A DNA stretch of 64,000 nucleotides. Origin: Isoetes taiwanensis (lineage: Eukaryota; Streptophyta; Lycopodiopsida; Isoetales; Isoetaceae). Shown piece after piece: positions 1 through 64,000 of the stretch. The stretch lies in contig JAJEKV010000250.1 in assembly GCA_021234155.1 (NCBI GenBank), forward strand, positions 434,001 through 498,000, given 5' to 3'. Under the pieces are notes generated by a model, which saw only the letters and a list, made by a program, of their open reading frames with translations, was not told the origin of the DNA and made no database searches. Numbering within the stretch: position 1 is the stretch's first letter; each line of letters begins with the position of its first letter. The position numbers and the translations under genes were made by a program.

Positions 1-425
1 GTTGATGTAAACAAACGATGGTTTTGAGTATTGATTGCGTTGGTACTATGCTTATCAATCCACATTAAGTTGCTTAGCCAATGTATCAGATAGAAAACGC
101 AGGGCAGAACAAAGGACACCAAGGATAGAAACACAAATACAGTGTTTGCCTAGGCTTAGCAAGCAGTTTCTTAAGGATGTACATACTGCACTGCAGATCA
201 CGGTTCAATCGTGAACCCCTGTGCTTCCTTTTGATTATTTGCCTCTCATTTCTGCTCAAGGATTGCTATCAACAATTTTCAACCAATCATTCCCTTTGAT
301 TGATTTCATCTGTGTAAGTAGTACCTGGTACATTTTCTTCTTTGAATTCCGCTGCCGGATTTGGAAATCAGAAATCCATTTCTCTGGGTTCTTCTTGCTT
401 GATTTGGTTTGATCTAGAAGCCTTT
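1..425. other. 3' flank of the KRP gene
   Basis: No gene is visible here. This is the downstream side of the minus-strand CDK-inhibitor gene that ends at 426, so it should contain that gene's 3' UTR and terminator. Short open frames on both strands have no recognisable domain. Confidence 0.4.
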
Positions 426-1041
426 TTATCGCCGAACTTGCACCCAATCATAACGTCCTGGTAGTGGCTCCTCATTTTTCAAATCAAAATTATACCTGTG
501 GCATCATCATAAGAGAGTACTGCCATCAGCATCAAGTTTGAAGCACAGGTCTCCAGAAATTTGGTCACAGAATAAGAATCCATGAGGATCAAATCTAAAA
601 ACAATTTTTTTAAGGAATGTTACATAAACACCCATAAACATTTGAGTTGTTACCTTTCAGAGAAACGTTTTCTCTGTTCTTCCTCGGCACTAAACAGAAA
701 GTTTTCAATTTCATCAGCACTGGGAGCGCCTGAAATTCTGTGGCCAGAAGTGTGCTGCAGCGACTGCCTTTGGTTTCAAAACCAGGAAAGAGAGATTTTG
801 TTTAGCTGCTGTAAGGGGCCTGTAAGGGGCTCGCAGGGGGTGTTTATCCCCTTCATCGATTTCACCCTCTCTTCATCATATTTTAATCCCTCAGACATCG
901 ATTCTGTTCTGCTCTTGCCTATTTTTGTAGCGGGATGCGTAAATCCGGCATCTAAAATAGCCTTTTCTTCTGTATTTGTAGCCCGATGCATAGAGAGGAA
1001 GATGGTAACCTTGGAGGAGGCAGGGAAGGCAGTATTCTTCA
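426..1041 (-). CDS. KRP: KRP/ICK-type cyclin-dependent kinase inhibitor (3' part; N-terminus unresolved)
   Basis: Plant KRP proteins bind cyclin-CDK complexes in the nucleus and restrain cell-cycle entry; the CDK/cyclin-binding signature is at the extreme C-terminus. Seen here: a last exon at 495-426 encoding YNFDLKNEEPLPGRYDWVQV and two arginines, then stop. It is preceded by an intron (GT at 653-652, AG at 497-496). The penultimate exon, ~763-654, encodes the other half of the signature, an ADEIENFLFSAEEEQRKRF run. The junction splits an Arg codon (phase 2) and rejoins the two halves of the family motif exactly. An upstream exon at about 1041-866, holding TEEKAILDAGFTHPATK and TPCEPL-like residues nearby, is plausible but its splice sites are weak. 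The usual N-terminal KRP motifs were not found, so the 5' end is missing, divergent or further upstream. The C-terminal identification is firm; the total gene model is not. Confidence 0.82.
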
Positions 1042-1976
1042 CTGCCAATCGAAAAATTCCGCCAGTTCAGGAATCCTAAGGGACGATGCATCCCAGAATC
1101 AAAAGCTGGCCGCCCAAATGCTTGCAGAGCAAGAAAGGGGAACCATGCCGGATTGCTTGCTCTGCAGGGCCGGGCGCCATAGCAGGGCTTGCTTGCAGCC
1201 GAAGAAAACGGCCCTCAAAATATTTCTTTTTTTTTCAAGGACACGTGTCGAATCCAGGTTTTTTAGGGACACGTGTCGAATCCAGGTTTTTTTTTCATCA
1301 AAGAAAATAAGAGGGGAACATGCTTTATATATGGTATGATAGATAGTATAGATAGATAGCATGTTTTACGTTCCTAGAGAGACTCGAACACAAGACCTTA
1401 CAACTGTTTAAGCATCATAGAATGATGAGACTACAAGACCTTATAATAGCTAAGCATTGTGTAGAGCATATGACAATCTCATACATGTTCCTATTGAGAC
1501 TCAAACACAAGACCTTGCAATGGCTAAGGCAAACGACTAGCTACCAAACTAAAATAAGAAGATCACTCGTAATAGAAAATGTGTCTTTTAATGTAGCAGA
1601 AGTCTAGTACCTGCTCCTCTCTCCCCTAATTTTTTTCGAATGCCAGTGATAATAGAAGATGCATGAACGTTGCATCACAAAAATATGTTTTGAATTGTAT
1701 TTTAGATAGCATTCATGGTACGATAGGCTACATATTTGTAAGGGTAACAGTTGGGTTACAAATAAGATTGTGTAGGCCTACGTCTCTATGCCTAACAATC
1801 ATCGTGCCTTCTTGATTGCCAACGGCTTAAAAAAAACCATTATAATAATTATGTGCAGACAACCATTGTACCATATTCATGAAGCACAACGTCAAATAAT
1901 CATAATGCCTCGAAAAACTTTGAATTTTACAGCATATTTCGACATCCACCCCAACCTTGCAAATAATAAGATAGAC
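1042..1976. other. intergenic region between KRP and the glucanase gene
   Basis: This is presumably the KRP promoter and 5' region plus the glucanase 3' flank, since both genes read on the minus strand. It holds the duplicated G-box repeat at 1239-1286. No convincing coding exon was recognised, although a missing KRP first exon could lie here. Confidence 0.4.
1239..1286. promoter_or_regulatory. duplicated G-box (GACACGTGTC) upstream of KRP
   Basis: Two copies of GGACACGTGTCGAATCCAGG lie at 1239-1258 and 1267-1286. Each contains the perfect palindrome GACACGTGTC with a CACGTG core, the classical plant G-box/ABRE core bound by bZIP and bHLH factors. They sit ~200 bp upstream of the candidate KRP exon. 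The sequence is seen; the regulatory role is inferred. Confidence 0.45.
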
Positions 1977-3070
1977 CTACCAATATGGAGGGATAGTGAC
2001 ATTATACTTGATAGACTTGTTAGGTCTAAAAAGCCCAAAGTGTCGTTCTTCTTCTTTACCAGGTTTTTCATTCTCATCGAATAGGGCAAAGATGTAAGCA
2101 CCAACCGGGGATGAATGTTTGAGTGGGCTAGTTTTCCCAGAGAGGACACGTGTCACGAGATTCTTATTATAAATTTCCGCATTTTGTATGGTAGCGCCAA
2201 TTCCACCCTCAGACGGCCACCCAGCTTCAGTCACAACAACACCAACATCTTCATAGTGGAGTCTCTTCATGGCATAATGCAAAGCATCCAATTGGGCATC
2301 GAAAAGGCTATTATAATGTATCCCTTTGTCGACAATACCCTTAGACCCAAGGGCATAATCAAGTGGAATGTTAGAACTATTAGCATAAGCAAAGTAAGGG
2401 TAAATATTGACCATAAAGTAAGAGGCAGAGTCCTTTAAGAAACCAAGGATTTCACCAATGATGGGGACAAAGTCAGGGTCAAACTCTCCAGCAGAAGGGG
2501 GGTAGGTCTGGGCAAGAACATCAAATGCATGGGAAGTAGAGACCTTGATTTTGCTGGCAAGGCCGAAGTCGAGGAGAGCTCTATAAATGTTTTGCATTCC
2601 AGGGAGGAGCAAGGGTGCAATAGAAGGGGCATATTTGAGGACTTCATTGCCAACAATGACAGTGTCAACCAGGTTGCATGAATATGGGAGTACGTGAGTT
2701 GATATCCAGTTATATGCTGCAGCGATGTCGGCCGCGATGGCGGGGATGAAGGGGGTTTCAACTGTTATTGCTACATTTATGCCTGAGCATTGGAAGGCCT
2801 TCAACACCGCATCGTCGGCGTCGAAAATCCTGACGTTGGAAAATCCATGCTGCTTCAATAATCTGACTACGTGGGCTGGTGGAGGAAGATTATTTCCTTG
2901 TGTTCCATAATTCACACCTATACGGGCTCCTTCGCTACCTGCATGGATTAAATTACAGATTAAATACAGGAAAATGCTTCTTATGGCAGTATGAATTCTA
3001 TGTTTTATTTCCACTTACACGTTATTGCCACGATGACAACAAGAGCAATCCAAAAAACAACGAGCTTCAT
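1977..3070 (-). CDS. Glucan endo-1,3-beta-glucosidase, GH17 family, two exons
   Basis: Secreted enzyme hydrolysing beta-1,3-glucan (callose or fungal wall). The spliced product is 337 residues, normal for the short class without a C-terminal X8 domain. Exon 1 is 3070-3019, starting ATG and encoding a hydrophobic signal peptide. A GTAAGT donor lies at 3018-3013 and a CAG acceptor just before 2938; exon 2 is 2938-1977. The phase-1 intron after the signal peptide is the usual plant GH17 position. Mature-domain landmarks are IGVNYG near residues 24-29, VGNE with the acid/base Glu at about 116, VTEAGWPS with the nucleophile Glu at about 255, and FDEN...HFGLFRP near the C-terminus. An unspliced frame starting at 3014 also reads through, but its first 26 residues are intron sequence. 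The frame is intact, so the gene is probably functional. Confidence 0.9.
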
Positions 3071-3860
3071 AATCTGTTTCTGTCTGCAACAAATTTTCGC
3101 ACTGTAAGTTATTTCTGGCTCACCGTTTTCTCACAGTAATGCCAGTAATGCTTTTTGGATTCTTATATTGTGGAATGGTGGTTGTGCATGCTTTTTTTGC
3201 GTCGTTTTTTAGCCGTTGGAACCTGCCAGATCCTTGCCCTCTGTCCGTTAGATTCATTTATTTAATTGTCAGCTCCTTTAACTAACTTCAACCAATCGGC
3301 TGCTTGACTGCAATCATTCGTTGAAATTCTAACGCCTCGTTTTGCTGCAGGTTGTTCACATCCCACTTGTGATGCCTTGCAATTTCTGAAACTTGCAAAC
3401 GTACTCATTAAATTCTATTGTTATAATTGTTAGGTTGAACAATAACGAAATAGAGCTTTACCATGGAGAGTATTGGATTTCATAATAGCAGTGGACTTGT
3501 AATGTCAAAACCCAACCCTTCGAGGGGAAAATCTTAGTAGTTAATAACTTTATTGGGACGTTTGAACACCCAATTCTCACAAGTCGTATTGATCATTCTA
3601 AATTAATTATATTAAAATGTTTGCCCTAATCACTCTGTTTACATGTCATAATGTCATAATTTGTTGTTCCGGTAAAATACCAGAAATTCAGGCTTCGTCA
3701 AAGGAGATTGAGAGAGCAATCAAGAAATCGTCCACTATATAGGAGGAGTGTCTTCAGACGTCTCCGGTTCCCACTAAGGATTTACCCCCGACCACAAAGG
3801 ATTTATCCCTAAAAGAAAGGTATGAAATTTCATTCAAGAAATTTTGTTACTGAGAAAAAT
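3071..3860. other. glucanase 5' flank and left border of the copia element
   Basis: On the minus strand a TATAAG-like motif lies at about 3166-3161, ~95 bp upstream of the glucanase ATG. The right part should contain the copia 5' LTR and leader. However, I could find neither a sequence matching the 3' LTR start (TGTTAGAAATAGTGAG) nor a TGGTATCAGAGC-type primer-binding site, so the copia 5' LTR appears deleted or replaced. Confidence 0.4.
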
Positions 3861-4395
3861 ATGGTAGGATCTTCCCAGGGAATAGATAAATTCTTTGAAA
3901 AGTTCTTAGAGAAGTTTAATGGAAATAACTTCCATACCTGGTCCCTAAAGCTGCAATTGATTATGATGAGAGAGGGAACTTGGACACTTAGATGGCACAG
4001 ATATAAGGCCAACAGAGGCAGCCAAGGCTTTAGAATGGGATCAGAGAGACAGAAAAGCAATTACCACAATTGGGCTTGCTCTTGGGGAAGAATATGTGCA
4101 CTTGATAGATCTGAAGAAGGGTGCCAAAGAGAATTGGGAAGCAATGGTGAATGCATTCGGAGGATCAGGGAAGACTTGTGAACTGTCACTAAAACAACAA
4201 TTCTTTGACCTTCACATGACTTCTGGAGAATCGGTCCTAGAATTTTTAAGTCGCTTGCATGCTCTCGTCATACAGTTAGCAAGAGTAAATGCAAAGGTTT
4301 CAGCGGAAGATCAGATGGCAGTGCTCTTAAAGGGATTGGCAACAGATTATAGATCCGCAGTGACAGCTTTGACGAACATACCAAATCAGTCCATA
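3861..4395 (+). pseudogene. Ty1/copia gag, N-terminal part (split by insertion)
   Basis: Copia Gag packages element RNA. The frame opens at the ATG at 3861 with the typical FNGNNFHTWSLKLQ signature. A frameshift near 3985-4000 moves the reading to the frame holding EAAKALEWDQRDRKA and NWEAMVNAFGG...LKQQFFDLHM. The frame runs to 4395, where a 12.9-kb DNA transposon begins, and gag resumes at 17313 in the matching frame. It cannot make a full Gag because of the frameshift and the insertion. Confidence 0.85.
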
Positions 4396-4425
4396 CACAC
4401 TCACCCCGGTTTTTGGTCCACTGTT
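4396..4425 (+). repeat. left terminal inverted repeat of the CACTA-like element
   Basis: Begins CACACTCACCCCGG and contains TTTTGGTCCAC. It matches the reverse complement of 17283-17312 at 26 of 30 positions, counted by eye. Confidence 0.8.
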
Positions 4426-4560
4426 GAAAACATCAGTTTTGGTAGGTCTACATGTCCTGTTTTCAAAGAATCCTACATGTGGATTTGTGGAGGTATGGTT
4501 TTGTTCGATAATGGTGTTCTTTTTTCAGTGGACTAAAACATCCACTGTTGTTTTGTAGTT
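4419..4560. repeat. left subterminal motif region
   Basis: Contains copies of CCACTGTTG with T-runs and CAGTGGACTAAAAC. These are the reverse complement of the AAACAACAGTGG-type motif repeated at the right end. Subterminal motif clusters in opposite orientation at the two ends are characteristic of CACTA transposase binding regions. Confidence 0.6.
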
Positions 4561-4800
4561 TCTTCTATTGTCACATGTCATTTTATAATACAATCCACTG
4601 TAGGAAAGAATACTTGAATTTTTACATGTCTAATAATTCTATTGTCACATGTCTTTATAGATGTAGGAAAGAATATTTGATTCTCTACATGTCCTATACT
4701 TCCATTCACATGTCTTTATAGTAGTAGGACAGAGTACTTTATTTGCTAAGGCATTGTAGGAAAGAATACATAAATTACGACATGTGTAATACTTCTACTG
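4540..4800 (+). repeat. ACATGTC-type direct repeats, copy 1
   Basis: A repeating block with GTAGGAAAGAATACTTGA, TACATGTCCTAT and CACATGTCTTTATAG. It recurs in the same orientation at 7,560-7,860. The reason for two copies 3 kb apart is unclear; the left one directly abuts the foldback. Confidence 0.6.
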
Positions 4801-5665
4801 TCAATTTCAACATGCATGTTTTAAGATATTTTTTATTTTTAGATGTGTGCTCGCAATTCTTGGGGTGTGTGGATATTCACTCAAGGGAGCTTGGACTGTG
4901 TGTATATATTGACTGTGTGTATATTGTATTGTTATAAATTGCTTGTTTGTTTGTTTGGTTTTGTTTGCGTTTGTTAGGGCCCGGAGGGCCAAAAAAAATT
5001 TTTAGTATAACTACCAACACATAATACCATTAACATTAATTAACGCAAACCATTGCATTCCACACTTAAAAATAAAATTCCCCCTTAAACCCCCTGTGGT
5101 TTGGGTGCATATTCACACGGGGGGTGACTCCGGGCAACGAGAACTGTTGGATAGGCATATTCAACCCTTATTCCTTAATCTATACCGTACGTAAAGTTCC
5201 TCGTTTGTGGGGTATGCCTGTACAAGTTTTGGTATACTGTATAACACAGTTTGCAAAATACTATAAGATTTGAGACAATGTACTATATGGTGTTGATTTT
5301 GTACATGTATAACATGAATTTAGGGGCTCTCGCTGCCCTACGTCACCCGTGTGAATATGCACCCAAACCACAGGGGGTTTAAGGGGGAATTTTATTTTTA
5401 AGTGTGGAATGCAATGGTTTGCGTTAATTAATGTTAATGGTATTATGTGTTGGTAGTTATACTAAAATTTTTTTTTTGGCCCTCCGGCCCTAACAAAACG
5501 CAAAACAAAACCAAACAAACAAACAAGCAATTTATAACAATACAATATACATACGGTCAATATATACACGGTCCAAGCTCCCTTGAGTGAATATCCACAC
5601 ACCCCAAGAATTGCGAGCACACATCTAAAAATAAAAATATCTTAAAACATGCATGTTGAAATTGA
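4801..5665. repeat. 865-bp foldback element (inverted repeat with ~180-bp loop)
   Basis: The left arm, 4801 to ~5144, starts TCAATTTCAACATGCATG. The right arm, ~5322-5665, is its reverse complement, ending CATGCATGTTGAAATTGA. The arms are nearly identical over ~340 bp, including a G/C-rich stretch at CCGGAGGGCC. The loop has no coding sequence. No clear target duplication was seen. It could be an independent foldback/MITE or an internal palindrome of the host transposon. Confidence 0.75.
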
Positions 5666-6450
5666 GTTATATCGACAACCTATAGTGTGATGCTAAAAAT
5701 TCCCGTTATTCATAGTCATCCCACCCTATTGTGATTCCACCATAACTTTCGAAAGTTGGCATATGTTCCCGTGTCTCTTGGTCGCTCAATGAAAGATTCC
5801 ATTCCAAGCCAACGGCTATACATCTTTAACATATTCTTCTAATTTAAATAGCGAATGCAAAGCAAATGGTGGAATATAGCATAGCATCCAAATAAAACTA
5901 TCATACTCGAAAAAACTCGCCTTTTCATAAAAAAGAATATGCCAAACGGCTATCCCAACCTTACATCGTGGGAAAAAATTAGCATTAAGCGTAAATTGCA
6001 ATGCCACAACACTACAAAATTGGTGTAGGCCCCTTTGGTCGGACATTTCCACTTGCCTTGATTCCGAGCCCGCCTCCGAACATACCAACCCTCCGGATGA
6101 AAATACCATTGCTCACCGGAATAATTGTACAAATATACGGGCTATATCACAACCTAAACTAGCACATAATGATGTTGAAGCCGATGCATTACATCCAAAG
6201 GTATTCGTGATCTGTTAGACTCGCACACCACAATGCCAATGTTGAGGTATAGCTATGAATCATAATTTGCAGACTTCAAGAACCATATTCCACGTAATCA
6301 TATCCGGGTTGCTCAAAGCTTCCTCATACTAATTTCAAATAGCCTAGAAATCAATGTGTCATCAATGTGTGACCAATATGCTTTGTTTTGGAACATTGTC
6401 GCCCGCCAATTTCTATCAAGCTAATGTTCATGTTTTATAAGCACTTGCCC
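5666..6450 (-). other. unrecognised sequence with minus-strand open frames
   Basis: Minus-strand frames at 6132-5950 (HPEGWYVRRRARNQGKW) and 6109-5816 overlap in different frames. They may be remains of a coding segment broken by a frameshift. No domain was recognised. It lies inside the CACTA-like element, so it could be a transposase relic or captured host sequence. Confidence 0.3.
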
Positions 6451-6479
6451 GGATATGAATTGTGGGCGCCAGGAGCTCT

Positions 6480-7140
6480 TGAGGCTTCCGCAGGGGCTAC
6501 AAAAAATTGACCAGGTGAAGCGCCTCGCATTGGAGAGCCATGATGGCGTCGTTTACTAAGAGAAACTGCAGATTCAGGCACAGCAGCCAAGCTGGATTGT
6601 AAATCTGGATATTGAGCTCAAATGCTTTGGCACAATCAGATACATGAGCTGGTGTCCATGATGCCATTGTCAACTTCCAACTTGTGAATGAAACATATGG
6701 TTGAGAATGTGAGCAAGATACCCTGCCCACAGCAATAGAAACAGCATCATCTTATTTAAGACTGTGACGTTGCATAGACAACATCAAGCAGAATGCATTT
6801 CTTGAATGTGCAAATTACAGCCGTTTAAACTATAAAAGTGTGTGAGACTGAACATTGTTCTTAAGACAAAACCAAGACTTGGACTCCTACAACCTAAATA
6901 TATCAAAAGTACCATAGATACTCCTGTCAAATCTTTCGATTTGGTGCTGGCAGTTGCACCAGATTCAGTGGCCCTCGCAGTCAGCCATTGTGTAGGCATC
7001 TCTTCATATTTATACCCTAAAGCCTCTGTTATCAACGCATCCCTGATATAAACCTGCACCAGATCGCCAAATTCATCAAAAAAAACAAACGAAGCATCCA
7101 GCCAATCTGTATCATGAGGATCCGACCTGCCTAGACTTTT
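6480..7140 (-). pseudogene. exon-like fragments of an unidentified host gene captured in the transposon
   Basis: On the minus strand, ~7125-6925 keeps an open, compositionally protein-like frame with DTDWLDASFVFFDEFGDLV followed by IRDALITEALGYKYEEMPTQ. A second open stretch at ~6640-6450 contains SKRRHHGSPMRGASPGQFF and APAEASRAPGAH. Neither stretch has an obvious ATG or a transposase motif. Separated exon-like blocks in one orientation resemble transduplicated gene fragments known from CACTA elements. I do not recognise the parent gene. Confidence 0.4.
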
Positions 7141-8035
7141 TTATATCACCCAAAGCCTGTCAATGTTGCCGTGATGACAAAAAAAACTTGGATCTCTTGC
7201 TGCAGAGTACAGAGCCCCCATGTCTTCGTTATTATACATGACAGAATTACCTGCCCCGCACCAAACATGAACATAACCCTAAACGCATAAACCCTAAAAT
7301 GGGTTATCTCGAGCCTTGCATGTCGAGCAAGAAAATACAGTTTAAAAAAAAAGGAAGTGATAAGAAAATACAGTTTAAAAAAAAAGGAAATATATGATAT
7401 GTGGGTCTAAACCATTGGATATAGGCATCAAAATTAGTTCAAGCGTATGCGCACTCTAGATATACTAATTAGTATGCCTCATCAAATACATCCATGAAAT
7501 CATATAAAAACCTTAGGAAAAAAAGTACAAAAATACAAAAGAAACCCCCTGTTATTATGCTACATATTAGAAGTAGGAAAGAATACTTGATTCTCTACAT
7601 GTCGTATGCTTCCATGTCACATGTCTTTATAGTAGTAGGACAGAGTACTTTATTTGCTAAGGCATTGTAGGAAAGAATACATGAATTACGACATGTGTAA
7701 TACTTCTATTGTCACGTGTCTTTATAGAAGTAGGAAAGAATACTTGATTCTCTACATGTCCTATCCTTCCATGTCACGGGTCTTTATAGTGGTAGGACAG
7801 AGTACTTGATTTGCTACATGTGATGCACGTGCACGATCACATGTCCTTATACTAGTATTCCATGCAAGACAAGTTACTTCAACTACTTCAATTACTTAAC
7901 GCCTATTTTTGCATAACAAAACCATCAAGAATTTGATTTGTATTCCTTGACGGGGTGCAGGACCGCTGCAACAAATCCCTAAGCATTAATGTCATAGGAC
8001 CATGCAAAATCCTAACAATATCCTAACGTCATCAA
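7141..8035. repeat. ACATGTC-type direct repeats, copy 2, with flanks
   Basis: 7,560-7,860 repeats the block described for 4,540-4,800, with the same GGAAAGAATACTTGATTCTC core. The flanks (7,141-7,560 and 7,861-8,035) show no gene. Two CCCTAAA motifs near 7,280-7,300 are isolated. Confidence 0.55.
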
Positions 8036-9075
8036 GTCCATGTCATCTTGCCTTGGTCATTCATGCGTTGGAGCCTACGTGGCATGTTGAAGCCTTGGTG
8101 GCATGTTGGAGCGTGGGTGGCATGTTGGAGCCTAGGTGTCATGTTAGAGCTCACGTGGCATGTTGGAGCCCGGTGGCATGTTGCGACCCACGTGGCATGT
8201 TGGAGCTGATGGTGGCATATTTGAGCCACGTTGGCATGCTTGAGCCTAGGTGGCACGTTGGAGCCAACTTGGCATGTTGGAGCCTAGGTGGCATGTTGGA
8301 GCCTAGGTGGCATGCTAGGTGGCATGTTGGAGCCCACGTGGCATGTTGGAGCGTAGGTGGCACGTTGGAGCCTAGGTGGCATGCTAGAGCTCACGAGGCA
8401 TGTTGGGCCGAGTTGGCATGTTGGAGCCTATGTGGCATGTTGAAGCCTTGGTGGCATGTTGGAGCCTAGGTGGCATATTTGAGCCACCTTGGCGTGCTTG
8501 ACCCTAGGTGACACGTTGGAGCCAACTTAGCATGTTGGAGCTACGTGGCATGTTGGAGCCCGTGTGGCATGTTGGAGCCTAGGTGGCATGTTGGAGCCTA
8601 GGTGGCATGTTGGAGCCTAGGTGGCATGCTAGGTGGCATGTTGGAGCCACGTGGCATGTTGGGCGTGGGTGGCATGTTGGAGCCTAGGTGGCATGTTGGA
8701 GCCCACGTGGCATGTTGGAGCCTAGGTGGCATGTTTGGCCACCTTGGCACGCTTGAGCCTAGGTGGCATGTTGGAGCCACCTTGGCATGTTGGAGCCTAG
8801 GTGGCATGTTGGAGCCTAGGTGGCACGTTGGAGCCTAGGTGGCATGCTAGAGCTCACGAGGCATGTTGGAGCCTAGTTGGCATGTTGGAGCCTACGTGGC
8901 ATGTTGAAGCCCAGGTGGCATGTTGGAGCCTAGGTGGCATATTTGAGCCACCTTGGCATGCTTGAGCCTAGGTGGCACGTTGGAGCCAACTTGGCATGTT
9001 GGAGCTCACGTGGCAAGTTGGAGCTCACGTGGCATGTTGGAGCCCAGGTGGCATGTTATAGCCTAGGTGGCCAGA
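8036..9075 (+). repeat. 19-bp minisatellite array (GGCATGTTGGAGCCTAGGT)
   Basis: About 50 degenerate copies of a 19-bp unit, with higher-order variants containing GGCATATTTGAGCCACCTT. A 19-bp period rotates through the three frames, so long open frames rich in GMLEPRWHVGA are by-products. The same array appears inverted at 12,790-13,740. Confidence 0.9.
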
Positions 9076-10620
9076 CCCCAGGAGACGGACATCACAAAGG
9101 TTACCGAGGCAGGCTTTCCTGCCAGTGCTCATCCGGGAGGGCAAATGCCAATGCCTCCCTTCCCGGAACCCGGTTTCCCTATCCGACCGTTGAATTCTCC
9201 ATTCAGGTAACTTGCTTCGAGCAGGCTCAAAAAAATTCAAGATCTGTCCGGGAGAACATATCAAACCGCAAAGTGTCCTGCAGTCGACCGTGTAGAAACC
9301 CAAGTGTTTTGTCGTTCGGGCAGTACAAAGGCTCCGGAATGGAGATCGACTTAAGCCATATCGTAGAAACAAATGAAATTACCCTAGGGACCAAGTTACG
9401 CGGTCATTTTTTGCAGCAAAAGAAACACGAACCCTCTACATGGCAGTATTTTGCACCCTCCGCTAAGGCCAATTCACTACGAACGTGTTGGACATGAGCT
9501 ACTTTGGCGCTTCCGGGAGCAGGGGTGGTCTTCTGCCCACGAAACTTGGTCTCCAGGGTAATGTCGATGTTTCGAGTCCGTTGGCAGGGTCATATCACAG
9601 TTCCGGGGTGGGAGAGTTGCCCGTCCGTGGCCAAGGACCCTCCAGAGAGGACCTTTGGGACGAACTTCTTCTGGAAGATTTTAGGGCTCCGTCTTCTGGC
9701 GTCAACGCCCTCCCACTACCTCATGACATTGTGCAAGATCACGGTCCAACCGGCTGGGGCATGGCCTCCAAAGCGTAAACCCACATGCGTTGCTAGGTTA
9801 TTGTAGGGTTTACGTTATGGAGGTCGTGTTTTATTCAGTTGCACTTGAGACATGGTCAATAAGCTGCAGTTGAAAACAAGAAGCAATAGAAACTTTCGAA
9901 ATGGGGTTTGGATTTACCGAAAGGGGCTTTCCTACGGTGCTCCTCAGGGAGGGCAAATGCCAATGCCTCCCTTCCGGAACCGGTTTCCCTATCCAACCGT
10001 TGAATTCTCCATTCAAGTAACTTGCTTCGGCGGGGCTCAAGAAAATTCAAGATCTGTAGGAGAACATTTCCCTCCATAAAGTGTCTACTTGATCGACCAT
10101 GTAGAAACCCAAGTGTTTTGTCGTTCGGGCGATTACAAAGGCTCAGGAATGGAGATTTGACTTCGCCATGTCGTTCAAACAACGAAATTACCCTAGGGAC
10201 CAAGTTACACCGGTCATTTTTGCAGCAAAAGAAACACGAACCCTCTACATGGCGGTGATTCTCGCACCCTCCGCTAAGGCCAATTCACTCTGAACGTGTT
10301 GGACATGAGCTACTTTGGCGGTTTCGGGAGCAGGGGTGTTCTTCTGCCCACGAAACTTGGTCTCCATGGTAATGTCGATGTTTCGAGTCCGTTGGCAGAG
10401 TCAGATCACAGTTCCGGGGTGGGAGAGTTGCCCGTCCGTGGCCAAGGACCCTCCAGAGAGGACCTTTGGGACGAACTTCTTCTGGAAGGTTTTAGGGCTC
10501 CGTCTTCTGGCGTCAACGCCCTCCCACTACCTCATGACATTGTGCAAGATCCTGGTCCAATCTGGCTAGGGTATGGCCTCCAAAACGCAAACCCTGTGCC
10601 TCGCCAGGTTATTGTAGGGT
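9076..10620 (+). repeat. two direct ~700-bp units, left arm of a large palindrome
   Basis: Unit 1 (~9,080-9,790) and unit 2 (~9,890-10,560) share the segments GGGAGGGCAAATGCCAATGC, TTGAATTCTCCATTCA, GGACATGAGCTACTTTGGCG and CTCATGACATTGTGCAAGAT. Conserved open frames exist in more than one phase. With indels between units this argues against a protein. Inverted copies lie at 11,270-12,790. Confidence 0.8.
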
Positions 10621-10627
10621 TTACGTT

Positions 10628-11235
10628 ATGGAGGCCAAAACGTGGTCAGTTGCACTTGGGACCTGGTGTACCTTTTTCGAACATGCATGCGGAGCCATGG
10701 CAACTGAAATAACAGACTTTGGATCTATTGGCGATCCCGAATCATTTAAAAAAAATTTGCTACTACAAAATGTGTTCTTGACTTATAATTGCGACACTGG
10801 GAGGAGGATAAATCCAAACCCCATTTCGTCAGTTTCTATTGCTTTTTGTTTTCACCTGCAGCTTCTCAACCATGTCTCAAGTGCAACTGAATAAAACTCG
10901 ACCTCCATAACGTAAACCCTACAGTAACCTAGCAACGCATAGGGTTCACATTTTGGAGGCCAAAACGTGGTCGACTTTTTTGATAACGTGGTGGACCATT
11001 TCTAAACATGCATGGGGAGCCATGAGAACTGAAATAATAGAGTTTCGATCTATTGGCCAACCCGAGTGATCCCAAACAATTTTGCTACTGCATAAGGCGC
11101 TCTAGACTTTTAATTGCAAAACTAGGAGGAGATTGAATCCAAACCCCATTTTGTCAGTTTCTATTGCTTCTTGTTTTCAACTGCAGCTTCTCGACCATGT
11201 CTCAAGTGCAACTGAACAAAACTCGACCTCTATAA
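10628..11235 (+). repeat. ~320-bp tandem duplication at the palindrome centre
   Basis: 10,628-10,920 and ~10,955-11,235 share TTTTGGAGGCCAAAACGTGG, ACATGCATG(C/G)GGAGCCATG and AATCCAAACCCCATTT, followed by the same end block AACCATGTCTCAAGTGCAAC (or a close variant). They form the spacer between the palindrome arms. No coding content was recognised. Confidence 0.7.
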
Positions 11236-12790
11236 CGTAAACCCTACAATAACCTGGCAAGGCACAGGGTTTGCGTTTTGGAGGCCATACCCTAGCCAGA
11301 TTGGACCAGGATCTTGCACAATGTCATGAGATAGTGGGGGCGTTGGCCGCCCTTTAAGAGGCGAGCCCTAAAACCTTCGGAAGAAGTTTGTCCCAAAGGT
11401 CCTCTCTGGAGGGTCCTTGGCCCACGGGCGGGCAACTCTCCCACCCGGGGCGTGATCGACTACGCCAGCGGATTGAAACATCGACATTACCCTGGAGACC
11501 AAGTTTTGTGGGCAGAAGACCACCCTTGCTCCCGGAAGCGCCAAAATAGCTCATGTCCAACACGTTCGTAGTGAATTGGCCTTAACGGAGGGCGCAGAAT
11601 ACTGCTATGTAGAGGGTTCGTGTTTCTTTTGCTGCAAAAAATGACCGTGTAACTTGGTCTCTAAGGTAATTTCATTGTTTGGGATGACATGGCGAAGTCA
11701 AATCTCCATTCGAACCTTTGTCTTGCCCGACGACAAAACACTTGGGTTTCTACATTACGACCGTGCAGGACACTTTGCGGAGGGATATGTTCTCGGACAG
11801 ATCTTGAATTTTCTTGAGCCTGCTTTCGAAGCAAGTTACTTGAATGGAGAATTCAGCGTCCGGATAGGGAAACCGGGTTCGAAGAGAAGGGAGGCATTGG
11901 CATTTGCCCTCCCGGAAGAGCACCGGTAGGAAAGCCTGCCTCGGTAAATCCAAACCCCATTTCGGCCGGTTTCTATTGCTTCTTGTTTTCAACTGCAGCT
12001 TCGACCATGTCTCAAGTGCAACCTGAATAAAACTTCGACCTCCATAACGTAAACCCTACAATAACCTAGTAACATACGGGGTTTACGTTTTGGAGGCCAT
12101 ACCCAGCAGATTGGACCAGGATCTTGCACAATGTCATGAGGTAGTGGGAGGGCGTTGGCGCTTGAAGGCCGGAGCCCTAAAATCTTCGAAGAAGTTCGGT
12201 CCCAAAGGTCCTCTCTGGAGGGTCCTTGGCCCGCGGGCGGGCAACTCTCCCACCCCAGGCGTGATCGACTCGCCAAGCGGACTCGAAACATCGACATTAC
12301 CCGGAGACCAAGTTTAGGTGGGCGAAGACCACCCCTGCTCCCGGAAGCACCAAAGTAGCTCATGTCCAACACGTTCGTAGTGAATTGGCCTTAGTGGAGG
12401 GTGCAGAATACTGCCATGTAGAGGGTTCGTGTTTCTTTTGCTGCAAAAAATGACCATGTAACTTGGTCTCTAGGGTAATTTCGCTGTTTCGGACGATATG
12501 GCGAAGTCAAATCTCCATTCCGGAGCCTTTGTACTGCCCGAACGACAAAACACTTGGGTTTCTACACGGTCGACTGTAGGACACTTTGCGGTTTGATATG
12601 TTCTCCCGGACAGATCTTGAATTTTTTTGAGCTTGCTCGAAGCAAGTTACCTGAATGGAGAATTCAACGGTCAGATAGGGAAACCAGGTTCCGGGAAGGG
12701 AGGCATTGGCATTTGCCCTCCCGGATGAGCACTGGTAGGAAAGCCTGCCTCGGTAACCTTTGTGATGTCCGTCTCCTGGGGTCTGCCCAC
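11236..12790 (-). repeat. two inverted ~700-bp units, right arm of the palindrome
   Basis: 11,270-11,960 and 12,050-12,790 are reverse-complement copies of the 9,080-10,560 units, with the same order of blocks read on the minus strand. The boundary with the inverted minisatellite at 12,790 mirrors the boundary at 9,075. Confidence 0.8.
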
Positions 12791-13745
12791 CTAGGCTATA
12801 ACATGCCACCTGGGCTCCAACATGCCACGTGAGCTTTAACATGCCACCTGGGCTCACACATGCCACCTAGTCTCCAACATGCCACATAGTCTCCAATATG
12901 CCACCTAGCCTTAAACATTCCAAGGTGGCTCAAACATGCCACGTGGGCTCCAACATGCCACCTAGGCTCCAGCATGCCAAGGTGGCTCAAACATGCCAAG
13001 ATGGCTCCAATATGCCACCTGGGTTCCAACATGCCATCGAACATGCCAAGGTGGCTCAAACATGCCACGCGGGCCCCAACAATCCACCTAGGCTCAAACA
13101 TCCCAAGGCCACCTAGGCTCCAACATGCCACATAGTCTCCAACGTGCCACCTAGGCTCCAACATGCCACCTAGGCCCAAACATGCCAAGGTGGCTCAAAC
13201 ATGCCACGTGGGCTCCAACATGCCACCTAGGCTCCAACATGACAAGGTGGCTCAAACATCCCAAGATTGCTCAAACACGCCACCTAGGCTCCAACATGCC
13301 ACCTAGGCTCAGACATGCCAAGGTGGCTCAAACATGCCAACGTGGGCTCCAACATGCCACCTAGGCTAAAACATGACAAGGTGGCTCAAATATGCCACCT
13401 AGGTTCCAACATGCTCAAACATGCATGTGGGCTCCAACATGCCACCTAGGCTAAAACATGCCAAGGTGGCTGAAACATGCCACCTAGTCTCCAACATGCC
13501 ACATAGTCTCGAACATGCCACCTAGGCTCCAACATGCCACATAGTCTCCAACGTGCCACCTAGGCCCAAATATGCCAAGGTGTCTCAAACATGCCACGTT
13601 GGCTCCAACATGCCACCTAGGCTCCAACGTGCCAAGGTGGCCCAAACATGCCACATGGGTTCCAACATGCCAGCTAGTTGGCTCAAACATTCCAAGGTGG
13701 CATGTTGAAGGTCGATGTAGAGCCCACGTGGCATGTTGAAGGTCG
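12790..13745 (-). repeat. inverted 19-bp minisatellite array
   Basis: Reverse-complement copies of the unit at 8,036-9,075 (here AGGCTCCAACATGCCACCT), with the same AAGGTGGCTCAAACATGCC variants. It closes the palindrome. Confidence 0.88.
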
Positions 13746-15078
13746 ACGTGCATGCCAACGTGGAGACAAACGTGCCCGAGAGTGTGCATAGGGTCATCAT
13801 CATGTCCACATCACCCATATCTTGCCATGTCACCAGCCACATCAACCCATGGAAAACCAGAGTTGCACATTTTTATTTTATTTTTGGCCTAGTCAAAAGT
13901 TGGCATTGCTTACTTGGCATGACATGTCACCAATGGCATGCCACATCATCATGCGCATGTCAACAAAAGGTAACAAAAAATTGTTCTAAGTTCTTAAACT
14001 TTCCTTTGTTTTGTCCTTGCCAAATCCCTATACAAAAATCCTAAAAAGTTGTCCTATTTCTTATGTTGTCCATTTCTTGCAAAAATGCCTCATATCTTGA
14101 CATGTTGCCCAAACGTTGTCATATCACCCCATAAAAGTCATGACTATGCAAGCGAAAGGGGTGGACTTCAGCTTGGAAATTGATGGTTTCTAAGATTGCA
14201 ATATGAACATTAGATCCATAAGGGATTTTTGTGACCTTGGTACGATTTACATATGCCAAACTAGAGATGTCAAGCTATAAACCAGTGTAGTCATATGTAG
14301 TTAAAGGATTTCTAGGAAAATCACTTGTATAGACCCCAGAAACGTTGTAGAGTTATGGTGAAGAATGGTCAGTAGTGGTGACGAGGAAGGTTACATTATT
14401 AATGGAACTTGCAAATTTTGCTTTCTGCTTGGTCCTTGGCATGCGCTTTGTGTTACTTGCGGGTGCGGGGTTGGAGTCCGCGTGGCATTTCTGAGCCTAG
14501 TTGGTCTTGCTTACTCGACATGACATGTCAACGGTTGAAGTGCCACATCATCATATTCCATGCCAACATTTGCAGATTGTGGGATGCTTACTATCCGAGA
14601 TCCCAGATTTGACTATAAAATAGTGAACCCTTGTGGAGTGATGTATCCCAATAAAGTTTTCGGCATATCAAGTGCTAGAAATTTGGCGGGTTATATAGAT
14701 CATTATACCTATATTTACAAAATTTTGTGGAATATTAGTGAGCCAATGGGAGCAAGTGTTCCAGCGGAGGCGACTGCCACCAAAAACATAGTGGTCAACT
14801 GAAGTTACTTCACCTATCCCTTTTTATGTTTGTAAAAAAAAAAAAAAATCCATAATTTATATGCCTCAGGCCATTGCATGGCAAAATGCTCCGATGGTGC
14901 CACCACAAAGGGCTCACGGTCCTCTGCCTCAACTGGAAGCATCGCCTCACCATTATCCCCTGCAATGGCCCTCCTCAAAAAAATTATGTGTACATTTAGG
15001 ACCCATATAACAAATTAATAATTTGATAAATGTGAAAACCATTCAATGGCGAGATGGGCGAGATGAGCGGCACGGATT
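13746..15078. other. transposon interior without a recognisable gene
   Basis: Contains scattered (T/C)GACATGTCA motifs related to the minisatellite (for example around 13,920 and 14,520) and a poly(A) run at 14,834-14,848. An open frame at 14,560-14,802 (+) has no recognised domain. Confidence 0.35.
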
Positions 15079-15534
15079 TTGATCCAGTCGTATCATCCTA
15101 TTGGTTGGGGCCAGCTTGTGTTTCTTTCCCGCCTGGCCCCTTTCCTTGTGCTACGGCTATGGCGATCGGCAGCTATGCGTTTCCCATGTTATTCTTTCTT
15201 TGGCTATGGCGACAATGAAGCTCAGCGGCGAATCCGGCAGCATTCCTTGATTCCCCAAATCAAAGCTCCCTTGGTGTTTGTACTTTTCCTCATCTCCTCC
15301 TTTAGATCTGATCGATCGATTCCTTCCGACCACGCGGAAAAAACCTATCAATTTGTCAAAAATGAAGAATTTCGGCCCGACCTTGCATCTATTTGCGGTT
15401 TGAAATGCCATCCTTTGAGAAGACGAAGCTTAAGCCAAAAGGCGAAATGGGTGGTCGGCAAAGCTTCTTTGGGAGCTTTATTGTCTCGAGCATGGCATCG
15501 AGGTAAATATAAGATTGCTTTATATTATTTTTGA
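15079..15534 (+). pseudogene. exon-like fragment with a splice-donor-like end
   Basis: A 151-codon frame starts at 15079. In another frame the segment 15,405-15,505 encodes MPSFEKTKLKPKGEMGGRQS and ends at a GTAAAT donor-like sequence near 15,503. Downstream pyrimidine-rich CAG sites occur near 16,167 and 16,270. The combination suggests a captured first-exon fragment, but I do not recognise a protein and cannot choose a frame. Confidence 0.3.
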
Positions 15535-15540
15535 GCTTTG

Positions 15541-17029
15541 TCGTAGTGCTTATCGGCTTTTTGATCGCAGCTCACTTCTTACTTCTTGCTTCTTGCTTTT
15601 TTTTTTTTTCATGCACTTTGGTTTTATATGGGCGTTATGGGACGATTCGATTCGATGGTCGCTTGGAAATCATAAAACGTTCGATTCGATGGGCGCTTGG
15701 AAATCATAGACAGACTCAAGTCACGTTTATATAGCCCGGTATCCGGCTCAAAATCACATTTGTTTGGCATCTCCGGATGCCGCTTCAAAATTTGTTATTT
15801 CATATCACTAACCATCACTACTCTAACCTCCTTACGTTTCGTCATTATCGAGGGTAAGCTTTTTTTTGATTTGTGATTCGCCTTTGCCTTTTGCATGTTG
15901 TGCCTTTCTCATCACTATCAATTTCAACCTGAGGAGCAGTAGGAGATGGCCATTGCCCCTCAGCTCCTGATAAATCCTTATCTATTTTATCTATGCATCC
16001 GCTATGCCAGATTCCTGAAACTCCTGTTCCTGGCCTCAATATTGACCTCATATTGATGTGATTCTTCCAGATATTTTTAAGCAAACACTGATGGATGAGG
16101 TAAAATACCCTCTCTAAATTTCGGATTATAGTTTTACTTCTCATTTTGTGTTTCAAATTATTTACAGGGACAATTGAAGCCGTGAAATTAAGTAAGCAAC
16201 GAAATCTATTTTTTTCCCTTTTCTTTATCACGTGCATTTCTCATTCTTCCTTTTTAAATTGGATTTTCAGGGCTCTTGGAACCCAAAAAACAAAGAAGCC
16301 GGTGGTTGCATTACCTAAGCCCATTACCACAATTGTGCTACAGTAACCTCACGAATACGGTGGCTACATTGTTTTCAACTTTAACCATTGAAATCACATT
16401 AATTTAATGTGTTGAACCTTAAACATTAAGTTTACTTGTTTTACTTCATGCTTTGAACCTTATACAAGAAATTTAATTGTTTGAGTCTTAACGATTACTT
16501 TAATGTTTTGAATGTAATCATTCAATATTAAATGTTTTAATCTAATGTTGGTATTTGGATTGCGTAAAAATTTGGAAGGCATGTTTTTTTTTGTTTAAAT
16601 GTATGCCACGTGTCAGTATATGATTGGTTAAAATAATAGTTTTTTTTATTTTAAAAATATGCCACGTGTCGATATTCGCATTAGAAACAACACTTACATT
16701 TTTCTATGTGTTATATGCTTTTCTATATGTCCTTACTTTAGAAAAACAATAGTTAGGAGCATTAAAAGCAATAGCTGGATTTAAGTAACACATGTGGTAT
16801 TTCGTTAAATAACATGTACATTCTTATAAAACCATCTTACTTTGATGTTGTAATTTTATTTTTCACATGTAGTAATCTCTAAACCTGAAGCAAAACAATT
16901 CGTGGTTTCGCTAAAAACTACAAGTAGATAAAAAAAAACACACACATAAAAAAGGGAAAAAGAACGGTCTTTTATCACTTTTCCACGAGTACTAATATTT
17001 AAACCTACACGTGTTATTTGGAAGACAAA
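15541..17029. other. AT-rich right interior of the CACTA-like element
   Basis: No gene is seen. Two GCCACGTGTC(A/G) motifs occur at ~16,605 and ~16,660, in AT-rich sequence leading into the subterminal region. Confidence 0.4.
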
Positions 17030-17282
17030 CAACACGTCACTCCTTAAAAAACAACAGTCAAAGAAAAAAACCACACGTTGAAAAAGTTCGGTAAAAACAA
17101 CACTGAAAAAAAGGACACGTTGACAAAAAAACAAAAAAGTGCCAGAAAAACCACAGTGGAATTTTTTGGCCAAAAAACCACTGTCTCTTTGTGCAAATCC
17201 GGATAAACGGGCCACGTGGACTTTTGGGGCCATTTTGGTGTTGTTTTTGGCATAAAACAACACTTCCGTACAAGAAAAAAAC
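17030..17282. repeat. right subterminal motif region
   Basis: About ten degenerate copies of AAAACMACWSTG or its complement occur here (for example AAACAACACTG, AAACCACAGTGG, AAACCACTGTC, AAACAACTGTGG). They are candidate transposase-binding repeats. A long minus-strand open frame across this AT-rich zone is not a gene. Confidence 0.6.
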
Positions 17283-17312
17283 AACTGTGGACCAAAATTC
17301 GGGGTCAGTGTG
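17283..17312 (-). repeat. right terminal inverted repeat of the CACTA-like element
   Basis: Reads outward as CACACTGACCCCGA followed by TTTTGGTCCAC. The ATA at 17313-17315 duplicates the ATA at 4393-4395. Confidence 0.8.
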
Positions 17313-18182
17313 ATAGATACTTTAGTTGCAGCCTTGTTGGAGGAAGAGCGAAAGTTAAAACTAGAGGGGAATGCAAAGAACTCAGCATTCATGATTAAAA
17401 ATAAAAAGAGATGGCTTGGAAGGAAACCCATGCAGACTAGAGACTCCTTTACCAATGCAAACAATGCAAACAAAAATCTAGGTGGATATGGCAGTATGAA
17501 CAGAAGCCCAGGAGCATATGGCAGTTTTCGAGGCGAAGCAAGCATGCAAAACAGGAATAGAACAACTTCATGCTTTCGATGTGGTAAACCTGGCCACATG
17601 GCTAAGGATTGCAGGACGAGAATGCTATCAACGGAGAGAGTCAGATTTCCACCAAGGAATTTCAGAAAGGATGATAACAAGAATGGCGAGAAATTATTTA
17701 TGGTCAGCTCATCACCAAGGATGGATCAGATCAGAGACATATGGTTGAATTCAGGAGCAACCATGCACATGACTCCAGTTAGAGATATTTTTGACACATT
17801 TAAAGTCTCTAAAACAAAACAGCAGGTCTATGTTGGAGACAATCGAGCATACAGGGTCAGTGGCCAAGGCAGTATTACAGTAATAATGGGGACAACAGCA
17901 AGACAAATCCATGATGTGAAATATGTGCCTGGATTGAGTCAGACTCTCCTTTCAATTTGGAAGATAACAGATGCAGGGATGACAGTGATATTTACGCAGA
18001 CAAGATGCACTATAATGAATGAAGACGGAGAGCCAGTAGCCAGTGGCAGCCGCAAAGATGGATTGTATAAATTAGATGTGCAGATTAGGATCCCAAATCA
18101 GGCCTTGCATGTACGACAAGGGATGAATGCCTTACAATTATGGCATAATCGATCGGGTCACATGAATATACAAGCCATTTAG
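17313..18182 (+). pseudogene. copia gag C-terminus, CCHC knuckle, protease and integrase N-terminus
   Basis: Continues the gag frame from 4395. The CCHC zinc knuckle CFRCGKPGHMAKDC lies at 17571-17612. The aspartic protease active site reads WLNSGAT near 17742-17760, where the family has D-S/T-G, so the catalytic Asp is replaced by Asn. The integrase HHCC domain begins with LWHNRSGHMN at about 18,140. An in-frame TAG at 18180-18182 ends the frame, and translation resumes in the same phase beyond it. Confidence 0.88.
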
Positions 18183-19185
18183 AAGTTACATAGGGATAAG
18201 CAAGCTGTGGACTTCACTATTGGTGATGATGACGAAATGGAGCAGTGTGAGGCTTGTATAATGGTTAAGCACAAAAGAGGCACATTTCCCGTTGGTGAGA
18301 GTGCGCGTGCAACAAACACCTTGGAGCTGATACATTCCGATGTTTGTGGCCCCATGCACAGTCTGTCCATAGGAAACAAAAGATATCTGCTAACTTTGCT
18401 AACTTTCATCGACGACTTCTCACGATTTGTCATTGTTTGGCTGCTAGCAAGAAAATCAGAAGTATTTGATATGTTCAGGGAATTTCAAGCGCAAGTAGAG
18501 ACCCAATCTGGCAAGAAGATCAAGATGCTACGTACATATAATGGGGGAGAGTTCTTCTCCAAACACTTTGACAAATACTTACAAGAACAGGGCATAATTC
18601 ACCAAGATACCACTCCATATACACTGCAGCAGAATGGAGTGGCGGACAGAATGAATCGCACGTTTATTGAAAGTGCTCGATCTATGTTACAATATGCAGG
18701 GATGCCAGTCAAGTTTTGGGGCGAGGCAGTGATGACAGCAGCATACCTTCGTAATAGGCTGCCCACTTCAGCTTTGCAAGGATCTACGCCTCATTTTTTA
18801 TGGCACAATCAGGTACCTTCAATTGGGCATTTGAGAATTTTTGGATATTTATCATATCCCCTTATCCCTGCTGAGAAGCGCCATAAGATGGAGAAAAAGC
18901 GCGTGCGATGTATCCATGTTGGATACTCTTTAACAACAAAAGCCTATAGATTGTATCATCTTGACACCAATAGATTGACCATTTGTCGCATTGGGAATGT
19001 CACTTTTAATGAAGACATTTGTTATGGGGGAGTCTACAATAGCGGATCACCATTTACAGATTTCGAGGTCAGCTTTGGAGAGATTGATGACTGGTGTGCA
19101 GGAGGAACCTCTAATTCAAGTTCAGCACAAGACGAACTTCAAGAACCAGACGAAGATCCTCTCCCTATTATATCCCTGATGAGCA
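18183..19185 (+). pseudogene. copia integrase core
   Basis: Same phase as the preceding segment. The second half of the HHCC finger is EQCEACIMVKHKRG near 18,240. The catalytic core has HSDVCGPM (first Asp at about 18,339), but the second position reads TYNGGEF (Tyr for Asp at 18537-18539). The third reads NGVADRMNRT (Asp for Glu at 18645-18647). Two of the three DDE residues are therefore lost or altered. The copia-specific region after the core (GYLSYPLIPAEKRHK...KRVRCIHVGYS) is present. The frame is lost near 19,180. Confidence 0.88.
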
Positions 19186-19225
19186 TGATCAGCCTCCAAC
19201 CGCTACAGCAGAAAAGCATGATTCT

Positions 19226-20973
19226 TTGATCTATAACAGTATCAACAGGGCAAGGTTTTCTCATGAGCAATTTCAGAAGCTAAATAGGAGCACAATCAGA
19301 TTTGGCAGGGTCAGCAATTTGAGTGTGAAGCCAATGGAAGCACTTGAATCAGCCAGTTCATCTAGTTGGAAATGTCATCATCAACTCAATTTGGTTATGA
19401 ATGATGAAAACATAGAAGAACCTGCCACCGTAGAAGACGCTCTAGGCAGCAAACACGCACATGAATGGCAGTACGAATCATTGTTACAGAATCATACTTG
19501 GGATCTAACCATCCTCCCACCTGGCCGTCAAGTAATTAATACCAAATGGTTATTCAAGTTGAAAAGGGAAGCGACAGGTCAGGTTGAACGCTTCAAAGCC
19601 AGATTTGTTGCCAGAGGGTTCTCACAGGTGGATTTTACGGATACATTCTCACCAGTAGTTAGGATGTCATCCATACGAACTCTCATGGCCATGGCAGTGC
19701 AGTTAGATCTCGAATTCCGTCAGATGGATGTGCAAACAGCTTTTCTTCATGGAGAACTTCAGGAAGAAGTCTGTGTCTCAGCCTCAAGGATATATGCGAG
19801 CAGGATCTGAGCAGCTTATGTGCAGGTTACGCAAAGCATTATATGGATTGCGACAATCTTCAAGAGCGTGATTTGATCGGATGAATGGATACTTGCTTCA
19901 GTTGGGGTTTGTTAGCACAACAACAGATGGCAATGTTTATGGGCAGCTTCTTTGTAATAGTGGCCTTATACGTCGATGACTATATCCTCTTGGCCAACTC
20001 AATTCCGTTTTTGAATCAAGTCAAGGAGCAGCTTAGGGCAGAGTTTCTCGTATGACCGACATGGGGGAGATTAACTACTGTTTGGGCATACAGATTATCC
20101 GAGATAGACATGATGGCTGGTTGAAAAATGTTCAACGAAGATACATTGAAGAAGTCTTGACCAGATTTGGCATGCAAGATTCAAACCCGGCGGCAACACC
20201 AATGGAAACTCATTTGCAGCTCACAAAAGACATGGCTCCATCAAATAAAGAGGAGGCAGAAGAAATGAAGAATGTCCCCTATAGGCATGCAGTCAGTAGC
20301 TTGACTTATCTTGCGGCATGTACTCGCCCTGATATTTTATTTTCTGTGGGAGTAATAAGTCAATTTATGGAGAAACCTGGACGCCAACATTGGTTTGCCA
20401 TCAAGAGGATCATGCGCTACTTGAAGAGTACAGCTAGACCTTGCATTAGTATATCAGAAGTAAGAGAAGCCAGAAATGTTTAGACTAGTGGGATATACTG
20501 ACGCAGACTGGGCTGGAGACCGTGACGTGACAGTAGAAGATTTACTTCAGCCTTTGTTTTTCAGTTTGGAACAAGTGTGATTTCATGGCAAAGCAAACGT
20601 CAGCCAATCATTGCGCTATCTAGTACAGAAGCAGAATACATTGCTGATACCACAGCAACTCAAGAAGCAGTTTGGCTGCGCACTTTACTGCAGGGAGTTT
20701 TGTTACAACAGAATTAGCCAACTTTACTTTACTGCGATAATAGCACTGGCTCAGTCTACAAAATCTCATGCAAGAACAAGACATATAGATACTCGTTATC
20801 ACTTTATAAGAGAACAGGTACAACAAGGAGTGATCAACTTACAGCATTATTCAACAAATGAGATGCGAGCAGATATATTGACAAAACCTCTACCCAGAGA
20901 CAAGTTACAGCAGATCAGAGATGAACTGAATATATTCTTCCATGACAAGAAATTTCAAGAAGATCCTGGCTGA
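19226..20973 (+). pseudogene. copia reverse transcriptase and RNase H
   Basis: The RT starts with EDALGSKHAHEWQ near 19,435 and continues through NTKWLFKLKRE and QMDVQTAFLHGEL. Frameshifts occur near 19,780, 19,950 and 20,050. The catalytic YVDD lies at 19969-19980 in a different frame. MTDMGEINYCLGIQI (from 20052) and RHAVSSLTYLAACTRPD follow. RNase H starts with YTDADWAG near 20,493 and includes SSTEAEY near 20,620. At least four frame disruptions make it non-functional. Domain order PR-INT-RT-RH defines Ty1/copia. Confidence 0.9.
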
Positions 20974-21200
20974 TGGGGGAGTGTTAGAAATAGTGAGTCA
21001 GCAGGATCCTATGTGTCAGTCCATGTCAATATTGAGTCGTAATTGTTTAGGGAAGAGTGGCATCTGTCCGATGCTTTTGTATATTTCTCTATTCTCAATA
21101 CAAAATCCAACTACCTATTCTCCACCATTTTTTCTGTTTCATCTATTCTTAAGAATAACCACAAAAGCACAAAAGCACTCCGAAAAGGCATCTGCTCAAA
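20971..21200 (+). mobile_element. copia polypurine tract and 3' LTR start
   Basis: The polypurine tract TGATGGGGGAG at 20971-20981 is followed by TGTTAGAAATAGTGAGTCAG from 20982, the expected TG start of the 3' LTR. Its end is not determinable because no 5' LTR was found to compare. The AATACAAAATCC region near 21,100 resembles an LTR 3' portion. Confidence 0.6.
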
Positions 21201-21486
21201 AACCTTTATATTGCAGCCAAGCCTCCCTGAACCAGAAATTAGCAATCGTAATGCGGATCTTTCGACTGCCAAATGCTCCTACAAATCCTCGGGATCCTTC
21301 TTGTGGAGCCTTTAATACTCCCGATCATGCCCCTACTTGCCTGCTCCAGCTGCACGTCCTACTCCAGCTGCCTCACCTGCATCCCATGAAATGCATGTTG
21401 CTTCCGCTTCTGCCCTCCCCTCTTGCTGCCACAACTGAATTTGCATATGCATTTGACACTAGCAAACAAGAGTTGAGCCTCTATAT

Positions 21487-23137
21487 GTTCCTCTAGAATT
21501 GTCGGGGTTTGGAAGGGAGATAGTCTCAACTCAGTTGCTGCAGATATGTATCTCATCTTCCTTGTGGAGACATGGGAGCACGCTGGGTACAGATTAAATC
21601 CGACCTGCCAGGCTACTACCATTACTCAATCTTCAATAAATGCACAAGAAAGCGGTGACATGGGGAGGTTGCTTGCGACTACCAGACAGCCTTGGCAAAC
21701 AGGCACAACCGGTACCCGTGGGTTTGACTGCAGAATTGCAGTGGGGACCTCCCTCTTCATGGTACGTGCTACTTCCAACATGCAGAAAGCAACTTCTATT
21801 ACATTCCACGCAAATGTAAATGGACTAAACTCCTTTATCGATCTATATGATGACATACAATAGGCCAATCAATGAGAAAGGTCATACTCCTTGGGGATTC
21901 AATGCATGCCTCGGCGCTAAACAACCCATGAAATTTGATCCCTTGGCTGATGATGTGTTGCAACTGCACCTTCAGGAGGAGCTTGGTCATGAGCATGAGA
22001 TGACAATCAGGTGAGGCACTATGGTGGGCAGCTGCTTTTGCTCTACGGTATATTTGACCTGGTAATTTGCAATAGACTGTCCTCCCGTGAGTATACTTAT
22101 AGATAAGAGAACCAGGGAGGCAGGCCTAGTATGGCAGAATATATGTTGATGGCTGAGTAGGATATGCTTATCGTCAATCACTTTCACATGGGCACAAACA
22201 GTAGAGATGAAGAGGTCGACTCAGACCACCTTACCACATTATCTACAGATGGCTTGACAGGATGTTCAAGCCCCCTGTGTTGTCATTCTTCGCATGCCTC
22301 AGCTGCACTTGGATGACCTAGTAGGAATTTTGCAATTTCCTATGCTACAGCAATAGACAAGCCAGTTGATTGACGTGCTTGGACTACTGTGGAAAGATGC
22401 TTTGGAAGACGTTGCCCGCGACAGATCTGAGAGACTACAACCTTTCCACATAGTGGTTTGATGTTGAGGCTAAGGAACTCAAATATTATCTCCTTCAGGT
22501 CATAGATCACGCTTTGTGCCCGCACGTGGGACATGAAGGCGAAATGTCCTATCTCCTGGACCTTTTGATGTATGGTACCTGAAGTCCAATACAGCCTATA
22601 ATCGCTTCCGAGCAAATATGGGTGTAGTACTTGCAGCAGCTCTATCCTCAGGGAGCTCGAGAAGCAACACCCATACAGGTAGGCCCTTTGCTGGAAATCA
22701 CAAAGGTAGTTGTCATCCAGGGCTTACGTCATCTTGCCAATGGAAAAGCGGCAGACTTGGACAGTATGGAGTTGCTCAAGTAGGCAAGGCCGCCCATAGT
22801 ACCGGTTCTAACTGCCTTGTTCAACATGGCTTTCGAGGAAGGCTTCTCTCTGCAGTGGATCACTAGCAGGGTCGATACCATTTTTAAAGCAAGTGACCCA
22901 AACTGCCTGGTTAATTAATGTCACGATCAGTTCATTGTTTGCAAAACTGTTGGCCAGCATTCTCGAGCAATAGTTGACAAGATGGGCAGAGGTAGCAAAG
23001 GTGCAAGCCCTTGCATACCTTCTTGATCAACAACGCACTACTTTCGTCAATCTAACAAATTATTTTTATGATGGCTTGAGCTATCCACTTAAATAGTTGT
23101 TCCTAGAACTCCATTACAGTCAAACTTTGTGCCTTAA

Positions 23138-23139
<2 letters not shown>
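21487..23139 (+). pseudogene. decayed LINE: AP-endonuclease and beginning of reverse transcriptase
   Basis: NCRGL at 21497-21511 marks the start of a plant LINE endonuclease. A GD-type catalytic segment lies near 21,888, and DSDHL at 22218-22232 is the terminal SDH motif. Further on, a split frame around 22,745-22,900 shows the RT lead-in (KAADLDSMELLK-like, then VLTALFNMAFEEGF). The reading frame changes many times. The copy is cut off at 23,139 by a poly(T) tract belonging to the next insertion. Confidence 0.65.
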
Positions 23140-23168
<29 letters not shown>

Positions 23169-24140
23169 GAAGACAAGATATTTTTATTTATTTATAGTAT
23201 ATATGGTAAATACATTTATTCATGGCTCCATACTAGCCAGGTAGCCTAAGCATATCAGCACATGAATAATTCAAAAATCCAGGTATGAAAGTAGAAAACA
23301 AACAATCATTCTAGAAGATCATCAAAAGGAAAAATCCCATGAGGCATGAAGATGATGCCACCTACTGAAACGCCTCTGGAAATATTGATGGACAATAGTA
23401 GAATTGAACAAGTGTCTTCCCGCACCTTAACTTAGTTGCAAGTGCACATCTAGAAAAAAGTACTACAAGGAGGCTACTTGCTCTTTTCCAAATGTACTAA
23501 GAGATAAGTTGTCTCACCATCTTCTCAAGGTGCTAGTGCCTCCTAGAGGCCTCCCCAAGGAGTGGTCTACTATTTCTGTATCTATTTTTAGTTACCAACT
23601 TGAGCTTCATCATCATTGTAATCAACCAGCCTAGTGTGAGCATTTGGTCCTCCCGATCTAAAAGCCACCTGAAACTTTACCTTACTTTAATCTCCTTTCA
23701 CGGTATTGTCCCCAACAATCACACCATTCTTCCAACTGGGATGGAAGAGGGCTAATGAAGAAAACAAAACCCCTTCCAAGATACACATCTTAAACATCAT
23801 ATAGATTTCGCTTGTTACAACATCGAGCAAAAACAGTGCAGTCACACCCGCAAATACCTACCAAGACTTACTAGAACATCAAGCTAAAGAAACACATTTC
23901 TTGTGAGTTCTCTCTGTATGCTTTGAGCATTCACTAGAAAATTTCATACAAAGGGACATCACTGAAATCAAGATGCGAAACACATCACAAGTCTGCTCTA
24001 CATCAGAAATCATTATAAAAAGCTAGTGCTCAAGGTCTCGGCTGAATCAGTCTCAAGGACCATTTTGACAGTACCAACCTGTTGTCAATAAGAAGTGTGG
24101 CATACCCTATGCTATGGCCAGTGCATCATCAAACATGAGA
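23140..24140 (-). mobile_element. minus-strand poly(A) retro-insert with RNase H-like remnant
   Basis: 29 T residues at 23140-23168 are the poly(A) tail of a minus-strand insertion. On the minus strand near 24,070-24,020 a short stretch reads KMVLETDSAETLS, resembling the RNase H (RVT_3) signature found at the end of plant non-LTR elements. The rest is unrecognised. Its identity as the 3' end of a second LINE is inferred. Confidence 0.45.
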
Positions 24141-24141
24141 C

Positions 24142-24234
24142 AGAATAGAATAGAATAGAATAGAATAGAATAGAATAGAATAGAATAGAATAGAATAGAA
24201 TAGAATAGAATAGAATAGAATAGAATAGAATAGA
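24142..24234. repeat. (TATTC)n pentanucleotide tail of a minus-strand LINE
   Basis: About 18 perfect AGAAT units on the plus strand, which is TATTC on the minus strand. It directly follows GGACGATAAAAGATC at the 3' end of the minus-strand LINE fragment. Some LINE families end in simple repeats instead of poly(A), so this is best read as the element tail. Confidence 0.8.
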
Positions 24235-24263
24235 TCTTTTATCGTCCACGAAGACCAATTGGC

Positions 24264-25091
24264 CTATGGGACCCAAACAAAAGAGAGCAGCAAGCGTATT
24301 ACTGTCAGGATTAAAAAACCCCCGCCTCGAAGGGTTTTCGAGGGAAAAACCTTAGCAGTAATAAGTATGCTGGTACACTGTACAATTGTATTAAAGACAA
24401 TTCGATACTGTCCCGGAGGACACAACTGAGTCCGTGTATCCATAACCTCCTGGAGGTATGACCCCAACAAGCCCATGGACACCATATTCAATAACTCATG
24501 CAGCGGCTGGCCAGGCACTAGTAACTGAACATACCGCGCTCGGATATGGGCAAACGCTAGGCAGATCTGGAGGGCATGACATGCATCTTCAATGGCGCCC
24601 TGGTGGCAACACTGACAAAGCCTCTCCTCACGTGCTTCCCGAGTCCCACACCTTGTCTCAATGCGGAGACGATATGCACTCGTGCGAATGGAAGCTATAA
24701 GTCTGTGCTTCTTCATGGGCAAATGGGTGTACAAGTACTGGTGTGGGCCTCTCGTGAGCCTAGGATTGACTTGCTGCTGATAGTGTGCCATCTTAATGTG
24801 CATCAGGGCATCTGCATCCCAAAGCTTGCGAGCATCAAGGTACAGTTTTAGTGCATTGTGATCCTTCTTTGTCCGTACCTGTACGCATCTGTTTGCCTGT
24901 ACATCCCAATGTGAGACCACTGAGCTTGTTTGTCCTTCCAACAGACTTTGAGGCGTTGGGAACCACTTAGTTCGATTTCTTTGCCTGCGCCAACTAATCC
25001 CTAATGTCTTAAATAAGCTTAAAATGAAGGATGCTTCTTTATTGTTAATAAGCTGAAGAGGACTAAACCATATTATTATGTGCATACTCAC
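24264..25091 (-). pseudogene. LINE ORF2 C-terminal fragment (zinc-knuckle region)
   Basis: 275-codon minus-strand frame. The region with RTSAYRLRIETRCGTREAREE followed by LCQCCHQGAIEDACHALQIC is the cysteine/histidine knuckle typical of the C-terminus of plant-type LINE ORF2 proteins, located after the RT. The upstream RT is missing, so the copy is 5' truncated. The final residues overlap the 3' UTR leading to the TATTC tail. Confidence 0.7.
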
Positions 25092-25675
25092 CTCTTCAAT
25101 AGGAATTAAAAACTAGATATACCTCAGAGCTCCAACTGCAGAGAGTGCAGTAGATTTCCTTTACTGCGGTTAGTACAACAGCCACTATTAGCCACAATGA
25201 TTGTAGCCGAAATCTGACAAATAACCTGGTCAAGTAACTAACAAAAGAGAAAGCATGCCGTAAAACCATTCTGTTTAATTGCCATTGCTTGCACACCTCA
25301 TACCTTACATAGTTTTTTGAAAAAATGTAACAAAACCCGTAGATGCCAAGGCAAATATAAACAATATAACTTAACCATGACAAAAACACACCACCATAAG
25401 ACCCGGCAATGCTGGTCTTGGATAATTTACTACCTGTGTGCATTAAGTTGAAGCAAGCTAATGCATATGCCCCCCAATAAGGTGCTCCCAGTCTTTGATA
25501 AACTTTGATTTATTTCCTCACTGCATGCAATGGCAGAAGAAATGACATGAAATGAACCATGTTTGCATGTATTTATAAAAATCTTTGATTTAGTGTTACA
25601 TGCTCATAGACCATTAACCCTACAACCAGACTGACCAAGGAACACTAACCCTTGTATTCTTTAGGCTATTAAAGA
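25092..25675. other. unassigned sequence
   Basis: A 115-codon minus-strand frame (25443-25096) is hydrophobic but matches no family I know. No repeat structure was seen. Confidence 0.3.
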
Positions 25676-26625
25676 TGTTAGATTATCATGGTATGGTACT
25701 CTATTTTGCACCTCTTGTGTATGGGGGTAAAGGGGGTTAGAGACCTAGGAGCCATGAGTAGTATGATCCTCTCTGTAATCCCCACTACAATGCAACCTGT
25801 GCATAGAGAGCTTGCCTGATCGTGGGCCTAGGGCCTCGACTGGCTTAGAATAAAGGACTTGTTTCGATTGCAAATGGGATCTAGGGTGTGCTTGTCTTCC
25901 AGGGATCCATAGCAAGCTAGGCGTAATACCTTGTCACTGTGAGAGAAGGTATGGGTTTGACCCCTCCTAAGTGATGCGTCACCTCGGTAAGGTTACTAGG
26001 TTGAGTACGAGCGGGGGCAACCTCGTCTCTCTAGTTGCCTGCTATAGCAATATACCTCTTGGAAGGAGCAGCCTTCCTGCCTCATCGGACCAAGGATGCA
26101 ACCTTAGGGTAGCCTTAGGGTTACATCTTTGGCAGGCTATAGTCGAGACCCGAAGCTTTTCGATCTATCTACAAAGTATGCATAGGAGGGGCTGATGGAG
26201 TGGACTACCCTTTCTATTGTTCTATGCCAGCCAACTCTAGTGTTACAACTTTCGTCTGTTGTTATCTTGTCGCTTAGTCTCTCAGTCTTGCCTCACGGAG
26301 TCTGAGCTTGGGTTAGGACCTCCTATGTGATGCTATGGTGATGTTATATTATGACGACGATGTTATGTGTTGATGGTGCCTCACCATTTGTGGTGAGCAT
26401 GTATATTGATTATGATGTATGTTGCTTGTGCTTACGTTTACATGCTGGGAAGACAGGAGAGACACGTCCTTCTTCTGCATCAACCTTGGAGCACCACCAA
26501 TAATTGATGCCATGTGGATGGCCTCCTGTTGATCTGCAGGGTTGGCAGGAGGGGATCTCCAGGGCGTATACGATGGAGCATCATATAAGTTAGGGGGACA
26601 TCACAATAGTATTAGAGCAATGATC
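25676..26625 (+). mobile_element. possible LTR with tRNA-Met-type primer-binding site
   Basis: GTATTAGAGCAATGATC near 26,609 resembles the plant tRNA-iMet primer-binding site (GGTATCAGAGC) just after ...ACATCACA, a possible LTR CA end. A TG start near 25,677 is one candidate for the 5' end, giving an LTR of ~930 bp. No gag or pol follows, so this would be a truncated element. No second LTR was found for confirmation. Confidence 0.35.
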
Positions 26626-27402
26626 TTGGTAGACCAAGATCGGGGACTGGCCATTCACCCTAGTCGGAGAGATAACCCAGTATAACTTGGAGTTTGGGAA
26701 GAACCTCAAACTATGACCTCAAAAAAGATGAGAACATATTTTTTCTCCATGAGCTAGAATTGTAGGGAGTGATAATCTCTAGAATTAGTTAGATAACAGT
26801 TAGATAGTTGGAGAAAAATTGAGCAAAATTTTTAAGATAGAACTTTTTTTTGGAACCATTGGACAATTACTCATGACTTGCACTGGAGACCATTTTGACC
26901 TTGCTAAAATGTCCCCAGGTGCCTTATTCTAGACTTTTAACAACCCCCAGAAGAACTCTTTTGCTAAATATATTCTTTTCACTCAAACTATGTTTTGCAT
27001 TTAGTGTATATGTGCAGGATACACAAGTCAATGAACCTCTTAGTCAATAAGGCACGTCCTTTATGTTCCAAACAAAAAATGAAGTGATAGGCTAAATGGT
27101 TTATTCCTTATCAACATGAAATTATGGGCTCTGCATAATCTGCTTCCTGTTATAGGTCTAATGCATACGTGCAACAACGCGCCAGTCTAGAAGCTTCTTC
27201 GTTAATAAGGTACGAGTTATGAATAATCCTCTCCCAACAGCCCATGGGATAAATAGTCTGCTGCTTTAGTACTATGAAAAAAATGCGGGATTGGAGGGGT
27301 TGGAGAGAGAAATCATCCTAGTGGCCAGACTTTCGAATCAGGTATCCCTTTTCGAAGTTCACAACCCACTAACTACTATTTGATGCCAAAAATATAAGAA
27401 AT
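26626..27402. other. unassigned sequence
   Basis: No domain or repeat was recognised. It could be the non-coding leader of the putative LTR element. Confidence 0.3.
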
Positions 27403-27494
27403 TTAGCACGTTCTATGGTGCATTTTCCAATTTTAGCATATTTCTACGGTGCATGTTCTAGTTTTAGCATGCTCCTATGATGCATGTTCCTGTC
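27403..27494 (+). repeat. three-copy ~31-bp tandem repeat
   Basis: Three diverged copies of TTAGCA(C/T)...TA(T/C)G(A/G)TGCATGTTC immediately precede the AGATTC array. Confidence 0.6.
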
Positions 27495-29280
27495 GACAAA
27501 TATTCCAAGATTCCTCAAGATTCCCCTAGATTTCCAAAGATCCTCTTGAGTTTCCCATAGATTCCCATAGATTTCCTTGAGATTCCACTAGATTCCCAAA
27601 GGTTATCTCAAGTTTCCTCTAGATTCCCCAAGATTCTATACAGATTCTCCTACCATTAGATTCTATGAATGTTCCCTTAGATTGTCCAAGATTCCATCAA
27701 GATTCTTCTAGACTCTCAAAGATTATATGAAGATTCCCATAGATTCCCTTGAGATTTCCTTAGATGCCATTAGATTCCCTTAGATCCTATGTGATTGTCG
27801 CAAATTCCCTTATATTTTATAATATTGCCTTAGATTCTATGAAGAGTCCTCTAGGTTCTCTCATATTTTACAAAGCTTCCCTTAGATTACCTTGATTCCC
27901 TTGGACTCCAAGATCCCATGTATATTCCCTTGGATTCCCCTGGATTCTCTTAGATTTTATGAGATTCCATGAAGATTCCCTCAGATCCATTTAGATTCTC
28001 CAAGATATTATGTAGATTCCCTTAAATTCGCTTAGATTTGATGAGATTCTATTAGATTCTCTTAGATTCCCTCAGATTTTATGAGATTTCCTTATGAAGA
28101 TTCCTCAGATTTTATGAGCCTCTCTCAAATTTTATGAAATACCCTCAGATTTCATGAGATTATATCAGATTCTATGAAGATTCTCTTAGATTCTATAATA
28201 ATTCCCTTAGATTCCCTTCGACTGTATGAGATTCCCTTAGATGCCCTCATATTTATGAGATTCTCTCAGATTCTATGAAGATACCCTTAATTTTATTAGA
28301 CACCCTTAGATTCTCAAAAATTTTATGAAGATTCCCTCAGATTTTATGAGATTTCCTTAGATTCTCTTGGATTTTATGATCCTTAAATTCTACAAAGATT
28401 CCCTTAGACTTTATGAGATTCCCCTAGATTCCCAAGTTTTAATGAAGATTCCCTCAGATTTTATAACATTTCCTTAGATTCTCTGAAGATTCCCCAAGAC
28501 TCCCTCAGATTTTATGACATTTCCTTGAATTCTACGAATTCCCAAGATGCCCTTAGATTCCCTTAGATCCTATATGATTCTCGTAGATTCCCTTATATTT
28601 CAGGAGATTCCCTTAGATTCTATGATGATCCCCTAGATTCTCTAAGATTTAATTAAGATTTCTTTAGATTCCCCTAGATTCCCTTATGTTCCTTTAGATT
28701 TTATGAGATTCCCTTAAATTCCCTTGGACTCTCTAAGATATTGTGTAGATTCTTCCAAGATTCTCACAGATTCCCTTAGATTTCATAACACTCCCTTAGA
28801 TGCTATGAAGATTCCACAAGATTCAATTAGATTCTATTAGATTTTATAAAATTCCCTTAGATTCCTCAAGATATTATGTAAAGCCCCTTAGATTTTATGA
28901 GAATCCCTTAGATTCCCTTAGATTCTATAATATTTCCTCAGGTTCTATGAAGATTACCTCAAATTTGATGAGATTCCCTCATATTTAATGAGATTCCTTT
29001 GATTCTATTAAGATTCCCTCAGATTATGAGATTCTCTCCAATTCTACGAAGATTCCCATAGATTCCTTCAGAATTTATGAGATTCCCTCAAATTCTATGA
29101 AGATTCCCTTAGATTTTATGGGATTCCATAGATTCCCTTAGATTTTATGAGATTCTCTTGGATTCTATGAAGACACTGCTAGATTTCTAAGATTTTACGA
29201 AGATTCCCCTACATTCTCTTAATTTCATGAGATTCCCTTAGATTCTATGAAGATTCCCCTCATCTAGAAGATTCTAGAAC
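27495..29280 (+). repeat. AGATTC-orientation minisatellite array
   Basis: Nearly continuous degenerate ~10-bp units built on AGATTCCCTT, AGATTTTATG and AGATTCTATGA. It is the reverse-complement orientation of the GAATCT arrays in the macro-tandem units. No coding sequence. It ends in a CTAGAACTTCTTAGAACC block (29,275-29,345) that recurs at 58,765 and 61,510. Confidence 0.9.
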
Positions 29281-29345
29281 CTTCTAGACATTTCTAGAAC
29301 TTCTTAGAACCTTCTAGAACTTCTTAGAACAATCTAGAACAATAT

Positions 29346-30153
29346 TCCAAAACAACCTGAGATGCGAACAACCTGGACCGTAGGATCGTCTATATAGAAT
29401 TTATATACAAACTCCCAAGCCATTTGGGCCATAGGATATGTCCCAAAGCCACGTGAGCCATAGGATCATGGAATAATTTAAGGGCTAAACTTAGCTATTT
29501 GGCGATTTTTTAGCAGATTTTCAAAAAAAATTGGCTAAAGTAAATGGAAAAAATTGGAAAACAAATAATAATTTTAGCTTAACTTTTTTCGGGACTGCAC
29601 CAACCCTGGAGCTCTTTAGCCAAACACTAGAAAGTAAGAGAGTGGAATTTGGTATTGTTTAGCTAAGCCATAGAAACTCTTAGAATGAATTTCGGGCTAG
29701 TTTAGCTAACATCATTCTAGTTTATATGAAATATATGATTAGTAGTTTAATTTCTAGCATTATGAATTAATTTGAGTCCTAGATTTTGATAGTTAGCATT
29801 ATTTTAGAATGTTTTCACAAAGAAAATGACTAAAATAAGTTGGAATATATTGAAAAAAAGTATAGTAATTTGGTTTAATATTTTCTGTTGGCCCTTACCA
29901 TAGAAATTTTTGGGATGATGTTTGGGTTAGTTTAGCTAAACGCTAGAAAGTATGAGAGGAAAATTGTATAGAGTTTAGCTAAACCACAGAAAGTTTTGGG
30001 ATCTAAAGTCATTCTGGCTAATAAGAAATATGCGATTAGTAATTTATTCCTGCAGGATCTCGAGCATACGGTCAGATAAGTGCGACAAAAATAAGAACAT
30101 ATATATGTTAGATAGATATATATCATTATCATTATCCTATTATTATATATATA
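29346..30153. mobile_element. array-unit tail interrupted by a 586-bp insertion
   Basis: The tail sequence (CCTGAGATGCGAACAA ... GCCATTTGGGCCATAGG ... TCGAGCATACGGTCAGATAAG ... ATATATGTTAGATAGATAT) also occurs at 58,845-59,025 and 61,575-61,745. Here it is split by 29,468-30,053, which is flanked by AGGATC duplications (29462-29467 and 30054-30059). The insert contains two related halves with TTTAGC(C/T)AAAC(A/G)CTAGAAAGTA and has no coding frame or terminal inverted repeat that I can see. Confidence 0.65.
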
Positions 30154-33100
30154 GATATTAGGGTGGTCACATGGGGGGTGTTACATATTTATATTGATCT
30201 CGGCCGTCCATTTTTTAAGGTGGCAGTATGTCATGATCTGGATGTGGCATGCACAACATGTCTTGACCGTTGGATCAAAAGGGAAGGATAAATCCTAGCC
30301 CTTGATTTTTGCAAGGAAGGTGCAAAGAAGATCCCTTAAAAGTGCTTTTTGGTGCAGCCAATCTCAGCCATTGGATCAAAAAGGGGAGGTGAAATCGTGG
30401 CGATTAAGTATTTTATTTAATTGCAATTTTTTATTAAAGGAGGTGAGGTGGCACCCTTATTTAATTAAAAAAGTAATGATGTGACACCAACATTTATGAA
30501 TGGACTTTCTAGGAAGCTTCCTTTTTATAATCATCTTCAAGGGCCCGTAACTTACAGTAGAGGGGTCGGATGAAGGTGGGGCCCATGCCATTGGATTCCT
30601 CTCGTCGGGAACTTTCTAAAGAGTGGTGCCTTGGCATCATTCCATTGTAGTAAGAGTCAATGTGATCGAATACTGAGAATCTTCTTGGAATCATGGAATC
30701 TTACAGAATCTATCGTAATTTAGGAGAATCTCCAAGAATCTTCATGGGATCTTAGAGAATTTAGAGGAATCTCAATGGAATATTAGGAAATCTATGGGAA
30801 TCACAAGAGAATCCTTGAGAATCTAAAGAATCCAAGGGAATCTTCATAAAATATTTTAGAATCTAGGGGAATGTTGGTGGAATCTTGGAGAATCTCGAGA
30901 ATCTTCGTAGGAACTAGAGAATCTAGGGGAATCTACATAGTATATTAGGGAATCTTGGGGAATTTGGAGGAATCTTGAGATAATAGGAATCTGAGGAATC
31001 TTCATAGAATCTTGGAGAAATTATGGGAATCTTGATGGAATCTTGGAGAATCTAAGGGAATTTTGATAGAACCTTGGAGAACCTAAGGGAATCTTTGTAG
31101 AATCCAATGGAATCTATAGGAATCTCAGGAGAATCTCTGGGAACCTTCATAAAATCTTTGACAATTTAGGGGAATCTTGATGGAACCTTGGAGAATCTAA
31201 AAGAATCTATATAGGATCTTGAATAATCTAAGAGAATTGACATAGAATATTTAGTAATCTAAGGGAATCTTGGAAGAATCTTTGAGGGCCTAGGCCTATC
31301 TAAAGGAATCTGCATAGAATCTTTCAGAATTTAAGGGAATCTTGATGGAATCTTGGAGAATCGCGAGGAATCTACATGGAATTTTTGGGAATCTTGGAAG
31401 AATCTTTGGAGATCCACAGGAATCTCTTTGAGACTCCAGGGGAATCTTGATGGAATCTTGGAGAATCTAGGGTAATCTTTATAGAATCTGAGGGAATCTA
31501 GGGGTAACCTAGATAGAACCTTGACAAACCTGGAGGGATCTTGGAATATTATTTGGGAATCTAGAAGAATCTCAAGAGAATCTTAGGGAATCTTAGAAGA
31601 ATATTTGAAAATCTAGGAGAATCTAAAGGAATGTCTATAGAATCTTATAGAATCTCGAGGATTATCAAGGGATCTTGTGGAATATAAGGAAAAATTGATG
31701 GAATCTCAAAGTATCTAGGGGAATCTTTACATTACTTCAGGGAATCCAAGAGAGTCTTTATAGAATCTTCGTTGGATGGCTCTACATTTGGCTTTTGGTC
31801 GAATTTGTACAATCCCTCATAGTACAACCACTTGTATGTATAAAATTATTCTATGTGTGCCTTGAAAACGATGTACCCATGGTGTATATGACATGTTAAA
31901 AATATGTAACACACTTCTTTACCGTCGGATTGGGGGCATTGATTGAGTGGCGCGACGTGAGCCATTGGATTATGGATGAGTCATGCATGGGGCATGCATG
32001 GCCATGCATAAGGGCTGCAACACATCCCTGGACCATCAGATCAAAAGGGGAGGCGAAATCATGGCCCTTGATTTTTATAAGAAAGGTGCAAGGAAGCTTC
32101 CTTAAAAGTGGATTTGGTGCAAGCAATTTTAACCGTTAGATCAAAAGGGGGAGGAGAAATCCTAGCCATTCATTTTCTTATTTAATTAGATTTTTTTATA
32201 TTCAAGGAGGTGAGGTGGCACTCTTATTTATTGAAAAGATAGTGAGGTGGCAACTTATTAATTATGAAGCTTTCTTAGAAGCTTCCTTTTTTGCATCGCC
32301 TTCAAATGACTTTATCTTGCGATGAAGGTCTCAGATCAAAGTGGGACCCACGCCATTGGATTCCTGTCATTAAATGCTTTCTAATGAGTAGTGGTTTGGC
32401 ATCATTCCGTGCAATGTTGGATAATTTAGGGGAATATTCATAGAATCTAAGAGAATCTGAGAGAATCTATGTAGAAACTTGGGGAATCTTGGGATAATCT
32501 TTGAAAAACAAGGGAATCTCAATAGAATCTTAAGGAATCTATGAGAATCTCAAAAGAATCTAGGGGAATCTAAGAAAATCTTCAAAAAAGGTTTAAGAAT
32601 CGAGGGAAATCTTGATGTAATTTTAGATATCTAAGGGTATCTTCATAGAATTTAAGAGAATCTAGGAGAACCTACATAGAATCTTGGGGAATCTAAACGA
32701 ATCTACATAGAATCTTGGGAAATCTTTATAGAACCTTAAGAATCTAGGGGATCTATGTGGAATCTTAGTGAATTGCGGGGAGATTCAAGGGATCTAGGGA
32801 ATCTTTGATAGTAGGTGTGTTCTCTGGGGGAATCTTCATAGAATCTTAGGGAATCTAGAAGAATCTACATGGAATCTTGGAGAATCTAGAGGAATCTTAG
32901 GATAATATTTGGGAATCTAAGGGAATCTCAAGAGAATAGTTAAGAATCTAAAGGAATCTAGAGGAATCTTGGGATAACCTTCGGAATCAAGGAAATATCA
33001 AGAGAATCTTAAGGAATCTATGGGATTTAAAAGAATATAGGGGAATCTAATAGAATCTTCAAAAAAATGTTTGAGAATCTTGATGGAATCTCATAGAATC

Positions 33101-35287
33101 TAGTAAGATCTTCATAAAATCTAAGGGAATCTAGGAGAATCTACATAGAATTTTTCAGCTTATCTAGTGCCGGATCTGCGCCTCGGCATTGCATCTCTGC
33201 TGCAAGGCGCGGAATTTCTTGCCCTGACGAAGTGGAGGATCGTCTTATAATGCCAGCGGATCATGCATGGCCTTCGTCTATGCTATGCTTTGATCGTTAA
33301 TCAGATGCTATGCTATGCTATTTGCCTTGCTTCCATGTGGGTGGAGCTTATAATAACAGAGATTTGCTCTATCTATCCTGCTTGCATAAACGTCGACTGA
33401 AGCTTTGTCATTACTAGTGGCTGTACGGGCATCCTTGAGAGCGTTGTGAATATCCAGGTCAAAAGATTTCTGTAGTGTTCTTTGAGTATAAATAGAGTTA
33501 GATTGGCCAAATTTTTCCAGTTCGCTCTCTACGCTTCCGTTTAAGGTATGTCGCCTGTGAGTTTCTCTGCTTTTCTTTTGTTCTTCACAGTTGTTATCAC
33601 AATATAGCTATGCTCTGTTTCTTAAGAATCCTTGGCGCGGTCCAGATCCTCGCTGCCGGATTGCAAAAAGCTTCTAAATGATGGCAGATTCATGCTCTAA
33701 GTAGCTCGATTTGTGCATAATCGATAAGTGTAGAGCAAAGCATGAAACAAAAGGGAAAGATATTTTGTGGGGAATATGCAGCAAGTTGCATCGCAAAGAC
33801 TATAGTAGAATGGCGCCTCCACTGGAACAAGAATTGAAGATTAGTGTTTTCTCTGTTTATTGCAGTGAATTCCCTGCTCCATATTTTTAGCCTATTCCCT
33901 TGAAATGTTTAGATGTACTGGATAAACATTTACACGATTCCCTGCAGTATTCACATACTATGAGGCAGATCTAGTTGCAGAGTGTGCGCTTTGTATTTGG
34001 TGGAATTGAAGAGAGCCGCTGTGGCGATTGCTTGCTTGTGGCCGTATTTTCCACACGGGGTTTCATTAGCATTCACGTGCCCCCTGCCCGAGGGGGTTAG
34101 TCTGCAGCTTGGCAAAATCTGTCCCCAAATCGAGCACTCGAACAAAATCCCCTGCCTCAAAATGCCAGCGTCTCTGGTTTTATGATAAGTATTGTGGATT
34201 CGATCTTCCGAATTAGGCAAGGCTGAAGCGGGAGGCGGATCCCCATCTTCTTCTTTTCTTTGGTCGCTTTGAAGGAGCTTAAAAGATTTCTTAGTTCAGA
34301 AGGTCGCAACATCCCAATTGAATTTTCATGCTTTTCCTCTAGCAAAAAATGGACAATTCTGGGCCAATGAATTAGAAAACCATATTAATATTTGCCCCAA
34401 AATGTTGGATGGGTGTCTATGGTCCCATATATCCAAAAATATATACTCATCAATATCAATATGGCAACATCCCACTTCCAAGAGACTGGCGTATAATTGC
34501 ATTTAATTCTATATGTTGTCAAGTGTTCTTATTATCTAAACATCATAGTCCTCCTTTTGCCCTAGGTTTTAATCTCAATCATTCATTCTAAACTGCTATA
34601 GTACAAATGTTGTTTCTCTCCCTGCTAGAGGAAACAGCTAAAAATCAACAGCTGAAAATCAATTGTGTTACTTATTGTATGAGTCTCCAACTTTTTGTGT
34701 TGGAACCAAGGAAGCTCGTTGATTTCTAGTGGAAACAAATTGCACCTCTCAAGGTTACCCATTAAAGTTGCAAGAGATTGCCTCGTCAAATATGTATCTC
34801 ATCGAATTTTACTTTACAATAATCATTCCATCTAAATATTTCTATTTGTGGTGTAAAATGTGACTTTTGCAAAAGAGATCTTCAGAGCTTTTCTTTTTCA
34901 GAGATTGACTTAGAAATATGTCTATGGGCAATGGTAATGGATCTATGGCTTTCTCTTAACCTTTAAATTTTGCTTTTATTATTCTTTTTAGGTTGTCAAA
35001 ATCTTTCAAATTTGCAACAGTGAATGTTATCAGGTCCAAAATGTCTTGCATTCCCAATTCTGATTTAGGGGTGCTCGCCTTCTAATTTTGATTTTTTAAG
35101 AACGTTGCTATTATCCACCGTGCTCACTAAATTATTTCATAGCTCCACTCTACAACATTACAACTGCCCAAAAATCCACCTACTGTAGGGGTTGGCTACC
35201 GTCAAGTTTTTTCTTTTTACTCACTTTCGTACACACAAGGGGTTGGGAAAGAGTTGCGGCCGCCGCGATAAATTTCTTGTATATATA
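30154..35287 (+). repeat. macro-tandem unit 1 (5,134 bp)
   Basis: Starts at GATATTAGGGTGGTCAC, which recurs at 35288, 40752 and 45943. Order: leader (30,154-30,680), GAATCT array 1 (30,680-31,765), spacer with GTCGAATTTGTACAATCCC (31,766-32,420), GAATCT array 2 (32,420-33,150), then a 2.1-kb promoter-bearing segment (33,151-35,287). No intact gene. Confidence 0.92.
33487..33545 (+). promoter_or_regulatory. TATA box and donor-like exon end, unit 1
   Basis: TATAAATAG at 33487-33495 is followed ~50 bp later by CCGTTTAAG and GTATGT, a good splice-donor match. The nearest pyrimidine-rich CAG (33590) is only 45 nt away, short for a plant intron. This looks like the promoter and first exon of a captured gene. 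Confidence 0.45.
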
Positions 35288-38200
35288 GATATTAGGGTGG
35301 TCACATGGGGGGTGTTACATATTTATATTGATCTCGGCCGTCCATTTTTTAAGGTGGCAGTATGTCATGATCTGGATGTGGCATGCACAACATGTCTTGA
35401 CCGTTGGATCAAAAGGGAAGGATAAATCCTAGCCCTTGATTTTTGCAAGGAAGGTGCAAAGAAGATCCCTTAAAAGTGCTTTTTGGTGCAGCCAATCTCA
35501 GCCATTGGATCAAAAAGGGGAGGTGAAATCGTGGCGATTAAGTATTTTATTTAATTGCAATTTTTTATTAAAGGAGGTGAGGTGGCACCCTTATTTAATT
35601 AAAAAAGTAATGATGCGACACCAACATTTATGAATGGACTTTCTAGGAAGCTTCCTTTTTATAATCATCTTCAAGGGCCAGTAACTTACAAAGAGAGGGG
35701 GTCGGATGAAGGTGGGGCCCATGCCATTGGATTCCTCTCGTCGGGAACTTTTTAAAGAGTGGTGCCTTGGCATCATTCCATTGTAGTAAGAGTCAATGTG
35801 ATGAATCATCGAGAATCTTCTTGGAATCATGGAATCTTCTGAGAATCTATCGTAATTTAGGAGAATCTCCAAGAATCTTCATGGGATCTTAGAGAATTTA
35901 GAGGAATCTCAATGGAATATTAGGAAATCTATGGGAATCACAAGAGAATCCTTGAGAATCTAAAGAATCCAAGGGAATCTTCATAAAATATTTTAGAATC
36001 AAGGGGAATGTTGGTGGAATCTTGGAGAATCTCGAGAATCTTCGTAGGAACTAGAGAATCTAGGGAATCTACATAGTATATTAGGGAATCTTGGGGAATT
36101 TGGAGGAATCTTGAGATAATAGGAATCTGAGGAATCTTCATAGAATCTTGGAGAAATTATGGGAATCTTGATGGAATCTTGGAGAATCTAAGGGAATTTT
36201 GATAGAACCTTGGAGAACCTAAGGGAATCTTTGTAGAATCCAATGGAATCTATAGGAATCTCGGGGAGAATCTCAGGAACCTTCATAAAATCTTTGACAA
36301 TTTAGGGGAATCTTGATGGAACCTTGGAGAATCTAAAAAGAATCTATATAGGATCTTGAATAATCTAAGAGAATTGACATAGAATATTTAGTAATCTAAG
36401 GGAATCTTGGAAGAATCTTTGAGGGCCTAGGCCTATCTAAAAGGAATCTGCATAGAATCTTTCAGAATTTAAGGGAATCTTGATGGAATCTTGGAGAATC
36501 GCGAGGAATCTACATGGAATTTTTGGGAATCTTGGAAGAATCTTTGGAGATCCACAGGAATCTAAGTGGATCTTAATAAAATCTTTGAGACTCCAGGGGA
36601 ATCTTGATGGAATCTTGGAGAATCTAGGGTAATCTTTATAGAATCTGAGGGAATCTAGGGGTAACCTAGATAGAACCTTGACAAACCTGGAGGGATCTTG
36701 GAATATTATTTGGGAATCTAGAAGAATCTCAAGAGAATCTTAGGGAATCTTAGAAGAATATTTGAAAATCTAGGAGAATCTAAAGGAATGTCTATAGAAT
36801 CTTATAGAATCTCGAGGATTATCAAGGGATCTTGTGGAATATAAGGAAAAATTGATGGAATCTCAAAGTATCTAGGGGAATCTTTACATTACTTCAGGGA
36901 ATCCAAGAGAGTCTTTATAGAATCTTCGTTGGATGGCTCTACATTTGGCTTTTGGTCGAATTTGTACAATCCCTCATAGTACAACCACTTGTATGTATAA
37001 AATTATTCTATGTGTGCCTTGAAAACGATGTACCCATGGTGTATATGACATGTTAAAAATATGTAACACACTTCTTTCTGTCGGATTGGGGGCATTGATT
37101 GAGTGGCGCTGACGCGTGAGCCATTGGATTATGGATGAGTCATGCATGGGGCATGCATGGCCATGCATAAGGAACGCAACACATCCCCGGACCATCGGAT
37201 CAAAAGGGGAGGAGAAATCATGGCCCTTGATTTTTTATAAGAAAGGTGCAAGGAAGCTTCCTTAAAAGTGGATTTGGTGCAAGCAATTTTAACCGTTAGA
37301 TCAAAAGGGGGAGGAGAAATCCTAGCCATTCATTTTCTTATTTAATTAGATTTTTTTATATTCAAGGAGGTGAGGTGGCACTCTTATTTATTGAAAAGAT
37401 AGTGAGGTGGCAACTTATTAATTATGAAGCTTTCTTAGAAGCTTCCTTTTTTGCATCGCCTTCAAATGACTTTATCTTGCGATGAAGGTCTCAGATCAAA
37501 GTGGGACCCACGCCATTGGATTCCTGTCATTAAATGCTTTCTAATGAGTAGTGGTTTGGCATCATTCAGTGCAATGTTGGATAATTTAGGGGAATATTCA
37601 TAGAATCTAAGAGAATCTGAGAGAATCTATGTAGAAACTTGGGGAATCTAGCGGAATCTTGGGATAATCTTTGAAAAACAAGGGAATCTCAATAGAATCT
37701 TAAGGAATCTATGAGAATCTCAAAAGAATCTAGGGGAATCTAAGAAAATCTTCAAAAAAGGTTTAAGAATCGAGGGAAATCTTGATGGAATTTTAGAGAT
37801 CTAAGGGGATCTTCATAGAATTTAAGAGAATCTAGGAGAACCTACATAGAATCTTGGGGAATCTAAACGAATCTACATAGAATCTTGGGAAATCTTTATA
37901 GAACCTTAAGAATCTAGGGGATCTATGTGGAATCTTAGTGAATTGCGGGAGATTCCAAGGGATCTAGGGGAATCTTTGATAGTAGGTGTGTTCTACAGGG
38001 GAATCTTCATAGAATCTTAGGGAATCTAGAAGAATCTACATGGAATCTTGGAGAATCTAGAGGAATCTTAGGATAATATTTGGGAATCTAAGGGAATCTC
38101 AAGAGAATAGTTAAGAATCTAAAAAGGAATCTAGAGGAATCTTGGGATAACCTTCGGAATCAAGGAAATATCAAGAGAATCTTAAGGAATCTATGGGATT

Positions 38201-38664
38201 TAAAAGAATATAGGGGAATCTAATAGAATCTTCAAAAAAATGTTTGAGAATCTTGATGGAATCTCATAGAATCTAGTAAGATCTTCATAAAATCTAAGGG
38301 AATCTAGGAGAATCTACATAGAATTTTTCAGCTTATCTAGTGCCGGATCTGCGCCTCGGCATTGCATCTCTGCCGCAAGGCGCGGAATTTCTTGCCCAAC
38401 TCGACGAAGTGGAGGATCGATCTTATAATGCCACGTGGATCATGCATGGCCTTCGTCTATGCTATGCTTTGATCGTTAATCGGATGCTATGCTATGCTAT
38501 TTGCCTTGCTTCCATGTGGGTGGAGCTTATAATAACAGATTTTTGCTCTATCTATCCCGCTTGCATAAGCGTCGGTGAAGCTTTGTCATTACTAGTGGCT
38601 GTACGGGCATCCTTGAGAGCGTTGTGAATATCCAGGTCAAAAGATTTCTGTAGTGTTCTTTGAG

Positions 38665-38725
38665 TATAAATAGAGTTAGATTGGCCAAATTTTTCCAGTT
38701 CGCTCTCTACGCTTCCGTTTAAGGT
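38665..38725 (+). promoter_or_regulatory. TATA box and donor-like exon end, unit 2
   Basis: Identical TATAAATAG (38665-38673) and GTATGT context as in unit 1. Conservation across copies only reflects recent duplication. Confidence 0.45.
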
Positions 38726-38851
38726 ATGTCGCCTGTGAGTTTCTCTGCTTTTCTTTTGTTCTTCACAGTTGTTATCACAATATAGCTATGCTCTGTTTCT
38801 TAAGAATCCTTGGCGCGGTCCAGATCCTCGCTGCCGGATTGCAAAAAGCTT

Positions 38852-39253
38852 CTAAATGATGGCAGATTCATGCTCGAGGAGCTTTCTGGGCAGATCTCGA
38901 GGTTTAGCACGAGATGTTGAAGCTCCAACATGTTCATTAGGTCCATTCCTCCTAAATCTTGCCTTGCTAAACTTTTCAATACTATTAGGGGTTCCATCCA
39001 ACAATGCACTATGTAGTGCCTGGCTAGCTGTAGGATCCTGTAGGTGACCATTGTAACCCTTCTCATAGTTTCTTAAACACCTCATGATACTCCCAATGTG
39101 AAAATCTGGACCATCACTCCACAACTCTAAACTGAAATGGCCATAATAGGTCTGAGACTGCCCATGATTGTGCATAATCGATAAGTGTAGAGCAAAGCAT
39201 GAAACAAAAGGGAAAGATATTTTGTGGGGAATATGCAGCAAGTTGCATCGCAA
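38852..39253 (-). pseudogene. unit-2-specific coding-like segment, unidentified
   Basis: Minus-strand open frame with protein-like composition (YYGHFSLELWSDGPDFHIG, then RCLRNYEKGYNGHLQDPTAS, then RAKPRDLPRKLLEHES). The coding-like part coincides with the ~300-bp segment found only in unit 2, which argues for a real former exon. I do not recognise the family; a transposon ORF relic is possible. Confidence 0.4.
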
Positions 39254-39669
39254 AGACTATAGTAGAATGGCGCCTCCACTGGAACAAGAATTGAAGATTA
39301 GTGTTTTCTCTGTTTATTGCAGTGAATTCCCTGCTCCATATTTTTAGCCTATTCCCTTGAAATGTTTAGATGTACTGGATAAACATTTACACGATTCCCT
39401 GCAGTATTCACATACTATGAGGCAGATCTAGTTGCAGAGTGTGCAGTTTGTATTTCGGAATTGGAAGAGAGCCAAGCAGGGCGCCGATTGCTTGCTTGTG
39501 GCCGTATTTTCCACACAGGTTTCATTAGCATTCTACGTGCCCTGTCTGCAGGGTTAGTGCGGCAGAAACGCAATCTGTCCCAAATCAGAGCCTGGAACAA
39601 AATCCCCTGCCTCAAAATGCCAGCGTCTCTGGTTTTATGATAAGTATTGTGGATTCGTCTTCCGAATTA

Positions 39670-39780
39670 GGCAAGGCTGAACGGGAGGCCGGATCCCCAT
39701 CTTCTTCTTTTTCTTTGGCTGCTTTGAAGGAGCTTAAAAGATTTCTTAGTTCCGGCAGAAGGTCGCAACATCCCAATTGA
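39670..39780 (+). pseudogene. terminal-exon-like fragment, unit 2 (36 codons)
   Basis: After TTCCGAATTAG, an acceptor-like site, an open frame encodes GKAEREAGSPSSSFSLAALK and ends with FLSSGRRSQHPN and a stop at 39778-39780. The same frame is intact in unit 3 (44865-44975) but disrupted in unit 1 (~34,215-34,321). It is likely the 3' exon of the captured gene whose TATA box lies ~1 kb upstream. The protein is not identified. Confidence 0.4.
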
Positions 39781-42700
39781 ATTTTCATGCTTTTCCTCTA
39801 GCAAAAAATGGACAATTCTGGGCCAATGAATTAGAAAACCATATTAATATTTGCCCCAAAATGTTGGATGGGTGTCTATGGTCCCATATATCCAAAAATA
39901 TATACTCATCAATATCAATATGGCAACATCCCACTTCCAAGAGACTGGCGTATAATTGCATTTAATTCTATATGTTGTCAAGTGTTCTTATTATCTAAAC
40001 ATCATAGTCCTCCTTTTGCCCTAGGTTTTAATCTCAATCATTCATTCTAAACTGCTATAGTACAAATGTTGTTTCTCTCCCTGCTAGAGGAAACAGCTAA
40101 AAATCAACAGCTGAAAATCAATTGTGTTACTTATTGTATGAGTCTCCAACTTTTTGTGTTGGAACCAAGGAAGCTCGTTGATTTCTAGTGGAAACAAATT
40201 GCACCTCTCAAGGTTACCCATTAAAGTTGCAAGAGATTGCCTCGTCAAATATGTATCTCATCGAATTTTACTTTACAATAATCATTCCATCTAAATATTT
40301 CTATTTGTGGTGTAAAATGTGACTTTTGCAAAAGAGATCTTCAGAGCTTTTCTTTTTCAGAGATTGACTTAGAAATATGTCTATGGGCAATGGTAATGGA
40401 TCTATGGCTTTCTCTTAACCTTTAAATTTTGCTTTTATTATTCTTTTTAGGTTGTCAAAATCTTTCAAATTTGCAACAGTGAATGTTATCAGGTCCAAAA
40501 TGTCTTGCATTCGCAATTCTGATTTAGGGGAGCTCGCCTTCTAATTTTGATTTTTTAAGAACGTTGCTATTATCCACCGTGCTCATTAAATTATTTCATA
40601 GCTCCACTCTACAACATTACAAGCCGCCCAAAATCCACCCCCATTTGAGGGGTTGGCTACAGATCAAGTTTTTTTCTTTTACTCACTTTCGCATACACAC
40701 AAGGGGTTGGGAAAGAGTTGCGGCCGCCGCGATAAATTTCTTGTATATATAGATATTAGGGTGGTCACATGGGGGGTGTTACATATTTATATTGATCTCG
40801 GCCGTCCATTTTTTAAGGTGGCAGTATGTCATGATCGGATGTGGCATGCACAACATGTCTTGACCGTTGGATCAAAGGGAAGGATAAATCCTAGCCCTTG
40901 ATTTTTGCAAGGAAGGTGCAAAGAAGATCCCTTAAAAGTGCTTTTTGGTGCAGCCAATCTCAGCCATTGGATCAAAAAGGGGAGGTGAAATCGTGGCGAT
41001 TAAGCATTTTATTTAATTGCAATTTTTTATTAAAGGAGGTGAGGTGGCACCCTTATTTAATTAAAAAAGTAATGATGTGACACCAACATTTATGAATGGA
41101 CTTTCTAGGAAGCTTCCTTTTTATAATCATCTTCAAGGGCCCGTAACTACAGTAGAGGGGTCGGATGAAGGTGGGGCCCATGCCATTGGATTCCTCTCGT
41201 GGGGAACTTTTTTTAAAGAGTGGTGCCTTGGCATCATTCCATTGTAGTAAGAGTCAATGTGATCGAATACCGAGAATCTTCTTGGAATCATGGAATCTTA
41301 CAGAATCTATCGTAATTTAGGAGAATCTCCAAGAATCTTCATGGGATCTTAGAGAATTTAGAGGAATCTCAATGGAATATTAGGAAATCTATGGGAATCA
41401 CAAGAGAATCCTTGAGAATCTAAAGAATCCAAGGGAATCTTCATAAAATATTTTAGAATCAAGGGAATGTTGGTGGAATCTTGGAGAATCTCGAGAATCT
41501 TAAGTAGGAACTAGAGAATCTAGGGAATCTACATAGTATATTAGGGAATCTTGGGGAATTTGGAGGAATCTTGAGATAATAGGAATCTGAGGAATCTTCA
41601 TAGAATCTTGGAGAAATTATGGGAATCTTGATGGAATCTTGGAGAATCTAAGGGAATTTTGATAGAACCTTGGAGAACCTAAGGGAATCTTTGTAGAATC
41701 CAATGGAATCTATAGGAATCTCAGGAGAATCTCTGGGAACCTTCATAAAATCTTTGACAATTTAGGGGAATCTTGATGGAACCTTGGAGAATCTAAAAGA
41801 ATCTATATAGGATCTTGAATAATCTAAGAGAATTGACATAGAATATTTAGTAATCTAAGGGAATCTTGGAAGAATCTTTGAGGGCCTAGGCCTATCTAAA
41901 GGAATCTGCATAGAATCTTTCAGAATTTAAGGGAATCTTGATGGAATCTTGGAGAATGTGAGGAATCTACATGGAATTTTTTGGGAATCTTGGAAGAATC
42001 TTTGGAGATCCACAGGAATCTAAGTGGATCTTAATAAAATCTTTGAGACTCCAGGGGAATCTTGATGGAATCTTGGAGAATCTAGGGTAATCTTTATAGA
42101 ATCTGAGGGAATCTAGGGGTAACCTAGATAGAACCTTGACAAACCTGGAGGGATCTTGGAATATTATTTGGGAATCTAGAAGAATCTCAAGAGAATCTTA
42201 GGGAATCTTAGAAGAATATTTGAAAATCTAGGAGAATCTAAAGGAATGTCTATAGAATCTTATAGAATCTCGAGGATTATCAAGGGATCTTGTGGAATAT
42301 AAGGAAAAATTGATGGAATCTCAAAGTATCTAGGGGAATCTTTACATTACTTCGGGGAATCCAAGAGAGTCTTTATAGAATCTTCGTTGGATGGCTCTAC
42401 ATTTGGCTTTTGGTCGAATTTGTACAATCCCTCATAGTACAACCACTTGTATGTATAAAATTATTCTATGTGTGCCTTGAAAACGATGTACCCATGGTGT
42501 ATATGACATGTTAAAAATATGTAACACACTTCTTTACCGTCGGATTGGGGGCATTGATTGAGTGGCGCGACGTGAGCCATTGGATTATGGATGAGTCATG
42601 CATGGGGCATGCATGGCCATGCATAAGGGCTGCAACACATCCCTGGACCATCAGATCAAAAGGGGAGGCGAAATCATGGCCCTTGATTTTTATAAGAAAG

Positions 42701-44109
42701 GTGCAAGGAAGCTTCCTTAAAAGTGGATTTGGTGCAAGCAATTTTAACCGTTAGATCAAAAGGGGGAGGAGAAATCCTAGCCATTCATTTTCTTATTTAA
42801 TTAGATTTTTTTATATTCAAGGAGGTGAGGTGGCACTCTTATTTATTGAAAAGATAGTGAGGTGGCAACTTATTAATTATGAAGCTTTCTTAGAAGCTTC
42901 CTTTTTTGCATCGCCTTCAAATGACTTTATCTTGCGATGAAGGTCTCAGATCAAAGTGGGACCCACGCCATTGGATTCCTGTCATTAAATGCTTTCTAAT
43001 GAGTAGTTGTTTGGCATCATTCCGTGCAATGTTGGATAATTTAGGGGAATATTCATAGAATCTAAGAGAATCTGAGAGAATCTATGTAGAAACTTGGGGA
43101 ATCTAGCGGAATCTTGGGATAATCTTTGAAAAACAAGGGAATCTCAATAGAATCTTAAGGAATCTATGAGAATCTCAAAAGAATCTAGGGGAATCTAAGA
43201 AAATTTTCAAAAAAGGTTTAAGAATCGAGGGAAATCTTGATGGAATTTTAGAGATCTAAGGGGATCTTCATAGAATTTAAGAGAATCTAGGAGAACCTAC
43301 ATAGAATCTTGGGGAATCTAAACGAATCTACATAGAATCTTGGGAAATCTTTATAGAACCTTAAGAATCTAGGGGATCTATGTGGAATCTTAGTGAATTG
43401 CGGGGAGATTCCAAGGGATCTAGGGAATCTTTGATAGTAGGTGTGTTCTACAGGGGAATCTTCATAGAATCTTAGGGAATCTAGAAGAATCTACATGGAA
43501 TCTTGGAGAATCTAGAGGAATCTTAGGATAATATTTGGGAATCTAAGGGAATCTCAAGAGAATAGTTAAGAATCTAAAGGAATCTAGAGGAATCTTGGGA
43601 TAACCTTCGGAATCAAGGAAATATCAAGAGAATCTTAAGGAATCTATGGGATTTAAAAGAATATAGGGGAATCTAATAGAATCTTCAAAAAAATGTTTGA
43701 GAATCTTGATGGAATCTCATAGAATCTAGTAAGATCTTCATAAAATCTAAGGGAATCTAGGAGAATCTACATAGAATTTTTCAGCTCATCTAGTGCCGGA
43801 TCTGCGCCTCGGCATTGCATCTCTGCTGCAAGGCGCGGAATTTCTTGCCCTGACGAAGTGGAGGATCGTCTTATAATGCCGGCGGATCATGCATGGCCTT
43901 CGTCTATGCTATGCTTTGATCGTTAATCAGATGCTATGCTATGCTATTTGCCTTGCTTCCATGTGGGTGGAGCTTATAATATGTAGATTTGCTCTATCTA
44001 TCCCGCTTGCATAAACGTCGTGAAGCTTTGTCATTACTAGTGGTCAGACGGGCATCCTTGAGGCGTTGTGAATATCGAGGTCAAAAAGATTTCTGTAGTG
44101 TTCTTTGAG

Positions 44110-44170
44110 TATAAATAGAGTTAGATTGGCCAAATTTTTCCAGTTCGCTCTCTACGCTTCCGTTTAAGGT
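44110..44170 (+). promoter_or_regulatory. TATA box and donor-like exon end, unit 3
   Basis: TATAAATAG at 44110-44118 in the same context as units 1 and 2. Unit 4 has no copy. Confidence 0.45.
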
Positions 44171-44864
44171 ATGTCGCCTGTGAGTTTCTCTGCTTTTCTT
44201 TTGTTCTTCACAGTTGTTATCACAATATAGCTATGCTCTGTTTCTTAAGAATCCTTGGCGGGGTCGGATCCATTGCTTGGGATTGCAAAAAGCTTCTAAA
44301 TGATGGCATGATTCATGCTCTAAGTAGCTCGATTTGTGCATAATCGATAAGTGTCCTAAGCAAAGCATGAAACAAAAAGGAAAAGATATTTTGTGGGAAT
44401 ATACGCTGAAATGGCCAAGTTGCATAATCGATAAGTGTAAAGATGACAAAAGACTATAGTAGAATGGCCTCCCCTTTGGAACAAGAATTGAAGATTAGTG
44501 TTTTCTCGTTTATTGCAAATTGAATTCCCGCTCCATATTTTTAGCCTATTCCCTTGAAATGTTTAGATGTACTGGATAAACATTTACACGATTCCCTGCA
44601 GTATTCACATACTATGAGGCAGATCTAGTTGCAGAGTGTGCAGTTTGTATTTCGGAATTGGAAGAGAGCCAAGCAGGGCGCCGATTGCTTGCTTGTGGCC
44701 GTATTTTCCACACAGGTTTCATTAGCATTCTACGTGCCCCATGCGGGGTTAGTCGCGGCGAAAAATAATCTGTCCCAAATCAGAGCCTGGAACAAAATCC
44801 CCTGCCTCAAAATGCCAGCGTCTCTGGTTTTATGATAAGTATTGTGGATTCGTCTTCCGAATTA

Positions 44865-44975
44865 GGCAAGGCTGAACGGGAGGCCGGATCCCCATCTTCT
44901 TCTTTTTCTTTGGCTGCTTTGAAGGAGCTTAAAAGATTTCTTAGTTCCGGCAGAAGGTCGCAACATCCCAATTGA
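44865..44975 (+). pseudogene. terminal-exon-like fragment, unit 3
   Basis: Copy of the unit-2 fragment at 39670-39780 with the same 36-codon frame and stop. Confidence 0.4.
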
Positions 44976-45942
44976 ATTTTCATGCTTTTCCTCTAGCAAA
45001 AAATGGACAATTCTGGGCCAATGAATTAGAAAACCATATTAATATTTGCCCCAAAATGTTGGATGGGTGTCTATGGTCCCATATATCCAAAAATATATAC
45101 TCATCAATATCAATATGGCAACATCCCACTTCCAAGAGATCAAGCGATAATTGCATTCAATTCTATATGTTGTCAAGTGTTCTTATTATCTAAACATCAT
45201 AGTCCTCCTTTTGCCCTAGGTTTTAATCTCAATCATTCATTCTAAACTGCTATAGTACAAATGTTGTTTCTCTCCCTGCTAGAGGAAACAGCTAAAAATC
45301 AACAGCTGAAAATCAATTGTGTTACTTATTGTATGAGTCTCCAACTTTTTGTGTTGGAACCAAGGAAGCTCGTTGATTTCTAGTGGAAACAAATTGCACC
45401 TCTCAAGGTTACCCATTAAAGTTGCAAGAGATTGCCTCGTCAAATATGTATCTCATCGAATTTTACTTTACAATAATCATTCCATCTAAATATTTCTATT
45501 TGTGGTGTAAAATGTGACTTTTGCAAAAAGAGATCTTGAGCTTTTTCTTTTTCAGAGATTGACTTAGAAATATGTCTATGGGCAATGGTAATGGATCTAT
45601 GGCTTTCTCTTAACCTTTAAATTTTGCTTTTATTATTCTTTTTAGGTTGTCAAAATCTTTCAAATTTGCAACAGTGAATGTTATCAGGTCCAAAATGTCT
45701 TGCATTCCCAATTCTGATTTAGGGGTGCTCGCCTTCTAATTTTGATTTTTTAAGAACGTTGCTATTATCCACCGTGCTCACTAAATTATTTCATAGCTCC
45801 ACTCTACAACATTACAAGCGCCCAAAAATCCACCCTCTTGTAGGGGTTGGCTACCGTCAAGTTTTTTCTTTTTACTCACTTTCGTACACACAAGGGGTTG
45901 GGAAAGAGTTGCGGCCGCCGCGATAAATTTCTTGTATATATA

Positions 45943-48900
45943 GATATTAGGGTGGTCACATGGGGGGTGTTACATATTTATATTGATCTCGGCCGTCCAT
46001 TTTTTAAGGTGGCAGTATGTCATGATCTGGATGTGGCATGCACAACATGTCTTGACCGTTGGATCAAAAGGGAAGGATAAATCCTAGCCCTTGATTTTTG
46101 CAAGGAAGGTGCAAAGAAGATCCCTTAAAAGTGCTTTTTGGTGCAGCCAATCTCAGCCATTGGATCAAAAAGGGGAGGTGAAATCGTGGCGATTAAGTAT
46201 TTTATTTAATTGCAATTTTTTATTAAAGGAGGTGAGGTGGCACCCTTATTTAATTAAAAAAGTAATGATGTGACACCAACATTTATGAATGGACTTTCTA
46301 GGAAGCTTCCTTTTTATAATCATCTTCAAGGGCCCGTAACTTACAGTAGAGGGGTCGGATGAAGGTGGGGCCCATGCCATTGGATTCCTCTCGTCGGGAA
46401 CTTTTTAAAGAGTGGTGCCTTGGCATCATTCCATTGTAGTAAGAGTCAATGTGATCGAATACTGAGAATCTTCTTGGAATCATGGAATCTTACAGAATCT
46501 ATCGTAATTTAGGAGAATCTCCAAGAATCTTCATGGGATCTTAGAGAATTTAGAGGAATCTCAATGGAATATTAGGAAATCTATGGGAATCACAAGAGAA
46601 TCCTTGAGAATCTAAAGAATCCAAGGGAATCTTCATAAAATATTTTAGAATCAAGGGGAATGTTGGTGGAATCTTGGAGAATCTCGAGAATCTTCGTAGG
46701 AACTAGAGAATCTAGGGGAATCTACATAGTATATTAGGGAATCTTGGGGAATTTGGAGGAATCTTGAGATAATAGGAATCTGAGGAATCTTCATAGAATC
46801 TTGGAGAAATTATGGGAATCTTGATGGAATCTTGGAGAATCTAAGGGAATTTTGATAGAACCTTGGAGAACCTAAGGGAATCTTTGTAGAATCCAATGGA
46901 ATCTATAGGAATCTCAGGAGAATCTCTGGGAACCTTCATAAAATCTTTGACAATTTAGGGGAATCTTGATGGAACCTTGGAGAATCTAAAAGAATCTATA
47001 TAGGATCTTGAATAATCTAAGAGAATTGACATAGAATATTTAGTAATCTAAGGGAATCTTGGAAGAATCTTTGAGGGCCTAGGCCTATCTAAAGGAATCT
47101 GCATAGAATCTTTCAGAATTTAAGGGAATCTTGATGGAATCTTGGAGAATCGCGAGGAATCTACATGGAATTTTTGGGAATCTTGGAAGAATCTTTGGAG
47201 ATCCACAGGAATCTAAGTGGATCTTAATAAAATCTTTGAGACTCCAGGGGAATCTTGATGGAATCTTGGAGAATCTAGGGTAATCTTTATAGAATCTGAG
47301 GGAATCTAGGGGTAACCTAGATAGAACCTTGACAAACCTGGAGGGATCTTGGAATATTATTTGGGAATCTAGAAGAATCTCAAGAGAATCTTAGGGAATC
47401 TTAGAAGAATATTTGAAAATCTAGGAGAATCTAAAGGAATGTCTATAGAATCTTATAGAATCTCGAGGATTATCAAAGGGATCTTGTGGAATATAAGGAA
47501 AAATTGATGGAATCTCAAAGTATCTAGGGGAATCTTTACATTACTTGGGGAATCCAAGAGAGTCTTTATAGAATCTTAGTTGGATGGCTCTACATTTGGC
47601 TTTTTGGTCGAATTTGTACAATCCCTCATAGTACAACCACTTGTATGTATAAAATTATTCTATGTGTGCCTTGAAAACGATGTACCCATGGTGTATATGA
47701 CATGTTAAAAATATGTAACACACTTCTTTCTTAGGTCGGATTGGGGGCATTGATTGAGTGGTGGCGCGTGAGCCATTGGATTATGGATGAGTCATGCATG
47801 GGGCATGCATGGCCATGCATAAGAACAACACATCCCTGGACCATCGGATCAAAGGGGAGGCGAAATCATGGCCCTTGATTTTTATAAGAAAGGTGCAAGG
47901 AAGCTTCATTAAAAGTGGATTTGGTGCAAGCAATTTTAACCGTTAGATCAAAAGGGGGAGGAGAAATCCTAGCCATTCATTTTCTTATTTAATTAGATTT
48001 TTTTATATTCAAGGAGGTGAGGTGGCACTCTTATTTATTGAAAAGATAGTGAGGTGGCAACTTATTAATTATGAAGCTTTCTTAGAAGCTTCCTTTTTTG
48101 CATCGCCTTCAAATGACTTTATCTTGCGATGAAGGTCTCAGATCAAAGTGGGACCCACGCCATTGGATTCCTGTCATTAAATGCTTTCTAATGAGTAGTG
48201 GTTTGGCATCATTCCGTGCAATGTTGGATAATTTAGGGGAATATTCATAGAATCTAAGAGAATCTGAGAGAATCTATGTAGAAACTTGGGGAATCTAGCG
48301 GAATCTTGGGATAATCTTTGAAAAACAAGGGAATCTCAATAGAATCTTAAGGAATCTATGAGAATCTCAAAAGAATCTAGGGGAATCTAAGAAAATCTTC
48401 AAAAAAGGTTTAAGAATCGAGGGAAATCTTGATGGAATTTTAGAGATCTAAGGGGATCTTCATAGAATTTAAGAGAATCTAGGAGAACCTACATAGAATC
48501 TTGGGGAATCTAAACGAATCTACATAGAATCTTGGGAAATCTTTATAGAACCTTAAGAATCTAGGGGATCTATGTGGAATCTTAGTGAATTGTGGGAGAT
48601 TCCAAGGGATCTAGGGGAATCTTTGATAGTAGGTGTGTTCTACAGGGGAATCTTCATAGAATCTTAGGGAATCTAGAAGAATCTACATGGAATCTTGGAG
48701 AATCTAGAGGAATCTTAGGATAATATTTGGGAATCTAAGGGAATCTCAAGAGAATAGTTAAGAATCTAAAGGAATCTAGAGGAATCTTGGGATAACCTTC
48801 GGAATCAAGGAAATATCAAGAGAATCTTAAGGAATCTATGGGATTTAAAAGAATATAGGGGAATCTAATAGAATCTTCAAAAAAATGTTTGAGAATCTTG

Positions 48901-49590
48901 ATGGAATCTCATAGAATCTAGTAAGATCTTCATAAAATCTAAGGGAATCTAGGAGAATCTACATAGAATCTTGGGAAATCTAAAGAAATCTTCAGATAAT
49001 CTTTGAAAATCTAGGGGAATCTTTGTAGAACCTTAAGAATCTAGGGGATGTTTATGGAATTTTAGGGAATTTATGGGGAATCCAAGGGCATCTAGGGGAA
49101 TCTTTGACACTGGGTGTGTTCTAAAGGGGAATCTTCATGGAATCTAAAGAAATCTAGAAGAATCTACATGGAATCTTGAGGAATCTTAGGATAATCTTTG
49201 GGAATCTAGGGGAATCTCAAGAGAATCTTTAAGAATCTAAAGGAATCTAAGCTAATCTTCATAAAATCTTTGAGTATCTAGAGAATCTTGGTTGAATCTT
49301 AGAGAATCTCTATAGAATCTTCATCGCACGACTTTAAATTTGATTTGTAGTTGAATTTGTACAATTCCTCGAGGAATAATCTGCGGATCTTGGGAAATAT
49401 AAGCGAACATTGATGGAATCTCATAGAATCTAGGGAATTCTTCCTAGAGTCTTGGAGAATCTAAGAGAATCTTTATAGGAACTTCGTTGGATGGCACTGT
49501 GTTTGGCTTCTAGTCGAATTTGTATAGTCCCTCATAGTACAATAACTTGTATATATAACATTATACAGGCCATGTTAGAGATATGACCTA
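45943..49590 (+). repeat. macro-tandem unit 4, lacking the 2.1-kb segment
   Basis: Follows the other units to ~48,970. There, instead of switching into the promoter segment, the GAATCT array simply continues to ~49,480 and ends in another GTCGAATTTGTATAGTCCC block. This suggests that the uninterrupted array is ancestral and the 2.1-kb segment of units 1-3 is an insertion. Confidence 0.88.
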
Positions 49591-49622
49591 GTCCTAATAC
49601 AGGCCATGTTATAGATGAAGTA

Positions 49623-51248
49623 ATGAAGGCATGGGAACAAACAGTTCAATATATGGAGGAAAAGTTGGGGAAATTCTGTACAAACAGAATTGAAAAAACA
49701 AAGGCATTCATTAAATGGCAAATTAAACAATGGGTGCTAGAAAGCAGCAGAAATAAGAAAAAAAGGATCAGAGTCCCAGAGAAAGTATGCACATCAGAAT
49801 GCATAAACGAAAAAATGTGGTTACAACAACATTTATACATATCAGGAGCTGATAAAGCTGAGAATACACCAGTATTCATATGTAAGAATTATATAAGAAA
49901 ATTAGCTCTTAACAGGGTTAATAGTAGCGACTTCTCTATGTGTATTGATGAGGACGGTTTTCCATGTTCCCCATTGGCAATCAAGGATAAATGTGTACAA
50001 CACATGAAAGATATGGCTATGGTAAAGCCTAATAGGCTATTGGGACTACCGTATTTGATGGGAACTTATAAGGCACATAAGAGCAAGTTTAGATGGCTAA
50101 CAAATGCTGCAAATTGTATATTCACAGATTTGGCAGTCCTAATGACAGAAATTATTCAAACCTTAGTGCCTGCATTCAAGGAAATGTGCTATCAATTGGA
50201 CTCCAAAATTAAAAAATTTATGGGGGTCAAAACTAGATCAGTTTGGTGGATTAATTCGACTATAGATCTAGCTGTCAACCTCCCACAACATATCAGATAT
50301 ACATGGGTGGCAGATATAGCGAGATGCTATGAATCAATACCCTTGTCGGGTAATGATGGAATTACCACAATATGTGAAGTTATCTTCTCAAAAGCGTATG
50401 AAATGAATAACCCGCTTAGGTTGTATGTGCATAAAGTTGCAAATAGATACAAATGTTCTTGGAGAAAAGATGCATATAATTCAAACTCATGGGTTGAGAT
50501 CAAATTGCAAGAGCTTATTGGATTGAATAATTATCTGCTCACTAATTGCTATGTACAAGTTGGGGATAGGGTTTGGAAGCAGATAAAAGGGATCCCTATG
50601 GGATTTTCCTGTTCACCATTATGGTGTAACATATATCTGATGTTCTATGAATTCAACTTTATCAAAAGATTGGCGAGATTGGGAAAAGTGGAATATCTAG
50701 CCTTGTTTGAGTATACATTTAAATATATGGATGACCTTGGCACATTCAACAATCCAATAATGGATGCATTTGTTGACCCAAGGCAATCAAGAAATACAGA
50801 TAATCCCTTTTGGATTTATCCGTTAGAATTCCTCGACATAAAGAAGGAGGATACACAACATATTTTGACCCAATTTGCTACTGAATTACCGAGGTGTAAC
50901 TTCCTCAATATGCATATCCAGATTATAAACCAAGAACATGGGTCTTATATTACGACAAAGTTTGATAAGAGGAGATGGCTTCCATTCCAATTTGTACAGT
51001 ACATACAATTAGCGTCAAATAGGAAAATCAGTCAATGCTATAATCTGATAATAGCTCAAGTAATTAGTCTACTTTATTTATGTAATTGCCCAGATATGTT
51101 TTTGGAAGAGATAAAGAGGACCATGATGGTATTTAAGAATAACGGATTCTCTATTGACAGGCTTATAAGCACCATAAAAAAAGCTATTCATAATGCGAAA
51201 GCCCAGGGTCACAATTGGAAAAGCAAGACGGATACAGAGATATCATAG
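49623..51248 (+). CDS. ORF2 reverse transcriptase, copy A (N-terminally truncated)
   Basis: 541-codon frame, the least damaged RT in the element. RT fingers contain LPYLMGTYKAHKSKFRWLTN. Motif A is VADIARCYESIPL with the catalytic Asp near 50,313. Motif B is GIPMGFSCSP at 50589-50618. Motif C is YMDD at 50724-50735. Motif E-like CNFLNMHIQI follows. The Lys-His-Lys before the fingers Arg and the SIPL after motif A match Penelope-like RTs rather than LINE, copia or gypsy. A one-base deletion in the CCCC run near 51,205 (compare copy B) alters the last residues. The N-terminal ~100 codons seen in copy B are absent, so the chosen ATG is simply the first one available. Confidence 0.7.
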   Translation: MKAWEQTVQYMEEKLGKFCTNRIEKTKAFIKWQIKQWVLESSRNKKKRIRVPEKVCTSECINEKMWLQQHLYISGADKAENTPVFICKNYIRKLALNRVNSSDFSMCIDEDGFPCSPLAIKDKCVQHMKDMAMVKPNRLLGLPYLMGTYKAHKSKFRWLTNAANCIFTDLAVLMTEIIQTLVPAFKEMCYQLDSKIKKFMGVKTRSVWWINSTIDLAVNLPQHIRYTWVADIARCYESIPLSGNDGITTICEVIFSKAYEMNNPLRLYVHKVANRYKCSWRKDAYNSNSWVEIKLQELIGLNNYLLTNCYVQVGDRVWKQIKGIPMGFSCSPLWCNIYLMFYEFNFIKRLARLGKVEYLALFEYTFKYMDDLGTFNNPIMDAFVDPRQSRNTDNPFWIYPLEFLDIKKEDTQHILTQFATELPRCNFLNMHIQIINQEHGSYITTKFDKRRWLPFQFVQYIQLASNRKISQCYNLIIAQVISLLYLCNCPDMFLEEIKRTMMVFKNNGFSIDRLISTIKKAIHNAKAQGHNWKSKTDTEIS

Positions 51249-51985
51249 TACGTGGTATTTTAGAACTATAGGAAGCTGTATGGGAATGTCATGAAAAAAT
51301 AAAAAAGGCTGCATGGCGCCTACATGGAATGATGGAATAGCAGAACAATGAAAAAAAGGAAGAAAAAGGGTTTGTCTAAAATAACATCTGTGAACAGATG
51401 TCAAAAAATCGGCCCTATCTGCCTCGGCCGACATGCTCTGGTATGACTTTAAGATAAGTCGAATCATCCAAGTTAAGGGCCGGACATGGATCCGGAGACT
51501 GATTAGGATGCCGACATGATGAATAATGGCAAGAGCAAGCGCTGCCGCCTTGGCAGAAGATTGAATTTGCCCTGTACTTCCGGAGCTGGCAGATAATCGT
51601 CTCGGCATCTGCATAACTTGAGATGTGCAATACAGGTTAGCATTAAAAAAGGTTTTTCTGGTTAATAGAGAACATTTATTCTGTTCATAGATTCCTTTAA
51701 CTGTAGCAAATTCTAAATGCATATTATGCAGAAACGGATCCATCAAATGATCATGTGGACTTTGCCATAAAAATTAGTCTTTAAAGATCTGTGACAGTCC
51801 AGAGGTAAGCATAGTATTTAAGGCTTCTGGATTTTTTAAATCAGAAAGACTTATAATCTAGGGAATATGACATGCCTTCTCTGAAACTAAGAGAGGACAT
51901 TGATTATTTGCTTCCTAAAAGTACTTAAAGGCTCTTGTAATATTTGCTTTCAAAATTGTGACAGAATAAAAGGGGATAAGCGAAG
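51249..51985 (+). other. non-coding 5' portion of the pseudo-LTR tail
   Basis: Between the end of ORF2 and the candidate ORF1 exon. Conserved in both copies with small GC-rich differences near 51,420-51,600. No ribozyme core or other feature was identified. Confidence 0.4.
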
Positions 51986-52069
51986 ATGAGTGACATGCAG
52001 GAAGACATAAAGGATTCCAGTTTTATGGAGGTGGAGGAAGAGCCTGAGCATTTCCATGATGACACCCAG
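51986..52069 (+). CDS. candidate exon 1 of ORF1 inside the upstream pseudo-LTR
   Basis: ATG at 51986 opens 28 codons of acidic sequence (MSDMQEDIKDSSFMEVEEEP and so on), ending exactly at CCCAG with a GTCAGC donor at 52070. The phase-0 junction joins the frame that starts after TTGTATAG at 52867. The 797-nt intron would run from the pseudo-LTR into the internal region. The exon is inferred from splice sites and frame only. A competing first exon, driven by the TATA box at 52432 and ending at CAG/GTGAGC (52508), would be untranslated. Confidence 0.45.
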
Positions 52070-52431
52070 GTCAGCAAATATAAGAAATGAGATATGATAT
52101 GAAAAAGGGAGAGGCAAGTTCCAATATATGGCAGATTGCAATGATACTATGCATCTATATCTACCAAGCTAAGAACGTCCCATTTTCATGGTCTTAGTTC
52201 TTTAAATAGCTGGTAAAATATCTAGATGAAGGAACGAATATGCTTCTACTGGAATATTATATAGATGTTTTCTTATTATTTGTTCATTATTCGTTTGTGA
52301 TTATTAAATAGGGGGATGGGGTAAAGTAATAGGGAAATGTGAACAGTATGGAAGGTAGGATTTACTGCATGATGATATAAGAATGCCTTAAATTTTCTTG
52401 TTATTCATGACACCGATAACAAGGGGGGTTG

Positions 52432-52508
52432 TATAAAAAGCACTGACACCTGTCTTTCCATACCATGCATCTGTACTAACACATGTTTTTGGTTTTGGAT
52501 GGTGGCAG
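52432..52508 (+). promoter_or_regulatory. internal TATA box and strong splice donor of the Penelope-like element
   Basis: TATAAAAAG at 52432-52440 is followed by a possible short leader exon ending GGTGGCAG before GTGAGC, a near-consensus donor. The same arrangement occurs in the downstream repeat (TATA at 57819-57827). It fits a promoter in the pseudo-LTR driving ORF1 with an intron in the 5' UTR. Confidence 0.5.
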
Positions 52509-52866
52509 GTGAGCTTTTCCCCAAGAAGATAGAAATTTAAGCGCAAATCGAGTATTCATCATGTGCAGTAACTAATTGTTGTATGGATTATAAGAAAGTA
52601 CATTAATATTTCGGATCTATTACTCTAGCAGATAAATATGAGATGACAAAGGTAAAATCTTCTTACAGCTAATAGTAATATAGATCCCTAATATAGGGAG
52701 GTTGCTAAAAAAATAGCATATATATACATATAAATTTGACCAGATAATGGTTACCACCTTATGTCCTATGATTAACAAAGTCATAGACATAGTCTATATC
52801 TATTAGTTGTATACATAAACTTTGGACGTCATATAAAGTTATCTGACTAGGTGGTTTCTTGTATAG

Positions 52867-54533
52867 ATTCCTGAACAAGAAGAAGGAGCAATAGAATGGC
52901 TTCAGGAACTCAAAGATATCGGGTATGGAGAAAATCAATGGATCCCAATTCCCGTTGTTCAAAACATCATGGTGTTGATGGCGGATGCCGCAGGATTACA
53001 CGAGTACATTTTGAATAAGGAAAATGCACTAGGTGAGGATGATTTTTCAATTCTTAGTTCCCTTGATGCATCCCATTGGTTTAAGCTCTTCTATACGTAT
53101 AGAATTGGGGGTAATGTTCTTCAACAATTGAAGACATTCGAATCCCAAATATCGGATATGCTGGAATCAGAGCTGAAATTGATAAATGTATGAGGGTGTT
53201 AGAACAGTTTAAAGAATTGAAATTGGTAAATGGAGAAAAATACCCTATGCAATATTTTAGAGATGATGAAGAAACTGAAAGTGCAGCGCACATTACACCA
53301 GATGGTATGAACCCTAAGCTCAAGGGAATTAAACTGGATGAGGAGGCACAGGCCATATCAAGGGATTTTGCAGCTGAGCAGATGAGTAAATTGAATAATC
53401 ATTATCTTTTTTTCAAAAGATACCCTACCCCTGTAGTGCCTAGAAGATTTGTGGAGCAATGGGCAGCAGAAAAAAATAATAGAACATGGAAGCTCTATTC
53501 TTTCAATCTATTGGCCCCAATCCCAGTTGAAGCATATTATTATCTTGGTGGGATTGAAAATGAAAATTCTGAACCTTCAACGTGGATGGATAAATATGTG
53601 AATTTTGCAAGAAAAGGAACCAACATTCTGGAAAAAGAGACACCTATACTGAAATATAACCTAGCTATGTTTGACTCAACAAAGTGTCCAGAAGAATCTA
53701 TGTTGGCCTTGGCAAAAAAAGATATGCCCACCACTGGTAAGACAAGAGGTAAGGATTATGAGACTAGATGGCCGAACTGGAAAAGGCCGTACTGCAGATG
53801 CCCACACCCTCTGAAAACATGCAATTATATTGGAGTACTATGGTTTGATCATGTGCTGTGGTACATGATGAATAATATTGAAAAGTTCTTCAAAGGAGAC
53901 TCTGTCATATCTAGGTGGAGCCAATTCATAAACTGGACCAGCAATCCTGCAATTGAAAGTGTTATCCAACAGTGCCTAGTATTTCATTTTATTAGAAAAT
54001 TAATGATGGAAGGGTTGCTGGAGTATGTCACTGCCCCAGAAGCCAGGATGTTTGGTCAGAGCAACAATGAAAATGGGTTAAGATACATTGAAAGGCTAAT
54101 TAAGCCACCTAGTTTTTCAGAAGTCAATACGCCAGTAATGCAAAAGAGAAATAGGGATTTTGCGGATAATTTATCTTCTCCTAATAAAAGAAGCAGAGGA
54201 AGGGGAAGAGGTGCTTATAGAGGGAGATCTAGAAACATGGGATGGGGACAGGGAGAAAGAGGTAATTTTTCACAACCTCACATGGGTGGCCAGGCTGGAA
54301 GGGGTATTGGAAGTTCTGGAAGGGGACGTGGAAGAGGCGATAATAATGCGGTTGGAAGAGGTGCAACCAATTCTAGAGGTGGCAGACCTCCATCTGGGCA
54401 TTATGGTAGAGGAAGAAATTGGTCTGCCCCTGCTTCGTCTGATAGTGTACAGATGGTGAGAAGCACACAATTCCAGCAGCAAAATGAGTCACCTTTAAGA
54501 CCAAGAAACCTGAATTATCGTTGGAATAATTAA
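52867..54533 (+). CDS. ORF1 of the Penelope-like element: RGG-rich nucleic-acid-binding-like protein
   Basis: Two overlapping frames. The first, 52867-53193, encodes IPEQEEGAIEWLQELKDIGY onward and stops at TGA 53191-53193. The second, 53190-54533 (447 codons), starts at an ATG overlapping that stop (ATGA). The second frame has a charged N-terminal half, a PYCRCPHPLKTC Cys/His cluster near residue 206, and a C-terminal third densely packed with RGRGRG, RGG and GRGR motifs typical of RNA-binding or condensing proteins. The overlap may be real coupling or a single-base frameshift in one original ORF. No capsid or esterase domain was recognised. Its probable role is RNA packaging or chaperoning for the RT encoded just downstream; that is inference. 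Confidence 0.6.
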
Positions 54534-54611
54534 TGAATTGTTTTGAATGTTACTGTTATGTTGAATAGGGCTTGTTTTAAGGACTGAAATTTAGCAAAAA
54601 CTCTGCAGGAT

Positions 54612-56645
54612 ATGCAAGATGTACTGAAATATCTTGTGTTAGACAAAGGACGTTGGAAAGTTATGAAAGAATTTCCCAAAAAATTCATTTATATACACTT
54701 ATTGTATGTAAATAGAATTATGGAATTAGTTAACTTGAAAAAGCTATTTGGCATATGTTGTCTACAAGGGTTAAAAATAGAAGATCCGGATATCCTCATC
54801 AAATCCACAAGGGTTGGAAGTATCTTCCTAGCATCAAATCCTCATGGTATAAACCCAAGGACACCTTTTGCAACTTCTCATGTTATGATAATTTGAACTG
54901 TCAGTGTACAAAAATAGCATGGTTTAGGCCTTTCTTAAAGAAAGGAGAAGATGAAACGGAACATGTCATTTCCCTTTCTATAGACATATGTCTATATGCT
55001 AGGGATAATATAAAGTATGGATTAAATCATATTCATCTTCAAAGTCCTAATACAGGCCATGTTATAGATGAAGTAATGAAGGCATGGGAACAAACAGTTC
55101 AATATATGGAGGAAAAGTTGGGGAAATTCTGTACAAACAGAATTGAAAAAACAAAGGCATTCATTAAATGGCAAATTAAACAATGGGTGCTAGAAAGCAG
55201 CAGAAATAAGAAAAAAAGGATCAGAGTCCCAGAGAAAGTATGCACATCAGAATGCATAAACGAAAAAATGTGATTACAACAACATTTATACATATCAGGA
55301 GCTGATAAAGCTGAGAATACACCAGTATTCATATGTAAGAATTATATAAGAAAATTAGCTCTTAACAGGGTTAATAGTAGCGACTTCTCTATGTGTATTG
55401 ATCAAGGATAAATGTGTACAACACATGAAAGATATGGCTATGGTAAAGCCTAATAGGCTATTGGGACTACCGTATTTGATGGGAACTTATAAGGCACATA
55501 AGAGCAAGTTTAGATGGCTAACAAATGCTGCAAATTGTATATTCACAGATTTGGCAGTCCTAATGACAGAAATTATTCAAACCTTAGTGCCTGCATTCAA
55601 GGAAATGTGCTATCAATTGGACTCCAAAATTAAAAAATTTATGGGGGTCAAAACTAGATCATTTTGGTGGATTAATTCGACTATAGATCTAGCTGTCAAC
55701 CTCCCACAACATATCAGATATACATGGGTGGCAGATATAGCGAGATGCTATGAATCAATACCCTTGTCGGGTAATGATGGAATTACCACAATATGTGAAG
55801 TTATCTTCTCAAAAGCGTATGAAATGAATAACCCGCTTAGGTTGTATGTGCATAAAGTTGCAAATAGATACAAATGTTCTTGGAGAAAAGATGCATATAA
55901 TTCAAACTCATGGGTTGAGATCAAATTGCAAGAGCTTATTGGATTGAATAATTATCTGCTCACTAATTGCTATGTACAAGTTGGGGATAGGGTTTGGAAG
56001 CAGATAAAAGGGATCCCTATGGGATTTTCCTGTTCACCATTATGGTGTAACATATATCTGATGTTCTATGAATTCAACTTTATCAAAAGATTGGCGAGAT
56101 TGGGAAAAGTGGAATATCTAGCCTTGTTTGAGTATACATTTAGATATATGGATGACCTTGGCACATTCAACAATCCAATAATGGATGCATTTGTTGACCC
56201 AAGGCAATCAAGAAATACAGATAATCCCTTTTGGATTTATCCGTTAGAATTCCTCGACATAAAGAAGGAGGATACACAACATATTTTGACCCAATTTGCT
56301 ACTGAATTACCGAGGTGTAACTTCCTCAATATGCATATCCAGATTATAAACCAAGAACATGGGTCTTATATTACGACAAAGTTTGATAAGAGGAGATGGC
56401 TTCCATTCCAATTTGTACAGTACATACAATTAGCGTCAAATAGGAAAATCAGTCAATGCTATAATCTGATAATATTGGAAGAGATAAAGAGGACCATGAT
56501 GGTATTTAAGAATAACGGATTCTCTATTGACAGGCTTATAAGCACCATAAAAAAAGCTATTCATAATGCGAAAGCCCCAGGGTCACAATTGGAAAAGCAA
56601 GACGGATACAGAGATATCATAGTACGTGGTATTTTAGAACTATAG
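54612..56645 (+). pseudogene. ORF2 of copy B with the full N-terminus, disrupted
   Basis: Starts after a 78-nt gap from ORF1. The first frame from ATG 54612 shifts near 54,740-54,770 into the frame carrying HKGWKYLPSIKSSWYKPKD and the Cys-rich CNFSCYDNLNCQC segment. It runs into the RT region shared with copy A. Lesions are TGA at 55271-55273, a 32-bp deletion near 55,402 and a 16-codon deletion near 56,474. The RT core (GIPMG, YMDD at 56145-56156) is intact downstream. The C-terminus here, ending RDIIVRGILEL, is probably the ancestral one. Confidence 0.7.
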
Positions 56646-58131
56646 GAAGCTGTATGGGAATGTCATGAAAAAATAAAAAAGGCTGCATGGCGCCTACATG
56701 GAATGATGGAATAGCATAACAATGAAAAAAAGGAAGAAAAAGGGTTTGTCTAAAATAACATCTGTGAACAGATGTCAAAAAATCGGCCCTATCTGCCTCG
56801 GGCCGACATGCTCGGTATGACTTTAAGATAAGTCGAATCATCAAGTTAAGGGCGGACATGGATCAGGAGGCCCGATTAGGATGCCGACATGATGAATAAT
56901 GGCAAGAGCAAGCATTGCCGCCTTTGGCGAAGATTGAATTTGCCACAATACTTCGAGTGGCGAGATAATCGTCTCCCAACATCGCATAACTTGAGATGTG
57001 CAATACAGGTTAGCATTAAAAAAGGTTTTTCTGGTTAATAGAGAACATTTGTTCTGCTGTTGAACCATAGTGATTTCATAGATTCCTTTAACTGTAGCAA
57101 ATTCTAAATGCATATTATGCAGAAACCATGTGGACTTTGCCATAAAAATTAGTCTTTAAAGATCTGTGACAGTCCAGAGGTAAGCATAGTATTTAAGGCT
57201 TCTGGAATTTTTAAATCAGAAAGGCTTATAATCTAGGGAATATGACATGCCTTCTCTGAAACTACTAATGGAATATAAGAGAGGACATTGATTATTTTGC
57301 TTCCTAAAAGTACTTAAAGGCTCTTGTAATATTTGCTTTCAAAATTGTGACAGAATAAAAGGGGATAAGCGAAGATGAGTGACATGCAGGAAGACATAAA
57401 GGATTCCAGTTTTATGGAGGTGGAGGAAGAGCCTGAGCATTTCCATGACGACACCCAGGTCAGCAAATATAAGAAATGAGATATGATATGAAAAAGGGAG
57501 AGGCAAGTTCCAATATATGGCAGATTGAAATGATACTATGCATCTATATCTACCAAGCTAAGAACGTCCCATTTTCATGGTCTTAGTTCTTTAAATAGCT
57601 GGTAAAATATCTAGATGAAGGAACAAGTATGCTTCTACTGGAATATTATATAGATGTTTTCTTATTATTTGTTCATTATTCGTTTGTGATTATTAAATAG
57701 GGGGATGGGGTAAAGTAATAGGGAAATGTGAACAGTATGGAAGGTAGGATTTACTGCATGATGATATAAGAATGCCTTAAATTTTCTTGTTATTCATGAC
57801 ACCGATAACAAGGGGTTGTATAAAAAGCACTGACACCTGTCTTCCCATACCATGCATCTGTACTAACACATGTTTTTGGTTTTGGATGGTGGCAGGTGAG
57901 CTTTTCCCACTTGAATACAAGAAGATAGAAATTTAAGCGCAAATCGAGTATTCATCATGTGCAGTAACTAATTGTTGTATGGATTATAAGAAAGTACATT
58001 AATATTTCGGATCTATTACTCTAGCAGATAAATATGAGATGACAAAGGTAAAATCTTCTTACAGCTAATAGTAATATAGATCCCTAATATAGGGAGGTTG
58101 CTAAAAAAATAGCATATATATACACATATAT
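55044..58131 (+). repeat. downstream pseudo-LTR / copy B 3' part
   Basis: Nearly identical to 49591-52733 apart from a 32-bp deletion near 55,402, a 48-bp in-frame deletion near 56,474, a TGG-to-TGA change at 55271-55273 and small indels in the non-coding part. Confidence 0.85.
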
Positions 58132-58132
58132 A

Positions 58133-59028
58133 TCTAATATATCACCGCAGCTGCTGTTTAGTGGTTAGGCTATTGATTTGGGGTGCCCCGCATCGAAGCT
58201 CAAAACTCACTGGCAGTCGCTGGGTGCAATGAACTAGAATTAAAAAAGAAGAAGAGAGGGTGATGGGATTGATAATACAAGCATTGCGATGTTGTCTAGT
58301 GGTTCTAAGATTCCACAAGATTCAATTAGATTCTCTTAGATTTTATAAGATTCCCTTATATTCCTCAAGATATTATGTGAAGCCCCTTAGATTTTATGAG
58401 AATCCCTTAGATTCCCTTAGATTCTATAATATTTCCTCAGGTTCTATGAAGATTACCTCAAATTTGATGAGAACCCTCATATTTTATGAGATTCTTTTGA
58501 TTCTATTAAGATTCCATCAGATATTATGAGATTCTCTCAAATTCTACGAAGATTGAATTCCTTCAGAATTTATGAGATCCCTCAAATTCTCTCAAATTCT
58601 ATGAAGATTCCCTTAGATTTTATGGGATTCCCTTAGATTTTATGAGATTCTCTTGGATTCTATGAAGACTCCGCTAGATTCCCAAAATTTTACGAAGATT
58701 CCCCTACATTCCCTTAATTTCATTAGATTCCCTTAGATTCTATGAAGATTCCCCTCATCTAGAAGATTCTAGAACCTTCTAGACATTTCTAGAACTTCTT
58801 AGAACCTTCTAGAACTTCTTAGAACAATCTAGAACAATATTCCAAAACAACCTGAGATGCGAACAATCTGGACCGTAGGATCGTCAATATAGAATTTATA
58901 TAGAAACTCCCAAGCCATTTGGGCCATAGGATATGTCCCAAAGCCACGTGAGCCGTATGATCTCGAGCATACGGTCAGATAAGCGCGACAAAAATAAGAA
59001 CATATATATGTTAGATAGATATATATAT
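58133..59028 (+). mobile_element. composite repeat copy 1: tRNA-like head, AGATTC array, conserved tail
   Basis: The head 58,141-58,250 has an A-box-like TAGTGGTTAGG (58159-58169) and a degenerate B-box-like AGCTCAAAACT (58197-58207), spaced as in a tRNA-derived SINE. It is followed by AATTAAAAAAGAAGAAGAGA. An AGATTC array (58,300-58,765), the CTAGAACTTCTTAGAACC block and the tail ending ATATATGTTAGATAGATAT follow. The next copy starts immediately after. Confidence 0.55.
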
Positions 59029-59378
59029 CACCGCAGTTGCTGTTTAGTGGTTAGGCTATCGATTTGGGGTGCCCCACATCGAAGCTCAAAACTCACTGGC
59101 TGTCGCTGGGTGCAATGAACTAGAATTAAAAAAGAAGAAGAGAGGGTGATGGGATTGATAATACAAATATTGTGATGTTGTCTAGTGGTTTTAAGATTCC
59201 ACAAGATTCAATTAGATTCTCTTAGATTTTATAAGATTCCCTTAGATTCCTCAAGATATTATGTAAAGCCCCTTAGATTTTATGAGAATCCCTTAGATTC
59301 CCTTAGATTCTATAATATTTCCTCAGGTTCTATGAAGATTACCTCAAATTTGATGAGATTCCCTCATATTTTATGAGA

Positions 59379-61228
59379 ATGTGACGCACTTAGGGGGTTG
59401 ATGGACAAGTTAACGTTTTGAGTCTTAACCATAGGGTAGGAATATTTAATTATGGAAGAGAATAGCAATGGTTGGGAAATAAGGTAAATATGGTATTCAT
59501 ACTATGGTATATTAGATATTTGATGGAATACGGGATTTGGATTAGAATAGCGAAGCTAAGATTAAGGAGATTAACTAGTTAGGAATCTGTAAGAATAGGA
59601 AGATTTTTACTGTTAATTGGAAAAGGGGAGGATATTTCTCTATACTTTAGGATTATAAGAAAAACGTCTTTTTGTGGATCGAAATTTCAGAGCCTGCACC
59701 ATCAATCCTTGTTATAGAACAGGAAAATCGGAACTGGTGGGTTAGCTGGAGCCAAATCCATAGGAATCTGTGATGGCTTGGGCCGTCGTTGTTTGTGTGC
59801 TTGTTCTAGTTGTGGATTGATGCCAGCTTGTTTCTATTTTTCATCTAACATCTTGCTATCTACTCAAGAATCGTGTCCGAAATGGGCTACAGGGTTTAGA
59901 ACTTCATATTTATTGCTGAGTCCAAATCGCTGCCAAACCCAGCGAACCAGCAGACCCTATTCTTCTGTGCAGGATCTACCCAGAGCTTAAACATGACTCA
60001 AAATCATGAGAAGGCATGTATTTTACCAAATCCGGCCTGCTCCGCTCCTTCTTCGCTGGTTCCGTCCTTGTATGCAGTTCCAGCCCTGTTCCGCAAGCTT
60101 CTGTTATAGCCTTTTTGATTTCTTTCGACTTCGTTCTTATTTAATCTTTGGCTCTTAATTCATTAAACATCCATTAGTTTAGTTGGTTAAGGCTTAAAAC
60201 CATTACCCCAGAGACCCAAGTCCGAATCTAGCTGAGAATCCAACTTTTGCCTAACCTTTCTTTTACTTTCTTTATGTTGTCATAATGCTCCTCGCATGTA
60301 CCAAGTTACTCTATATAGGTTTCCTTCTTTGTATATATTGATTGTTTCCTTTTATTATGTTCTTGTTACTTTGATATGGTTAAGTGGAATGTCTAAAAAG
60401 ATATGATTTAACTGTTTGAATGAACTTGCCCCTTCGTCATTGTCGGGGGGCTGGAGCGGTTGAGCAATGTGCATACCAGGTGATTGGTATGTGAACGTAT
60501 ATTCGTGTTGCGAACGATATACGTGAGAGCCCGGGCGAGGGATTGATCATCCCTGGACATTATTAACTGATGAAGTTGTGTTGTAGTATTGTGTTTCTTT
60601 CCAGATTATCTAGACCAGGTAACGATTGCCCACTTAGTCCATTCCCAGGACTAACCCCACTTTTGCTTCCTTTATCTTCCAGATGGAGTGGAATCAGGCA
60701 TCGAAAAACTAGGAGTTAGTCTCCTAAATTTCCGGTCCCCATCCTTATTTTCCGGTTTGAATTTTTATTTGCCGGCAAACAAATTGTAGGAAATTGTGGG
60801 GTTTCCTTCAAAATCCGACAAATAATTTTGTGTTTCTATTCAAAATCCTTTGGAGCATGACATTTACCGGCAAATTATCTGGTTAGAGCTATTGGGGATT
60901 TCGAAGCCTGAGTGGAATCCGAGGTCACCGTTGACCGGGGTAGTTAAGATTGACCTAGAAGAGCTTTGAAGTTATTTACATGTCGCTTTCCAACGTTTCT
61001 CTTATGGTTGTGCATGTGATGTGCACGACGTTTTGACCAAATTCCTTAGTGAATATTCCATTAGAGACTCAGAACATGTCAGGGTATTTTCAGACGATGA
61101 GGGTGGTAACACCCCTAATGTTCTTAAGTAATATTTTTGATATTATTGTCTTTATTTCAATATGAACGTTATTCAAGGCTTTAAAATTTTGTTTGATTTC
61201 AAGTGTTTAACGCTCTAGGAGCGTTTTA
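59379..61228. mobile_element. 1.85-kb insertion of unknown class
   Basis: Defined by the interrupted composite repeat. It begins ATGTGACGCACTTAGGGGG and ends CTCTAGGAGCGTTTTA, with no obvious terminal inverted repeat. TGTGACGC resembles a plant LTR start, but the CA end is not seen. The small open frame at 59,778-59,990 is not convincing. It contains the tRNA-like segment at 60,171-60,240. Confidence 0.45.
60171..60240 (+). repeat. tRNA-like (pol III A/B box) segment
   Basis: TAGTTGGTTAAGG (60180-60192) matches an A box and AGTCCGAATCTAG (about 60219-60231) matches a B box, ~27 bp apart. It does not fold as an intact tRNA by eye. It is more likely a SINE head or tRNA relic than a tRNA gene. 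Confidence 0.4.
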
Positions 61229-61742
61229 GAGATTCCTTTGATTCTATTAAGATTCCCTCAGATATTATGAGATTCTCTCAAATTCTATGAAGATTCCCAT
61301 GGATTCCTTCAGAATTTATGAGATTCCGTCAAACTTTATGAAGATTCCCTTAGATTTTATGGGATTCCATAGATTCCCTTGGATTTTATGAGATTCTCTT
61401 GGATTCTATGAAGACTCTGCTAGATTCCCAAGATTTTAGGAAGATTCCCCTACATTCCCTTAATTTAATGAGATTCCCTTAGATTCTATGAAGATTCCCC
61501 TCATCTAGAAGATTCTAGAACCTTCTAGACATTTCTAGAACTTCTTAGAACAATCTAGAACAATATTCCAAAACAACCTGAGATGCGAACAATCTGGACC
61601 ATAGGATCGTCTATATAGAATTTATATAGAAATTCCCAAGCCATTTGGGCCATAGGATATGTCCCAAAGCCACGTGAGCCGTAGGATCTCGAACATACGA
61701 TCAGATAAGCGCGACAAACATAAGAACATATATATGTTAGAT

Positions 61743-61744
<2 letters not shown>

Positions 61745-61804
<60 letters not shown>
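61745..61804. repeat. (TA)n microsatellite
   Basis: About 30 TA units at the junction between the composite-repeat tail and the inverted array-unit flank. Confidence 0.95.
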
Positions 61805-61805
<1 letters not shown>

Positions 61806-62410
61806 AGTGGTTGTACTATGAGGGACTGTACAAATTCGACTGGAGGCAAAATGCAGTGCCATCCAACAAAGATTCTATTAAGATTCTCCTAGATTCTCTA
61901 GACTCTAGAAAGATTTCCCTAGATTCTATGAGATTCCATCAATGTTCGCTTATATTCCCCAAGATCCATTGATGATTCTTGGAGGGATTGTACAAATTCG
62001 ACTAGAAGTCAAACTTAAAGTCATGCAATGAAGATTCTATAGAGATTCTCCAAAATCCCATCAAGATTCTCTAGATACTCAAAGATTTTACGAAGATTCC
62101 CTAAGATTCCTTATATTCTCTTGATATTCCTAGAGATTCCTTAAGATTCTCTTTATATTTCCTTGATTTCCAAAGGTTATCCCAAGATTCCTTTAGATTC
62201 TCTTAGATTCCTTTAGATTCCTAAAGATTCTCTTGAGATTTCCCTAGATTCCTCTAGACTCCCTAAGATTCCATGTAGATTCTTCTAGATTCTCTTAGAT
62301 TCTATGAAGATTCCCCCTATAGAACACACTTCATTGGCCAAAGATTCCCCTAAAATCCTTGGATTCTCCATCGATTCCCTAAGATTCCACTAAGATCCCC
62401 CTAGATTCTT
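61805..62410 (-). repeat. inverted copy of macro-tandem spacer and array 1
   Basis: Reverse complement of the spacer edge seen at ~31,850-31,770 (GTTGTACTATGAGGGA, GTACAAATTCGACT), followed by AGATTC-orientation array. A second GTACAAATTCGACTAG block lies near 61,990. Confidence 0.75.
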
Positions 62411-63443
62411 AAGGTTCCATATAAAAATTCCTCTAGATTTTCAAATATTATTTGAAGATCCGTTTAGATTCTCCTAGATTCCTTTAAATTCTATGAAGAT
62501 TCCCCTAGATTCTCAAAGATTCCATCAGGATTTCCCTAGATTCTTAAGCATTTTTTGAAGATTCTCTTAGATTCCCCTAGATTCTTTTGAGATTTCCATA
62601 GATTCCTTAAGATTCTCTTAAGATTCCCTTGATTCCCAAATATTATCCCAAGATCCTCTAAGTTCCCCAAGTTTCTACATAGGTTCTCTTAGACTCCCTT
62701 AGGTTCTATGAAGATTCCCCTAAATTATCCAAGGTTGCACGGAACGATGCCAAACCACTACTCATTAAAAAGCTTTCGATGAGAGGAATCCAATGGCATG
62801 GGTCTCACATTGATCTGAGATCTCCATCGCAAGATAAAGTCGTTTGGAGGCAGCACAAAAGAAGGAAGCTTCCTGGAAAGCTTCATAATTAATGGGGTGC
62901 CACTTCATTACCTTTTCATTAAGGTTCCATATAAAAATTCCCCTAGATGTTCAAATATTATTTGAAGATCCGTTTAGATTCCCCAAGATTCTATGTAGAT
63001 ACTCCTAGATTCCTTTAAATTCTATGAAGATTCCCCTAGATTCTCAAAGATTCCATCAGGATTTCCCTAGATTCTTAAGCATTTTTTGAAGATTCTCTTA
63101 GATTCCCCTAGATTCTTTTGAGATTCCCATAGATTCCTTAAGATTCTCTTAAGATTCCCTTGATTCCCAAATATTATCCCAAGATCCTCTAAGTTCCCCA
63201 TAGGTTCTCTTAGACTCCCTTAGGTTCTATGAAGATTCCCCTAAATTATCCAAGGTTGCACGGAACGATGCCAAAACTACTACTCATTAAAAAGCTTTCG
63301 ATGAGAGGAATCCAATGGCATGGGTCCCACATTGATCCGAGATCTCCATCGCAATATAAAGTCGTTTGAAGGCAGCACAAAAGAAGGAAGCTTCCTGGAA
63401 AGCTTCATAATTAATGGGGTGCCACCTCATTACCTTTTCATTA
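62411..63443 (-). repeat. ~515-bp direct tandem duplication within the inverted unit
   Basis: 62,411-62,930 and 62,931-63,443 both begin AAGGTTCCATATAAAAATTC and end with the segment matching the macro-unit block around 32,420-32,230, read inverted (GCACGGAACGATGCCAAA, GAGGAATCCAATGGCATGGG). Confidence 0.8.
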
Positions 63444-63944
<501 letters not shown>

Positions 63945-64000
63945 AGTATTTGTACTATAAAGGAGTATATCAAGTCGACTGGTCGCTTACTAAGAAGTCA

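Follow-up and report, generated by a model that had tools for sequence, protein, structure and literature searches.

A two-ORF retroelement family in Isoetes taiwanensis, probably Penelope-like, endonuclease-less and primed at (TA)n microsatellites

The window analysed here, a stretch of 64,000 nucleotides from Isoetes taiwanensis (contig JAJEKV010000250.1), contains two direct repeats of about 3.1 kb with an RGG-rich ORF between them. What kind of retroelement has this layout, and how does it enter the genome? The best explanation, to which we assign a probability of roughly 0.7, is a lineage of Penelope-like elements (PLEs) that has two ORFs and no endonuclease, combines an RGG-tailed ORF1 with an ORF2 made of a C-x-C domain and an RT, and primes on (TA)n microsatellites. 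Membership of the PLEs would be based on this anatomy.

The window element and its family

The window element consists of a 5'-truncated copy (49591-52735) placed head-to-tail with a full unit of 5.4 kb (about 52736-58131). The direct repeats, 49591-52735 and 55044-58131, align over 3039 bases with 23 substitutions (99.2% identity) and 22 indels, a likeness that far exceeds chance. The initial annotation had described two near-identical repeats and read them as the pseudo-LTRs of a partial head-to-tail tandem; the alignment and the repeat layout agree with both statements. The features are as follows.

49546-49564, forward strand: insertion site; the left flank, with CTTG and, after it, a short TA tract
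49591-52735, forward strand: left copy, truncated at its 5' side within ORF2; the upstream pseudo-LTR
49587-51248, forward strand: open RT frame of the left copy, 553 aa
51249-52735, forward strand: left-copy 3' UTR (about 1.49 kb), recurring behind the right-copy ORF2
52700-52726, forward strand: 3'-end motif, running into the next unit's 5' start at a tail-to-head junction
52736-58131, forward strand: full-length unit, about 5.4 kb, its exact 5' base ambiguous inside a TA tract
52749-52770, forward strand: conserved 5'-start motif
52867-54533, forward strand: ORF1, frameshifted around 53115-53193
54588-56645, forward strand: right-copy ORF2, a Cys-rich N-terminal domain then RT; broken
54899-54907, forward strand: C-x-C (CQC) within the ORF2 N-terminal domain
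58096-58122, forward strand: right-copy 3'-end motif, then a TA-rich flank
61719-61840, reverse strand: unoccupied related site, with 59 bases of (TA)n at 61745-61803

Both genes of the proposed two-ORF element are present, but both are broken in the full right-hand unit, and the RT frame that is open lies in the truncated left copy. The right-copy ORF2 shifts frame somewhere between 54734 and 54896 and meets an in-frame stop near 55271; compared with the left copy, it has also lost two stretches, of 32 and 48 bases. Because the published assembly is nanopore-based with Illumina polishing (PMC8566536), part of the small indels in the window copy may be assembly errors.

The RGG-rich frame of ORF1 was confirmed at 53115-54533, with the N-terminal part in a separate frame (52867-53193); in one relative (L052) both parts are fused in a single frame of 550 aa. 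Regarded at first as an addition to the element, ORF1 proved to be retained across the family as a conserved protein of about 550 aa in relatives, with a central CRCPHPxxxC region and an RGG-rich tail, and a homologue is present in the single element examined from the L048 lineage (hhalign E 2e-11). Among the 76 copies listed, ORF1 lies upstream of the RT on the same strand in 34 and on the opposite strand in none. It went undetected near 42 of the 76, which counts against the best explanation; the cause is truncation or divergence. ORF1 is probably an RNA-binding protein. Searches against the PDB gave matches only at E 0.1 or worse, and no relatives were present among the viral contigs searched.

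The RT motifs first noted in the window all occur in frame 49587-51248: KAHK at residue 162 (as K-x-HK), GIPMG at 335, YMDD ending at D383, and FLNMHI, together with DKA at 89 and the motif A aspartate, D243. The Cys-rich N-terminus of ORF2 is equally consistent, with C-x-C at a fixed place ahead of the RT in all ten members having an N-terminus. ORF2 gave no match in the PDB and no relatives in the viral or prokaryotic contigs searched, and an NCBIfam search returned nothing useful. All 11 ORF2 members matched a CRISPR-associated RT model in PADLOC (best 1.5e-6), with single weak matches to the UG21 and UG26 RT models, and five of the 11 matched an RT family in PHROGs (best 0.0023); as sequence matches these appear to reflect RTs in general and give no placement.

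The genome search with the RT supplied the further copies and flanks that the initial annotation had proposed to look for: at least 85 matches, merging to at least 76 related copies, with monomers of 5.4-5.7 kb carrying ORF1 and ORF2. dN/dS was 0.13-0.23 in seven of the eight pairs with usable dS and 0.56 in the remaining, near-identical pair, while five of 13 pairs were saturated; the ratios of several pairs are rough because their dS exceeds 0.8. On these ratios, the ORF1 and ORF2 proteins look to be under purifying selection. A deeper lineage occupies at least 59 further places in the genome. Of 4853 first-look candidates for this branch 61 were scored, and 28 of the 61 places are stop-free, with frames of 680 aa or more; this branch may count as one of the larger retrotransposon groups in the Isoetes taiwanensis genome.

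Placement of the RT and search for an endonuclease

Among the three groups tested from the same genome (TERT, LINE and gypsy), TERT has the RT profile nearest to that of the family: hhalign gave P 5.6e-4 against TERT (42 columns, probability 29.8%), compared with 0.25 against three LINEs and 0.31 against gypsy. In an RT tree of 90 columns, built without a PLE reference, pairing of the family with TERT was the best of three topologies, although not significantly so (log-likelihood difference, 1.7; AU 0.81 vs 0.20 and 0.20), and the LINEs formed a separate group (support 88). The phylogenetic check suggested at the outset was thus answered in part: the RT lies outside the LINE and gypsy groups tested, and its TERT neighbour is favoured short of significance. 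The telomerase RNA-binding domain (PF12009) is a feature of TERT and was matched by no family member in Pfam.

As first reported for the window, no GIY-YIG domain was detected by Pfam in 11 ORF2 proteins (10 with the N-terminus) or in five ORF1 proteins. Pfam likewise found neither an AP nor a REL endonuclease domain in the ORF2 and ORF1 proteins, and the element proteins gave no match to integrase, protease or RNase H. We then consider the genome as a whole, where 150 of 263 GIY-YIG candidates were scored and 121 matches listed. None of these 121 is within 36 kb of any listed copy, and the closest to the 76 copies is 96 kb away. ORF1 or the Cys-rich domain may nevertheless contain an unrecognised nuclease, which counts against the endonuclease-less reading.

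Chlamys/Naiad PLEs carry an N-terminal GIY-YIG. Craig and colleagues are said to have reported in 2021 that these elements have a C-x-C before the RT, a microsatellite bias and no hammerhead. The Isoetes family resembles them, by description only, in its microsatellite targets and in the failure of Rfam to find a hammerhead ribozyme in eight sources (the window element and seven loci), and its C-x-C may correspond to theirs. It differs in its separate ORF1 and in the lack of any GIY-YIG near the copies listed. Motif 2 and motif A lie 74-75 residues apart in the family (TERT 109, LINE 68, gypsy 39), and the RT motif spacing gives no clear signal of an insertion-in-fingers domain, which also speaks against a Chlamys/Naiad relative that has lost its endonuclease and gained ORF1. 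We regard such an origin as possible, while leaning against it.

Canonical endonuclease-bearing PLEs have a single ORF with a C-terminal GIY-YIG, plus a hammerhead motif in the pseudo-LTR; neither GIY-YIG nor hammerhead was found in the Isoetes sequences searched. PLEs in general are described as forming tandems with pseudo-LTRs and homing to AT-rich DNA, and the Isoetes family has its tandems or partial tandems with pseudo-LTRs and its AT-rich target in common with Penelope/Poseidon and with PAc of Anolis (PMC11167929).

Insertion sites, arrays and chromosome ends

Exact matching found 43 strict 3' ends, compared with none in the reversed control. All 43 were read: 16 are tail-to-head junctions and 27 enter other DNA. 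The conserved 3' end runs into UAUAUAUACAUAUA. Flanks with TA alternation in at least seven of 11 steps follow 22 of the 27 ends, as against 0.7% of background 12-mers and none of the 16 junctions; five of the 27 have fewer than seven TA steps, and the 5' flanks of two truncated copies (L039 and L041) are not TA-rich. Slippage may therefore account for part of the (TA)n, which counts against the best explanation. 5' truncation was observed in these two copies and in the left copy of the window. The unoccupied site at 61719-61840 (reverse strand) consists of sequence like the left flank, an uninterrupted (TA)n of 59 bases, and then CTAACATATATATGTTC, with no insertion; the same CTAACATATATATGTTC flanks a different insertion (L102) on its right. 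Compared with shuffled sequences, the 3' hairpins folded no better in four of five cases (z -0.3 to -0.8), the window's z being -2.0; this too counts against the best explanation.

Same-strand arrays hold 21 of the 76 copies listed, and 24 of 29 five-prime starts lie behind a 3' end (three are elsewhere and two were unread). Such arrays might arise from circular RNA, rolling-circle copying or unequal crossing-over, instead of from tandem transcripts or self-targeting. Fifteen of the 16 junctions fall into three subfamilies with several junctions apiece, and inside each subfamily their TA length is constant; the remaining junction, L053, has no such partner. One array (C208) has four consecutive junctions spaced 5.47-5.51 kb apart, long for one transcript. 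Units of the same array can also be closest relatives, as in the window (99.2%), the two units of C1028 (98.2%) and the outer two of C1055 (96.6%). Against a single event, C1055 has a middle unit only 43% identical with 19 stops between outer units at 63-65%, and C941 likewise mixes decayed and fresh units. The units of C963 are no closer to one another than to a copy in C1044 (96.5% and 97.4%, over different lengths), and the hammerhead search was negative. Sequence identity within and between arrays thus gives a mixed answer on their origin, and we keep circular copying or crossing-over as a plausible minority view.

Endonuclease-less PLEs are reported to be largely restricted to the ends of chromosomes, with telomeric repeats as a cap (PMC3846280). 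No telomeric dimers (TTTAGGG or TTAGGG) were present in 44 loci totalling 209,885 bases. Of the 43 copies on scaffolds of known length of at least 4 Mb (out of 76), 38 lie more than 1 Mb from a scaffold end, which is the uniform expectation (88%), bearing in mind that scaffolds are not chromosomes. Telomere association, the published habit of these elements, with telomeric repeats on the 5' side, was not found here, and this counts against the best explanation. It also bears on the view that the family is an ordinary telomere-associated PLE, as known from Selaginella, dispersed by later rearrangement. The architecture is of the same class (two ORFs, no endonuclease, 4-6 kb; PMC6431247), and the host belongs to the same plant division (PMC9033089, PMC12477314). 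Given by description only, the likeness to Athena, Coprina, and the Selaginella and conifer elements comprises two ORFs, 4-6 kb, 5' truncation and no GIY-YIG; those elements are reported mostly from telomeres, whereas the Isoetes copies are scaffold-wide, lack telomeric dimers and have 3' flanks that are mostly (TA)n. We therefore consider dispersal from telomeres unlikely.

A LINE with an unusual ORF1 would explain the two ORFs and the 5' truncation, but was rejected as very improbable on the absence of a Pfam endonuclease domain, the RT profile and the RT tree, and the tail-to-head arrays also speak against it. The two near-identical repeats might suggest a genuine LTR retrotransposon whose LTRs measure 3.1 kb, but this is refuted because the repeats contain RT coding sequence; the ends are not TG...CA, integrase, protease and RNase H are missing from the Pfam matches, and the RT does not group with gypsy.

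Proposed mechanism and wider meaning

In the endonuclease-less PLE reading, ORF2 would bind the 3' end of its own RNA, and the UA-rich RNA end would pair with the 3' end of (TA)n DNA that had frayed or broken. From the paired end, reverse transcription could then begin with no need for an endonuclease of the element's own, and 5'-truncated copies would be left where copying stopped early. Pseudo-LTRs would result from run-through RNAs of two units, or from a new insertion into the TA tail of an existing copy; the promoter for the next unit may come from the 3' UTR upstream of it.

The combination was initially thought to be perhaps undescribed, and this was not supported: two-ORF, endonuclease-less PLEs of 4-6 kb are an established form according to PMC6431247, and PMC9033089 lists such PLEs for Selaginella, pine and spruce. 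New relative to the published elements are the failure to find a telomere link, the (TA)n targeting, the large family and the deep conservation of ORF1. A full-text literature search for Isoetes and Penelope found no title on this subject, which is weak evidence of absence, as most subscription papers lay outside it.

At somewhat less than even odds, we suggest more broadly that this is an ancient lineage of PLEs in which ORF1 is present family-wide and an endonuclease is lacking, and that it has moved away from the telomere and is primed throughout the chromosomes where (TA)n is broken or frayed. It would be an interstitial counterpart of the telomere-primed PLEs, its own TA tail serving as a landing site from which arrays grow. 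PLEs are the closest known eukaryotic relatives of telomerase (PMC12632851), and site choice by endonuclease-less PLEs therefore bears on the origin of telomerase. If true, priming at ordinary (TA)n along the chromosomes would mean that lacking an endonuclease need not go with confinement to telomeres, and the family would offer a clear and testable pairing of primer and template. The findings also point to a large and little-noted group of retrotransposons in lycophytes.

The tandem element and its proteins

The window holds two copies of the element that face the same way, the tail of the left one joined to the head of the right one:

49591-52735: left copy, starting inside ORF2
about 52736-58131: right unit, full length
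52867-54533: ORF1 of the right unit, frameshifted
54588-56645: ORF2 of the right unit, with one frame change, one stop and two losses

The stretch shared by the two copies (3039 aligned bases) differs by 23 substitutions and 22 indels, and the left copy keeps an open RT frame of 553 amino acids. Pfam found only RVT_1 in the window element, below threshold (E 0.0015); this domain was matched by 10 of 11 family members, with a best E of 4.2e-5. A 20-base stretch just within the truncated copy (49597-49616) is near-duplicated outside it at 49563-49582 (95%), possibly through slippage at the 5' junction.

Units of ~5.2 kb, 97-98% identical and built from AGAATCT-type minisatellites, are arranged in tandem at 30140-48969; the element is flanked by inverted relatives (27.5-29.5 and 58.3-64 kb). 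The window also contains a large inverted duplication (8193-10667 and 11194-13672; 2.5 kb, 85.6% identical) whose two outer ends carry 19-bp repeats GTTGGAGCCTAGGTGGCAT, an open frame encoding a complete family 17 glycosyl hydrolase domain (1980-3014, reverse strand, E 5e-82), a decayed Copia element with Pol_BBD, rve and RVT_2 pieces (17256-20970, forward strand), and a copia gag fragment (3970-4533).

The N-terminal domain of ORF2 has exactly one C-x-C in all 10 members having the domain, and is followed in order by GLNxI-like, DK(A/S), K-x-HK, RW(L/I)TNA, motif A, GIPMG and (M/I)DDL motifs. ORF1 features CRCPHPxxxC and an RGG-rich tail; it has no Pfam match and no convincing PDB match. A GIY-YIG endonuclease (EN) was not found in the ORF1 or ORF2 proteins. 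Searching the genome with PF01541 (150 scored among 263 candidates) gave at least 121 matches in short frames of up to 200 residues; among the matches listed, the closest was 96 kb from the 76 family copies and 36 kb from the 61 places of the divergent L048 lineage described below.

Family size, gene pairing and RT placement

The initial annotation had called for a search for further copies, and the genome (1,658,258,908 bases, 1110 contigs) proved to hold many. A six-frame RT search gave at least 85 matches (35-100% identity per match), merged to at least 76 copies, and an ORF1 search at least 96 matches, merged to at least 75; with 78 scored among 3704 candidates and 90 among 3135, respectively, these counts are lower bounds. 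ORF1 lies on the same strand within 2.5 kb upstream of RT in 34/76 copies and on the opposite strand in none, and was undetected near RT in 42. It is an open frame of 520-551 residues in four of the six loci fetched for ORF1 (L052, L053, L054 and L056), the others being the window's own and L055, which contains stops. ORF2 is open over 714-754 residues in L039, L016, L040, L041, L042, L043, L044, L046 and L048. Near the L041 copy, at 6845-8210 (reverse-strand numbering), is a 455-residue frame that by eye resembles a PIF/Harbinger transposase. Using a simple NG86 script, we obtained dN/dS values of 0.13-0.21 for ORF2 in four pairs, 0.56 in one near-identical pair, and 0.13-0.23 for ORF1 in three pairs; 5/13 pairs were dS-saturated and several usable ones had dS >0.8. 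Rather than a relic, the element is one of a family.

Among the aligned members, L048 diverges most (35% identical). Used as a query, it gave at least 62 matches in at least 61 places (61 scored among 4853 candidates), two of these places being already among the 76 copies. Stop-free frames of at least 680 residues occur at 28/61 places (29/62 matches, one place giving two), and relatives are 53-76% identical to L048 (e.g. C1064:1166738-1168813, L110). Within 1.5 kb upstream, L110 has a 377-residue frame that hhalign matches to ORF1 as a homologue (probability 97.3, E 2e-11, 174 columns at 27% identity); this single deep ORF1 has no obvious RGG tail. The pairing of ORF1 with ORF2 thus probably goes back to the ancestor of the group.

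In hhalign comparisons with RTs from the same genome, the family profile gave P 5.6e-4 against TERT (42 columns, probability 29.8%), 0.25 against LINEs and 0.31 against gypsy. We built a tree from 90 columns in four blocks, comprising the family, TERT, three LINEs and six gypsy elements, without a PLE reference; the viral and prokaryotic contigs searched yielded no PLE sequence. The LINEs (support 88) and gypsy elements (100) stand apart from the family, and of three topologies the one that places the family beside TERT scores best, by 1.7 log units. The sequence evidence thus speaks against nesting within the genome's own LINE or gypsy groups. To that extent the RT phylogeny agrees with the initial annotation; the TERT neighbourhood, on 90 columns, is not significant (AU 0.81 against 0.20 and 0.20).

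Termini, arrays and probable (TA)n targets

A strict 3'-end pattern had 43 exact matches genome-wide (reversed control, 0). All 43 were read: 16 are tail-to-head junctions to a 5' start and 27 enter other DNA. The 5'-start pattern had 29 matches (control, 0), including the same 16 junctions; of the other 13, 11 were read (all but a pair on contig C1041), and by eye a 3' end precedes eight, the exceptions being L040, L112 and L116. L040 has a full-length 5' end preceded by a (TA)n tract. Its 3' UTR lacks the terminal hairpins and stops directly in a TA-rich stretch, possibly reflecting internal initiation or a deletion. Two 3'-end stem-loops can be folded in 4/5 subfamily sequences and the second in 5/5, with energies distinct from those of shuffles only in the window's sequence. 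A hammerhead ribozyme was looked for with Rfam in the window element and seven loci and not found.

Array monomers measure 5.4-5.7 kb, with four consecutive junctions on C208. A tandem or circular template is favoured by the TA length at junctions, which is constant within subfamilies; stepwise growth is favoured by units of mixed age in C1055 and C941.

TA/AT steps were counted over bases 15-26, with numbering that starts at the A of GCATAT. Seven or more of the 11 steps were present in 22/27 flanks, a level reached by 0.7% of random window 12-mers; the maximum in the 16 junctions was 5. Since their flanks are identical, L039 and L066 (2/27) are probably one inverted duplication, not two insertion events. 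The opposite-orientation copies at C1019:18334771 (+) and 18356080 (-) have a common 3' flank, so an inverted duplication of host DNA is probable there. The reverse complement of 61719-61840 in the window resembles the element's left flank and contains an uninserted (TA)n tract of 59 bases; L102 (C1019:815351) is inserted adjoining the same right-hand sequence. As judged from this related empty site, (TA)n is the insertion target, at least here. In the truncated copies L039 and L041 the 5' flank is not rich in TA, which trimming of the far side might explain. Telomeric dimers were absent from 44 loci, and 38/43 copies lie >1 Mb from a scaffold end, matching the uniform expectation (scaffolds of at least 4 Mb with known length, leaving out 33/76 copies; scaffold ends are not chromosome ends).

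Proposed mechanism and relation to known elements

The family combines ORF1/ORF2 pairing and low dN/dS with 5' truncation and exact head-to-tail junctions; its 3' end is conserved, most 3' flanks carry (TA)n, and no GIY-YIG was found. We propose that ORF1 binds RNA and that free (TA)n DNA ends could pair with the UA-rich 3' end of the RNA for priming. The promoter may be located in the upstream 3' UTR, and arrays would arise via tandem templates or self-targeting.

The suggestion that this combination may be undescribed is too broad: PMC6431247 already describes two-ORF PLEs of 4-6 kb without EN. EN(-) PLEs are recorded for Selaginella, Pinus and Picea (PMC9033089), those of Selaginella are termed telomere-associated (PMC12477314), and PLEs are known to form tandems and to home to AT-rich DNA (PMC11167929). 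As far as the open-licence papers searched show, what is new is an interstitial, (TA)n-targeted family of EN-less elements in a plant, with a deeply conserved ORF1.
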